Shown: positions 1 to 64,000 of the stretch, piece after piece | Layout of the letters: every line of letters begins with the position of its first letter | Numbering within the stretch: the first letter of the stretch is position 1 | Origin: Doris montereyensis | Lineage: Eukaryota > Mollusca > Gastropoda > Nudibranchia > Dorididae | DNA: 64,000 nucleotides | NCBI GenBank assembly: GCA_037039925.1 | Contig: JAXRKP010000837.1 | Location: forward strand, 1-64,000 | Direction of reading: 5' to 3' | Translations under genes and position numbers: made by a program | The notes under the pieces: model-generated | Databases searched by the model: none | What the model was told of the DNA's origin: nothing | What the model saw: the letters and a program-made list of their open reading frames with translations, nothing else

Positions 1-1216
1 TTTGGTCTGTCTCATGCTCTTCATTGCCGCCGCCCGAACAACTTAATTTCCTCGATAGCTTTTTCTTGAAGCCTTTGTCCAAACTTCCCATTGTTTCTGT
101 TTTGCTTTCCTAATTTCGTCTTTGGCTATAGTTCTTTTATTCACGTAATCTATCATATCCTCTGGTCTCTTTGTTTGCAATTATTTCTTCCAGGCATCGT
201 TCTTTTCTTTGATCTTAGTTTTGACATTGTCATTCCACCATGCTGTTCTTTTCCTATCTCCTTTAATTTGTTTCCTGCCACTTTTCTTCTATTGTGCTAT
301 CATTCAGATCCGTCTTTCACTGATAAATCTTTTAATCCTAGATTGGTATACCTGTTTTACTACTGGTTTGTTTAGTTCCTCTATTTTGAGTTTAGTAGCT
401 TTCTATGCTTTTCTTTTCTGGGGTTTTTTTCCAGTCAGTTATCTCATTTTGGTAATCACTGAGTGATGATCACTAAATATTTCTGCTCCTCTGTTTACTC
501 TTGCTTCCAATATACTGTACAAAAGGGAGCTGCTAACTATTATGTAGTCTATAATTGACTTTTCACACCTGTCTTCATTTACTCTCGTATATTTGTGGAT
601 ATCTTTATGAGGAAAAAATGTGTTGGCTATTTTCATGTTATTCTTTAGGCAAAAATCTATGTCTCTCTCCATTTGGAGATGTTTTTGTCTCTCCTTCTTT
701 ACCTATTACTCCTCCTGAGGTTTCTACATAGTTGCTTACTCTAGCGTTTAAATCTCCTAAAAGCATTAGTTCCTGTTTGGGTTTAAGATTCTCTACAGCT
801 ATTTGTAAATCGTTTTCGAAGATATCTTTTTCTTCTTTAGAGTTGTCTTCGTTTGGTCCATAAGCTATTAATAATTTAATTTCTCGTTCTTTTGGTTTAA
901 TATTTTCCTCTAATAGCCGTGGGCTTATAAATTTCCAACTTTCTAGAGTTTTTCATGTCTTTTATGCACTAGGGGGCCTACTCCTGCTCTAGCTCTATCT
1001 TCGACATCTACTCCTGAGAAGATTAAAATATGATTCGGTCCTACATTTTCTATTCCTTGTCCTTTTTTCTTTGTTTCTGTAATGGCGAAAAATATCTACT
1101 TTGAATTTTTCCATTTCTTTAACTAATTCTAACTTTTGTCCATTTATTGCCCTAACATTCCATGTTCCAAAAATCATAGTCCGTATTCGTTTCCAAGTTT
1201 GTCTTCGAAAGATCAA
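1..1216 (-). mobile_element. 5' part of a non-LTR retrotransposon (APE-type endonuclease), broken by frameshifts
   Basis: Read on the minus strand, the stretch starts near 1216 with an N-terminal endonuclease signature (GTWNVRAINGQKLELVKEM). It continues through YIIVSSSLLYSILEARV and the catalytic-type SDH motif (FSDHHSVITKMR) near 440-520, then WWNDNVKTKIKEKNDAW near 170-240. This order matches the apurinic endonuclease domain of LINEs that databases often mislabel as craniofacial development protein 2. The reading frame is split into at least three pieces, so this copy looks dead. The reverse transcriptase would lie left of position 1. The exact clade (RTE-like or related) is inferred from memory of the motif style. 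Confidence 0.8.
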
Positions 1217-1331
1217 GCTGGTTATATTACTTTTATTTCTCTGAATGAGTTTGTATTTGGTAAGTAGGGGATTAGCCCACTGTACCCTTGGTAGATGGTG
1301 GGGCTGCCATCTTGAGGCCCCCTATCAGGCC

Positions 1332-1536
1332 TTGTTATTTTCTGTCAGGGTAAACTCCCTTAGCCTTTAAGCATTCAAGACCAGCCTGCACGGCAGCGGG
1401 TTGTTATTTTCTGTCAGGGTTAACTCCCTTAGCCTTTGGTAGGTCAAGACAAGCCTGCAATGCAGCAGGTTGTTTTCTGTCAGGCTTAACTCCCTTAGTT
1501 ATTGGTCGGCCAAGACCCGTCTGCAGGGCAGCAGGC
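1332..1536. repeat. About three tandem monomers of about 70-75 bp upstream of the LINE
   Basis: The phrase TTTTCTGTCAGG followed by AACTCCCTTAG recurs three times, each followed by a GTCAAGAC-type block and GCAG(C)GGGTTG. The monomers sit just 5' of the endonuclease start of the minus-strand LINE, the place where some LINEs carry promoter monomers. That role is an inference. Confidence 0.7.
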
Positions 1537-1608
1537 CTCGTGGAGGGCGGGATCATCTACTCCCCGTACATGTGCTTGCCTGTCCACTGCCCGGGTCACT
1601 TAATTCTA

Positions 1609-2303
1609 CAACACTAATTACCCCCTCAAAATGCAACACCGGCTGGTTTGGCTTCGCCAAAATGCAACACGTTTTTGCAAGTGTCTTCAGTTGGTTGCAT
1701 TTAATTAGAGTCAATTCTTGTGAAAAATGAAGTCGATACAATCTTTTTGTTTTGTCCAAGTAACAAAATCTGCCATGCATGCACGTGTGTGTGCGTGTGA
1801 CATCTAGATCTGTTAACTATGTGCGCACGACAATGCCAGTCTTGGCTGTCTCAGCTCTTGTCACCCTGCCCGTTCCCTCCCCAATTCGGCCGTCGACGAT
1901 GATCACTCTATCTTTGATCATGGTTAGAAAATATGAGAAAGGTATTGTGTCACTTTTATGATATGCGTGTCAACAAATTATTTTAAAAAATATTGCTCGA
2001 AGTTGCGGAATGTCTCCACCATCCCATCCCCTTCTGTAGTCTTGAATGAGAGAAGAATGAACAATCTATGAGAAGAGGTTAGGCCTATAATTGGGTCTTA
2101 TCCTCAAACCAAGTAGCAACAAACAAAACCCAAACGATTACAAACAACTAACAAAAGAAAAAAGTTTGTGTCCAACCAAGAATGGCAATGTAAGTACATG
2201 TAGTGAGTTATGATCCTTGCCTTTGTCAAAATGCACCTTCACCAAACCAAAATGCATGATTTTTTTGTCACCCGAGGACCATTGATTTTGGCGGGGACTA
2301 CTG
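1609..2303. mobile_element. Non-autonomous inverted-repeat element, TA-flanked (pogo/Tigger-like)
   Basis: The right end read on the minus strand is TA then CAGTAGTCCCCGCCAAAATC. The left end at 1609 resembles it with several mismatches (TA, CAACACTAATTACCCCC). No transposase reading frame is visible. The right boundary is clearer than the left. Confidence 0.45.
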
Positions 2304-2374
2304 TATATGGTACAATCTAATCTCTATGATAATACATTCTTCATTTGATGATGTCAGAAGTGGTTGTGCATCTT

Positions 2375-2607
2375 GGAAGTAGCAGTGGGTTGTTATTGGT
2401 TAACGATGCTAGTATGTCCTACTTCTTTACTTTTACTCTTTCTCTTTCACTTATCTTGCATCTTGCTATTTTCTCTTAATTCACGTTGGCGGTTGGCAGA
2501 CGCTACCGATAGCTGCTACTTGTTTCCTTTCATTCTTTTACATCTTTTTCTTTCGTCTTACTGTTTCTTCTTAATTTACCCTGAGATCACTGCATATGGT
2601 GGACAGA
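2375..2607 (+). repeat. Dispersed sense-oriented repeat, double copy
   Basis: Two tandem, partly truncated copies of the repeat whose 3' end reads ACCCTGAGATCACTGCATA then TGGTGG. The body holds pyrimidine-rich blocks such as CTTTCACTTATCTT. Related copies lie near 24.3, 26.6, 27.7 and 32.5 kb, and in reverse complement at 41-45 kb. Confidence 0.75.
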
Positions 2608-3151
2608 GTATTTTCCAAGAAGCAAAATCTTAATTCACCCCAAAATCACTGCGTGTTTCAATCACAAAATTGTGGGAGTAGCTAGATGTTTTCCAGATTT
2701 ATAGACCGACGTTTATTTATTTAGTTGTCCTTTTCGTTTCATTTATTCAGATTTGACCAAGTAAATGTTAAGGAGGAGCTTGAATGCACATCAGCAGGCA
2801 ATCTGATCAGCATCTGAGATTTTAAAGAATTAATTTTCCTTTAGTAATTGAGAATGCTCTTTTCTTTCTTTTTTTAAGTTCTAAATTTTGCATTTTTTCC
2901 ATAATGAAAAAAGTCCTACACCAGAGTAGTTTGTGGTTAATGTTAGTTTTATATGACTGTGAAATCATCAACTTAAATCAAAATCAAATTATACAACATC
3001 AAGCTAAAGGGCAGCCACTGTACCTGGGTTGGGTTTATTGTTTTGGTTTTTTGTTGTTGGGTTGGGTTTTTGTTTTGTTGTTGGGTCATGTAATTATTTC
3101 AAATTCATTTGACAAATCATTAATATTTCAATTTACATCCTTTTTTTTCAG

Positions 3152-3232
3152 CGCAATATGCGTGAAGCTCATGCCATGTATCCTTTTACTGGGAAACGTG
3201 ACAAAGAATTATTTGACAAGGCCCTAGCTGAG
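3152..3232 (+). CDS. Gene 1 constant exon upstream of the cassette array
   Basis: An 81-nt open exon of 27 codons. A strong acceptor (a run of eight T then CAG) precedes it and the donor GAG/gtatgt follows. The peptide begins RNMREAHAMYPFTG and ends with the helical-looking DKELFDKALAE. Entry and exit are both phase 0, which matches the phase-0 entry of the cassettes. I do not recognise the family. Because the exon joins directly to whichever cassette is chosen, it probably supplies the first half of one small folded domain and the cassette the second half. Earlier exons must lie left of the window, as no supported start codon or promoter is seen between 1 and 3150. Confidence 0.7.
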
Positions 3233-3499
3233 GTATGTACCCCATTCTGTAGCATCCCTTTATCTGACTTGAAAATTCTTTGATTGGGTATAACGTTTCT
3301 TATTTGTACAGAAATTCAATACACTTGTGCTATTGTATCTTGCGAATGAACTAGTGAGCGGTTTACTTCTGGTGACATTTTTGAATCAGCGGTTTTATTT
3401 CGTTCATTTCTCATTTTTTGGCATTTCTTTTAGCTTGTTAAGTTCCAGTTCTCTAGTGTTGATTGAAAGAGGGCCTTATTTGTGTGGAGTGGGTTACTC
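3233..3499 (+). other. Intron sequence
   Basis: AT-rich intronic DNA after the constant exon. Nothing recognisable. Confidence 0.5.
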
Positions 3500-3770
3500 A
3501 CATCTAACTGGGTGTGGACAATTCATCTCCGTTTTTTATCTCGGTACTGGGTCTCAGGAGGTCTGCGTTAGATTCCCAGTCTAGGCAAAAACAAATCTGG
3601 CCCTCCTGTTATCACAGCAGTGAAATGGGTAGCTAGGTCTAGTCAGACTCGACGAAAGTAAAGATGGTGTGGACAGCAATGGCAAACTACCACATGTTAC
3701 CTAGAAAAATCAGGACTACTCATGATTCAACTCTGAGCATGAGACTTGCTTTTACTTATAACACACAAGA
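3500..3770 (+). repeat. tRNA-derived SINE-like element
   Basis: It contains a degenerate tRNA B-box (GGTCTGCGTTAGATTCCCAG) and a body with GGCAAACTACCACATGTTAC and ATCAGGACTACTCATGA. The same body recurs at 55700-55930 (GGCAAGCTACCACATCTTG, AATCAGGACTGCTCC), so this is a family and not a chance match. Confidence 0.6.
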
Positions 3771-4000
3771 TACAGACAGATAGACATCTTGATCAATTTG
3801 TATTTGTTACACATTTGGAAAATCTCTTACATTGTTTCATATTTCTAGGAGATCTTTATATGAATTGGCAATACTATGTGTCATGTCAAAGCATCCATAC
3901 AAGTGGGATCTAATTTTCAGTTATTTTCTTATAGAGATGTTTTGACTTTGTGATGTGGAATCATTTGTTTTTCACTCACAAATTTTGGTCTGCCCTATAG

Positions 4001-4088
4001 ATATTTGAAGATGACTTATTTACTATTGAGGACATCAAAATAACGTCTATAATAAGAAATTGTGGTGCTCTATTCAGACACTACATAG
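4001..4088 (+). CDS. Gene 1 outlying cassette D0 (alternative exon)
   Basis: After the acceptor CCCTATAG the reading frame is IFEDDLFTIEDIKITSII then RNCGALFRHYI. It leaves in phase 1 at ATAG/gtttta (4089) or at the alternative donor A/gtaggt (4095), which is also phase 1. With one gap it aligns with array cassettes: DIKITSII corresponds to the DIPRTSYIF-type core. It lies over 6 kb upstream of the rest and lacks the R-x-P signature, so it may be the oldest or default choice. Its 0-to-1 phase makes it an alternative to the array, not a partner. If neither donor is used the frame runs to a stop at 4141-4143. Confidence 0.55.
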
Positions 4089-5519
4089 GTTTTAGTAGGT
4101 GGCGAACATTACTAAAGCACTGTCCTCTGCCACAGCCCTAAAACAAAGCACATTTTGTTAAATTGAACAGAGGAAATTGACTAGTATTTAGACAAGGTTC
4201 ATCTGTGGTCAATTTTCTTAGCAAGTTGCTGACTGAATCAGCCGTGGCAATGTTATGGCAATGACTGTATCATGCAGCGTTCTAGAGCTCAGCTCATTGG
4301 ATCCTCACTGACACTCCATTCATGATCTGGCTTTTTAAACTGCTATCCAAAGTCAATTTAAATGAACGAATCTTCCAAGCCATCTTTTAAAAACATTATT
4401 GTTTTTAACTTGGTGCCCGGGGAGTAGATTTCGGCTGTAAGCTTGCTTGGGCTAATTGCTCCTTTCCTCTGCTTTTCATTTTGAGCAAGGGCTGTGGCAC
4501 AAATTTGCTTCATCGTCAATATTTTTACTCCCTGTCCGTTTTTCCTCTTGTCAGTGTCATTTGATTCACTGCTCAAATGAGGCTATGATGGCTAATCAGG
4601 TGTGGTTTTCTACAATGCCATGTCACTTTATATCTTGAACTGCACTGTTTTTTGCTCATTCCTTTGATTATTTTCTGGGCCCTATCCCCTTTGTGACATT
4701 GTCGTGGATTATCGAACAAATATCAATTTTCATTGTCTGTCTCTTGCCCGTGAAATTATAAAAACCCAATATGCACAAAGAATTTTCAAGTCAATGATTT
4801 TTTTTAAGTCACTGAAACTGAATACAAGCAATTGAAAGCATTGTCTGCGGGTGCTCAAGCGTAGATAATTGATCTCAGGTGCTATAATTTAATGTATCAT
4901 ACCTAATTCCTGCAATTAAATTAAAAGTTCCTGTCCCTCAGCCCATTCCATCTTTTCGTTAACTTCATTGCTTTAAGCAAGATCTATTAGTCTTTTAAAA
5001 AAACAAATTACCCAGCGTGTTTTTTGTACACACATATTTGTAGTACATGTTTATAACTACTGAGCAACTTAAAAAACTGTCAGGGCAATTTCCAAATCCT
5101 ATCGTAACCTCATGGTAATTTCTTGCTGTGGGAATGTGTAGATGAAATAGCTGTCAACATTGATATAGCTGCACACTTCTCTATCCTCATGGAGAATGAA
5201 TGATGCAAATGCATTTAAACTTGGTTTCATTCAGGGGATGTGCACCTCAAAAGTAAAACATCTATGATACAACACAAGAAATACCTGTTCTTTTTGTGTA
5301 TAATAGGCCCATGTAATACTAAACCTAAATATGATGTTGAATTTTGTTTTAAAAATTTGCTGTCGTGGAGATTAAGACAAACAAACTGAAATTATGAAAC
5401 TTCGCAGCTCTATTTTGAAACTATTTATCTGTCTATGCAGCCCATATTTTGTGCACAGTAACCTGAAAGGATGTATGAAGATCAAATAGGGATGTTTTTG
5501 ATATAGTAAAAAGTAAGTC
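4089..5519 (+). other. Intron sequence between D0 and the satellite
   Basis: AT-rich DNA with no motif-bearing exon. A 72-codon minus-strand reading frame at 4358-4576 has no supporting signal. Confidence 0.5.
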
Positions 5520-5909
5520 GTGCAGCCAAATCAAAATGATATACCTAAATAAGGAAAAGAACACAAGAGTGCAGCCAAATCAAAATGATATACGTAAATA
5601 AGGAAAAGAACACAAGAGTACAGCCAAATCAAAATGATATACGTAAATAAGGAAAAGAACACAAGAGTGCAGCCAAATCAAAATGATATACGTAAATAAG
5701 GAAAAGAACACAAGAGTACAGCCAAATCAAAATGATATGCGTAAATAAGGAAAAGAACACAAGAGTGCAGCCAAATCAAAATGATATACGTAAATAAGGA
5801 AAAGAACACAAGAGTGCAGCCAAATCAAAATGATATACGTAAATAAGGAAAAGAACACAAGAGTGCAGCCAAATCAAAGTGATATGCGTAAATAAGAAAA
5901 AGAACACAA
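5520..5909. repeat. 49-bp tandem repeat, about eight copies
   Basis: The unit contains GCAGCCAAATCAAAATGATA followed by TACGTAAATAAGGAAAAGAA. Copies are nearly identical and differ mainly at G/A variants (GTGCAG or GTACAG, ATACGT or ATGCGT). This is a young minisatellite inside an intron of gene 1. Confidence 0.95.
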
Positions 5910-6717
5910 ATTTTCAACATGAAATATTGAAGTAATGAAATGCGATTAAAGAGAAAAAACTTTTTTACTAAATATCTTCAGCCTTTGTCTTGGAAATGTG
6001 AAAAGAATTGGTAGACAAGTAACTGAGTAATAACAACGCTTGAGAAATGAATTAAAATAAATAGCCACGACGATATAGATCTAAATATACATGGACAGCG
6101 AAAGTAATTGACTTCTTGCAAAACAATTGAGAAATGTCTTAAAGTTTGAAAAGAATTTTGTTTAAAAACAAAGCCATGAAATACATAACAGACACAGGTG
6201 CAAATGTGATAGGTGTTAATGCCAGAAATAGATTCATAAGATCATTTAGCGTAGATCCCCTTTGACACACCAATAGGCTGCAGTAAGTCTGGAGAACATG
6301 TGTTTCCTCAAGAAAGTATTGCTGGATCATCAAGGCATCGCTTAGTGTCTATGTCTATGCTTTTGCAAACACGAAATGAGCTGTGTATCGATATCAAATA
6401 TACTCATGTCACTATAAAGTTAGACCCATTACCCATTACCTAAGACTTGAATGTGATGAATTTTTCACAAACAGAGATAAAACATTGTGCAAACATACTT
6501 CTAAAAAACCTCTTTTGTACTGTTTTAAAACCGATTCCATGTGAACTGTTACATTATCTCGAAATTAGAATAGTTTTAGCACTGAAATGGGAAGTATTTG
6601 AGAGAGAAAAAGATAATTTTTCTTTATTATCGATGGTTGCACATCCCCTTAATTGTTTAAGATAAGTTATGTCTTCAGATTTTTAAGAGACATACAGAGG
6701 TGGTGTGTCTTGAAATA
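5910..6717 (+). other. Intron sequence
   Basis: Nothing recognised; AT-rich and without long open frames. Confidence 0.5.
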
Positions 6718-7494
6718 CAGATCAGACCCTGTTATACCACCAACTTTGGGACCAACGTGACATTGGCATTATAATGGGTAGGGCAGTATAACAGGGTTAC
6801 AATCTTTATCGACATTGAAGCATTAGTCTAACCTAAAGGCCTACGAAGGTTAGTCCCTCGTCTTTACTACAAGCTAATTGGCAATCGTGTTGATTGGTGG
6901 CGTTAATCATCAAACATTAGCCTGCAGTTTTGTAACCCCACTGTCCTGCAACTAACTTGAGAAATGCGATTGTATTATAGCCTACACTGTCTGTATAGGC
7001 TGGAAGGTTTAGGGCTATCACTAGGGCAGGCAAACAACGTTGTGGTGCATTGGATTGACTCAAAAAGTTCTGCAGCCAGTACATGTACTAGTAATTAAAT
7101 AAGTCACACCATGTTGACATACTACTAGGCTTACATGCTTGTATCTTACAAATCTGTCTTAATACATTATGTAATACATTTTAGTTGCATCAGCTCAAAA
7201 GCAGTGCTTTTGCCACGATAATGCTATCAAAACGATGCACTACCTATGCTGTACTGTAAATGTAGGAACTACCAGTGCAATACTAATTTATAGGGCCATT
7301 TATGTTGTAAATCTATCTTCTTGGTTGGCGGTATAAGGGAAGTATTTTAATCTACACAACTATTGAAACGCCTCTGTCTCACTGTTGGTGGATGGCGGTA
7401 TAAAAAACATCCCCCATTGCTTTTTTAGGGCAGTCGTTCCATTCTCTTGGCAAAAATTAGCGGTAAGTGAGAATGGTGGTATAACGGGTTACTG
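6718..7494. mobile_element. Non-autonomous TA-flanked inverted-repeat element
   Basis: The left end is TA/CAGATCAGACCCTGTTATAC and continues CACC. The right end on the minus strand is TA/CAGTAACCCGTTATACCACC. Both termini share GTTATACCACC, and both outer dinucleotides are TA, as in Tc1/mariner-pogo insertions. The right 270 bp has a reverse-complement relative at 35563-35830. Confidence 0.65.
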
Positions 7495-8054
7495 TAAATA
7501 TTATTTTGCAAGTGCATATATGTAAGATTTTTTTCCGACAACGCCCTAGTGTGCAAAAGATGATATTGAGTTAAATCCTTAAGATACTGGACAAATTTTA
7601 CTTGCGTTTGACAATCTTAGTCAAGTACATTTAGCATCTCATGTCAATGCTTTCTATTGTGTGTTCACTTTCTCTTTATACCTGACACAAGCAAATCACA
7701 CTTAAGCACATACAAAATATCGTTTTTCTGATACAACAACAAAAAATTGCCTATATTATTAAAGGCGTGCATAAAATCAGAAAACAATGGCTTATGTTTG
7801 ATTTGTTTGTCCAAATATTATGTATTGCTTTTGTGAGTTTTGTTATTTCTTAAATTGAATTGTTCTGTTAGTTATCTGTAAGATACAGCTGCTCTTGTTT
7901 CAAGTAGGCCATTCTTTATCATATTTCAGACAAGTGATCAGTACTGAAGTCAAATATCCTTAGCAGTTACATTTTATGAAAATATCCATTGATAACAAAT
8001 AGAGGAGTTTTACTTGTGATAATTCTGTCTTCACTGATGAGGAAAGAGTGATCA
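7495..8054 (+). other. Intron sequence
   Basis: Nothing recognised. Confidence 0.5.
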
Positions 8055-8165
8055 TGGGGAGATGAGATGGCTCAATGAACCAGTCTAAAAGGCTGTTAGA
8101 TTGAAGGCGAAGTGAACAATTGGCCCTGGCTCATCCCATGTGAAACTGCAACCTTCTCTAGAAGC
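8055..8165 (+). repeat. Possible SINE head fragment
   Basis: GAGATGGCTCAATGAACCAG resembles a tRNA A-box region, and GGCCCTGGCTCATCCC further on echoes the minus-strand SINE at 44440-44610. The similarity is partial. Confidence 0.3.
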
Positions 8166-8380
8166 GTAAAAAAATTTAATTGCTTTTATATATCAATTAC
8201 AATGTTGTTCCTGGAGAAATATCTGAAGTGTTGATGCATTTTATCAGCTTTGCGCCCTTCCCCTTGAAACAACTCATCTTTCATTCTTGGATGTTAAAGT
8301 TGAGCACAGTGTTTTTAATCCCTTATTATTTTATTAACTTTTTCCTCGAATTCTTCAGTACTGATCATTTGTACTTTACC

Positions 8381-8484
<104 letters not shown>

Positions 8485-8544
8485 TCTTTCTTTTCTTTTT
8501 AAATGTGATTTGATGGATGTATTCTCATTTTATGTCACGTATTA

Positions 8545-8690
8545 CAGTGGAGTTTGGATGAAAGACTTGATTGAAACAAGACTGTTTAAAACCAGCATCT
8601 TTTGATTTTTATGTATTTGCTTCTTGGATACTTTTCAAAATTGACTGTACTTCCTCAAACCTTGAAGTTGATTTCAATGAGACTCCACTG
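8545..8690. mobile_element. Short palindromic MITE, 146 bp, TA target duplication
   Basis: The left end is CAGTGGAGTTTGGATGAAAG. The right end on the minus strand is CAGTGGAGTCTCATTGAAAT. TA lies on both sides (8543-8544, 8691-8692). It is too short to encode anything. Confidence 0.75.
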
Positions 8691-8692
8691 TA

Positions 8693-9362
8693 ATCATGAC
8701 TTGATCTCTACACTGTTTATTTTGTCATGTATTGATTCTTTAATTACTAGATATGTATCATAAAGAGGTGGCAGGAATTAAAATTCTTTAAAAATAAATA
8801 AAACAACAATTAAACTGGAATGTTACAAAATATAACATTAATCTTATTGAATTAGGTTATATTATTTAGATTTAGCTTGAATAGAAATATTTTTAGAAAC
8901 AAGAGCAACTGTCAAATGAAAGAGCCCTTTTGATTTTGGTGCTGTGGTGAAACAAAAATTAACTGAATAATGCCAGACATAAAAGAGTCCCCATTCCCAC
9001 ATTTTGAAACTTTTGGCCAAATTGAAATTCAAAATTATGCCTTGTAATCCCTTTCATCAGTCCCATAAATTTGCTGAGCACCTTGAGGTCCTGGATAGGT
9101 CTTTTTGCTTTGCCTTTCTGGCCCTATTTACACCCAATATCCAGAGACATGAAATATTTGAATCTTTGAGGCAGGTCATTCCATAGAATTTCTAGGAGTT
9201 TGCTTTGGTCTGAGGTATAACTGAAAGTTCTCTCTAATTTTCTGGTTTTTCACCAATGAAATTTTTACAATTTCTATCTTCTCCTTTTTTGTTTTGTTTT
9301 GATAAGCTGATGATTTTCTACTATCTCATTCATCTTTCTGTTTCTCCTGTATCTCTTTCTAA
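8693..9362 (+). other. Intron sequence
   Basis: No exon-like or repeat structure recognised. Confidence 0.5.
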
Positions 9363-9465
9363 CACTCTCTCTCTCTTCGCTTTCGCTCTCTCTCTCTCTC
9401 TCTCTCTCCCCCTCCCCCCTCCCTCCTTCCTTCTCTCTCTCTCCCTCCTCTCTCTCTCTCCTCTC

Positions 9466-9508
<43 letters not shown>
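9363..9508 (+). repeat. (TC)n-rich pyrimidine tract before the array
   Basis: About 145 bp of nearly pure C and T on the sense strand of gene 1, ending about 900 bp before the first cassette. It is a microsatellite. In the transcript it would be a very long polypyrimidine stretch without an adjacent exon. Confidence 0.95.
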
Positions 9509-9509
<1 letters not shown>

Positions 9510-10411
9510 ATAGCCATATGCTGACCTGTTAGTTGTTCTGTCAGAAAATTTGCATGAAGTTGGACGTTTAACTTGAGGATTTTTCTTTAAACATGGACTG
9601 TGACCTCTCCTGATCTTTATTGAGTAAAATTAATTGTTTTAAAGAAAAAAAAGGAGAAGAATTTGCAACCCATTGAGAAGAAGAGATCGGCTTAAAGGTG
9701 AGTACATTTACTTTTTTGGTAACACAAGAATAGTCTACTTCACAATATTTGTTTTCCAACCCATTTCACTCACACACACAACCCAACAGACGCATACATA
9801 ACTGAGAGACATAAGAGGAACATGGTAAAAGATGTAGTCCAAAGTAAGTATCAATGTAATGAAAAAAATTCCTCTGTGCTGTAGTAGAATGACTTTGGTC
9901 TGGGCATTGGTGTGCTGCTTTGGATATCTTGTTTCTGTTATAAACTGGTGTATTTGTGTCTTTGTATCATAATCTTTCTGATTCTGTTGTCGTCTTGAAC
10001 ATTGAGTGGTATCCATGTTTGATTCACCACAGTTGTAAGGAGGTATCCAGAGGTGGTTCTTTGAATGTTTACATTATTGATTCGAGATGAAATGTCAAAT
10101 ACTTCTATTGGCATGCTGTTGGATTGTATGGTTCATGTGTTGTTTGGTCTTTCTGGCTCTACCAGGGTTTTTGCCCTTCTTTTCCATCTCAATAGAAAGC
10201 TCTTGTTTCAGTATCAGCTGTCTTTTTGTATCTTCTGTCATTTCGCTGTTGCTCATGTTGTCTTTGTGGAGTTCACATAATTAGATTTCTGAGTGATAGG
10301 CATATTGTTCTCAGTTTTCTGAGAAATTAATTGGAATTTTTATTTTGCAGAAATGTACATTAAAGAAAAGGGCACTTTATTTATATACCCCTCTCATATA
10401 CATTGTGACAG

Positions 10412-10518
10412 TTGAAGAGAAGAATTCGGTCTTAAGTGCTGATCCCCTTCGTGCTCAGCAATACTTTTATGTAAACAGCATGGCTAAATTATCTTATGGC
10501 GGTCCAAATTAATAAAAT
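10412..10518 (+). CDS. Cassette 1
   Basis: Opens LKRRIRS, then meets a stop as read. A one-base gain near 10431 opens LSADPLRAQQYFYVNSMAKL, and another near 10497 gives a basic end before T/gtaagt. Both changes are needed for phase 1 exit. Confidence 0.55.
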
Positions 10519-10751
10519 GTAAGTAATTCATATAATGACAATGAAGTGAGAGCCACCGTTTTTGTCTCTTATTGCTTCTGTCTGATTGGTAAGAATGCTG
10601 CTTGCTGTTTTTTTCCCTCCGTCTTTTTTTTTGTTTTGAGTTTTTTATACTTCTTATGGGCATATTGTAGATTTCATGAGAAGAATTTTCTCTTTTTCTT
10701 TGTTCCTCAATATCCCCTCCCAAAAAAATTCTTATCTTTTATTTGTCCCAG

Positions 10752-10861
10752 TTGTATCTTGATTCCAATCCTGGCTTGTGACTCAGTTCGTGCTGAGACC
10801 CTGCTGTATGCCAACAGTATGAGAAAATTGTCACTGCGTCGAAGTAGGCAGAAATTGAATT
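10752..10861 (+). CDS. Cassette 2
   Basis: Opens LY and slips at a CTT step near 10758 that looks one base too long. It then reads IPILACDSVRAETLLYANSM and RKLSLRRSRQKLN up to T/gtgagt, phase 1 after correction. It is the closest relative of cassette 1. Confidence 0.6.
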
Positions 10862-10943
10862 GTGAGTTCTTGTTACACCTGCGCCAGTATTTTCTCCCCC
10901 TGACCTCTCTAACTCAAGTAGTGAACTTCCTATTTCACCATAG

Positions 10944-11041
10944 CTCTTATCAAGAACTCCCAATCCTGAGGTTCAGTAGGTATCGGGCTGAGCATGCTAT
11001 GTATATCACTACCATGCGGCAGATTCAAAGAAACGCAAGAA
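10944..11041 (+). CDS. Cassette 3
   Basis: Opens LLSRTP. One C too many at 10959-10961 breaks the frame, which resumes as ILRFSRYRAEHAMYITTM and RQIQRNAR. Two donors are possible: GAA/gtatgt at 11042 (phase 1 after correction) and TTG/gtaagt at 11053. Confidence 0.6.
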
Positions 11042-11138
11042 GTATGTATTTGGTAAGTAATGCCAGTTTTTTGTCGTTTTTTTCCTGGACGTGATATGAA
11101 GGAAGCTTGCGATTTAAAAATTGGAATAACTACTTCAG

Positions 11139-11256
11139 ATATTTCGGCGTCTTCCCCTCTTGTTGAAGGCCCAAAAGAAGACGGAGCAGATTTTGTATGA
11201 GAATTGTAGTAGAAAAGTGCGCCGCTGGCGACAGCAAACGGCATTGCTGCATCCAG
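11139..11256 (+). CDS. Cassette 4, intact
   Basis: Open from TTCAG to CAG/gtaaat, 118 nt, phase 0 to 1. It reads IFRRLPLLLKAQKKTEQIL, then YENCSRKVRRW and a neutral end. It shares the IF opening with D0. Confidence 0.8.
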
Positions 11257-11510
11257 GTAAATAAACCTCTATCTTGGCTTGGATTTTAAGTAGGATCTCC
11301 TCTGTTTCAATCTATTGTCACCCTCTTCGCTTTCTTCAGCCTCCTTATATGCCCTTTCACTTCCAAGATGTCCTTTTGTTATGGTATTGGTTCGATGATA
11401 TAGGGGATTGCACTTTTTTGTGGCTCACTTCTGACATCCATCAAACTTTGAGGGCACATTTCAGGTGAAGGCTTACTGTTCTATTTATTTCCTTCCTTCA
11501 TTTACCTCAG

Positions 11511-11622
11511 CTTTTTCTCCGAATGCCTGCCCTCCTTTACAACAGCAAAAGAGCTTTAGAGACATTCTATATAAATTCAACACGGAAAATGCAAAAAAGA
11601 CGTTTGAGAGCTCATTTTAAAG
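11511..11622 (+). CDS. Cassette 5, intact
   Basis: 112 nt, phase 0 to 1. LFLRMPALLYNSKRALETF, then YINSTRKMQKRR. The acceptor is CTCAG after a pyrimidine stretch and the donor is AAAG/gtgagt. Confidence 0.85.
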
Positions 11623-12141
11623 GTGAGTACCTTAGTTTGACTCATCTTGTATGCTTTTTGTGCAGCGCATGTTAATCTTGAAGAGGTGGCTGGCTGCATG
11701 CAATTATGTAGTCTATAGAGAGCATACTTGTGACAAAGGCTGTCATCATATTCTTTTCCACTCATATTGTCAATAGCTTTTTGTGTCTGAGACTTTCAAA
11801 ATTATGTGAACAGATGTTTTGTCCGTAGAAATTATTCAGCAGTTACTTGTGTCAGGAAACCTCATTACGTTTGCATGCAGATGTAAGTTCAGTCTCTCTT
11901 GCCGTTTATGTTCTGTCTGAAATCAGCTGTGGCTCAGTACAGATTGTCCTGATTTGCCATTTCTTCAGGATTTGTTTCTCAGGAATCTTGCTGCAGTTTT
12001 AGTTATTTAGCCCTTGTGTCCTACACTGTTAGGGTCATTTCACTCTCTGTGGCTTTGTGATCAGGGAGTGAAGCTTTAAAAGAACAAATCTGTCAAGGGT
12101 GACTTATGCTCCTAACATTTTCGTTGCATTCTTTGTGTCAG

Positions 12142-12247
12142 CTCTTCCTGCGAATGCCCACCCTTCGCTTTAACTATCGCAGAGTGATGGAGAATTTCTA
12201 TATCAACAGCATGAGAAGAATGTATAGAGATCGGGACAAATCAACGG
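12142..12247 (+). CDS. Cassette 6, intact
   Basis: 106 nt, phase 0 to 1, the clearest unit. LFLRMPTLRFNYRRVMENF, then YINSMRRMYRDRDKST. The acceptor is TGTGTCAG and the donor is CGG/gtaaag. Confidence 0.88.
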
Positions 12248-12352
12248 GTAAAGTTGTATTTTCCCCTTTTTTCTTCCTGTTTTTAAAGAAAAACAAAAAC
12301 TCCAAGAAAATGGTCTTGCCTTGTGTATAAGGTTTGTTTCTGTTTATCATAG

Positions 12353-12465
12353 TTGTTTTAGACGCCACCCACTTCTTTATTGGCAACCGAAGAGCGGTGT
12401 GAAGAAGTGTTCTACGTTAACATGAGAAAGAGAGTGTCTAGGACCCGCAATAAATTTTTGGCAAG
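12353..12465 (+). pseudogene. Cassette 7, damaged
   Basis: A TTTT run creates TAG at codon 3. One T fewer gives LFRRHPLLYWQPKSGVKK. A second shift is needed for VFYVNMRKRVSRTRNKF. No convincing GT donor follows, so true decay is more likely here than for its neighbours. Confidence 0.5.
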
Positions 12466-12797
12466 ATAATCTGTGATAAGTATCAATTCTTTCATTCCCA
12501 TAACCTTTTTATTCTCACTGAATATCTTTTTTAATGTATTAATTTGCTCAGCATTCTAGACACAGATCTCTTAGCAATTATGAAACAAATGAAACAGTTT
12601 ATGCGGAATTTCAAATGACTGGCTCTAAATTTGTGTTTAATGCGATGTTTAAAGTTTTCATACATTTATTTTAGATGTATAGCTTTTAAGAGCACAACAA
12701 GGATTTCTTTCTTTGGTTCTTCTATTCGATCTCTTTGTAATGCATTTTATATGCTTCCTTTTACTCCAATAATACCCAATGTTCCTTTTGTGTATAG

Positions 12798-12900
12798 TTA
12801 TTGGGCGCCTTCCCGCAGCTGCATTGTCTGAAAGAACGAACAGGGAAGTGTTCTATGTGAATGTAATGAAAAAATATCAAGAGCACGGATAAAGCACGTG
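12798..12900 (+). CDS. Cassette 8, frame-broken
   Basis: TTATTG then a GGG that looks one G short. After it RLPAAALSERTNREVFYVN and VMKKYQEHG. A TAA lies seven codon-lengths or fewer before the donor CACGTG/gtaagt, and may reflect a second run error. Confidence 0.5.
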
Positions 12901-13469
12901 GTAAGTGGTTGGTAAAGTGTCTTTTTGAGTTTCAGACACCATGATTTTAATGCCATTTTGTTTGTGCTAAAGACCTGGTCATTTGTGTCAAGTATTTTGT
13001 TTGGTAGTGAGCAAGGCTATTGATTCTCAGACTAGCACAAGTTTTACCCACCCTGTATTGTCTTTGTATGGCAGCAAGGGCAATCTGTTTTCTTTATTTG
13101 TTTCTTTTTGTAGTGGTATGCACAGTATCAACATTTTTGTCATGATCAATTATTGGTTCTTAATTTACTCAGCTTTCCCCATCTGTAGGGAATAAAACGA
13201 CAAAGTTTGAGTGTGAGTATCAAAAGAAACACCAACACAAGTCAGAGAAAGTCTTTGGTTAAGGGAATAATATAGTCTTAGGCTGGGTGCGTTCTTTCAT
13301 TTCAATCATATGTAGTAGTGATCCAGTATACGATTGAAAGTGGCTCATTATTTTTGTACTTCTCTTTTGCTTTAAGCTGCTACTTTGACCGTTAACTAAG
13401 TCTGTCGTCTCCTTTCCCAATTCTTCCTTGCTCTGACACATTTCTCTCTTCTAAAAAACTCGCCTAAAG

Positions 13470-13589
13470 TTGGTGAGAAGAATGCCTATTCTCTCTGAAA
13501 CGCAACAAGGGTATCAAACTTGCTGTATAATAACAGTAGGGTCAAGATTCACATGAGATATCGACGTCTAGTCCAGGCCCAGATGAAAA
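13470..13589 (+). CDS. Cassette 9
   Basis: Opens LVRRMPILSETQQG. One more G in the GGG near 13508 continues it as SNLLYNNSRVKIHMRYRR up to AAAA/gtgagt in phase 1. It is preceded by CTAAAG, a weaker acceptor than usual. Confidence 0.55.
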
Positions 13590-13740
13590 GTGAGTAATCT
13601 CTTGTGACAAGCTTCTTCTCTTTTTTTTAAATTGCCAAAACTAGCAGGATTATTTGCACCCAGCTCCAATTTCTGGGATAGATTTTGAAAACTTTGGTCA
13701 TCATTCATATTTCCCTCTTGTACACCCTTCTCTTATACAG

Positions 13741-13850
13741 TTGTTCTCTCGTCTACCAATTCTGAAACATGACAGGACAAGAACGTTGCTCTGATGTACA
13801 CAAACATCGTAATAAACTGTTCATGAGAAGCCGTAAACATCATTTCCAAG
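13741..13850 (+). CDS. Cassette 10, two frame breaks
   Basis: LFSRLPILKHDRTRT is clear after ATACAG. The middle (ALMYTN) and end (KLFMRSRKHHFQ) lie in other frames. The donor CAAG/gtggat is weak. It may be decayed. Confidence 0.45.
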
Positions 13851-14095
13851 GTGGATAATTTTTGAAATGTTGGGATTTTTTCATCTTTCTTGTTTGTATT
13901 ATGTGTATGTGTGTGTGTGTCCATTTATGATGTTTTATTGAAGGTGTATGTGTGAAAAAATTTGCTGTTGTAGAATGGGAAAACAAATTTAAAAAATGAA
14001 CAAAAATACTTTTTATCATGGCAGTTAAATCTCAAGGGCATGTTGTCCTCTTAATATTGTTACCAAAAAAAACCCTTTCTGTTGTCCCTTCTAAG

Positions 14096-14218
14096 TTGTT
14101 TGAAATGTGCCTGTTGGCTTATCAGCCTGAAAAGCAGGGTATACTATATACATGAATTCAATGTCTCGGAATCATTACTGGAAAGCCAAGAAGTCCCTTT
14201 GTAAAGCAAGCAGCAAAG
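14096..14218 (+). pseudogene. Cassette 11, degenerate start
   Basis: The opening LFEM lacks the R-x-P motif in frame, and the acceptor is a weak CTAAG. The second half is well kept: YMNSMSRNHYWKAKKS before AAAG/gtattt. Confidence 0.4.
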
Positions 14219-14470
14219 GTATTTTGTAAATGACATACATCATGATTAGTCATATATATATATGTGCTCATTGCGCTTAGATTTGAATAATCATAGTTTC
14301 TTTTACCGTGCTCTTGTCAGGTTGAAGTGATGTTGGGTTTTTTTTTAATATCTTATTCTGCCGTGTCCGTGCGTCTCAGTTTTGGCAGGGGCTAATTTTG
14401 TTTCTCCACAATGGTCATCTCTTTCTCAGCATAAAAGAGTTTCTTCACTTTTGCCTTTTAATGTTCACAG

Positions 14471-14571
14471 TTATTTACGTGCATACCCATTCTTAGCCAG
14501 ATTATGATCATATCAGGAAAAATTGTGTCATAACAGCAAATCCGTATAGGGATGAAATGTACCAAAAGGCA
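14471..14571 (+). CDS. Cassette 12
   Basis: LFTCIPILS after GTTCACAG. One base short near 14497, then DYDHIRKNCVITANPYRD and EMYQKA before gtaagt. The exit phase is 0 even after this correction. Confidence 0.45.
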
Positions 14572-15023
14572 GTAAGTAGTGTCTCTGACTGACGTTAGTG
14601 ATAACTCCAGGGGCAGTAAGTTGTGTTGATGACTTGTTTCCCATAGGCTAAAGCCTGATGTCTACTCCCTAGTAAGTAATTTATCTTGTGCTTGCTTGAA
14701 AATCCGTCTTGCTGAGGTAGGCTTAGAGGCGTTCTGATAGTTTTGTACACCAAAGTCAAATTTATTTTATCATGTGTGGGATGAACTGTCTCTCAGATTT
14801 ATTTTGAAAATATACAACTCTTAGTGTGGCATTCTTTATTATATTCTAGTATTGTTTCATCACAGTGCTTATCTTTGGTCATAAATCTTTGAGATCGTCC
14901 ACATTTCATTTTGGACATATATGTTTAGAGGTATTAAAACTTTCAATTCAGCATCTAGAATTCTCTGTTAACTTTAAAATTTTTGATATTTTTTTTACAT
15001 ATTCCTGAAAATTTACACATCAG

Positions 15024-15143
15024 CTGATACATAGAATGCCAATATTGGCATCAGCAGAGACTTGTCGTCTGTCTTCCATTTCCTGCACGTTTGTCGATCA
15101 AGAATCAATATGAGGGCTTCATCGAACAAGCAGCAGTGTGTAG
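15024..15143 (+). CDS. Cassette 13
   Basis: LIHRMPILASAETCRLSSI after CATCAG. One T short in the ATTTCC near 15079, after which the frame reads VCRSRINMRASSNKQQ to a phase-1 exit at the weak donor GTAG/gtatag. Confidence 0.5.
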
Positions 15144-15391
15144 GTATAGTGTATTGCTTTGGGGATTTTCTTGTGTTTGTTTTTGGTAGCTGGGATCTTT
15201 TTATCTGTTGCACTCATTTATAGTCTCCATGTTTGTGTGTTAGTTTTTCAGACACCGTGCGTTGTCTTCATTAGTTCTTGTTATTGGTTTTAATCATCAA
15301 GGACTTGTTTCATACGTGATTACACATGAACTTTTCTGGAGGAAAGGGTGGTGAATGTTTGTTAGCCTGGTTGAAGAGCCTGGCTTCATGT

Positions 15392-15499
15392 CTGCCAACT
15401 CTACTGCAAATTAGAGACTCCGCAGTTTGTGTCTATCTTCCTACCATTACAGAAACCTCCGTGTTAACGCATATATATTATTTCAAACCTCCATTCACT
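15392..15499 (+). pseudogene. Cassette remnant a
   Basis: LPTLLQIRDSAVCVYLPTI resembles the first half of a cassette, but no acceptor precedes it and the basic core is missing. It ends CCATTCACT/gtaaat, paralleling remnant b. Confidence 0.3.
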
Positions 15500-15527
15500 G
15501 TAAATGTTCATTTAGTCTTGTTAACAG

Positions 15528-15677
15528 CTTGCCAACTCTGCTGCAAAGTGCGGGATATTCTTGCTGTTTGGGTTTACCATGACAAACATACTGGGTTATC
15601 GCATTTAGATATTTATAGCAGGAATGGATTTCAGGGCCTTTCGGGAATTCACGTGATTTTTCGGACCTCCGTTTACT
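15528..15677 (+). pseudogene. Cassette remnant b, sister of remnant a
   Basis: After TTAACAG it begins CTTGCCAACTCTGCTGCAAA, almost the same DNA as remnant a. It then reads VRDILAVWVYHDKHTGLSH in another frame and ends CCGTTTACT/gtaagt. A local duplicate that has lost most of the pattern. Confidence 0.35.
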
Positions 15678-15793
15678 GTAAGTGGAAGTGGGTTTTTAAT
15701 GTTCCTGTAAGGTTGATATTGTATCCAAGAAGACCAATACTTACCCAAATGAATACTTTATTCAAGGAAGGATACTCGCACCACTCTTCCTAA

Positions 15794-16555
15794 TTCATGT
15801 AAATTTTTAATAACTAGCATCGATATAGTTATTATTGAAAAACAAAAACTGTTAGGGTAGTTTGAAATTTGAACCAGCAAAACTTCAGTCTTTTTGTTTG
15901 CTAGTCTGCTTGTGACTGGGCAATCCGTTTTCTTTGGTGTCTAAAGAACATGAATTAAGTATCTCCCTCATTTTTGTATAATCTCCCGGGTTTCCTAATC
16001 AGATTACCCTCTCAGATGGCTTCGAAGGTTGGCAGCTAAATCTCTTAGAAATAATGAGCTTGCTCTTTTTGTTAACCTCACCTCACATTTTTAACTTTTT
16101 ACTTAACTTCAAATTTGGCATTTCATGTGGTTATTCAGTTTTACTTGTTTTGTTACACTGTGTCCTCTATGCTGTTTCTTCACCCTAAGACTGAGTTTTG
16201 ATGATTTCATTATGTTCTTGTAAGAAGTTAAGATGTATGTCATTTCTAAATTCTTACACTCTCCGCTAATGTCCTTTGTGAGGAATTTAAGCTTTGATCT
16301 GGATTCAAAAGAAGAAAAATCTGGCTCTGTAGGACTTTGTTTGCACTATTATTTATAAACTTGAAGAAGGGTATGTTATTGTCCTTTATTTCTATTTCAT
16401 CTCAAATAGCTAGCTTGCAACCTAATTTAGATTTCATGGCGTATGTACAGCAGTCCTGCACACTCTTCTCCCTTGGCATTATCATGACTGAACCCCGTGT
16501 CTTTTATATCTGATTCCCCTTTTGGCTTACTGCTTGTGTTCTGTGCTCTTACCAG
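15794..16555 (+). other. Cassette-poor gap in the array
   Basis: About 760 bp without a recognisable unit, following the remnants. RRPILTQMNTLFKEG at about 15730 may be a last trace of one. Confidence 0.4.
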
Positions 16556-16663
16556 TTGTTTCATCGTCTTCCTTTCCTTATGAGACAAGAAGACGAGATC
16601 AATCAAGTGTTTTCTAACAACGTCAAAGTCTGGAGACACAGGGCTAGGCATCGTTTTGAATTG
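16556..16663 (+). CDS. Cassette 14, open frame, unclear donor
   Basis: LFHRLPFLMRQEDEINQVF, then SNNVKVWRHRARHRFEL, fully open after TACCAG. The nearest donor, TTG/gtggta, leaves in phase 0. No phase-1 donor is visible, so the end is provisional. Confidence 0.6.
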
Positions 16664-16822
16664 GTGGTAGATTCGTATTGCCATAGGTTCCTGTTTTTCT
16701 ACATCTTTTTGTCTGTAGCACAATGGCAGTTGGTGATTTTGTGTGTGTTTATTTTTGGTTTATTTTAAAGGTTCCCATGTAATATGCAGGGGAAGGGTTT
16801 ACTCTCTATTTTTATGTATCAG

Positions 16823-16916
16823 TTGTTCCGGAGGAATGCCTCTTTTGAAATGCTGTCAGTCTTTGGCTTCTGACTATGTACAATACAAGTCGTTGGAGGG
16901 TCATGGCTGCAGAAAG
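16823..16916 (+). CDS. Cassette 15
   Basis: LFRR, then an AAT that should be ATG (one A too many) opens MPLLKCCQSLASDYVQYKS. Strong donor AGAAAG/gtaagc. As read, a TGA stops it after 16 codons. Confidence 0.5.
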
Positions 16917-17073
16917 GTAAGCTACAGTGTCTTGGGTTGTTTTGTTTTTGGGGGGTTTCTGCAAGATTACCTGTCAAATGTCATAGTTGGGTATGTTTTG
17001 AAGAGTTGGTTTTTTTGTCAGCTCTCGAAACTGCATATAACGCTTATGAAAGAAATGAATTTGTACTTTGCAG

Positions 17074-17190
17074 CTTTTGCTCCATTTACCTATTCTTCGA
17101 GGGATATTTTTGAGACTAACCGGTATATGTACAGTAGTGCACGGTCAAAGGCCAGTCAGAGATCCCTTCCAGCAAAAGGCAAAGCTGTAG
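17074..17190 (+). CDS. Cassette 16
   Basis: LLLHLPILRG, then one G short in the GGG near 17101. It continues DIFETNRYMYSSARSKASQ and a basic end up to GTAG/gttatg, phase 1 after correction. Confidence 0.6.
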   Translation, partial: LLLHLPILRGIFLRLTGICTVVHGQRPVRDPFQQKAKL

Positions 17191-17373
17191 GTTATGCAGA
17201 GATTATTTGTTTTTTAAATTTGTATTTTCTCAAATTCTGTTAATGCAGATTATGTTGTAAAAAACTTTGTCTTTTAGTTTTGTCTTTCATCTCTCTTTTC
17301 CTTCTTTTTTTAACTGAAGGATCTTCCGATTTCTTTGCTCTGTTGCTCTTGAAGTCTTAAATTTTGATCACAG

Positions 17374-17484
17374 ATTTTCAAACGCATACCTGTGTTGCAA
17401 GGCAGTTCTTCTATGGCCTCTGAGTATTTTACCAAACCTGCATGTCTCGTAGATCGTCTCGTTTACACCTTAGCCGTCAAGGAA
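17374..17484 (+). CDS. Cassette 17
   Basis: IFKRIPVLQGSSSMASEYF. One T short in the TTTT at about 17431 would switch to YQTCMSRRSSRLHLSRQG, which leaves in phase 1 at GAA/gtaagt. The raw frame stays open but leaves in phase 0 and loses the basic core. Confidence 0.55.
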
Positions 17485-17776
17485 GTAAGTCTCTCCTATT
17501 TTGATCTTACACATCATCATATCCCAAAGTCTGGTCTTGCACACATTGATTTCTGTCCAGGACTCTTGCTTAGCATTGTTTTATGGCAGAGTAATAGCCA
17601 CAATGCTCAGACAGGGCTAGATTCTTTTGGAGATGGATTCATCTCTGTAGGAGTTTTTTAGGAGTTGGGGTGTTATACTTGTCATGTTTTCTTGTGTATT
17701 TTTGTTTGTTGCTCCCCTCCAACCATGTCTTCTCAGAGACCTTCTCACTATATTTTTTGTCTCTTACATTCCACAG

Positions 17777-17886
17777 CTTTATTCACGGTTACCAATTTTG
17801 CTAGGAAATAAAGTCAGGACACTCTCACTATTTTCACATCAGTACTTTTTGTCTCGTCGTGCCAAGCATAATATTAGGACCGAACA
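17777..17886 (+). CDS. Cassette 18
   Basis: LYSRLPILLGNKVRTLSLF, then SHQYFLSRRAKHNIRTE, open throughout after TCCACAG. It exits in phase 2 at ACA/gtgagt, one base away from the family rule. Confidence 0.65.
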
Positions 17887-18191
17887 GTGAGTCGATTCAA
17901 CATAGTTTTCTTGAAATGCATACATATACCTATATTGGCGTGTTCATGTAATTTTGGATTTTTTTCCTCTTCTTTTTCTTTTAATTCTAATACATCTACT
18001 GATTCTCTCATAGACATGGTAAAGTTGAAGTTTCAGGGGTCACTATGCAATCTGTGCTCAGCCAGTTTCCTTTCTTGCATTCACACATCCCAATTATATC
18101 TCTTTTTCACCCCTATCTAACTAGGATATGATGTTAGACACTGTTCAGTTTTCTTTTTCTTTTCCTATTGTTTTACAATGCTTTTTGGCAG

Positions 18192-18303
18192 ATGCTGTCT
18201 GTTATCCCCTGCCTCTGTCATGATGTCCAGCGTTGCTCAGAATATTTGTACCATAATTGTCGAAAGAAATTAGGCATGGGAATTTCTCGTTTAAGAGCAC
18301 TAG
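18192..18303 (+). CDS. Cassette 19, intact
   Basis: 112 nt, phase 0 to 1. MLSVIPCLCHDVQRCSEYL, then YHNCRKKLGMGISRLRAL. It has a divergent opening but the core pattern is kept. Donor CTAG/gtgagt. Confidence 0.78.
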
Positions 18304-18467
18304 GTGAGTTGGGTTTTTGTATGGTGTACCTGTGTTTCATAAAGCTTCTCCTCAGTTTCCTGTGAATCATAAGGGCTTTTGTGTTACCTTTAGTGTGGAT
18401 TAAAGCTGTGATGCCCAGTGGATTTCGACCATTAATTGTTTTTGTGTTGCATATGTGTTTCCATCAG

Positions 18468-18595
18468 TAAGGGTCTTTTTCACATTGCCACATTCATGCC
18501 GGGACCCTTTACGAGCATCTTATTATTTCCTCGAAAGATGCAGAGTGAAAATGAGTATGCGAAAATTGAAAAGGTCAAGATACACCCTTGGGGAG
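18468..18595 (+). CDS. Cassette 20, start unclear
   Basis: After CATCAG the frame that fits is RVFFTLPHSCRDPLRASYY, then FLERCRVKMSMRKLKRSR. The spacing before the P is longer than usual, and in phase 0 the exon begins with TAA. Donor GGGGAG/gtgctg is weak. Confidence 0.45.
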
Positions 18596-18707
18596 GTGCT
18601 GCATGTAAGAAGTTGTACACATTTTCACAGCCTTGTCAAAAGAGCTCTTGATTGTATTTTCCTGTTTAGTTGATGCAATTTGTGACATCTTAAATTTTGA
18701 TGTTCAG

Positions 18708-18816
18708 CTGCTGAACCGACTGCCTTTGCTAAATTATTTTGAGAGAAACAAAAGCATTATATTTAGAAGTGACTCGTCAGCGTTTAAAGCAGCGCCGTAA
18801 AAGGAGTTCATTTTAG
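18708..18816 (+). CDS. Cassette 21
   Basis: LLNRLPLLNYFERNKSIIF, then one base short near 18767 switches to VTRQRLKQRRKRSSF. The length is 1 mod 3 as it stands, so two compensating errors are implied. Strong donor TTTAG/gtaaag. Confidence 0.55.
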
Positions 18817-19218
18817 GTAAAGCGCATGTTATCTTTGGTCGGAAAATCTTGTTAGTATCATGCGTTGTAAGTATCTTTCGTATATCGTAAGTATCTGTAG
18901 GTTGCCCTGAGCTTTTTACTCACAATCATCATGTCAGGTGAATTTGCCTTTTTCTTTTTGGGCGTTGATTTTTCTCCTCTCTGAAAAAATTCATCATATT
19001 TCGTCATACTTGAAAGGTTTTATCGATAGCCTTGTCAGTATTCCAGATTGTTTCTGCAACATCTTTCGGGCGTCTTTCCAAGCTTGTTCTCACCTGAAAA
19101 TGTAATTCTACATAGCTACCTATCTGTGATTCTCATGGTCTTGAAATCCATGGGAGACTTTAAATTACTTTCTCTTTTTTTCTTTTTTTTGTGGCGTTTT
19201 CATGGATCTAATCTTCAG

Positions 19219-19318
19219 CTCTTCTCCCGATCGCCTTGTCTCGCATGGAATGCTGCCCACACTGCATTTCTTCTCTCTGATAATGCTAAGCTTGCTTGGC
19301 TTCAGATCAGGACGAGGA
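19219..19318 (+). CDS. Cassette 22, intact, short
   Basis: 100 nt, phase 0 to 1. LFSRSPCLAWNAAHTAFLL, then SDNAKLAWLQIRTR. Fewer basic residues than most. Acceptor TCTTCAG, donor AGGA/gtaagt. Confidence 0.75.
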
Positions 19319-19536
19319 GTAAGTTTGAGTTGGGGTTATTTTCTTTAGGGGGTGGGGAGGGGGGATGTTTTCTTTGCCCCAGGGACTAAACAGGTTTTAT
19401 GTGCGTGTGCAAGTTTTGTTTTGTTTATTTGTTGTTTTTTGCCCCCATACTCCAGGACATGGTGGTTTTATTCTTTACTGTCTTCTTTAGCATAGTCTAG
19501 TTAATGGTATGCCTCAAATCTTTCATCATTGTCCAG

Positions 19537-19649
19537 TTATGTATCCGTCTTCCCATCCTGCAACACGATATTAAAAAAGCCAGCTCCTTGTTCACAAAGA
19601 CTGTCACTAGAAGGATGTCTTCGAATAATGGCAGATTCTTCCATGAAAG
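19537..19649 (+). CDS. Cassette 23
   Basis: LCIRLPILQHDIKKASSLF, then TKTVTRRMS. The raw frame is open but exits in phase 2. One T fewer near 19620 gives RIMADSSMK and a phase-1 exit at AAAG/gtgagc. Confidence 0.65.
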
Positions 19650-19867
19650 GTGAGCTGGACGGTAGTACACCGGTCTTCTGTCTTGTCTCTCTTTCCTGTC
19701 TTTTACTCTGAAGTCTTCAGGTAACATGGCCATTTTCTGACCCCTCTGCAGATGTTTCACCATGTGCTTTCTCTTATTTCACCACTAAGTTATCAGTTAT
19801 GAAGGAGAGGCTGTCGTATTGAGCATGACAATCATTCAATTTCGACTTACAACAACATACTCTACAG

Positions 19868-19974
19868 TTGTTTCATCGCTTACCGTTGTTGAGATGGGAT
19901 TTGGTCCGGACCTCTTACTTATTTAGTGCCACAACCGAAACGTAATTGGGCTGTACGCATTCGGAACAGGAACA
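19868..19974 (+). CDS. Cassette 24
   Basis: LFHRLPLLRWDLVRTSYLF, then SATT. One C too many near 19935 causes TAA; without it the end is KRNWAVRIRNRN and exit at ACA/gtaagt is phase 1. Confidence 0.65.
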
Positions 19975-20568
19975 GTAAGTATTTGACATGTGGGGATCAA
20001 ACTGCATCAAAATGCCCGGTGCCTGTAGGTGAATGGGGGCAGGGCTTCCATCCCATGGATGTAATAGGAGTTTGTGTTGTTTCTTTTTCCTTTAGTATTT
20101 TAAATATTTTGGACAGTTGGAGTATCGATCTGCGCAGTTGGCTTCACTTTTGCCATTTACTCTGCCATTTGGATCTATCTCAGCTTTCTTTTTATCCTCT
20201 TTTAAATGCTTTTGATCACCGCTTTGAGCAATAATTCATTATCCTTGAAAAATGTCTGATCATTGCTTTTGGTGGCCTAGGTATATTTCAACAATCATTC
20301 AATCTTCAGTAATCTGTCTTTCCCTTATGGTACAATAGTGGTGTCTATTATTGTTCAAACTCAGTAGAAAGTTGTATGAGAGGGTAACATTTTGGACACA
20401 ATTCCAATGTGCTCAGCTGTGGTCTTATTTAAGCCACAAGTCCACCTTTTAATATAAGTATTTACACCATTTCACTGATCTTAGTTTTCTTTGTTGCTTA
20501 TGTTTTTGGGATTTGTAACAGATTGATTTTTGAATAAATGATCAGAATTGATTGTTCTGCCATCTCAG

Positions 20569-20677
20569 TTACCATCATCATCTGCCTCTTCTAAGAATGG
20601 ATTTGGAAAGCGAGTGCAGTCTCTATTTATGCTTACTGTAAGGGTTCGAAGGTCATCACAGAGGCGTTTTCAATTTG
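20569..20677 (+). CDS. Cassette 25, open, atypical start
   Basis: 109 nt, phase 0 to 1. It opens LPSSSASSKNGFGKRVQSL without the R-x-P motif, then FMLTVRVRRSSQRRFQF keeps the basic core. The opening may be a local frame distortion or a true variant. Confidence 0.6.
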
Positions 20678-21119
20678 GTGAGTGGGCTAGAATTGGCACT
20701 GCAGCTTCTTACATGCTATCGTTGACTATCCCTAACACCACCCCACAGTCATCACACTTGAATGGTCAGAAATTTTCTTTACTGCTGCTTCTTTTTTCTT
20801 TTCACTCAAGCGTACGGTACTAGTTATCAAACCTCTTGGCACCAAAATTTTAAGACTCAGCTGCTAATTTGTCTGTCAAAACATACCACTCTCTCTATCA
20901 CACTCACTTATGAAAATTTTTATCTTGATATCACACCAGCATAGTCTTGTTGCAAGTCATTTCATGCTCAGTGTTGGTGTCCTTAGTGAAAGGGAGAAGT
21001 GGCTACCCCAACAATAGCTACATTGGTGGGTTTTTCCGTATGACAAATTTTGGATTAGAGGAGGTGGGATATTCTAAAATTAAAATGAGTGCTAGAATAA
21101 TCTCTGGTTTATCCAACAG

Positions 21120-21221
21120 TTGATAATCGACTTCCAGTTATTGCGAGAGATGAATAGAGTTTCATCCATATTTGTTGCTCGAGTTCAGAAAAGGCTTTTG
21201 ATCATCGTCACAGATTGAAAG
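21120..21221 (+). CDS. Cassette 26, several frame breaks
   Basis: LI, then RLPVIARDE in a neighbouring frame, then RVSSIFVARVQKR back in the first frame, then DHRHRLK. Three small shifts would be needed. As read in frame 1 the middle is scrambled and a TGA precedes the donor. Confidence 0.45.
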
Positions 21222-21306
21222 GTATGATTACTTTTTGCTTTTCGGGAGGTGAAATGGGAAATTTTGTAAAGAGCCTGAGCCTGACATTGTCTCATCCTTT
21301 CAACAG

Positions 21307-21412
21307 TTGATTAAACGCATGCCATTAATCAGATCTACGCCGAACTGGCTGTATACTTCAGTGCTAGGTGTGCAGAGTTTCTATCAAAACAGGCAGAGAG
21401 TGATTGGCAGAG
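21307..21412 (+). CDS. Cassette 27, intact
   Basis: 106 nt, phase 0 to 1. LIKRMPLIRSTPNWLYTSV, then LGVQSFYQNRQRVIGR. Acceptor TCAACAG, donor AGAG/gtgagt. Confidence 0.8.
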
Positions 21413-21740
21413 GTGAGTTGATTGCCCAAACCTGTGACACATGTCATTACTTTCCCAGTTATTTGGATATTCATGTACATGTACTTCCTTCCTGTGGCTC
21501 TGATGCTATCATAAACATTTTAATTTGGGGAATGGTATGTTCATGGACTGCATATTGTGAAAGAAGTGAAGAATTCCTTTCAATATTTCACTTCTGTTCG
21601 CTTTCCTAAAGACCTCAGGTGTAGGAAAATAGTTTTCTTGATGGTTTAAAAAGAGACCAAACTAAAGCTAAAACAGGATAAAACCTCATCATCAAAAATC
21701 TCTACACTGTCCTGTAAGCTCTTATACATACCCCAAACAG

Positions 21741-21848
21741 CTGCTCTCTGATGCCAATGCTACGGTTAAATGTGGGGCGACTTGAGGGGACGTTCTGTGC
21801 TAGAACAGCTGAGATCCGCTACAAGAAGCTTACAACAAAGAATTAGAG
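21741..21848 (+). CDS. Cassette 28
   Basis: LL, then one base too many near 21748, then MPMLRLNVGRLEGTFCART and AEIRYKKLTTKN. A TAG falls just before the donor AG/gtgagt. First of the FCAR-core group. Confidence 0.5.
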
Positions 21849-22153
21849 GTGAGTGCTAATTTCAAAAGGTCTCTACACTCTGTCAGAAAGGAACATGTAG
21901 GGTTGCTCTGCTTCTTGGTGCAGTCTTTTTATTTGTTGGAATCCCTTTGAATGACTTTTCTTATGAAGCATATGTGACTATGTCACTACGACTTGTCAGC
22001 AGCTACTCATCACTGTGGTTCTTAGTTGTTTTCTCTATTAGTGGTCAGCAATGGTAATTTTAGCAATATTATGTACTACAAATGGATGTACATTTTGTAT
22101 TTATGATAATAAGTCCTGATAGATTTGGCTGTGGCTTTTTGACTTTCATGCAG

Positions 22154-22271
22154 CTTCTGTACCACTTTTGCCCTATTCTTCAATTCGATGTCCCTCGTCT
22201 GGAACTTATATTTTGCAATCGAGCCAAAGACATACGATTTAAACTTAGGCGCTCCAAGTTTCAAGGCCAAG
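22154..22271 (+). CDS. Cassette 29, intact
   Basis: 118 nt, phase 0 to 1. LLYHFCPILQFDVPRLELI, then FCNRAKDIRFKLRRSKF. One extra residue precedes the conserved P. Acceptor CATGCAG, donor CAAG/gtaagc. Confidence 0.85.
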
Positions 22272-22378
22272 GTAAGCCTTCACTGGTCGGTCAAAGAGTG
22301 TCAGATCTTATGTTTGCAATTCATACAGACATTCCATGAGCCAATTTTATGTAGCTTAAATATTGAATATCCTGACAG

Positions 22379-22487
22379 CTCACAAATCGCTGTCCTGTGC
22401 TTCAATTGGATATACAACGGCTTAAGATGATTTTCTGTCAAAGAACAGCTGATATCAGGTTTAAAGAAAGAAGAGCTAGAATGCGAG
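22379..22487 (+). CDS. Cassette 30, intact
   Basis: 109 nt, phase 0 to 1. LTNRCPVLQLDIQRLKMI, then FCQRTADIRFKERRARMR. It is clearly a sister of cassette 29 only about 107 bp upstream, the tightest spacing in this part of the array. Confidence 0.87.
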
Positions 22488-22670
22488 GTAAGTTGACTGA
22501 AATGCGAGTGGTTTCACTGCTTTTTCTTCCCTGTACCCTCCTGTGTCTTTCCTATCAAAAAAATGTGTAATGGTCTCTGTTTCACCATTCCCTCTTATGG
22601 TCATACTTCCAGTTTTGTCAAGGGTTGCTTGTCGTACTGAGCAAGTTAATGCTTTGTTTCTTTTCATTAG

Positions 22671-22775
22671 TTGTGTCGAAGAATGCCTATCTTACAATGG
22701 TGGACTGATAAACAAAAACCTTGTTCAGTGCTTGTGTTGCACGATGGAGCTATCAGAGGAGGAATGCAGTAAAAG
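22671..22775 (+). CDS. Cassette 31
   Basis: LCRRMPILQWWTDKQ. One A short in the AAAAA at about 22718, then TLFSACVARWSYQRRNAVK with phase-1 exit at AAAG/gtaggt. Confidence 0.68.
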
Positions 22776-22933
22776 GTAGGTCAAAGCTCAGAATAAGCTT
22801 GCTACCTTACCATGAGTCACAAAAGGGTCAGGATATGAGAGATTTAATTTTCACAATTCTTGTTGTGTGGCTGCAGATTGAATCAAATCTTAGAATCCTC
22901 TGCTGTATTTCTTTTGCCTTTCATCACCTTCAG

Positions 22934-23036
22934 CTGTTGAGGAGAGTGCCAATTAGCTTTGACATCCGTCTAGCTTCAGCTTTGTTCAGGTACAATACAA
23001 CATCTCGAAGGCATGAAGAACGTAAGAGACAAGAAG
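22934..23036 (+). CDS. Cassette 32, intact
   Basis: 103 nt, phase 0 to 1. LLRRVPISFDIRLASALF, then RYNTTSRRHEERKRQE. Acceptor CTTCAG, donor GAAG/gtaaat. Confidence 0.85.
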
Positions 23037-23170
23037 GTAAATGACTCAATTCCTTCACTGTGTTAATCAAGTCTGAAAAATCCAAAAGGTGGCTCTGTTT
23101 TTGCTAGATCTAGTTTAGATTGTCATTTTTAATACGTCCACTTTCATTGAGCTAACTTTTTTTTCTACAG

Positions 23171-23289
23171 TTACTTCGACGTGTGCCGATATTGTCCCTA
23201 TCTTGTGAAAGAACCATTCATATTTTTTGTGCTCGTGTTGCCAAATGGAGATTTCGGCTCAAAGGCTGCCTCAATGGCTCACATTGGAA
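23171..23289 (+). CDS. Cassette 33
   Basis: LLRRVPILSLSCERTIHIF, then CARVAKWRFRL. The raw frame is open but exits in phase 2. One A fewer in the AAA near 23265 gives KAASMAHI with phase-1 exit at GGAA/gtatga, the same ending as cassette 34. Confidence 0.7.
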
Positions 23290-23567
23290 GTATGATTGTC
23301 TTTGTGGTTCTACATTGTATGTACACCTTCTTTTTCTTTGTAAAAGTAGTCCGGTCTTCTCTTTTCTGAGCTCACATTCTAACTCATTTTTAAACCTATA
23401 CTATGTCCCCACCCTAGAGACTTGGATTTTAAGTTTTTTAACAGGCATTTCCTCCAGGTAAGCTCGGAAAGTCTTAAATCTGGGGGGTCATTGCCCTAAA
23501 CTTGTCACGTCTGACTTTTATAATTGTCACATTCTTTTTTAGGTTCTTCCTTTCTGATTGTTCACAG

Positions 23568-23692
23568 TTGTTTCATCGCCTGCCTTTCTTGCATTGTTAC
23601 CATCAACGTACCATCCATGTCTTCTGTGCTCGAGTGGCTTTATGGAAATTTTCGTTCCAAGTCTGGCTGTAGCACAAAAGCAGCAGTAGGAA
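23568..23692 (+). CDS. Cassette 34, recent duplicate of 33
   Basis: LFHRLPFLHCYHQRTIHVF, then CARVALWKF. One T fewer near 23650 removes a TAG and gives SKSGCSTKAAVG up to GGAA/gtatga. It shares R-T-I-H-[IV]-F-C-A-R-V-A with cassette 33. Confidence 0.68.
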
Positions 23693-23831
23693 GTATGACC
23701 AGGCTGATAACTGATGTTTTGATAGTGTACTTGATGCTTCATTCTAAGCTTTTCTTTCAAATTTCCTTTGACAAACTTTAATTGAAACAACAAACATAAA
23801 ACCCTCCACCCCTCAACAACAAAAAACACAG

Positions 23832-23939
23832 CTCTTTTTAAGGTTGCCCCTATTGACTTGTGACAGAAAGACTGTCGCAGAGATGTTCTGTGCACGTTCA
23901 TCCGAAATCCACTACCGCATGCGCAAAAAAAGGGAAGAG
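23832..23939 (+). CDS. Cassette 35
   Basis: LFLRLPLLTCDRKTVAEMF, then CARSSEIHYRMRKKREE, open throughout. Exit is phase 0 at GAG/gtaacc. A run of seven A at 23925-23931 is the likely place of a missing base. Confidence 0.7.
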
Positions 23940-24045
23940 GTAACCATGATTAATCGTATCAACTGAGCTCATCATGTTACAGGGCTTTTTATTTTATAAT
24001 TTACAAAAATATTGTCATTCGTTATTTTATTTCAATATGTCACAG

Positions 24046-24152
24046 CTTTTTGACGCGTCTCCCTCTCCTTCGATATTGCGTGCCCCTATGTTGTAGATGT
24101 GTTCAGAGCTCGAGTTAGTTGGAGAAATTCATACCAAAGACGTAGAAAGAAG
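24046..24152 (+). CDS. Cassette 36
   Basis: LF, one base too many, then TRLPLLRYCVP. A CCCC run one base too long precedes VDVFRARVSWRNSYQRRR. Donor AAG/gtgggt. It belongs with the F-x-A-R-V core group. Confidence 0.55.
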
Positions 24153-24271
24153 GTGGGTTACCCTTGTCATTCTATCTATGCTCGTCCCTTCGCCCACCGC
24201 CACACCCTTATTTCTGTCCCTTTGTTCTTTTTGTGTCAGTTATATGTTTTTGCCTCAAATGTTTGTGGACA

Positions 24272-24377
24272 GCTGGCGGGGTTTTTTGGTAGGTTATACT
24301 TCTTTCCTTTCTCTCTTTCACATATCTTGTCTTGCTAATTCCTCTTAATTCACCCTGAGGTAACTGCATATGGTGGG
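24272..24377 (+). repeat. Dispersed sense-oriented repeat copy
   Basis: Contains CTCTCTTTCACATATCTTG and ends AATTCACCCTGAGGTAACTG then CATATGGTGG. It sits in the intron between cassettes 36 and 37. Confidence 0.75.
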
Positions 24378-24620
24378 TAGGGGAAATTTCGGTGAAACGA
24401 AGTCTCAAATGTGCATCCCTCTGTGTTTGTTCCTCTTCTCTGGTGTACCTTTGTTTTGTCAGTGTTTTTTCCTTCTTTCAGCATTACTGTGCCTCTGATT
24501 GTATTTTTAGTGCTGAGCATTTAATTTAAAACGCTCGTCTCAGTCACCACAGTGCAGATCAAAACGGTTTCTTGTCTTTATTGGCTGAACTGTTGCCATG
24601 CAGTGTCATACTTCTTGCAG

Positions 24621-24731
24621 CTGCTGTCTCGCCTGCCAATTTTACGTCTTGATATCCCTCGTGTAAGTTATTATTGTGTAAAAACTGCCCATGACAGGAA
24701 AGCGAACAAGTACGCAGGACCAGACATAAAG
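24621..24731 (+). CDS. Cassette 37
   Basis: LLSRLPILRLDIPRVSYY, then CVKTAHDRKANKYAGPDIK, fully open after CTTGCAG. Exit is phase 0 at AAAG/gtaggc, one base off the rule. It matches the family consensus very closely. Confidence 0.78.
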
Positions 24732-24800
24732 GTAGGCTGTCACTAGTCTAGCTGAGGTTTTTGAAAGGCTTTTGTGTTGTTTTCCCCCTCCTGCACACAG

Positions 24801-24908
24801 CTAATACAGCGCATACCCTTACTTCAATTCAACATTACCAAGTGCAGCCACATATTTAGGGCCAGGGTAGCAGAGAGGATTCATTACTATAACATCGGAC
24901 TAAACCAG
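24801..24908 (+). CDS. Cassette 38
   Basis: LIQRIPLLQFNITKCSHIF, then RARVAERIHYYNIGLNQ, fully open. Exit phase 0 at CCAG/gtacct. Only about 70 bp separates it from cassette 37, short for an animal intron and by itself a bar to splicing the two together. Confidence 0.75.
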
Positions 24909-25163
24909 GTACCTGTATGTGTAGTATCACTGTTGCAGTTTTTGTTTTCAAAACTGAGGACGCTATTACTAAACAGTCATCTTGCTTTGTCTCTTCCCAC
25001 TAAGATGAAGGCGTTTATCGGGTCTCTGTCTGGTATAAACATTCATAAACATTTGGCTCTTTCTCGTATTTGTGCACATTCTAGCGCCAAGTTAGGGGTG
25101 TCCCAGTGTCTTTTTTGTTTTACAAATTTTGATGCTTCTTGTTTTGTTTTTGTATGATGACAG

Positions 25164-25275
25164 TTAGTTAGTCGACAACCTCTACTGAAATTCAGACTTT
25201 ATCCACCTATGTGAATGTTTGGCAAAAAATGCCAAAGATAGAAAGAATGCTCGGAAATTCCGGCGGTGGGAAGGG
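25164..25275 (+). CDS. Cassette 39, frame-broken
   Basis: LVSRQPLLKFRLYPPM, then a TGA. The tail KNAKDRKNARKFRRWEG lies in another frame, near a run of six A. Donor GGG/gtaagt is strong. Confidence 0.55.
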
Positions 25276-25386
25276 GTAAGTCAGAATGTTCTTCAATGTT
25301 TTAGATGTCTAAATGCTTCAAGAACCCAGCTCACTGTTTATACACACTTCCTTATAATGGCGACCTTTGTTACCTTCACTGGACAG

Positions 25387-25492
25387 CTTGTGTCACGCCT
25401 TCCGCTATTAAAGCATCATATTGACACTGCTGGCCATTATCTGGTTAAAACTGCTCAAGATAGAAAGAGTAGGAAAGACTTCGTGCAGAGAG
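25387..25492 (+). CDS. Cassette 40, intact
   Basis: 106 nt, phase 0 to 1. LVSRLPLLKHHIDTAGHY, then LVKTAQDRKSRKDFVQR. Sister of cassettes 37 and 39. Acceptor GGACAG, donor AGAG/gtgaga. Confidence 0.86.
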
Positions 25493-25972
25493 GTGAGATT
25501 TTGTTTTCTTTCTCCTCCAGTTTTAGGCTTATTGAAAAGTATCAAATTTTTGTTTATGTGAGAATGAGGGTTTCCTTCCTGTTTTCTCATTTCTACTTTT
25601 AAAAAAAATATATATATTGTTAAGAGTGGTGGAGAAAGGCAACGTTCCATTTACTTTGAAGTAGTGCACCTCTATTCACTCCTTTTCTTCCCTTTCTCAG
25701 ATGCACGGGTTAAATCTTGTTGAGTTTCTCTGCCTCTGCTGCTTGGCATATTTTGCTTTAGAAGGGAACTCTAGTTGGTTGTTCGTTTGTGTTTTGGGGA
25801 TCTTTGTCTTGTTTTCTTTCGGGGTGGGGTAAGGCTTTGATTTAGTGAAGATGGGTGTTTCCAGATTTTTTTGTTCTGTCTTGGACTGACATTAATCAAA
25901 GCATGTCACCATGACTTCATCTGGCTCTATTCTTGTATCTTTGCTGAGCATTACATTTACTTCATCATACAG

Positions 25973-26093
25973 CTGTTGCGCAGACATCCAATTCTTTCAA
26001 ATGACTTGGTTCGTACTAGCTTGATTTTTACGGAGCGGAGTCTTCGAAGGTTGTCTTATGAAAGGACAAAAACTAAGGATTACAATTCTCGAG
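25973..26093 (+). CDS. Cassette 41, intact
   Basis: 121 nt, phase 0 to 1, the longest fully intact unit. LLRRHPILSNDLVRTSLIF, then TERSLRRLSYERTKTKD. Acceptor ATACAG, donor CGAG/gtacgt. Confidence 0.87.
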
Positions 26094-26323
26094 GTACGTG
26101 CTTGCCGTCTTGTTAAGAGGTATCTGCACAGTTGTTCCAGAGGGGGGTTTGACCACGGTCAGCAGCAATGCTCACAACAACAAAGGTCTTAAAGAGGCAA
26201 TGTTTTTATAAATGCAATGTGAACTGAAGAAGAAAACACCATGGCAGCAGGCCTTTGTCAACGAGAGTTGTCGCTCAATTTTGTTTGATAGGTGGAGATT
26301 TTATTCAAATTCTTTCATGTCAG

Positions 26324-26435
26324 TTGTTACGCAGGATTCCACTTCTCGGGACCAGCCTGGCTAAAACTTCATACGTCTTCTCGATCAATACCATGTCTCG
26401 TTTGGCAATGCAGCGCCGCAAGAAGCAGGAGCCAG
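26324..26435 (+). CDS. Cassette 42, intact, last of the array
   Basis: 112 nt, phase 0 to 1. LLRRIPLLGTSLAKTSYVF, then SINTMSRLAMQRRKKQEP. Acceptor TGTCAG, donor CCAG/gtgtga. No clear unit follows before the constant 3' exon about 1.8 kb downstream. Confidence 0.87.
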
Positions 26436-26596
26436 GTGTGATCACTAGAGCAGCAGGGTTTTCAGTTTGGGACGGCAATCTTTGTCTGATGGCAATCACG
26501 TTAAGTTTCCCTGCAGAAGAGGGAGAGCTTCTGTGTCCTCTGTCTGTTTTTAGGTTGATCAATGGTATTCCCTTTGTTTGCCTCATTATTGTGGGT

Positions 26597-26717
26597 GGTC
26601 AGTGGGTGCTGCTTGTTGGTCCTAGGCCTACTTCTTTTCTTTCACTCTTTCACTTATCTTTCATCTTGCTGTTTCATTTTAATTCACCCTGAGATCAATG
26701 CATATGGTGGACAGGGG
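26597..26717 (+). repeat. Dispersed sense-oriented repeat copy
   Basis: The most complete copy: GGGTGCTGCTTGTTGGTCCT, pyrimidine blocks with CTTTCACTTATCTTTCATCT, then AATTCACCCTGAGATCAATG and CATATGGTGG. Confidence 0.8.
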
Positions 26718-27365
26718 AACATTGCAAAGAAAGCCTCATTATTTTTTTCATGGCCAAATTTATTATGACGCTGGATGGATGTAATTGTGTCATATAGTCA
26801 CATATTGAAGTATGTCCTAGTTCTAATTTGAATCGTGCTTCAATGGCAAGTATAATATTATTATGTTCATATCCAATAATCAATTGTTTACTTAAGTAAA
26901 GTTTTTTGCATGAATTAATAAGGAAGTATTGAAATGTATTTGTGCCAATACGTTAAACAATTATTTTTATAAGAGTAGCTACATTTCTGTTTTGGTTTTA
27001 TACACAAGACATCAAAGAGCCAGTGATCCCAGCATGTAACAGTTTCTCTCTGAAATTAACTTTTCTATTGGGTATTTACTTTGCACACATCATAGTGTGA
27101 AGAGCAATATAGTGTCTTGTTACAATGGTTATAAAAGGCACAAGCCATCATGGTTCAATTGCTGTTTTCCATTGTAAACTGGAACAAATAGGATATGCAA
27201 CAACAATGATTCAGAAATAAGAACTGATATGAAAGCTCTTAATGTGTTTCATCGTGAAAACCATTTTTTCCTTCTTTTTAAAAAAAAGTTAAAGATGTAT
27301 TATGTTTACAATGTAATGCTCATTGTGCACATTTAACTAGATTTCAGAAATATGTGCAATAAATG
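26718..27365 (+). other. Intron sequence
   Basis: Nothing recognised between the last cassette region and the TTA repeat. Confidence 0.5.
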
Positions 27366-27434
27366 CTTTTTTTATTATTGTTATTGTTATTATTACTATT
27401 ATCATCGTTATTATTATTATTATTATTATTATTA
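27366..27434. repeat. (TTA)n-like microsatellite
   Basis: Imperfect TTA/TTG trinucleotides that become pure TTA towards the right end. Confidence 0.9.
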
Positions 27435-27712
27435 CAATGTATTATAGTGAAAAACAAACATAGTACCAATAATTCAGTTAGTTCATCTTTGACCTGCACA
27501 TACTTCTAGTCTGCATGTAAAGTATCTTGTATTTAAAGCATTTATTGTTTTTATGATAACTTTAATGTATTTAAAAGCATTTTTTAGCATACAGATAACA
27601 GGGTTGCTGCAGATCTGCAAACTCATGGGAAATAACAATTCAATTTCTATAAAAATCCAGAAAACAAGAACCATAACTTCTTGGGAAACAAAAATATATA
27701 TATTGGGGAAAT

Positions 27713-27801
27713 TCTGTCTTCCTTTCCTTCACTTTTTCATAAATTGTATCTTGCCATTTTCCTCTTTCTTTTTAAGATCACCGCATATATGGTGGACAGG
27801 G
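27713..27801 (+). repeat. Dispersed sense-oriented repeat, degenerate copy
   Basis: Pyrimidine-rich body with CTTCACTTTTTCATAA, ending AAGATCACCGCATATATGGT then GGACAG. Confidence 0.65.
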
Positions 27802-27899
27802 TATATATCAATTAAACAAAAATCCTCTTTGTTTTGTTCCCAGAGATCAGACTATCATGAAGTATATTCATCAGTGATGGCCATGATAGTTGTGTGCGT

Positions 27900-28000
27900 T
27901 TTGCTCCAAACCATTGTAGACTGGAAACTCTTTGGTCTGCAGCAGAGGTCATTCTCAGCTGATATGATCAACAAAGAAAATCAAGGAAAAGGCTAGAAGA
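27900..28000 (+). pseudogene. Possible further cassette remnant
   Basis: After GATAG the DNA reads LCAFCSKPL, then in another frame DWKLFGLQQRSFSADMIN and ARRLIASLW. The F-S-A and basic end recall cassettes 31 and 42. There is no pyrimidine-rich acceptor and no donor, so it is probably dead. Confidence 0.3.
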
Positions 28001-28222
28001 TTAATTGCGAGTCTGTGGCAACCTTTCTGTATTAATTATGAAGAATTCATAACTTGGTGAATTTGTATGTAAAAAATCAGGTGAAGAGAAAGGGAATGAC
28101 TTAAAATAGACGTTTAATGCTGTAGTGTAAATATATAGTTCACAGTATATAGGATTGGTTTGGCTATCTATCTATGTATATATTTATTTATAAATTAACC
28201 CTTTGTTTCCTGTCTCCAACAG

Positions 28223-28369
28223 GTCAGTTTAGATCGCCAGGGCAAGGCATGAGGGGCAAGGGTTACAGTCACCAGTCTTTCGCAGGGGGACCTCAAGGAT
28301 ACCCATTTTCACCAGGCTACCGAGGAGGATATCCGTCACCCATGCATGGGGGAAGAAGGCTATCAGAAG
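28223..28369 (+). CDS. Gene 1 first constant 3' exon (Gly/Tyr/Pro-rich)
   Basis: 147 nt between TCCAACAG and GAAG/gttggt, phase 1 to 1. It is read with the single G left over from the cassette, giving GQFRSPGQGMRGKGYSHQ, then a stretch rich in Gly, Tyr, Pro and Arg (GYPFSPGYRGGYPSP, MHGGRRLSE). Such composition is typical of flexible RNA-binding or condensate-forming tails; that role is inference. If the array is skipped (phase 0 entry) the exon stops at TGA after nine codons. If two cassettes are joined (phase 2) it stops at TAG within three codons. Confidence 0.8.
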
Positions 28370-29141
28370 GTTGGTATTTGCTTTAAATTATTTCATTTTC
28401 ATCAAGTCACTGAAGACAGGCTTATGCTAGTAGATAGTACACCCGTTCGGGACTGGCCGTGTCATGAATGCTTTCGAACGTGATATGCCGACTTCTCCAC
28501 TGACATAATATGAACATCTGAATGCAAGAAGAAATTGTGTAGAATAAGAATTTCTTAGATCAAAGATTGAGTGAAAATTTATGTTGGGGGGGTGTAAGAT
28601 TATGATAAAACAGGTAGCCTTGAAGTGCTGAATTAGTCAGATTTAATTTTCAGTCCGTCTCTATATATGCATGTGTGTATATATACCTGAAAAATCTTAT
28701 TGTTGCTTTAAAAAAAAAAATAATCAAGATACAAAATGCACCTGACTGCCGAAAGGAAACTGGTGATCGGATACAATATTATATGAACAAACATTGACAT
28801 TAGATCTTAGACTGCAAATCTACACAATGATATTTTTTTATGTCATCTTGTCTGTCAAAAAGTTTTGGGTCCGGGGTTGGATGGCAATGTTAAGAAAGAT
28901 TTCTATGCTTGATGCTGCCAATTTCTTTGTTCTTTTCTTGCCTTGTGCATTTTTATAAAATCTGATATCCGAGACAAATTGAACAGCTACCAATATGTTT
29001 TGATCATTTGAACTAAGGCGCTGTTCAAAGAAATAATGAAGATTTTAATTTGTTTTTAACTCCTCGCTTCTGCAAAAAAAGTTAATAACCTTGTCACAGA
29101 TCCAGCATTCATAACAACTTGTTAATACCTCTTCATTTCAG
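28370..29141 (+). other. Intron between the two constant 3' exons
   Basis: AT-rich and without recognisable features. Confidence 0.6.
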
Positions 29142-29462
29142 GGAGTGAAAGCTATCCTCTCGGCGACGAAAACTATGGCTACCAACAAATGGCTTCTGAT
29201 GACAGCAGGATACGCAACACTCGTCAGGAGACATGGGCCAACAGCAACCAACAGGCTTTAGTGGTAGTTTAGGGAAGGGGCAACACTGGGTGAATCACAG
29301 GGCTTACTCCCATTCTCATGACAAATCTCCCAACGAGTATCAAACAGGGGATCAAGTAAAAGTCCGCCAGATATTAAATACGAAGTAACGCCATTGCCTT
29401 TCATAAAGCCTGATGAGTTTGAGTTGATAGAAATTGATCCAGACGAAGAGGAAGACATTTGA
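29142..29462 (+). CDS. Gene 1 terminal coding exon, acidic C-terminus, two frame breaks
   Basis: After TCATTTCAG the phase-1 frame reads SESYPLGDENYGYQQMASDD and as given ends at TAG 29270-29272. Two neighbouring frames continue in protein-like style. GQQQPTGFSGSLGKGQHW and NHRAYSHSHDKSPNEYQ follow if one G is missing at the GG of 29208-29209. SSKSPPDIKYEVTPLPF and IKPDEFELIEIDPDEEEDI follow if one G is missing in the GGGG near 29346, ending at TGA 29460-29462. An acidic peptide kept open to a clean stop is unlikely by chance, so the longer product is preferred. No family recognised. Confidence 0.65.
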
Positions 29463-29962
29463 GAGAGATGTGTGTGAATGGATCTGGATACTTAAAAGAG
29501 AGAGAGAACGATTTTTTGCCAGTTGTAAACTTTTTAATGAGGCAAACCGCGCAGATCTGCATGTAACAACGACTGTGGTTGTTAAAAGAAGCAGTGTTCA
29601 TCCCTGCATGGAGATACAGTGTAGCACGCATTCGTCGAACTTGTTGGTGCAACAGTTCGAGGAATCCGTGGCTTGGGAACACGAGAAAGTATTATAGGAC
29701 AAGGGAAACAATCTTTGCATGTACTATGCACATGTATTATAAACAGTTATGTCCCTTGCTCTCTGAAATCTGGCAAATTTTGCAAATGTGTAGTTTTTGT
29801 TTCTTTTCTCTGCCATTTTCCTGTAATGCAAGTGATGCGTCTCCTGAGACTGGAGTTGATGTATCAGCACCGAGCAGTAGATAGACCCTAATAGTAATGG
29901 GCTACAACTACACAATGCAGATCTACGCATGTGTGTACTGTAATGTGAGCTCCTTTCGACAC
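29463..29962 (+). other. Probable 3' untranslated region of gene 1
   Basis: No open frame with support. Lies between the preferred stop and the first polyadenylation signals found. Confidence 0.4.
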
Positions 29963-30195
29963 GTCGTGGGCTATTTTTATACACAGGCTAGGCTTTGTGC
30001 GCTGTTCTGACTACTACGTCAAGCATGGTGTGGGCTATTTATAGTCACCGGCTAGGGCTCCGCATGCTGTTCTAATTTTAAGCATGGTGTGGGCTATTTA
30101 TAGTCGCTGGCTAGGCTCTGCACGTTGTTCTTACTACTACAGCAAGCATGGATCTGGGTTACCATGGTGTATGCTATTTTTAGTCACCGGCTAGA
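29963..30195. repeat. Tandem repeat, about 3.5 units of about 72 bp
   Basis: The phrase GTGTGGGCTATTTATAGTC with CGGCTAGG(G)CTC and GTTCT recurs with mismatches. Confidence 0.8.
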
Positions 30196-30553
30196 GTACT
30201 TTCAGACCAAAATTAGGTAAAATTTTCTCAGACTGCTTGAGAAAATAGTTTGAGGAATCCGTTAACAGGGGTGAAAAAAATTAAGAAAATAGGAAATCAT
30301 TTAAGACAATATAGGTTGTTTGAGGAATCCAGGAATTCGACGACCGCGTGTTCGACAAATGCGTGTTTGACAAATGCGTGCTGCACTGTATATTTTTAAT
30401 TAATATGCTGCTGCTTTCCCTTGCCCCTCAGAATAGTATCTTTATGACCTAGTTGCCGACATGTCTACTGCATATATTTTCATTTGTGTGGCTGACCTTA
30501 TTTGGAATGGGGAAGGGGGAAATCACAAAACTTAAAACATGAGCGTGGGTAAT

Positions 30554-30559
30554 AATAAA
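30554..30559 (+). terminator. Candidate polyadenylation signal of gene 1
   Basis: AATAAA, with a second one at 30743-30748. These are the first I find downstream of the gene 1 stop. The actual cleavage site cannot be read from sequence alone. Confidence 0.3.
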
Positions 30560-30786
30560 AACATGCCCATTTTGTATCATGTAAAAATTAAGTCCTGTAA
30601 GTGTGCTCTGAATAGTTTGAGTGACTTCTTAACTCAAATCTTATAATTTATAAATGATTTAACTTTGATGGAAAGACAATAGTACTAAGGCAGGCTTATG
30701 AAATTGATTTCTTCTGATTTTCAGTGTTTTGATATATGAGAGAATAAAGATGCCCCACTTCGTATGAAAACTATTTTTATGTAACT

Positions 30787-30980
30787 TTATAACAATAGGT
30801 ATGGTAAAAGTCGGGCAACACAAATATGTTGTTGAACTCCAGGTGTGTCAAATAGCTCTTATCGTCAATAGCAAATTGTTTATAACAATAGGAATGGTGA
30901 AAGTCGGGTAACACATATACGATTCTGTTAACCTCCAGGTGTATCCAATAGCTCTTATTGTCAGTAGCAATACTGCTACA
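30787..30980. repeat. Direct duplication, two copies of about 98 bp
   Basis: TATAACAATAGG(T/A)ATGGT(A/G)AAAGTCGGG starts each copy, and CCAGGTGT and ATAGCTCTTAT recur at the same spacing. Confidence 0.85.
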
Positions 30981-31602
30981 TCTAAAGTGTCTCTTAAGTC
31001 AAAAATAATTTTTTCTTGTTTAACTTAGTATACCAACTAATTTGTGTCATGAGTTCTCACATTTCAGGTATTTGAAGGGTTTAAAACCATTTGTGAAATA
31101 CTGCTGTAATTTGGTCCCATTTGACTTCGGTTTTTATTTACTTTGTTGCTTTTGTGTCATTTTCATTTCCCTGTCTATTATTATAAAGATGGAGAAGAAA
31201 TGATGTCTTGAAATACCTTTTCGCCCCAAAATTGCTGTTCACATATTATTCTAATAACTAATTGCTAAATTTTCAAACTGACTGAGGGGAGAAAACACTT
31301 GTCAAGTCCTGTTTGAACAATACAATGAAGATAGAGGAACTTTTACACTTTTATTATTACTGTAGAATTTCTTCTGGGATTCTTTCAACAGACGCCATTT
31401 TAATCATAAACAATGTTAAAAGATGCACATGCACACATTTCCAAGTACAGGTTATTTCATTTCATCCCTTTTCTCCCATCTGTAACAAAGGTTTCCTTAT
31501 TTTTGTATACGTGATTTTTTCTCTTGAATTTTGTGTTATTTCATTAGAGTGTGTGCTCCTCTCCGTACTACTACATATATACGCATATTTCCCAGACCAG
31601 AA
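30981..31602. other. Intergenic sequence
   Basis: Nothing recognised. Confidence 0.5.
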
Positions 31603-31790
31603 CAAAAATGAAAATAGACCAGAAGAAGAATGAACAAGGAGTGATAATGAAAGTTGACTTATGAGGAAGAACGAAAAAGGAATGATTATGAAAGGTGACC
31701 AAGAAGAAGAATGAAAAGGGAATGATGATGAAAGGTGACCATGAAGAAGAATGGAAAAGGAATGATAGATGACTAAGAAGAGGAATGAAA
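31603..31790. repeat. Purine-rich imperfect tandem repeat
   Basis: GAAGAAGAATGAAAA(A/G)GGAATG with GATGATGAAAGGTGACCA recurs three to four times. Confidence 0.8.
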
Positions 31791-32532
31791 AGATGGGAAT
31801 TTTAAAGAATGTTAAAGTGTATAAGAAATCATAATAAAAAAGTGAAATGACTGTTTTGTATGATTAGATATAGGGATGAAAAAGTTAAAACAATATATCA
31901 TCGATGGTGAAAGTTTCAAAACTTGAATGTTCACCATTTTTCGAAAAATCACTTTTTGCCCTCAAAAGCATTGTAGGTTGTTCTCGATGCTGCCTATAAA
32001 TAAGTACAAATTTAGGCAATAGAAACATTTTTAGTCACATGATCTAATCTTGCAATAGATACATCCTGTTCAGTTTTAAACTTGAACCTTGTTTCTCCTG
32101 AAAACTTTTCTGGCTAAAGAGTTAAGAGACTTTCACCATCCATATGTATTTGTAGGCGCTTTTTCTGTCTGTTTGCTGTCTGCCATGTTTGCTGTCTGCC
32201 AATGTCAGACATTCAATGTTGTTGAAATATTTTTTTCATTTTTCATTTTTATACTTCAAAGTACATTTGTATTCATTGCAAGGCATAATGATTATGTCAA
32301 GGCAGATTCCATTATCAGTGCCGCGCCATATTTATCACAATCATCTGTTGATATAAATTTTTAGAATGAAAACATTAAAATCAATTTTTAAAACAAAGCT
32401 TTGGTCTTAATTTGTTTATTATTCATTGTTTGACAACTGGTTATGGTGGGATGGATGTAGAGTTTTATTATGTATAATAAAGGCCTGTAGATGTACTATG
32501 TGCTATTTACATTGACAGTACAAACGTTGCTG
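31791..32532. other. Intergenic sequence
   Basis: AT-rich; no supported feature. Confidence 0.5.
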
Positions 32533-32695
32533 GGAAGGTGCCAGTCGCCACACTTTTCCATTCTCTTCACATTACAGGTCTTACTTTTCACCGTTTCACA
32601 TGTCTTTCAATTTCATCTTCCTCGTTCCTCTTTAGTGCAAACCCAGCCAGTTGCAGCATTGCTTGATTATGAGATCACTGCAATGGTGGGCGGAT
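32533..32695 (+). repeat. Dispersed repeat copy with an internal insertion
   Basis: Pyrimidine-rich body and the ending TTATGAGATCACTGCAATGG then TGGGCGG. It lies just beyond gene 1, in the same orientation as the copies inside gene 1. Confidence 0.6.
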
Positions 32696-32920
32696 TATTT
32701 CAGGAATAAAATAAATTCCTCTTAATTCACGCTGGGATTACCATTATTGGTATTAATAACTTATGCTACAAATACTTGTAAAAAAAGGTGGAGGCTGTAA
32801 ATTGCAGACAAAATTAGGGGAAACAGGTCACCATTATGGATGATGGATAAGGAACTTTCATATGATGATAAATTATGTTGCTCCTCCCTAATGACCTATT
32901 TTGCTCTTTTAAGACATTTC

Positions 32921-33473
32921 TTAAGGGGCCTTTAACTTTAACGTACAGTTGATTCATCGACAAACCGACAGACGCTAGATCTGGGTCATCGTTGACTGAC
33001 AGTTTGTCGACGAGAGAAGTTCCGTTCAGACGAAGTTTCTATCTTTAAACTGTCAGTAGTGTCAGTCCTTGGACTGTTGTACTTTAGTTGTAGCTAGTTT
33101 GCGAAATTCAAAACGTCAACAAAACAAAATAATTTAAACTTGGTAATCCGGCATTAAATTGCGTTCCCCGTGTGATTTTCACTAATTTTGGGTCACTGAT
33201 CTAGAAAATCGTATTATATTTCTGATTTGACTAATATTTAGGTAATCTTAACTCCGCCTGCAGCAACATCAAAGAAGTCACTCCTCCTCGTCGCTCATCC
33301 TTCAGTTCGCCTGTGGGAAAATATCTGGCGCCTGGACTGAGAACCCTTCGATATCGAGAGGATTACTCATTTCCACGCCCAGGTTTATCGAGAAGTTGAT
33401 AGGATTCCCGCCATCCTTTTCGATATCGTACAGTTTGTCGATGAATCAACTGTACGTGTAAAGGGGCCTTTAA
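32921..33473. mobile_element. Non-autonomous TTAA-flanked inverted-repeat element (piggyBac-like)
   Basis: TTAA stands at both outer edges (32921-32924, 33470-33473). The two ends share a 25-bp inverted repeat, ACGTACAGTTGATTCATCGA then CAAAC. No transposase frame is present. TTAA duplication is the hallmark of the piggyBac superfamily; the assignment is inferred from that alone. An exon-like block lies inside at about 33266-33391. Confidence 0.7.
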
Positions 33474-34904
33474 GGTTGTTTCAACTTAATTTCATCTCCA
33501 AAATGTTCCGATTTATTCCATGAAATAACCATATTTAACTGCCCTCATTGACATTACAATATTACATAATTAAAGTTTCAAGTCAATACTGCAGCTGCAA
33601 TATTTTATTTGAGACTGAAAACCTGAAACAAATGCTGTCACTCAGTGTCAGCTTGAGTGCAAAAACTTCACTACATAAGGCTGCAAATTGCAAAAGTGGG
33701 TTCATTCTCCCTGTTCTCATAGTTCATACTAATACTACTGGGAATCACTCTCAACTTTCTTGCATTTTTGGTGGGAACTCTAAAATATTATGATTTATGT
33801 AATCTCCAGTGGAGATAAGAGCACCAATCCCTTATCCCCTCATTTCCATGGCAAACTCGTGACGTTTTGGATTTTACTTAAGTGTTGAAGTCAGGTGTGC
33901 AATGGCTGAGAGAGAACATAGAGATCACTAGACACTAATAAAAACTAGCACTTGAGACAAACGCTTTTTATTTTACTTTTAATATTCTACACAGCGTCTT
34001 GATGATATTTGATATGTTACAGAATGTGTGTTCGATAGTCGCTTGTAACTTATTGTAAGTTTAAATTTTAAGTATCAAGATTTGATTCTCCATCATTATC
34101 ACACCCTTGAACTTCAGTTGAAGCTACTGACTGACAGTTGACAGAAATTATGACATCATCTACTTACTGTAGCATGTGATGAGTTTTGTTTATGCTTAAA
34201 TTCTTGGGATGAACGATACAAGTATAACTAGCGTTTGCTTTGTGTCCCTCGATAGCCTGCAGGCGCTTCACATCAATAAGTATAAGTCGTCGGTGTCGCA
34301 AGCAATCCAGTTAAGTCCAGAAATTGGAACATTAAATTAAAGAAAAACCCCCAAACATTTTTTTTATGGATGTCAACACACCATCTGACGTCAATGTTAT
34401 TTAAATCAACCAATGAAATCGCGAGAAATAAGCTGCAAGCAAGACGCTTATCTCCGCTGACTGCTAGGTTTACCGTGCACAACAGTTTTGTTTTTAAGAA
34501 GTTTTTTTATTCTCCTGAAAAATGAGGTCAGCTGGACTTAAGCGCTTTGCTTGTGACACTGACGAAGTGCTTGTTTCTCGCGCTAGCTTTTTCTAGTGCT
34601 CTCTATGCTCTCGGCGTATGGCAACAGAAAAGCTGCATAAGATGAATGCCATTTATTTGGAAAGGGCAGTGTAATGAAATAAACTTTAAAATTCTGGAAA
34701 AATTAACATATTTCCCACAGTGATATATGAATAAAGAGGACAGTAAAACTAGTAAAAAGTGAAAGAACAGCTTTGAGATAAAGTGTTGCACTAGTTTAAG
34801 GGGAAAAAATGAGAATACATGTATCGCGGAAAAACGAAGCAGTAGTCGACTCCGGTTAAAATTGTTGCAAATATGTATCGAACTTGTTCCATTAAAAAGG
34901 GGGC
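33474..34904. other. Intergenic sequence
   Basis: No supported gene. About 34280-34620 is richer in CpG than its surroundings (CGTCGG, GACGTC, TCGCGAG, CTCGCGC) and has a CCAAT at 34410, but no exon is seen next to it. Confidence 0.4.
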
Positions 34905-35128
34905 TCAGTAGTCCAGAGGTACGGTGTCAACCCTCAACCCAAAGGTCGTGGATTCAAGCCCCGCCAACAGTTGAAAAAGTTTCTTGAGTTTTTTTCGAGA
35001 AAAATCTACCCCTGGTCCACCTAGTCCCATCGGAGACAGACGATAAACAGGAGGTCCTGTGCGCAGATCATAACGCTGTGCATGTTAAAGATCTCTTGTA
35101 TGTTTACAGGAGTCTTGGCAAAATAAAA
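34905..35128 (+). repeat. tRNA-derived SINE
   Basis: The head resembles a tRNA gene: GGCTCAGTAGTCCAGAGGTA for the D-arm and A-box, GTCGTGGATTCAAGCCCC for the T-arm and B-box, with GGGGCT able to pair with AGCCCC. It continues into a non-tRNA body with CCCATCGGAGACAGACGATA. Confidence 0.7.
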
Positions 35129-35562
35129 AAATCCAGAGATCACCTTAGTTGTAGATGTGGGTAAATCAAATTAAATCAAAACCTTCCATTAAACAAGGTT
35201 TTGTTGTGAGAACATTACATTTATTACAAATTAAAAACCTTTGACGACGTTCTCCACAAATTATTACAATGAACACGATCTCACCAACACACAATCTGGG
35301 AACAGGTGTCATTAGTGAATTATTAATATTTATTAGTGTCAACTTAACTGAAGTTGTCAAAAACCAACAACAAAACCTCTTGTACTATACAAGCGTCAAG
35401 AATGCAAGCCAGTGTGAATTAAAACTTAAAGACGTTGGGACTTTAATTATTGAAGGACTCACTACGAAAATGAGACAAGAGTGGGGTAAATAAAATCGTC
35501 AGTCCATCTTGCAGAAGAAGATATGGGTTAAATTTTCTCTAGCTGGAGTGCGGCAACATTAT
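35129..35562. other. Intergenic sequence
   Basis: Nothing supported. A 74-codon plus-strand frame at 35269-35493 has no splice or motif context. Confidence 0.4.
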
Positions 35563-35830
35563 ACATGTACCACCATTCCCGCTACCACTAACTTTTGCCA
35601 AGGAACGGAACCACTGCCATAGCAGTGAGAGTGTTTTTTATGCCGTCAGTTGCCAACAATGAGGTGGGAACGGTCTTACTTAAATTTAGAATAGTTTTAG
35701 AGTAATACTTCCTGTTATACCGCCAACCAAAGACACTGGTATTTTTATATATTTACAGTACAGTACAAATAATGTATCGCGTTTTGATAGTAATGATACT
35801 AATGATAGCATTAGCATTATCGTGTGTAGC
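35563..35830 (-). mobile_element. Partial copy of the 6.7-kb inverted-repeat element
   Basis: The reverse complement matches 7220-7490 block by block: ACGATAATGCTA, ATCAAAACG, TTGGTTGGCGGTATAA, GGCATAAAAAACA, CTTGGCAAAA and GGGAATGGTGGTA. Confidence 0.65.
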
Positions 35831-37192
35831 AGATGGCATGGGGCTGCATATATAGCCCCGCCCTCTCACCATGATATTGATAGCCGTGCATAGTCAATAC
35901 GTCAATGACATCTCACCATGCAATATTTTATTCGAACGGTAAAAATTAAAAAAACAAACCAATCATAGACATTGAGAAGAAATTGATTGATGTTGAAATC
36001 ATGTTTTTACAGTGTCCAGATCATGAAATAACTAAGGAGCAAGTATTACTTTATTAGTTTTCCTATTGGAAACGTTTCCCAGAGTCCAGCAGGCTACCAT
36101 CGAGTTAGCTCCGAGGTAGTTTGAAGCCACGCATTCTTTACATTTACACTGTCACTGTCATAGTTCAACTTGAAATGTGCGTGCAGTACGATCAACAAAC
36201 AGATTATGACCGCAGTAACTAACAGTAAGTTGAGTAAGGCTAGGCTCAGACCAGCCATGCCTGTACGAACCCTAACGAAGTAGCTTGGCCTTCCGATCGA
36301 CAACGAAGGCGACAGGAGATGAATCGTGTGTCTAGTGTGTGTAGGTGTGTGTGTGTTTGTATGCGCATGTTGCGGAGATGTCACCTAAGCTAAGAGAGCG
36401 TACAATGTACATTATGATGTACCTCTTACGCTTAGCCGTATTATTAATAATCTTCTTAAGTAGTTGGGAAAACAAAATAAAATACTAATACTTTGCGATT
36501 CAATTTTCCCCAAATATTAAGCGCTCAGAAAACAATAGGCTATCAGATTATGTAAAAAAACACATTTTAACTTGTGACAGTGACAGGTTTTATCGGATCC
36601 ACACATATAATACTAATAGATACAAGCCTGATTCTAAGTTGGAAAATCGTGCTCTGATCTCGCCAGCACAAATGGTTGATTCTATCATTTCTTGGCTGGT
36701 CTCTTCAGAGAGCATATTTAACTTTAACACAACCAAAATATGCCTGCAACTCCCCTCCTTAATAGTTACATTGTTCCAGTCTTTACTTAGCTGCACAAAT
36801 CTCAAACTCAACGCACATCAAATACATTTCGATTTCACTCTCATACTCATACAATAAAATATGTATATGTAAATTGTAATGTAGCACTCTCAATCTCATA
36901 CTCATATTATATGTAAAGAGACACTCTCATATTCGTATGTAAATTAGCATTCTTATATCTTCATATGCATTGTCGCTTAGCTGCAGCTTCTTAATGTTTA
37001 GTTTCATGTGGTTTTCAGCGATGCAGTAATGGGGAATATGCGATGGCTGACTGGCTGTATGCTTCTTATCCTGGAGATGTAAAGTTTTTGTGCTCAGGGG
37101 CTTTCTTTTGGTACATACTCATTAAAATTATTATATTACCACGTTGAGCCGACACAAATAGCTCACAATTACCAAAAATTACCATACTACTG
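35831..37192. other. Intergenic sequence
   Basis: Holds a 96-codon minus-strand frame at 36094-36384 with one hydrophobic stretch but no supporting signals. No confident gene. Confidence 0.4.
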
Positions 37193-38027
37193 CAGTAGTG
37201 ACCGCCTAGATGCCCCAGTCACAATGCCCGTTTCGCCTAAATGCCAGTGAAATCAGTGAAACCAATTTTTTTCTATATGAATTTCCCCTTTAAATGCCAG
37301 TTCAAAACCAAGAATTCCCCCTAAATGCTCAGTCTCAACGGTAACTGCAGGTATCATCTCTAAACGATCATAAAAAACATCTGTAATTGATTAAAAATTC
37401 TTTCTTTTTTATCATACATGTAATCCCATCCCTAACATGACTTATGTCCGCCAAATAAGTTATGCACTGTAACCAACTTACCATTGTAATGTAATAAAAG
37501 ATGACCAGTCTTCTCGTCGTAACTCCACTCACTGTACAGCACGGCCTTTGTTACAGTGGATTACTGGTTTGTCATTGGGCAATGAGAATCTAAGTCTCTC
37601 ACTCTCACTACTCTCAGACTCTGCCCACAGCTCTTTCTTGATGTCGTAACGTGCATGCAATGACTCGGCATTTTTAATAGACCCAGCACGCATCGCGATC
37701 GAGAAACAAGGTGTGAACAGTTTTATTGCTCCCCTGTCTTGCATTGGCTGTATCCATTGTGTCTTCGGGTCTTCGTGGCTTAACGATGGTTAACCCACCA
37801 CCTCAGTGCTAAATGGTTTCCAGATGTTCCTATGTCTCACATTAAATTTTTCTTAAATGTTGAATTTCTGTACCATACTGGATGAACTCCCTTAGTGATC
37901 ACCCCCCCCCCCCCCTCCCCTCCTTCCAAATTGTTGCCCTGACCTACTTTCACCTAAATGCCTGTTTCGCCCTAAATGCCCATTTTCTCTGCTTCCCAAG
38001 CACCGGACACTTTGGCGGTCATTACTG
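37193..38027. mobile_element. Non-autonomous pogo-like element
   Basis: Left end CAGTAGTGACCGCC; right end on the minus strand TA/CAGTAATGACCGCC. The phrases CTAAATGCC and CCCTAAATGC recur at both ends. No transposase is visible. A C-run of about 15 lies inside at about 37903. Confidence 0.65.
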
Positions 38028-38530
38028 TACATGTACATATATCTACATAATAAAGTGGAAAATTTCATAAATCATATGTGAAATTTCATTCAATATATAA
38101 TAAAACAAGCGGACTCAAGTCTATGAAATAAGTACGTCTATTTAATAAATGTTTTTGTACTTGCTAGCAGTAGCCAGTAAGGGAATAAGGTGGGTATAAT
38201 ATAATAATACATGTAACAACAATGTACATGAATACCTGAGATATTGGGGCATAAATATAAATTATACATATATAATATATATTTAATAGGCTGGAGGTCT
38301 CATTGGGGGCAAAACAGAGTAGGGAACTTACAAATCAAAAGAATACAAAAATAATGCATTTTTATTTCTATTTATTTTTTACTGAGGTATTTGTGTGGGT
38401 CACAGTAGAACAAGTAATCAATATTAGAATGATCAGCTAATAAAAACATGATTATTTATTATATTATTATCATTATAATAATATTAATAATGTATACCCA
38501 ACTCGGGTAGGAACACTATGTGGAATAAGT

Positions 38531-38774
38531 GAAGGGGTCGGTTCAATAGTGTGCCTATGTCCATTTCATGAAAACGAGACAGAGAGATAATCCTAGGGAA
38601 TAATAGGAAATCATGCTTCCTGAAAAGTGTGAACATGATATGATGAAAATACATCACGTTTACATCCGTTTGAAATTTGGAATTCTCAAAGCCAACAGTG
38701 CCAAAGTCTATGGTCTTTGGCATTTTTCTCTAAATGACGAAATTGTGACGGCACACTATTGAAATGACCCCTTC
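38531..38774. mobile_element. MITE copy 1, 244 bp
   Basis: Terminal inverted repeats of about 25 bp: GAAGGGGTCGGTTCAATAGT at the left, and on the minus strand GAAGGGGTCATTTCAATAGT at the right, both continuing GTGCC. The interior matches copy 2 at 48812-49050 nearly base for base. It lies 194 bp downstream of the stop of the last zinc-finger exon of gene 2. Confidence 0.9.
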
Positions 38775-38967
38775 AATTCTGCATTATACAGATTAGAATT
38801 AGACACCTTCATAATATGTCTGTAGTCTGTAGCATTACATAAAGACTGGCTGGTGCAGAGATTAGAATCAGAATGTAGTTGAAAATCAGTTTTAGCAGCA
38901 CAGTCTTCTTGGGTTCTGTGTAAGACTATAGATATAACTATAGTTACAATGTTGAACACAGCCGGAG

Positions 38968-39518
38968 CTAGAATAGCCATGATTGGGGCTTTGGCGTTCC
39001 ATTACAAAGCTTTTGGTGTCTGTGTTTGGACTGACTGTAGGCAAATGAATCTCCACATTTACGACAAACGTATGGTTTGAGACCTTGATGCATGTTCATG
39101 TGACCCTGAGGTTAAGAGCAGTGGTAAATGTCTTTTTACACATGGGACAACTCAACTGTGGCATCACCACGCCATGTTTGATTTTCTTGTGCTGGCAGAG
39201 GAGACGGGAAGAGCCGAAGACTTCATAACAAGATGGACATGGATATATGGTGACACCATGCTCTATGTTCATATGCTGTAAGCGTTCCTGTTGGTTGCGT
39301 AGAATGCAGCCACACATAGTACAAGAACAGGCGTCTTCAGAGTGTGATGCTAAAGCCGTGGGGCTCTCAACAGCCTGAGACGTCTGGTTGTAGCACGTCA
39401 TGCAATGGACGTTAAGTTCATCTTGGCGATAAAATCTCTGACCACAAGAGGGACAGTACAAGTTGACCTGATGAAGCTGTGACTGGTCATAAGTTGGATA
39501 TGGACTGGCTGCAAAGAC
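38968..39518 (-). CDS. Gene 2 alternative 3' exon A: five zinc fingers, one frame break
   Basis: After the minus-strand acceptor TTCTCACCAG the exon reads VFAASPYPTYDQSQLHQ in phase 0. Five fingers follow: CPSCGQRFYRQDELNVHCM (C2HC type), CTMCGCILRNQQERLQH, CPSCYEVFGSSRLLCQH, CPMCKKTFTTALNL, and CRKCGDSFAYSQSKHRHQK ending in C. As given the frame stops at 39096 inside finger 4. A further G in the GGG near 39107 restores GHMNMHQGLKPYV and runs to TAG at 38968-38970. Nuclear DNA-binding function is expected for such fingers. It is the most distal of the four known alternative ends. Confidence 0.78.
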
Positions 39519-41150
39519 CTGGTGAGAATAAAAAGAACTGATGAGCATTCAGTTTACAAAATCAAAGTATTAATCAACAGCTATGTATAATATGATAAGA
39601 GAACCTTAGTCCTGTGTACTGTAGTAAGTTCAACAGAACGGGAGGACTTTTAAATTCTTATCGGTCAAGCTACACATATAAGGGTGTCGAGATACATAGC
39701 TTCTGTCAATTTCTTGCAAACTACACTTCTATACATGTACGAATCATTCTTTACTCAGGATGTCATAGTCATATAAATATATTTCTTTGAGTCATTTGTG
39801 TCTTTGTTGAATTTTTTTCAGTCCTCTATCAAAGTGAAGTTTTTGTTTTCACAGTCAACTGCTAGCTTTTCAATTTCCTCTTTACAATACCATAATTTTT
39901 CTAGATTGACAGTAGGAGTACATATTGTGTTTTGCTTATAAAATAACAGAATTGTGAAAAAAGTGAAAATAAACAGCAAAGATAAGTCATGAGGTGATAA
40001 GAAATTTTGTGAATGAGAATACACATGCATTGTATACGGTAAAAGATGTGTGCAGCTAATAATAAGATCAAAGCTCGGCCGTGTTCTTATTTCCAGACAC
40101 TGACAAGTGACAAATACTCAGAACAATGATATCACCATGCCCTTTCCCTTCTTTATGGATTCAATATGTGAGTTCTCACTAGCTCCACCCCTAACAAGCT
40201 AGAGTTGTGTCGGATCTCAAACGGATCAATCTAAAGACTTTCTGATCTTGGACGGTCCGATTCCTAACCCATTTTTTCTTAGTACTCCAATTATTACTTC
40301 TTTTTCTGTCTTGTGATTGCTGCTTACTACGGTGACAGAAAGGATCACAGCATTGGTGACAATGACACGGCTTCGTTTCCCGACATCAAAGGGAAAACTG
40401 ACCAAGGGATTCGGGAAGGCGATGACGGAGACTGGAGACACCGGAGAGACAACATGGTGTATGTTTGTTGTGTGAGTTTTTGAGAGAGAGAGAGAGAGAG
40501 AGAGAGACTGAGAGATAAGTATTGAATCTCGGACTGATTTGACTATCGGATATATTTAACTTTCGGATTGAATTGACTTTCGAACAGTGATCCGACTTTC
40601 GGACTGAATTGACTTTCCGGTTGAATTGCCGTCCATGGACTGACTTGCGTCCAATGCTCAGATCCAAGACTTGAGTCGCGAGATTTTCAGATCATCGGAC
40701 AGTTCGATAGTTTGACACAGCTCTACTACATACAAGCAGTATATCGTCTATCTCTCTTTCTCTTTCCCTCCCTCTCTCTCTGTCTGTCTTGACCTCCCCT
40801 CTCCCAATATGTTGTCTATTTTACTAGAACAATAACAATTCTATATTTTAATGTGACAACCTTATCACCTATCAATGTCTGCAGTTCGTTTAAACGTATA
40901 AACAGAAGAGGCAGCTAGGCACGAAATATTTGGTAAGGCATTGAGCAATCAGGAGTGAGGTAAAAAGAGTGCATTGTAAGTTAAGTCTGAGATAAGTTGA
41001 TAGATAGATCTAACTAAACCTTTGCTAGACTGGATAAATCATTACGCATACATCGCACTCAGTCATCAAGAAATACTTATTGAAAGGGTCTTGAAAATAA
41101 AGATACACATGGGGAAAAACTTGTTTCATGTTTCATTTCATTGAAATTAA
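39519..41150 (-). other. Gene 2 intron sequence
   Basis: Contains a short GA repeat at about 40482-40507 followed by short imperfect repeats around GACTTTCGGACTGAATTGAC (40540-40650). No further zinc-finger exon seen. Confidence 0.5.
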
Positions 41151-41273
41151 CTGTCCTCCATATGCGGTGATCTCAGGGTGAATTAAAAGGAAACAGGAGG
41201 ATGAAAGGTAAGAAGAGGAAGAGTGAAAGGATAGAAGTAGGGTCTACCAGCAACGCCTCCCAACCACCCACAC
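41151..41273 (-). repeat. Dispersed repeat copy, reverse complement
   Basis: Begins TCCATATGCGGTGATCTCAG then GGTGAATTAA and ends in GCCTCCCAACCACCC. On the minus strand it is in the sense direction of gene 2. Confidence 0.8.
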
Positions 41274-41987
41274 TTGTTCTGTGAAATCAGTGAGAAAGTA
41301 TACTTCACATAATGGTGGACATATTGATTTCTTATCGAGGGACAAAATGAGTAAATTTGGCTGAACTCAGTGAATGAAATGTGATTCAACTTAAACTTAA
41401 GATCAATTAACAGTTTATAGCTTAAACTGAAGCAACTAAACTGTCCTTTACTAAAAGCCAGATTTCAAAGTTTAATAATGATATTTTTAGTTTTATCACA
41501 ATAGTGCTTTTACTTTTACTTTTACATAAGTTTGTTCTGAATCTGAAGATGGATGCAACAGGCATTGGTTGCCCATTAATACAAAAACATCATCAGTACA
41601 TTTTTGATCACGTGAAACAAACTCACATAGCACATTTGAACGATTCAACACTCATACAAGACACCATATCATTTGGGAGATTTGTTTATATGTGTGTTTG
41701 TTCTTGTGTATGGTATGATTTTGTTGATGAAATAATTTTCGTTTTTGGGCAACAACACCAGAATTAACAAACAGATTAACAGGTATATGACTATATTTGG
41801 CATCAGGAACTTTTGAGAACATACATACTCTCATCCTAAAACATTGATTGTCACCTGCACTCATTTTACAGTGAGTAGTAAGGCTGTTGAACAAACAACC
41901 AAAAGAATTTAAACTAATTAAAGTCAGCAATAGTACTAAAGGCTTCAAAAGTAAAATTAAATTTGTCTGTTTCATTAAAATTCAACC

Positions 41988-42214
41988 TATCCACCATAAT
42001 ATGCAGTGATTCCATTTTGAATTAATAGAAAACAGCAAAATGATAGATCAGTGACAGAGTGAAGGGACAGAAATAGGACATTACTACTACCAGTAGCACC
42101 TGCCAACCGCCCAAGATGAATAGGAGGAAACAGCAAGATGATAGATAAGTGACAGTGAAAGAGTGAAAGGAAAGAAAAAGCACCTATCAGCAGTGCCCGT
42201 CAACTACCCGCAAA
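41988..42214 (-). repeat. Dispersed repeat, tandem double copy
   Basis: ATCCACCATAATATGCAGTG begins the first copy. A second, truncated copy starts at about 42121 with AGGAGGAAACAGCAAGATGA. Each ends near CC(A/G)(A/T)C(A/C)(A/G)CCCGC. Confidence 0.75.
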
Positions 42215-43593
42215 TAAAATCAAAACTTGATTTACCCTGATTAAATTAAAGATGTACCCTAACAGTAGACATACTCAAAAAATTGGATTAATTATTATAA
42301 TTATGAATAAGAAGGAGAAGTGTTAAACATTTATCTTCTCTACATTCACTGATTGTACTGTGCGTTTGAAGAATTTAGTTAAATTGTCTTTAGTCCATAG
42401 TTAAGTAAGTATGGTCTCTCTCATCACATCACAGGATAGAAGGAAAATGGGTATTGATTCAAAACCAAAGACTCCACTTCTAAATGATGACACTGACACC
42501 AAGATGGTGAAGGAGAAGATATAAAATGGGGGTGATAGGACTGGTAATGTTGGCTATAGCAGAGTGACGTTTGGTAATCCTAGGTAGGAGTATAAAGACA
42601 ATGACACACATTTCTTTCCTAACGTAGTGCCATAGGATCAATTACAGCAAAGTTGTGTAATTTGAGTAGACCTACATTAATTAGTTTAAACAAAACTCTA
42701 AACCTAAAACGAAAGTAGAAAATAACATCCCTATCTATGGCAAAGAATGTTCATTTCAGTCAGCTTTTCACTAATTCAATCAACTGTCAATTTCAATGCT
42801 GGTTAGAAACTACAGAAAACTAACATTTTATAAACTTATCTGGCCTGAAACAAAATAAGAAATCAAATAAGAGCCAAAAATGCTTGATTTGTCCAATTCC
42901 ATTTGCGTTATGTGACTAATGTGAGGGGTGAGATGCAAAAACCGCTATATCCAAAAAGATAACTTAAGAGAAAAGTTTGTCTTCCCTTAGTTCTAAATAA
43001 AGCCTGATCAATTTGATGTTTAGAGCTGAATTATAAAAGGATATGGTCAGTTTTGAACAAAAATGATTTCATCATCAGAAGACTCGTCATTCAGTCCGGA
43101 TGGTAAAAAAACTCACGATATGTAAAAATGGCGCACAGCGGGTTTTGCATCTCACTCCCTGATGTACTATTATTAGCACATACTCCATTTAGTTGTGTAC
43201 TAATGCTGATGTATATTGTATGTATGTAGTCTTCCTTTTCTCTCTCTCTCTTTTGTAATACAATGTACTCTTTTGTGATACAATGCATTTTAATTCTTTT
43301 TTGTTTCTCATTCTAGTTTTTACAAGGTAGTTTTGTTTTCTTTTGTTTCAGTTTCATTTTTGATAAGAGGGGTTGGTTTTTTTAATGCTCTTTTTCCTTT
43401 TTAAATTGTTTTTCTTTTTTTCTTTTGGTTTCGCTTTTTGGCTTTTTTGTGTTTTCTTGTAGGTTTTTTAAGGCTTTTCTGCTGTTTTATTTATCAAAAT
43501 ACCTGTAATGAGTATTTCCTTAACTTGCAAGGCTGCAATGATGATGGTGATGATGAAGAAAAATATTAAGAAAGGGGTTTGAAATCTATCTCA
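42215..43593 (-). other. Gene 2 intron sequence
   Basis: No exon or named repeat recognised. Confidence 0.5.
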
Positions 43594-43710
43594 TCCACCA
43601 TATGCTGTGATCTCAGGGTGAAAGAAGAGGAAACAGCAAGACGAAAGATAAGTGAAAGAGTGAAAGAAAAGATGCAGGACCTACCAGTAGCACCCAACAA
43701 GAAAGGGGCG
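43594..43710 (-). repeat. Dispersed repeat copy
   Basis: ATCCACCATATGCTGTGATC then TCAGGGTGAA, AAACAGCAAGACGAAAGATA, AGGACCTACCAGTAGCACCC. Confidence 0.8.
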
Positions 43711-44439
43711 ACAATTAGGCCTCACTTTAAGAAGAAAGGACAAAGAATGGGGTAACAGTAACAGCACTATTACTAACACTAAAACTAAGACAACAGAGCT
43801 CTGGTAACCACATCCAACTAGTCATCCAAACCAACTGATATCTAATGCAACTAAACATCATCTTTTGACTCATAATCATAACTTCTATGTTCCAAAGTAG
43901 ATAATTGTCACTTGCATTCAGACAGATGATATGTTCTTTACAGCCGTAACAACAGGATAAATAATAATAGACAAGAATGATAATTAATATTAATCAAAAT
44001 TAGTAGAACAAAACTCTTTTATTTTGTATTAACAAGTTTAAACAAGGTACGTAGCAGAAAACATGGCAAGAATAAAAGTGTTCCACTCAGTAAAATGGGA
44101 CACACTATTTTGAACAACAAAAAATTACAATGAAAATTACAAAGAACAACTTAAGACAAATAAAAAAAGTAAATTTAGGAAGTTGACCTACTCAACTAAT
44201 AGTAACACCACCAAAAAAACGATAAGAATTAACACGATACATTATGAAAAAACTTTTATAAAATCTCTCATTCATTGACTTTTTTGATAACAAAACCTAA
44301 GTCCCAACACTCATTCCAGATTTTGAAACAGTCGCTGGATGATGGCATGCTGTACAACTAATGTACAGTTTGCACAAATGCATGCTAACAGTGTGATAGG
44401 CACTTCGTACTAACACTCTTGACAAAATCGTTCTCTATC

Positions 44440-44610
44440 TATACCTGGGTACTCATTCACACCTGGGTCAAGTGAGGAAAGCAGAGTGAAGTACCTTTCC
44501 TAAGGTACAACATTGTGAAAAAACACCAGGGCCAGCCAAGGGGAACATCTGACTAATAATAAAGAGTTAGATGAGCCCATTGAGATAGCTTCCCATAATC
44601 CGCTTGGTAT
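44440..44610 (-). repeat. SINE, minus orientation
   Basis: On the minus strand: an A-box-like GCTATCTCAATGGGCTCATC, then TTGGCTGGCCCTGG, and a tail with GGAAAGGTACTTCACTCTGC and TTGACCCAGGTGTGAATGAG then TACC. A related tail lies at 55300-55430. Confidence 0.55.
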
Positions 44611-45104
44611 ACGTAATTGTACTCATTTCTCTCTATTCCTCTAACAGCGCATAATTATCCAGCCACTATTATAATGCACATACACACACACACACAAATA
44701 TATACTGCACTGTCTGTATGCCTGTCTGTCTTTCCCTCTACTAATATGCTGTATTAACATTCTTCAGACAGTCAAAAGACAATTTTCACTCTTCTTAAAA
44801 TTTCTTTGTAAAAAAGAGGGAAAAAAACGACAAAAGGAAACACACTAATGCCCTTCTGTTCTCCCCAACCATAATTCTCTCTACGTACACAAATGTAAAT
44901 TATTGTTATCATAATGAAAGGCTCTCTTGTCCATGATTGTCAAGCTACAAACAGATTGCTGACGTCATTCTTTGTGTGCACTACAAATCATCCTACTTAA
45001 GTAAAGACATTCTTTGAAGATAATTGAAAAGGATGATTTTCTGTTGTAAACCAGATAGGTCCGTCTCATTGCAATTTACCTCCTCTAATAATAAATGCAC
45101 TGTT

Positions 45105-45215
45105 CTTAAGGTGAATAATAATAAAGAGGAAACAGCAGGATGAAAGACATATCATGACAGGGTGAAAGGAAAGAAGTAGGACCTACCAGTAGCCCTCACC
45201 AACCGACCAACCACC
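45105..45215 (-). repeat. Dispersed repeat copy, degenerate start
   Basis: AGAGGAAACAGCAGGATGAA, then GGACCTACCAGTAGCCCTCA and CCAACCACC. The CCATATG end is eroded. Confidence 0.7.
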
Positions 45216-46256
45216 AAATTGAAAGCCAGGTGATGAGAAACCATAATGCAAAGACAGAAAAGGCTGAGTGTTTCCTGACTGCTAGTGCTACACCTTCTTA
45301 TCAAACATCACCTGACATGTTATCGCTATCAGCATAGGATTTCACATGAATATAGGTGTTATGACTTTAAAAGAAAATAAATGCTGATTATATTACTTTT
45401 GTAAACCATACTTTAACACATGTGATCACCATTCAGTATTAGTTAGTTTAGTACACCATAATTTAATACATGTTATCACATAGCTTGCTACATTGCATAA
45501 AAAATAAATGGAAAGAAATACTGATTTCTGTTTCAAAATATTAAAAAAACCCACAAATTTTCTCAGAAATAGTCATATTACTATCGTACTATACTACTTT
45601 TGATATCAATGACCCTATAGGAATCCTGTGTTATTCTCAAGGCTGACGATAGTTAATAATCAACCTGAGGAAAAAGTGTCTTACTAAAAATGACTGCTAG
45701 ATGATTACAACTTCAGATGACTGATCAAGCAATTATTAAGTAAACATTTCTTTTGATAAGCACATGTTATTACGATAAAGTCTTTACAGCATCTGATTAA
45801 TACTGTAAAATCAAAAGTTTATAAAAAGAGTCACAACAAACAATTACAAAAATACACTTCTTTCATGCGACTTCTATACAAATAAATAAACTGTAACATA
45901 TAACAAATATAAGGTATGAATTAGTTAAAATAGATTCAAGCACCTCAACAACACATGGCGTGTACAATCTATTGCATGTGTTGGGTCCCATTACAAACAG
46001 ATTACAAACTCTTACAACTCACAGTGCAAAACATTGTTCTTAAAAAAGCAACAAATAAAAACAAATCAAAACATGAGTTGTTGGTTTTCCATTTTCCCAA
46101 TCAAATCTATTCATTCCCTTTTTTCCTTTCATTGCTCATAAACTTATCAATTTCACCTACTAAATGCCATCACAATTTTTACTTATTTCTTTCTTTTTAT
46201 CCATAATGAAAAGGGATTTCCTAAGATCACATACATCTCTGTATACATTGTTTATG
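45216..46256 (-). other. Gene 2: likely 3' untranslated region of exon B and intron
   Basis: No coding features. The stop of exon B is at its right edge. Confidence 0.45.
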
Positions 46257-47210
46257 TTATCTTTCATCTGGCAACAGGCCTTGTTGGTACATGCCATAAG
46301 CAACTTGTGGAATAACAAAACTAGTGTTTGTTGCAGCATAGACAGAATTGGTCATAGAAACATTGGAAGAGTTTGCAGAATTCATTCCTGGCAGGGCTAG
46401 GGATTGTTGGCCCATGGGATCTGAAAAACTTGGAGGATAAGTGTCACTGAAAGAGTAAGACTGACTGGCATTATGAATTAAAGTGAGATTTCTACCACTG
46501 GCGCCATCTGTTCCCTTTTCCTCTCTAGTCTCAAAGGACTGGTAGGGCCCATTGTACACAACCCTCTGACTAGGCTCAGCAGCCATTAGCACTTCTTTTT
46601 TCTCCTCTTTCCTCGACAAACCTGAGTTTGTCCCTTTTGCAACAGCTTTATTAGACTGATTAGAATGTATGCGCTGCTTCATTTGAACTTGGGGAGATCT
46701 GTTAGACGTTGATTTAGGGGTAGAGGTGATAGATTTGCACATTTTTTCATGGGTAATGAGTGACTTGGAATGTCCGTAGCTCTTTCCACACCTTTTACAT
46801 TTAAAAGGACGAATTCCTAAATGCATATTCATGTGTCCCTCTAGGTTGGCTTTGTTATGAAAGGCCTGACCACACAGCTGACACAATGTCTTTGAATCGG
46901 GTTTGTGTTTGGCTTTGGTGTGACTCAGCAGCCCAGAGCTACTGAGGAACATCATGTCACAGAATTTACAACCAAAGGTTTTGTGCGAGTGGACCAACTT
47001 TAGATGCTGTCTCATCTCTGGCTTGTTGGACAGTTTCTCTCCGCATGTCAGACATATCATACAGCAAGCGGGGGATGTGCAGCTTTTCCTATGTAGAGTC
47101 AAATCCTCGTATTGTGTCAAAATCACAGAGCAATACGAACATTCATAGGCGGCAAACTTGCCAATAAGCTCAGAGGCACCACGTTTCCCTCCTGATGGTT
47201 TGCTCCCCCA
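46257..47210 (-). CDS. Gene 2 alternative 3' exon B: five zinc fingers and a Ser-rich tail
   Basis: The only terminal exon with a long tail. Fingers: CSYCSVILTQYEDLTLH ending in C, CLTCGEKLSNKPEMRQH, CKFCDMMFLSSSGLLSH, CQLCGQAFHNKANLEGH, and CKRCGKSYGHSKSLITHEK ending in C. About 160 residues follow, rich in Ser, Thr, Asn and Gln (for example STPKSTSNRSPQVQ and PGMNSANSSNVSM). The minus-strand acceptor is ambiguous. CAAG/TGGGG at 47210 gives phase 0, matching the common exon. CGCCAG/GCAGC at 47218 looks stronger but gives another phase. The open frame extends upstream to 47246 only by chance. Confidence 0.85.
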   Translation of the reverse strand, partial: WGSKPSGGKRGASELIGKFAAYECSYCSVILTQYEDLTLHRKSCTSPACCMICLTCGEKLSNKPEMRQHLKLVHSHKTFGCKFCDMMFLSSSGLLSHTKAKHKPDSKTLCQLCGQAFHNKANLEGHMNMHLGIRPFKCKRCGKSYGHSKSLITHEKMCKSITSTPKSTSNRSPQVQMKQRIHSNQSNKAVAKGTNSGLSRKEEKKEVLMAAEPSQRVVYNGPYQSFETREEKGTDGASGRNLTLIHNASQSYSFSDTYPPSFSDPMGQQSLALPGMNSANSSNVSMTNSVYAATNTSFVIPQVAYGMYQQGLLPDER

Positions 47211-48811
47211 CTTGCTGCCTGGCGGAAGAGAACAGAAAATGCCCATGTACTGGCCGTGGCAGCATCAATGAGAAGCAATCATCAAGAACACACATGCTAA
47301 CGTCATAACTCATACACCTCGTCAATTCAGCTCTTTGGGCTCATTAGATAAGACAAAGGCCTAAATAAAGACTTATTTTCTGAATGCTTTATCAAAGGTG
47401 TAAGTTCCTCAAAGCTACTTCTGAAACAGGGTCAAATACAACTCCAGTGTCTTTTCCATTCACACATGACATAAATGGATCAAGAGCTGCAGCATTCCCA
47501 GTCAAAAGAGATCTAAACAATCTTCTGCAGCAGTGACAGCAATCTTGCATTACCTACATATCTACCTGAACATTTAAAATTACGACGGTCATCACTTGTT
47601 TTTTGTTTCCAATCCATTTAATTGTTTAAACATTCTACAGAAAACTAAAGACGTGATACATTTCCAGTGCCAAAAGATACTTTGGAATGCAATTTTACTG
47701 GTTTTTGATATGATGAATGATTTGACATTCACGTACAAGTTCATATGGCTCAAGCTGGCGGGGTTCTAACTATTTGGTGTTTAATACAACAAGCAACACA
47801 TGTTTCATAGGGAATTTGATGACAACTAGACTTACAAATCATGCACAAGCTTAGAATGAAAAGGGAACAATTAAAAAAAGTACACCTTAAAATCAATATT
47901 AAGATACATCATGTCACTGATATCCTAATAAATCCACAATCAAACATTTCATCAGCAAAATTATAAACATAATATGAGCAATCTGTGCCTGAAGTAGAGT
48001 GTTACGAAAACAGGAAAATGTTCTTTGTTAAAACAAGGGGAACAATGAAGAGGAGGAAAATATAAGAAACAGAAGAAATAGTTTTTAAAAGCTAAATGGA
48101 AAGCCTGTCTTTCCTTCTTTCAATAAAATTAGAGGGAGGTAGCCAATGTCTACAGTGGACTGAGAATGAGGATCTTCAACAAACTCTCTTGTTTCCAGGA
48201 GGCAGTGTAAATGAAAAAGGATGAAAAACGCTTTCAATCTTTAGTTTCCTTGAAAAACATGAAACAAGTCACAAACATGATGTCTATGGGAATAAGCTAG
48301 TCTTTATCGCTGGTATAGAGCAATAATGTTGTATCTCCAAATCATGAGCTTTGAGAAAAATGGCTTCATAGTTTCTCATCAAGCTCTCATAGTCATAGAG
48401 TTACAACATGGTTAACTGCTGAAAGTGTTAATCTTTGTTGACTTGTGGGACATGGAACAAATTGATACACACATTTGATTCTGCTTTCATCATTACACTA
48501 ACTAGCAGCCTATTCATTGATGCTAGTTTGTCTGTTCCAAGTTTTTAATTTTCCACAGGGTTGAGAGAAATGGCAGAACGTTTTCTTAAGGTTGAGGTTC
48601 AGGTCTGATAACTGAAAATATTTATGTTGATAGAGTAATTTTCCAAGCATTTATACAGTGCCCATGTCCAACCTTGATATATTTTGTATTTTTTCTAATA
48701 GTTTGTAGATTTTATGGTCTTGTATAAAATTCTATTGTGATTACGCGATGGGCATTACTTCCATTATAGAATGATTATTCGATTGTCAATCAATCTGGAG
48801 ATAAAACAATT
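47211..48811 (-). other. Gene 2 intron sequence
   Basis: Nothing recognised. Confidence 0.5.
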
Positions 48812-49050
48812 GAAGGGGTTAGTTCAATCGTGTGCCTTTGTCCACTTTTGGGAAAAACAAGCCAGAGAGATAATCCTAGGGAATAAATGGAAATCATGCT
48901 TCCTGAAAAGTGTGAAAATGATGATGAAAATACATCACATTTACAACCGTTTGAAATTTGAAATTCCCAAAGCCAACAGTGCTAAAGTCTTTGGCATTTT
49001 TCTTTAAATGACGTAATCGTGACTTAGGCACACTATTGAAATGGTCCTTC
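48812..49050. mobile_element. MITE copy 2, 239 bp
   Basis: GAAGGGGTTAGTTCAATCGT at the left and, on the minus strand, GAAGGACCATTTCAATAGTG at the right. The interior shares AGAGATAATCCTAGGGAATA and TTCCTGAAAAGTGTGAA with copy 1. It lies in the intron between exons B and C. Confidence 0.9.
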
Positions 49051-49841
49051 AATTTTGCACTATCCCAGCGATATCAACATGTATCTACCTCCTAAACGAT
49101 TTATGTTTTCAGACTCACACACTACCAAATATTTAGTCAGGTTAAAAATAATTCATTAGTTGACACTATATCCTATATTGGATAAATTTTCACATGGCAA
49201 ACTTGAACTATTAGCAGAAACAAGGTCAAAACAATTCTAGAAAATCTTTTTGTCGATCAAGCTTGGATTTTCACTGTTGCGCCTGACAATATGCTCAAAC
49301 TTATTGACCTTTTCCAGAGATTCTTTTGAATTCTCTTAAATCTGTAGCGAAATTCAGTTTAGAGCAGTCATACTGGAGGAATGTATGGATTGCTCATGAC
49401 AGCCAACACGATTTACAATACAATATATATATACATCAAACAACAACAAAGATGATGATGATGATGATGACAATGATGATATAATCTTGATGATGATATT
49501 ATATTATTGTGTACTGTCTACACGATGAAAACATAGACAAGTAGCTAAAAGCTAATGTAAGCTAAAAACAGTCATATAACACTTACAATAATGAACCTTG
49601 GGAGATTTTGCCACTGATTTTCATCAATGAAACTTTTTCATAATTCATAGGCAACTAAACAACTAAATTTACAAAAGTATTGTTTGAATAATAAAAGCAT
49701 TGTCCAATGAGTATTTATGAAGGAATTGATTATCAAACAAACCAATTATTGTATTAAAAAGAAATACACACAGCTCAGAATTTTCCCCTGGAATTTTTGT
49801 TTTTTTCTTTCTTGAAATTCTTTTTTTGTTTACGTAGTGTG
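49051..49841 (-). other. Gene 2 intron sequence
   Basis: A short GAT repeat at about 49451-49478. Otherwise nothing recognised. Confidence 0.5.
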
Positions 49842-50351
49842 TCAAGAAAATGCCCGAGAGCACATTTTCTCATGAGCACATTTAGACTGCCGATAGGCAA
49901 ATGGCTTGCCACAAAATTGACAAGAATAAGGTTTGCATCCTGCGTGCATGTTCATGTGCCCAGTGTAATTGATCTTGCAATGAAAAGTCTTGTTACATAT
50001 TTCACAGACGTATTTTGGATGGTGCTCTCTTTTGATGTGGTTGTTAAGGGCACCTTGACTTGGGCAGAGCAAATCACAGTACGGACATGGCATGAATTTA
50101 TGGACATTCTTTCTGTGTTCTTTCCATTGAGCTTGATCTGGGAAGCTTTCATTGCAGGTAGAACATTGGAACATAGGCTTGCAAAAAGGAAAGTGGTCTC
50201 TCAAGCTTTTTTCATCAGGAAACTTGTATTTACAATTGGTACACCATAAATCATCTCTCTGGGGGTAGGGATGTGTCCAAACTTGGGCAGACTGAGTAAT
50301 ACTAGAGGATGCATGAGGAAGCCTTGAGGCACTGCCTGACACCTCGAAGAC
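49842..50351 (-). CDS. Gene 2 alternative 3' exon C: five zinc fingers
   Basis: Minus-strand acceptor TACCATTCAG, then VFEVSGSASRLPHASSS in phase 0. Exon A also opens with VF. Fingers: CTNCKYKFPDEKSLRDH ending in C, CSTCNESFPDQAQWKEH, CPYCDLLCPSQGALNNH, CEICNKTFHCKINYTGH with MNMHAGCKPY, and CQFCGKPFAYRQSKCAHEK ending in C. Only five residues or so follow the last finger before the stop at 49842. The finger arrangement and the linker G-H-M-N-M-H are shared with exons A and B. Confidence 0.9.
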   Translation of the reverse strand, partial: VFEVSGSASRLPHASSSITQSAQVWTHPYPQRDDLWCTNCKYKFPDEKSLRDHFPFCKPMFQCSTCNESFPDQAQWKEHRKNVHKFMPCPYCDLLCPSQGALNNHIKREHHPKYVCEICNKTFHCKINYTGHMNMHAGCKPYSCQFCGKPFAYRQSKCAHEKMCSRAFS

Positions 50352-51578
50352 CTGAATGGTAATGGACAAGGCACACACATAAACATTGCGGATAGGATAG
50401 TAGAACAATCGAAATGGCTTTACTATCACTTCATTGTATATTTTATCTCATTTAGTGGTACAATGAAAACATCAATAAAAGCTTCATAGTACAATCAAAA
50501 CATTGCCCAAGTTAAATGCTACCCTCAAAACAATCAAATTTTACATTATTTGACGGAAGGAAAATGACACAAGACTAAGGGGATGCAGTCATATTTTTTT
50601 TTTAAATCTCTCGAATGAAAGTTAACACTCACATGAGAATTGCCACTTTTAACGACAAATTTCAACTATTAATATGAAAAACTAAGTTCATACAGAGACA
50701 GAGACTAAATGTTTGTTGAAGTCATTGACATATTTTTTAAATTGAAAATGGGTATTTCTCTGAGTGCTTCGGGAACAATGCCATTGTATTGATTGTAGTC
50801 TTAAGCAGTTATTGTCATATAAGTAAGAGGAGAATAATAATCATATTAAAAATAAGAATAAATTTACTAACAAATTATCATGGCAAGAAAAAATCCTTCT
50901 AAACACTAGGTTGTTCTAAAATATATGACAATCAAATGTTAAAAAGACACCCAAATATAAAGATAATGGAATCACTACTCAAGAGGGATTCTAAAGTATA
51001 ATATCTTCAGATAAGCTTTACAGGAAATGGTGTCTCCCCCCTCCCCCCCCAAGGAAGATTCCATTCCACACATTTGTACATTTGTTATTGCTTTGACAAT
51101 GCCATAGGAATTGTGATCATGTTATATTTTCACATGACAATTTATGCTATGATCTAAAAAAAAAAAAAAGTCTTGTTAGATGATATGCATGAAAAACAAA
51201 AACCTTAGATAATGGGGAGACTACCATTAATGCTTTAAAAAAAATTAAAGTACATATGAAACAAACTTTTACCAACAGAAAGACAATAAACTGATTTTAA
51301 GATGGGAAGGTGTGATACTTTCTAGAGCTTGCGTTTTACTAATGATTTCAACCTTTTGAAATTTTCAAAACTTTACAGAGGACAGTTTAAAAATATATAA
51401 AATGTACAAAATATACACATTATCCTGTACTAGGCATGTTTTTAATGAAAAGACAAACTCAATTGTGTTCTTTTCATCACAAAAACTATATAAATTTCTA
51501 TGTTATTGTAAATTTATAAAGGAGACTAAAAAAGACTTTCTTGTCTCCCAACACCTCAATATGCCAATCCATTATTTA
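50352..51578 (-). other. Gene 2 intron sequence
   Basis: AT-rich; nothing recognised. Confidence 0.5.
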
Positions 51579-51595
51579 CCCCCCCCCCCCCCCCC
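51579..51595. repeat. Poly-C run
   Basis: About 17 consecutive C, a place where run length is uncertain in any assembly. Confidence 0.9.
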
Positions 51596-51717
51596 TACCG
51601 TTATTGGGAATACAGATTGAATATGACTGAAACCAAGCAGGAACTGTTATTTACTTACTACCCGTCCCTTTCTCTCACCTCCAGCCATGCACACACACAT
51701 ACGCTCTGCTCTCTGCC

Positions 51718-52057
<340 letters not shown>

Positions 52058-52530
52058 AACTTTAAACTAAAAGCATAGTTACGATCAGGCCTTTCACATT
52101 TGAATGAAAAAATGTTTTCTGTATACAGCATACAACAAACTTGTAAAGGTGACATTGAAACGTGATATGAAGATAATGAAAGAATAAAGGAACAAAAACA
52201 GAGATGGATAATTGTTAACCAGGACTAATCAGTGCACATTTCTCAAATAATTATCTGTGAAAGGATTATATCATTTGTTATATTCAAGAGCAGCATAACA
52301 AATGAAATTTATCTTAATACAAATCAAATAACAACTTTAAGATTGACAAAACTACAAAGCAATGCAAACAATATTAAATGCAAATAATTTTTCTCCATCC
52401 TGCACGTCTATACTAGACAGTCAAAGGGTCGACCATAGCCAAAACACTCTCATTCACAGAAACTACATAGTTAAAGTATTATGGTTTTTCCTCTTTTATC
52501 TATCGACAGCAAATGTTGTGAACTAAAGCA

Positions 52531-53067
52531 TTAGTCTGCTTGATATTGTCCCTGGTCTAAATACGGTCGAGATGGACAGAGTTTTTCATGGGCTTTCAGA
52601 GACTGTTTGTATGAAAAGGATTTAGTACAGAAGCTGCAGATATGAGGTTTAACTCCATTGTGCTGATTCAAGTGTCCGTCCAAATTGATTTTGCTGTACA
52701 TTATTTTTCCACACAGTGGGCAAGACAAGGTCGGGCGGTCCATGTGCTTGACCTGTTTATGTAGCCGCAGTCCTGAATGGGTCTTGAAATTAGCAGGGCA
52801 AAGGCTGCAAGCATATTTCAGTCCAAAATGCGTTTTCAAATGCTGATTGATGAAAGATAAGTTGTCAGTGCTAAAATGACATATCTTGCACTGGAAATTG
52901 ACCATAGGATTTTCACAATATCCGGTATGGTGAAGATAGTCTTGATGGTTGGCAAATATTACTTTGCAGTGGAAGCAGGTACAGGAAAAGTTAGCTGTAG
53001 GCACCCGTGGCTCATTAAGTGGCCCAGACATATATTCATCCATCATCATGTTGCTTGCTCCCCTCAT
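52531..53067 (-). CDS. Gene 2 alternative 3' exon D: five zinc fingers
   Basis: Minus-strand acceptor CTAACTCTTCAG, then MRGASNMMMDEYMSGPL in phase 0. Fingers: CFHCKVIFANHQDYLHH ending in C, CKICHFSTDNLSFINQH, CSLCPANFKTHSGLRLH, CPLCGKIMYSKINLDGH with LNQHNGVKPH, and CSFCTKSFSYKQSLKAHEK ending in C. A short tail rich in polar residues precedes the stop at 52531. This is the alternative end nearest the common exon. Confidence 0.9.
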   Translation of the reverse strand: MRGASNMMMDEYMSGPLNEPRVPTANFSCTCFHCKVIFANHQDYLHHTGYCENPMVNFQCKICHFSTDNLSFINQHLKTHFGLKYACSLCPANFKTHSGLRLHKQVKHMDRPTLSCPLCGKIMYSKINLDGHLNQHNGVKPHICSFCTKSFSYKQSLKAHEKLCPSRPYLDQGQYQAD

Positions 53068-53356
53068 CTGAAGAGTTAGAGAAATAGGAAGTCATATCAT
53101 GCCTTCGTCTAAAAAAAGCCTTCATCAAGCACAACAAAGTGTCTTCAAGTTGAATTTTCGTTAAAAATCGCAAACATGAGGTAGTGCTTGAAGAAATACT
53201 GTTCTCCAAACTGCCACTATCAACCACACTGCTAAGTCAATAACACAATGTGAATAGAAAGAAGACCAGAACCCAATATTAATTTTATAGCAAATGGGTG
53301 ACATTAAGCAACACCACAAATCAACTTCACTCAATGAAGACCATGGATACATAATA

Positions 53357-54162
53357 CAGTAGCAGCCGTCTAAGAACATGCCACATAAAAGCAATCCGCC
53401 TACCGACACTCTACCTCAGGAAACAGGATTTTTCCAATAGAAATTAGCCCCTTAACAACGTGTCCGGGGCGGTTGATAACATAATTTTTAACATTAACAG
53501 ATACTTAACTCGTCAAAGTTGTCAAGACAGATGTCTTTTTTCCACAGGTTTGAAATATTAAGGAATTTCAATTGAAGCAGACTTGTAGATGATGAAGTCA
53601 CACCTCTCAGCTGTAAGAAACAGGTGTTGTTAATGAACCACCTCTACTTGCTAGACGGCATGGTGCCAAATTCAACCACCTGAGCCAAGCAAACAATGGA
53701 CATTGTCTGGCATAGGCCTATACGAGTTAGTCTTACTCTACCTGTCAGACAGTACCACCTCAAGAGTCAGGATGCTTTGTGTAGGCAAAACAAACAACAT
53801 TCTTAATTGCTAAACTTATATTACGAATACAATGGAGGTTAACAGATGTCAATTTGATCAAGATGTGTCCAACCAATGTGTATTGGTGAGTAAGGAAGCT
53901 TTCATTGATTTGTTGTATGCTTGTCAGTTAGAAATGGATGACCATTGGCTACATCAAGGTAAGCCCCTGCAAGGCTGACCTGTCCTTTGTTAAACTGATA
54001 GATGCTTATTTATGATTGACGGGTTGGGAAAGAATAAGATATAATCATGGTTATAGCCTTTCTTCGTGTGTTGACAATTACCGCCGCCTACTTGCCACAG
54101 TCTACCTACCAGCATGATTGTTTCAATCTTCCAGGGGACATGTTCTTAGACCACTACTACTG
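53357..54162. mobile_element. Non-autonomous pogo-like element, TA target duplication
   Basis: Left end CAGTAGCAGCCGTCTAAGAA then CATGCC. Right end on the minus strand CAGTAGTAGTGGTCTAAGAA then CATGTCC. TA is present at both outer edges. No transposase frame. Confidence 0.8.
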
Positions 54163-55299
54163 TATTAAAAAATGGTGCAATTAAATGTGATTTAACAGTA
54201 TTATCATTAAACAGTAACAGAGAGAGAATCGAAGAAAGATACTAGAAATGTTCACAGAAATGTTCATGGCTTTACACTAAAATTAACACCCCATCTGATC
54301 AAGCTGTGCATTTTCATGAACTGGCACAAACAAATACCCAACTTTTTTATACAATTTTAAGTCTTAAGATTTAACAACAGCAAATTCAATGTGACAAATG
54401 CAAACCATATCATTGTACTACATATATACACACGTAGAATTGTTTTTTAAATCTCCAGGACACCAATAAAAACAAAACTCTTTCACTGTCATGTAAATTG
54501 CATTGCATGATCAAATGCTTGAAAATAGTAGCAAATAGCATACCAAGATTTGATTATGAAATGAATTTGTACATTCCTTTCAACACTTGAAATGGGGTTT
54601 GTTTTTCAGAAAATGTGGAATGGAGTACCTCTCTAATGTTACTGAAACAAACAAAACTTTGGTTATTTTTTCAAATTTGAAATAAAACAAATACTTAAAT
54701 CTGAATGTGAAAACAGGCAAATCAATACATAACACTAATTTTCATGTACACTGTAGACATCTTTTCCATAAATTGTCACTGATCACAGCAGAAAATTTTA
54801 AGCGTCTGGCACAATAGTCAATGAATACAAGAATATACATGTACATAGTATGATTATAATCCAAACGAATAAATACATCAATGCAAATCCTAAAAAGTTA
54901 CCTATCTAAATATATTTGTTTTGAATGAATATACAAAATAAACAAAAAAGATGAATGAAGTTGGAAACAATCACACATATACACATTTTTTTAAACTAAA
55001 TAAAAATTATTTTCTTGATTAACACAGGAATGACAAACTACAACATATCAAAAGATGCTAACACTTGCACAGTAGTAACCACATAGAAGTCTGTTGGCTG
55101 TGCCAATTCCATCCCAGTAAATAATTCACAGGAAACCAGCTGTTATTTTTCATTGTATAAACCACATTTCTGAGAATCAGGTATCTAATATTTAGGGACA
55201 GTTTTTTTTATGACAGTGCTGTTCTTGAGGTTATGATTAAACAAAACAATTATGGGAAAAAACCACAACTGAAACATGTCAATTTGAAACGATTCTTTC
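54163..55299 (-). other. Gene 2 intron sequence
   Basis: Nothing recognised. Confidence 0.5.
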
Positions 55300-55430
55300 T
55301 CACATTTAACTCCCATTTCCCCACTCGACCTAGGTGTAAAATGGGTACAAGCACTAGCTTGGGAGTAAAAATATACGTCAGACAAGTGTCCTGTCCAGGA
55401 GGTGATTTTTATCACCTGTTCGGCTTCACA
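55300..55430 (+). repeat. SINE tail fragment
   Basis: TTCCCCACTCGACCTAGGTG then TAAAATGGGTAC, matching the minus-oriented SINE tail at 44440-44610. Confidence 0.5.
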
Positions 55431-55699
55431 CTATTGAAACTGGGAACTTTACTTTACTTGCTTTCTCACATCATCCTACAAAGAGGCATCACAGGAATTT
55501 CCATTTATTAAAACAATGTCGATCACTGTTTGAGGGAGTTTGATAGTTCAGTTAGCAGAGACAGTTTTAAAAACAGAATTAAGCACATCACTGTAATACC
55601 AAAATTGGATTAATATTTTTGGGTTAAAGTAAAATATGCACACTGACAGTAATAATCAAGAATTGAGTTAATCAGTTATTATGAAGAAGAAGAAGAAGA

Positions 55700-55930
55700 A
55701 GAAGAGTGTCCAACTGCCCAGAGTTCGATCCCGGTCCAAGCATTTGTTCTTCCAGCCCTCCAGTTAACTCAGCGGCAAAATGAGTGAGTAGCAACGTCAA
55801 TTCAGACTCAGCTAAAGTAAAGGCATCTTGGAAAACAGTGGCAAGCTACCACATCTTGTATGACCTGAACAATCAGGACTGCTCCTAATTACTTTACACT
55901 CAACGCCGAGAATAGGACAGGTTTTCTTTG
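55700..55930 (+). repeat. tRNA-derived SINE, same family as 3500-3770
   Basis: A B-box-like AGAGTTCGATCCCGGTCC followed by the shared body GGCAAGCTACCACATCTTG and AATCAGGACTGCTCC. Confidence 0.65.
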
Positions 55931-55998
55931 TCACTGCTTGTGAGAAAGTCTGCAACCACAGGCTTCACTGGAGAGATTACATCACAGAAGCCCCACTA

Positions 55999-56460
55999 AT
56001 CAGTGCGCCTGTGTTGTCACCAAAGCAAAATCAAGAGACCACATCACGCCAGATTTGAAAAACCTTCACTGGCTTCCAGTTCATTAATGCATCGAATTGA
56101 AGATCGCATGCACTGTATTCAACTCATTACATGGAACAGCACCTGAATATCTTGCTGAGCTATTACAATCCTACCATGCACCACATCCTCTGAGGTCAGA
56201 GAGTAAATTTCTCCTTAACACACCTATTCCAAACACAAAAATAGATAAGAAAGCCTTCTCATTCACTGGATCCAAAATCTGGAACTCTCTTCCAACCGCC
56301 ATCAAGAACAGCCAAGACATTTTTCCTTGAAGAAAATGTTGAAGACACATTTTTTTCAAGAGACATATTTGTGAACTTGTTGTCAATTAACTCAATTGTG
56401 GATTATTGACATTGTAAAACGCTTAAGGCATTTCTAAGAATAAGCACTATATAAATCATT
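55999..56460 (+). mobile_element. 3' end of a CR1/L2-like LINE
   Basis: The frame at 56097-56330 reads KIACTVFNSLHGTAPEYL, then ELLQSYHAPHPLRSES, AFSFTGSKIWNSLP and AIKNSQDI. This is the well-known C-terminal piece of reverse transcriptases of CR1/L2/Jockey-type LINEs (…HG-x-A-P-x-Y-L … LRS … WNSLP). The upstream part (CACGCCAGATTTGAAAAACC) is in a shifted frame. The 3' end AAGCACTATATAAATCATTA runs into an ATT repeat, the normal terminus of such elements. Confidence 0.85.
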
Positions 56461-56462
56461 AA

Positions 56463-56537
<75 letters not shown>
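56463..56537. repeat. (ATT)n tail of the LINE
   Basis: About 25 ATT triplets directly after the LINE 3' end. Confidence 0.97.
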
Positions 56538-56540
56538 CAT

Positions 56541-58189
56541 CATTATTATTAATGCCTTACATCTTACTTAAGAAGTGTGAATCATGTGCAATGGTACGAA
56601 GCAAGCTGACCACCTGTCAAATTATTCTTATCATTTGATGTCAGACTCAATATTGTAGTATGGAGAGAATGCAGCAAGTAAACATGAATGAGGGCAGAAA
56701 GTTGGATTTTTTTACAGAGTTGTGCTCTACAGTGATCCCATCAAAGTGGCATCCCTTTGGTCTTCTCCAAATAGAGAACGTGTCAAAAATACATTTCAAA
56801 GAACATATGCGCATGTGCATTTGTGACATAAATCAAAATGGTAAATTGCTCAACTAGTTTATGAAACCAATGAGATCAGTGAGTGATTTAGGCTGTAGGT
56901 CCACATAAGATAAACACTTATTATTTCCCCTCCTAGCTACAATGCAGAAACTACTGTATATAATACACAATACATGTGTAATTATTATAACAGACACTTT
57001 TAAAGTGCTATCAAATTCATTACCATTTCATTTTTAAGGATATTTGAGCTGTCCCTTAGACAATATAACAATATATCAAGACCTGATTTATATACATTTC
57101 AACAGCTTGCCTTTTAAACAATGCCTCTCAATTTCAATTGTATATCTTACTGAAAGGAATGATTACTGTATGATGCTTGTTTCACATAGGCATATCCATT
57201 GAATGCAGTAATTAAAATGTTATCTTCAAAGTTTGATTTTGTCTTGTACATAAAATACAGAGTACAAGATAAAAACATGACTTTAATGCATAGAGTATAA
57301 ACCTCCTAACATTATATTGAAGAATCCAAGTTTTCTAGTAAACAAAAGGGCAGTAGAGTACAGGTGTAATGAATATAAATATAACACTTCTGGGTTATTT
57401 CAATCAGATACTTTATCCATTTGTTATTCACATGAGAAGGCATAATCACAGCAAACGTTAAGTTTATTATCCCATTTTTCCCTCAGGCTTTGTTTGCAAA
57501 AGGAGGCTTCATAATGAAATGGACAGCAAGAAAGGATTCATAATAGACAAAAGGTGGCATTCTGCTAAATTAAAATGTTCATATTTCCCTCAGGAGGTTT
57601 TCCTGCTCAAAAAAGAACTCAATCAATGTTTCAAATTAAACATGAAAATCTTTCACCTGGCTAAGGTATCACAATTTCACAACCCTTTGACAAGCACCAT
57701 AATCAGCAAACTTTTAGTTCTAGAAATAATAACGCACAAATAGGAATCTCAAATGAAAGATGATACCTGCGAGGCAAACATTACTTCAAAACGAATTGCA
57801 GAGAAAATGTGTATAATCTAAAGACTGAATTTAATTCAAGTGGCAATTATCATTTACTGTAAACGGAAAAGTGTTAAAAACCACACATACTTAAATACAT
57901 GTACGTCCAAACATACATAAATATCAAAATTCTTGACTGACCAAATGTGTAGTAGAAATCACACCTAGCCTAACTAATGTGTCCAGGCATTTTATTTCAC
58001 CTTTCATCCCTAATGGCATTTCATTATAAATCCTATCATCAAGTTTAATTCAATGTGCATTGAATGTTGTCACTATTATTATATCATTATATCATAAATA
58101 GTAATGTATATTTTGATTGTCTCATTGTTATAACTTTACTGTTATCTTTAATTGTTACTGTACAAAGCCTCATAATATTATAATATTGA
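56541..58189 (-). other. Gene 2 intron sequence
   Basis: No exon or repeat family recognised. Confidence 0.5.
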
Positions 58190-58440
58190 CCGTATTTGCT
58201 AATGCTATGACATTTTAAGAATTTATTTTCAAAAGCATTATATGTGTACAATTATCTCTTAGTGTGAATTGCGATCTTTGGGTATGTTACGTCTATAAGT
58301 ATACTTTATAACATGCCTGTAATCGATCTATTCATGGTATTGTACAGCGCATAGAGCATCAGATAATGGTGGATATGTGCGCTATATAAATATTATCTAT
58401 TATTGTTATTATTATTACTTTTTATTATCATTATTAATTG
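58190..58440 (+). mobile_element. Second LINE 3'-end fragment
   Basis: TGTACAGCGCATAGAGCATC, then ATGTGCGCTATATAAATATT and an ATT/GTT-rich tail. It resembles the terminus at 56430-56540 without coding sequence. Confidence 0.6.
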
Positions 58441-58932
58441 AACAGACGCTAGATCCTATCCAGCACATAAATCAGAAAACATGGAAAATCCAAATCCCCG
58501 CTCCCAAGCAAAAATACAATTCTTGACGTGGCAGTTTAGTTTGTGCTCAAACCAGGCTTAAAAACTTCTTTACATTGTAGATTTCGTATCTTAAACCACT
58601 TTGGTTTGATAGAGCATTGAAAATTTTAATTACTCTGAACATAACAGGACAATTGTATAAATGGAGACTGCTATATCGTGTACACTTACATGTCTGCTTA
58701 CTGTAACATTCTGAACAAATATGAGAATAATGAAAGATGGGGAAAGTGACACAGTGATCATAAGTTTGTAGGACATATCAGAAGGTTATATCTGAGGACA
58801 ACTTTACTGTATTCTCTTAAATCAATTACTCTAGGTACATACTATTAAGCAGCAGAAAATAAGTGTGCCCTTAACATGCCAATATCAATGCAAGTGCTGA
58901 TTATGTTGCTGAAATACACAGATGGTACATAC

Positions 58933-58958
58933 CTTGGATTCTTGACTTTCATCTTGAT
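58933..58958 (-). CDS. Gene 2 common linker exon (26 nt)
   Basis: On the minus strand the acceptor CTTCTTTTCAG precedes 26 bases encoding, with one base from the previous exon, DQDESQESK. The donor CCAAG/gtatgt follows. It exits in phase 0, which fits the phase-0 starts of exons A, C and D and one option for B. A short acidic linker between a common N-terminal part and alternative finger blocks is what lola-type genes show. The exon rests on splice signals and phase only, so confidence is moderate. Confidence 0.55.
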
Positions 58959-60968
58959 CTGAAAAGAAGGACAAAAATCTATTAGTTTTTAGTACACATT
59001 TATGAGTATTATTCTGATTTTGGAGTTGCTTTTCTATTTTGTTTTGCCGTTAATTTGCTAGGGTGGCTTTTTAAATTTTTATATTTAGAAGTAAGTTTAC
59101 ATTTTACTCAAAGATGTTTTTAATTTTCACAAAGATGTCAAAATGAAAATTTGAAATGAAAATTACAATAAGTAGTAAAATCATTTTGGAATTCATTAAT
59201 TTAACAAATGTACATCCCTAAAATCGCAAGTTTTACGTAGTCTTCTTCTGTAACCTTCTTCTTGGGAGCAGTTTTACATGATACTTGGATGTACCGTATA
59301 TTATATTTCAGACCAGCATGCCAGCAATGTAACGCTGTTTTACAATTTTTCAATTGAACACTTTTCCAGGTCATATCCTTTATTATTACCTTTTTTATGG
59401 GATTTTTCATTAAGGCCCTATGAACTTTCCATACTTGAAAAACTGATGTTTAGATAACAACTTCTGCCCATATCCCTGAGGACTTTAGAATCTGTGAGAT
59501 GCACTGAGAATATCTATTTATATTTTCTACTACCCAAAGTCTTATGGTGCACAGCCATATTTCAAAGAATATCTTTCTATAACTGAGATTTGAATATAGA
59601 AACAGAGAGATGAACTCAGTTTTAATGAGATAAAAAAGCTTTGAAATAAAAAAAAGAAAAAGAATGAAATATTACTACGGTCTTCACAAGCCTGTTAAAA
59701 AGAAAAAGCCTGAACACTTAAGCTCCAATGACAGCACCGTTATTTATCTGTCTTGTATATATATTTTTTTTCCTGTCAAAAAGATTTTCAACTTCATACT
59801 AAACTATGTGAAAAAACCTAAATTTGAATTGTTTCTACTAAACATATTTGCACTATGACATATCAATTAGCCTTATAATTGAAATTGAAATTAAATTATT
59901 GATTGTAATCTGTAACTAAGTAAGATGATCTCTATATTGCAGCAAACAGATTACCTGGGGGTTAACAAAATCTATCAGTCCGACAAAGGACATCAGCTTT
60001 TTAAGGTTCTAATCCTTTTTCCTGAAGCTATTTCCTGTGCCTATGGTAGCAGTATTAATAGTAACACAAAATAGATATTTTGTTTTTTAACCCCAGCTTC
60101 TATGGAAATGACCCAACAATATTCTCATTCTATAGGTCACAATGAATATCTTGATTTTGTCATAAAAATGGACTAAATGTCTGGCTTTTCATATTTTTGT
60201 GTCTGTTCATATAGCTAAATAATTAAAATAGTAGTAAATTGACAACAAACTTCGCGCTTGCAGGAATTCCGTATGTACATGAAAATATTTACTGATGGGG
60301 TTTTTAATGTTATGTTAAACACATTTTAGTCACATAATGCTTAAATGTGCGTAAGCTAATTGTGTGCTGAAGAATAATTTATACAGAGTAAAAGTGTGTT
60401 GTATTTCATATTGTATCGAAAGTATTGTAACACCAAAATAATGTACCACTATTTGGACAATAAATTTGTATCTTATCCGTGACCTTTTTTGCTTATTCAA
60501 AAAAATTGGAGACAGTAGAAAGTTACAAAGGAGGGAGAAGAAAATGACAAAGCAGGGAATAAAAAGTCATAAGGAAGGGAGTAAAAGCACAAATCATGCT
60601 GTGTGTCAAGAGAGAGAGAGCTTCATTTGATAGTGACTTTTGTTGATGTTTGTTATGTAACATACACCATTCATTATACATGTTTCAATGTCATGAACTC
60701 AAGAAGCAGATAATTTCAATTGAGCAAACATTAAACTATATCATTGATGTACGCTACATAAGGTGTGTTAATTTGCCACATTGTAATTTCTTCTTTTCCC
60801 ACTTAAACCATCATAAACGATGAGTATACTTTCAAAGCAACTGATGAAGTTTAGTTTTTGAAAACTCTTCATCTTCAGAGTTGCCATGCAGAGGTTGATC
60901 TATCAATGGCAATTTGCACACAGTACTTTAAGATGTTATCCAATTTATGGACCTTACTGAGATGGTTA
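58959..60968 (-). other. Gene 2 intron sequence
   Basis: No exon recognised. AT-rich throughout. Confidence 0.5.
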
Positions 60969-61417
60969 CAGTGGGCACCACTTATGACAGGAAACCGGTT
61001 ATAAAAGAACAATCGCTACCCCCCCACCCCAGTTTGTCTCTCTCTCTATGGCTCTATTAAAAAAAACCTCTTACAACAGGGACCGGAAGGGGAAAACTAT
61101 TTATAACAGGACTCTTTCAACGTGGAAAGTACACCAGAAAAGCACATGAGTGTGTATACTGTAGATCTATGCCTAATAAATCATAATATTTTTTTAAATA
61201 CGGACTTCATCAAGGCCCGATGCAGGTGTTTGAAGTACATGATAGGCCTAAAAGAGAGGGAGAGAGAGTGTGTATTTAGTACATTATGATATGACTGGTA
61301 ATAGCATTGTGCATGAAGCTATGCACATGTAATTTCCATTGCAAATGTTTTATATTAAGAATCGGTTGTAATAGGACTGTTGCCCTTTCCCTATAAATCC
61401 TGTTATAAGTGCATTTT
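60969..61417. mobile_element. Degenerate TA-flanked inverted-repeat element
   Basis: Left end TA/CAGTGGGCACCACTTATGAC then AGG. Right end on the minus strand TAAAATGCACTTATAACAGG. Internal ACAGGG and TTATAACAGG phrases recur. Confidence 0.5.
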
Positions 61418-64000
61418 ATTTGAGGAAAAACATAATTCATGTGTGAATGCGCGCTGATAATTCAATGCCAAACTATGCGTAGCAATCCAGCCTCATGGCC
61501 TCTGTTCTTTTATGCAAACACATTTGATCTAATGTGATCTAAAGCTCAACTCATGTGTACATCAAGGTTGTCTCTGTGTGACTGCAACACAACTGCCTTA
61601 AACAGCTCTTTACTGACACTGACATGTTTGAAAATTGTTTTTCTGATTATTAAGTCACAGGCTATGGTCTTCCTACTCTTTTCTACTGACGGTTCTTGTC
61701 AAATGCCTGACTGGTGATTCTGTCTGATGAGACTCCTACAGGTATTATGTCCAATCCTGCCTGACTTCCTCTGACCTTTCTCATGGACAATGGGATATTT
61801 GTGACTTTTTCACTCTCATCAGACTTACAGGTTGGTAATTTTTCCTGACCATGGCACTTTTGAATGTATCATATAGCCATCTACTGATGAAGGTTGCGAG
61901 TTAAATGCCAGCAAATGAAGGATTTTTACATTGATTTTGAGACGTGCAGTTTATTGTATTCTGACAGCGACTGCGAACATCAACATGACCAAAAAAGAAT
62001 ACATGAAGAAAAAATCGGAAAATATCTCAGTATCTGACAGATATACGTCCTCATAAATATCTCATAGGTGCATGCAGAGATCATTTCGAACCTTCTGCAC
62101 ATCTGAATGTAACCTGGGCCACTGTGGCATCACATGAACAACTTGATAAATAAATGGGGTTGTGATTATGTCTTAATAATACAAAGTTGAAAACCTTTTG
62201 TGTTTAACCTTGAGGTCAAGGGTCAAACAGCTATATATGCACAAAGTGTTAAAGGTACGATGGATGGGCAATATCTATACTATCACTATCACTGAAAATA
62301 TGAATGGGCTAAGCCTTTTTATAACATTTTGTTTTCTTTGAAGTAGGCAAGTTATTTGTTGTTTCCTTCTCAATTGGCAACACTATCATCCTCATAACAT
62401 CCTTTTGTGTGCCTATATGGAAAGTTATCATATCAATGTAATCCGTACAAAAAACCCACCAAAGTTCTGTTAGTGATAATAAAATCAAATGTCAATTACT
62501 GCTTTTAAATCTTCAATGGAAGTTATGTTTTTCTGCTGTAAATCATATGAAAAAGTCTCAACCACAAAAGGAACACGCAGAACAGGTAAATATAAAGACT
62601 GAACAAGTAATCTGAACATAAATATGTGCCAGAACTCAGTGACCTAAGCTGTAAGCTGTGGACAAAACACAAGAAATTTTGTTTTCAAACCTACCTTTAA
62701 GAAAAGTAATTTTGTTTTATCACAACAGGGGTTTATTGATTATCAGAGTGAGAAATGCTATTTTTCGTATCAGATAGAAAGTTTAGTATTTTGCAAAACC
62801 GTTATGCATAACAAAAGAATTCTTAACAAGCAACACTGTTATTTGATATGATAGCTGATATCTATAGATCATATTATTATGTTGTGTCCTCTTCATAGTC
62901 ATAGGTACATTGTATAATTAGTAAGTTAAAAATCAAAATGGAGCCTCCATTTTTGTCTCTTCACATTTTTGTCTCTTTACCCCATAAAGAACTATCTGAA
63001 TTATGGTTCCTAAAGCTAAAAAAAATCATTACATATATAATTTTTACATAAGAGTAATGTCGTTTTCTATTATTTTTTCAACTTATTGTTTGTGCTTGAG
63101 CAATTATTCGTTAACTACACAAGAGGATGTTATTGCTATGTCGACAGTAATCAATAGGGTTTTTAGTATTATTTAACTTCTTAAAACATATAAGAACGAG
63201 GTGCATTAACCAACAAAACTAAGCGTAAAATTTTAAAACATATTTATTTGATTAAGTGTGATTGAAAATCTAGTCAACACAACAAACTGCGGGCAAAATA
63301 ACAAGGCAAAATGCCAGAGAAATGAAATGAATGCACACAAAAAAAGGTATTTTGCCCATCATCTCTGCTTTGAAACGGTCTCCATGAAATGCCTAGTTTA
63401 TGCAGGTTTTAAATCACAAAAGAGAGCGAAAAATAACATAAATATAAACCTGCAAAAACAACACAAGAAAAAAATATTACAATAAAGGAAACAATTATTT
63501 TTCTATCACACAATACCATCATGATACATCCCTGAATAATTTATTTCACTGTCACCGTCAGATCAGGAATAATTTAGCTTTCAAGTTACTTAAAATAAAG
63601 GAATAATTGAAATGTTCAAATGATGTATGTTTAAAAGACAATACACACAATAGACAATGATGACTAAAGACCCTTAATAAAAAATACATAACTTACACAA
63701 GTCAAAGAGGAAAATATATTTGTCTTTCATTTTAGGATTTAATTGAGCTGTCATCGATTTTCCCCAATTGTTTGAACCCTTTATCAGTATTTCTCTGACA
63801 ACAACATTCAGACAACTCGACAGTTATATACACATGTACATAATTAAATAGTCAACAGTATTATTGTTTAGGTCCAATCTATCCAACATAAAATACATAA
63901 ATTTCGAATTTCAATTGGTAACTAAAAAAATTCAAAAAATTCAAAAAATTCAAAGGAAACATTAAGACTGTACCATTACTTTGACAGGCCTGATAATGTT
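61418..64000 (-). other. Gene 2 intron sequence to the window edge
   Basis: AT-rich, no exon, RNA gene or repeat family recognised. The 5' exons of gene 2 must lie beyond 64000. Confidence 0.5.

Follow-up and report, generated by a model that had tools for sequence, protein, structure and literature searches.

The analysed window comprises 64,000 nt of contig JAXRKP010000837.1 from Doris montereyensis (assembly GCA_037039925.1). Between positions 10412 and 26435, its plus strand contains 42 tandemly arranged cassette exons, delineated by profile matches, splice sites and phase: 39 blocks that entered the main comparison and three others at 18,708, 19,219 and 25,164. A seed profile built from 17 cassettes (which score high by construction) produced matches of at least 10 bits exclusively on the plus strand, from 10,429 to 26,324; the best score elsewhere on either strand of the 64 kb was 6.8 bits. 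These data bear out the initial annotation, which had proposed about 42 blocks on one strand. A profile rebuilt from 40 cassettes scored 6 bits or more 49 times within the array and four times outside it in the window (best 7.2). On C570, a second contig of this genome that is collinear with the window, the corresponding numbers were 42 within the array and 10 outside (best 11.9). Searches of the window with Rfam (gathering scores) and a tRNA scan found none.

Homology among exons, as expected of a mutually exclusive cluster, is evident from both the profile and the alignment. The cassettes have a common framework, L..R.P.L, in which R4 and P6 are invariant in all 24 aligned sequences (24 of the 40 compiled). 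They are also of similar length, 100-124 nt for the 32 with open frames on C570, where their median spacing is 350 bp instead of the roughly 380 bp first estimated. Identity within the array averages 31% and reaches 52% at most, and a net charge of +5 to +9 (mean +7.05) was found in 40 of 40 cassettes. One example, open in both copies of the locus, is the cassette at 11511..11622 (plus strand), which is 84% identical to the cassette of the Biomphalaria protein P0020. The last cassette (26324..26435, plus strand) is likewise open in both copies, and the window and C570 were the only matches reported (E<=0.001) when it was searched against the genome.

Region 51,685-94,999 of C570 is 97.0% identical to the window over 43,646 columns (43.6 kb) and likely represents the other haplotype. 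Cassettes run from phase 0 to phase 1. On C570, 32 of 39 are open with the right phase (length 1 mod 3), when length alone would predict about 13; in the window just 12 of 39 are open. Between 10 and 26 kb of the window, the two copies differ by 418 gap columns and 174 mismatches (sums over kb bins). Since gaps outnumber mismatches, assembly noise is the likely cause of broken frames in the window, and this suggests that most of them arose in that way. With both copies considered, 37 of the 42 blocks have an open frame in one or both, and five in neither. Acceptors are mostly CAG (33 of 40), AG having been a precondition of compilation, and donors, chosen by best score, fit AAG/GTRAGT. Conservation of splice sites and reading frame, a criterion for mutually exclusive exon clusters as in PMC3228551, was thus found both for the C570 set and for the blocks open in either copy. 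The earlier proposal that every block is coding and has its own acceptor and donor holds for the splice sites, but for coding potential it describes C570 far better than the window.

The array is flanked by shared exons, all on the plus strand. Upstream, exon C (3152..3232; 81 nt, phase 0-0; RNMREAHAMYPFTGKRDKELFDKALAE) occurs unchanged in P0014 and 13 Biomphalaria models, and a genome search reported it (E<=0.001) only from the window and C570. Exon B (2751..2823, window end approximate; terminating in DLTRAQQEELEMYYRKGTDQHLTFL) is scrambled in the window and clean at C570:54437-54510. Its peptide agrees between C570 and Biomphalaria, and its last 14 residues form the start of the 13 Biomphalaria models. 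Two further upstream shared exons lie beyond the window and are present on C570. Downstream, exon D (28223..28369; phase 1 to 1; QFRSPGQG...RRLSE) corresponds to the sequence immediately 3' of the cassette in relatives, and the last coding exon, E (29142..29462), ends with DEFELIEIDPDEEEDI and a stop; its C-terminus is closely similar in relatives. Each copy of exon E has at least one indel, at differing positions. The initial annotation had correctly named 3152-3232 and 28223-28369 as constant, but the upstream set is larger by exon B and the two exons beyond the window. For D0, which it had counted as an additional version, no counterpart was identified.

Given the phases at the two cassette ends (0 and 1), one cassette is needed to keep the frame into exon D. 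With single inclusion, each of 33 cassettes (selected for open frames) could be read to the end of exon D without a stop. Double inclusion introduced a stop in all 528 pairs tested, 504 times inside the second cassette, and when the array was skipped, a stop followed after 9 codons. As for docking and selector sites, a search of both flanking introns of Doris alone for complementary 9- and 10-mers (exact words, no G-U pairs or mismatches) returned T runs as the top words, within or at the edge of 20 shuffles.

Extended upstream on C570, the gene matches full-length uncharacterised proteins from Physella, Biomphalaria, Aplysia, Lymnaea and Bradybaena. The seven full-length relatives P0015-P0021 show 50-54% identity at 98-100% coverage, and in each of them exactly one cassette lies between the shared parts known from Doris. 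Two other database relatives, P0022 and P0025, contain none; they appear to skip the array and shift frame. The initial idea that one of many cassettes is placed between shared exons is thus supported by splice sites, phase, the frame test and these seven relatives. Clusters of related sequences number 49 in Physella, 43 in Biomphalaria, 33 in Aplysia, and 27 and 9 in Bradybaena; these are sequence counts, cassette content having been read in seven representatives rather than member by member, and the RefSeq isoforms are predictions. A contig of just 2,047 bp encodes P0021 in a single frame of 545 aa; in Doris the corresponding coding path covers about 42.6 kb (C570:38,774-81,409). Given this compactness, the P0021 contig is very probably spliced RNA. 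By full-length match, LOC131934887 (Physella), LOC106053932 (Biomphalaria) and LOC101860137 (Aplysia) are the same gene, known as uncharacterised database predictions. In our literature search we found no paper naming these loci and recognised none as describing this gene. It can therefore be called unrecognised as far as papers are concerned, but the databases do list uncharacterised loci with many predicted isoforms.

Individual cassettes can be followed between species in part. For 7 of 23 foreign cassettes the best partner in the window array exceeds the second by at least 14 points, and the other 16 have no clear one-to-one partner there. One-to-one orthology for all cassettes was accordingly rejected, and the pairing of the 12,798 cassette with P0007 was dropped, its lead over the second being only 4 points. 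At least some variants have been kept as separate units between distant gastropods, which suggests that they have separate jobs and do not represent random diversity.

Pfam returned no match above its cut-offs. The composite protein lacked any match at E<=10, Ig domains included, the N-terminal part lacked a BTB domain, and the three matches of P0007 were all far below their cut-offs. Sequence and fold searches of the PDB gave nothing credible, in agreement with the original view that the module is neither an immunoglobulin half-domain nor a member of a known family. A search for distant relatives of the helical domain with the divergent P0034 as query retrieved, among 40 candidates, only P0034 itself. 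The shared part together with a cassette is predicted to be helical, in models of modest quality (mean pLDDT 73.7 and 51.9) without a fold match; the Physella N-terminus was modelled as one helix and three strands (pLDDT about 53-78). By eye, the N-terminus, MDFDSSSKF, has no obvious signal peptide. The same contig also carries paralogous N-terminal exons and zinc-finger blocks. On the minus strand, a paralogous N-terminal exon is followed by four finger blocks, whose joining to that exon is putative; the cassette gene itself has no zinc finger. As the N-terminal domain is common to the neighbouring zinc-finger genes, the gene looks like a member of a molluscan lola-like family, and its product is probably nuclear. 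Nucleic-acid binding by the cassettes is plausible, the grounds being their basic charge and zinc-finger kinship.

Three other readings of the array can be considered. Each cassette might be an alternative last exon, in which case its donor would be ignored and the message would end at a stop and poly(A) site of the next intron, yielding short C-terminal variants. The 13 older Biomphalaria UniRef models (P0001-P0013) and the contig-derived P0023 do extend a few to about 55 residues beyond the cassette before they end, a pattern expected of terminal exons or of unspliced RNA. However, donors are conserved and of a single phase, the frame of exon D is reached only through a single cassette, and the seven full-length relatives join their cassette to sequences of exons D and E. 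We regard this as an unlikely main mode, although such use may accompany one-of-many splicing as a minor route.

An array of pseudogenes was rejected in view of the open frames on C570. A milder variant, in which a mostly decaying set of duplicates retains a few used cassettes among many pseudo-exons, could draw on the 27 of 39 cassettes that are not open in the window and the five open in neither copy. We nevertheless judge it quite improbable, considering the frames intact on C570 and the comparable numbers of sequences in the relatives' clusters. Moreover, the copies differ mainly by gaps, including the scrambled patch over exon B, whose peptide is kept in C570 and Biomphalaria. The prospect of a Dscam-like surface or immune recognition repertoire instead of a nuclear regulator is slimmer still. 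Cassette number and layout do resemble Dscam1 exon clusters, and the cassettes vary strongly, but the lack of an Ig domain by Pfam and of an evident signal peptide, the basic cassettes and the zinc-finger paralogs all speak against it. Neither the diversity for recognition envisaged in the initial annotation nor an immune one found support.

The best-known clusters with tens of mutually exclusive exons are those of arthropod Dscam; muscle myosin heavy chain has few variants per cluster, and mod(mdg4), like lola, combines a shared N-terminal domain with many alternative modules. Dscam1 exons 4, 6 and 9 form clusters of tens of homologous cassettes, one per message, between flanking shared exons, with 48 variants of exon 6 in Drosophila according to PMC8042237. 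The Doris gene differs in being non-Ig, in having one cluster found and no docking/selector pairing found among exact complementary words, and in encoding a probably nuclear protein. Drosophila lola is described as giving 20 proteins that share a BTB domain and differ in their C-termini (PMC4978900), and in Doris too a shared N-terminal domain would be joined to many alternative modules. In Doris, however, Pfam does not recognise the N-terminal domain as BTB, and the variable module is internal, has no zinc finger and is followed by shared exons; the adjacent zinc-finger paralogs fit lola more closely than the cassette gene does. Mutually exclusive homologous exons are also described for metazoan muscle myosin heavy chain (PMC3912159), which, unlike the Doris gene, encodes a known motor protein.

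In our opinion, the locus is probably a gastropod gene in which exactly one of 42 homologous cassettes is spliced between shared exons, giving some forty probably nuclear protein versions that differ only in about 37 residues. Shared exons B and C would supply the first helices of a helical domain that the cassette completes, and the long basic helix of the cassette might exchange specificity for DNA or RNA, or for a partner. A common assembly module, the role of BTB in lola, could be provided by the shared N-terminal domain, which the neighbouring zinc-finger genes also have. A message with no cassette or with two would be cut short and probably degraded by nonsense-mediated decay, locking the choice of one to the reading frame. 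Such a lock would provide a simple check on the strictness of one-in-42 exon choice.

More tentatively, the array may represent a heterobranch diversity system in a nuclear regulator. A frame-locked, one-of-42 recognition helix would be part of a new helical domain; in sister genes with the same new N-terminal domain, the exchangeable part would be zinc fingers. We see this as possible rather than probable; it would give a cell, perhaps a neuron, a selectable DNA- or RNA-binding code from one locus. Aplysia and Lymnaea, which have large identified neurons, both carry the gene, so the relation of isoform choice to cell identity is directly testable there. The array is comparable in size to the Dscam clusters, yet the phylum is a different one and the protein apparently an intracellular regulator.

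The initial annotation had proposed about 42 short coding blocks on the forward strand of the window, between 10,412 and 26,435, and this is borne out: the total is 42 cassettes (related short exons, each named by its start in the window), comprising 39 compiled at first and three (18,708, 19,219 and 25,164) added by gap filling. When a profile of 17 seed blocks was run over both strands of the 64 kb, scores of at least 10 bits were confined to the array region, and the best score elsewhere was 6.8 bits. A 40-cassette profile reached 6 bits or more 49 times in the window array and 4 times outside it.

Cassette acceptors end in AG (CAG in 33 of 40) and are directly followed by LFxRLPIL-like codons, while at the 3' end one base of a split codon precedes a GTRAGT-like donor. 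Since shared exon C (3,152-3,232), 5' of the array, ends in phase 0 and shared exon D (28,223-28,369), 3' of it, starts in phase 1, one cassette is required between them. In silico, the frame stayed free of stops through exon D for each of 33 open cassettes included singly, a result that is partly built in, as these cassettes were picked as open. All 528 cassette pairs in genomic order ran into a stop before exon D was complete (504 of them inside the second cassette), and skipping the array left nine residues followed by a stop. Most likely, one cassette would be picked per message, and mis-spliced messages would most likely be lost through the frame lock. For Dscam1, PMC8042237 describes RNA pairing that directs exon choice; here, the only exact complementary words to emerge were T-rich, and these lay inside the range obtained by shuffling or at its limit.

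Contig C3321 of a 513-Mb genome begins with the window. Positions 51,685-94,999 of a second contig, C570, are collinear with it (97.0% identity across 43,646 columns), and this copy is most likely the other haplotype. Blocks with an open frame from the acceptor to a phase-1 donor number 32 of 39 on C570 and 12 of 39 in the window, with 35 of 39 open in at least one copy. Of the three added blocks, 18,708 has an open frame on C570 and 19,219 has one in the window, which brings the blocks open in one copy or the other to 37 of 42; the exceptions are 10,412, 14,096, 18,473, 24,046 and 25,164. Between 10 and 26 kb of the window, the comparison with C570 yields 418 gap columns and 174 mismatches (per-bin sums). 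A cluster of mismatches and indels at 2751-2950, with nearly identical surroundings, covers a conserved exon and looks like a local assembly fault; for the peptide of the exon under this patch (~2,750-2,950), C570 and Biomphalaria agree. The predominance of gaps, together with the scrambled patch, argues that the window copy is probably noisy.

The upstream part of the gene includes an N-terminal exon (M at C570:38,774; one frame break in C570), a short exon at about C570:40,369-40,491 and exon B (C570:54,437-54,510). The last exon, E, encodes an acidic tail ending at window 29,462 and carries at least one indel in each copy, at differing positions. In the intron 5' of the array, a 49-bp unit is repeated eight times (5520-5909); C570 has extra bases in the kilobase of this repeat, and the two contigs may therefore differ in the number of units. 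By eye, endonuclease-like retroelement frames occupy window 1-1390 on the reverse strand, with a second, 80% identical copy at C570:34670-36049. A short, SINE-like dispersed repeat (..TTCACCCTGAGATCACTGCATATGGTGGACAG..), also recognized by eye, occurs on both strands at 2440-2610, 24320-24390, 26630-26720, 27730-27800, 41151-41241 and 43594-43696.

A 499-residue composite query matched 268 proteins at E<=0.01, and the analysis covered the best 120 of them. The seven best are full length (50-54% identity, 98-100% query coverage): Physella LOC131934887 isoform X11, two Bradybaena proteins, one from Lymnaea, Aplysia LOC101860137 isoform X8, Biomphalaria LOC106053932 isoform X11 and the contig product P0021. 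Each contains one cassette flanked by the same shared sequences. The 545 residues of P0021 come from a contig of 2,047 bp, and the corresponding exons here span 42.6 kb, so it very probably derives from spliced RNA. P0025, from a contig of 1,305 bp, and P0022 (Biomphalaria isoform X43) are read here as skipping the array and shifting the frame, the outcome predicted by the exon anatomy. Not all entries fit a strictly internal use of the cassettes: in P0023 and in 13 older Biomphalaria models, the sequence extends beyond the cassette, perhaps because the models are partial, because the RNA was unspliced or because cassettes have a second use as terminal exons. The exon-cluster reading of the initial annotation is well supported, and its observation of the array stands.

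The 90% clusters to which these proteins belong hold 49 (Physella), 43 (Biomphalaria), 33 (Aplysia), and 27 and 9 (Bradybaena) sequences, which we read as probable isoforms. In the shared-part tree, the window falls outside a supported group (97/93) of Physella, Lymnaea, Biomphalaria, Bradybaena, Elysia and Plakobranchus; its highest shared-part identity is with Aplysia (73%). The DNA thus likely comes from a heterobranch gastropod. No paper on the cassette gene was found in the literature collection searched.

Pairwise identity among 40 compiled cassettes (four partial) averages 31% and reaches at most 52%, yet cassette 11,511 shares 84% identity with the cassette of Biomphalaria P0020. This pair is one of seven, among 23 foreign cassettes, in which the best window partner leads the second by at least 14 points. 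The others are P0019 (Bradybaena) with 10,752 (57%), P0015 (Physella) and P0013 (Biomphalaria) with 15,024 (53% and 50%), P0003 (Biomphalaria) with 10,944 (47%), P0016 (Bradybaena) with 24,046 (46%) and the divergent P0034 with 26,324 (44%). The remaining 16 of the 23 lack a clear window partner; judged from sequence, some variants thus resemble ancient, distinct units and others appear to turn over. All 24 cassettes that were aligned have R4 and P6, and all 40 are basic (net charge +5 to +9).

No Pfam family scored above the cut-off, and a fold search with the predicted structures returned no match. For P0007, an older Biomphalaria model, AlphaFold2 built the shared part and the cassette entirely from helices, the longest inside the cassette (mean pLDDT 73.7, pTM 0.34). 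In the full Physella protein, the shared part and cassette region were modelled best (block means 85-95, residues 351-400); the N-terminus was modelled less confidently, as one helix with three strands, and the remainder is mostly below 50 (overall mean 51.9).

On the reverse strand, the window also contains four C2H2 blocks that resemble one another, each with 4-5 fingers (39066-39455, 46799-47141, 49922-50243 and 52638-52977), with a paralogous N-terminal exon upstream on the same strand (C3321:80,485-80,264). A sister gene, lying tail-to-tail with the cassette gene, probably has these blocks as its alternative finger exons. Outside the window, a third paralogous N-terminal exon (C3321:106106-106324, forward strand) lies upstream of zinc fingers at C3321:110884-112629 on the same strand. 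The matches listed include zinc-finger proteins with the N-terminus of the cassette gene, in several isoforms, from Biomphalaria, Physella, Aplysia and Pomacea. P0132, a finger protein of Aplysia, is 42% identical to the Aplysia cassette protein over 284 columns, and isoform X37 of Physella LOC131934882 (P0092) is 43% identical to the Physella one over 262; other isoforms of LOC131934882 carry zinc-finger protein names. The arrangement resembles that of lola, for which PMC4978900 describes a single common N-terminal domain joined to many alternative modules. We infer the function of the cassette gene from these zinc-finger kin and from acidic and KEE-bearing stretches modelled at low confidence, which suggest that its protein is a nuclear regulator.
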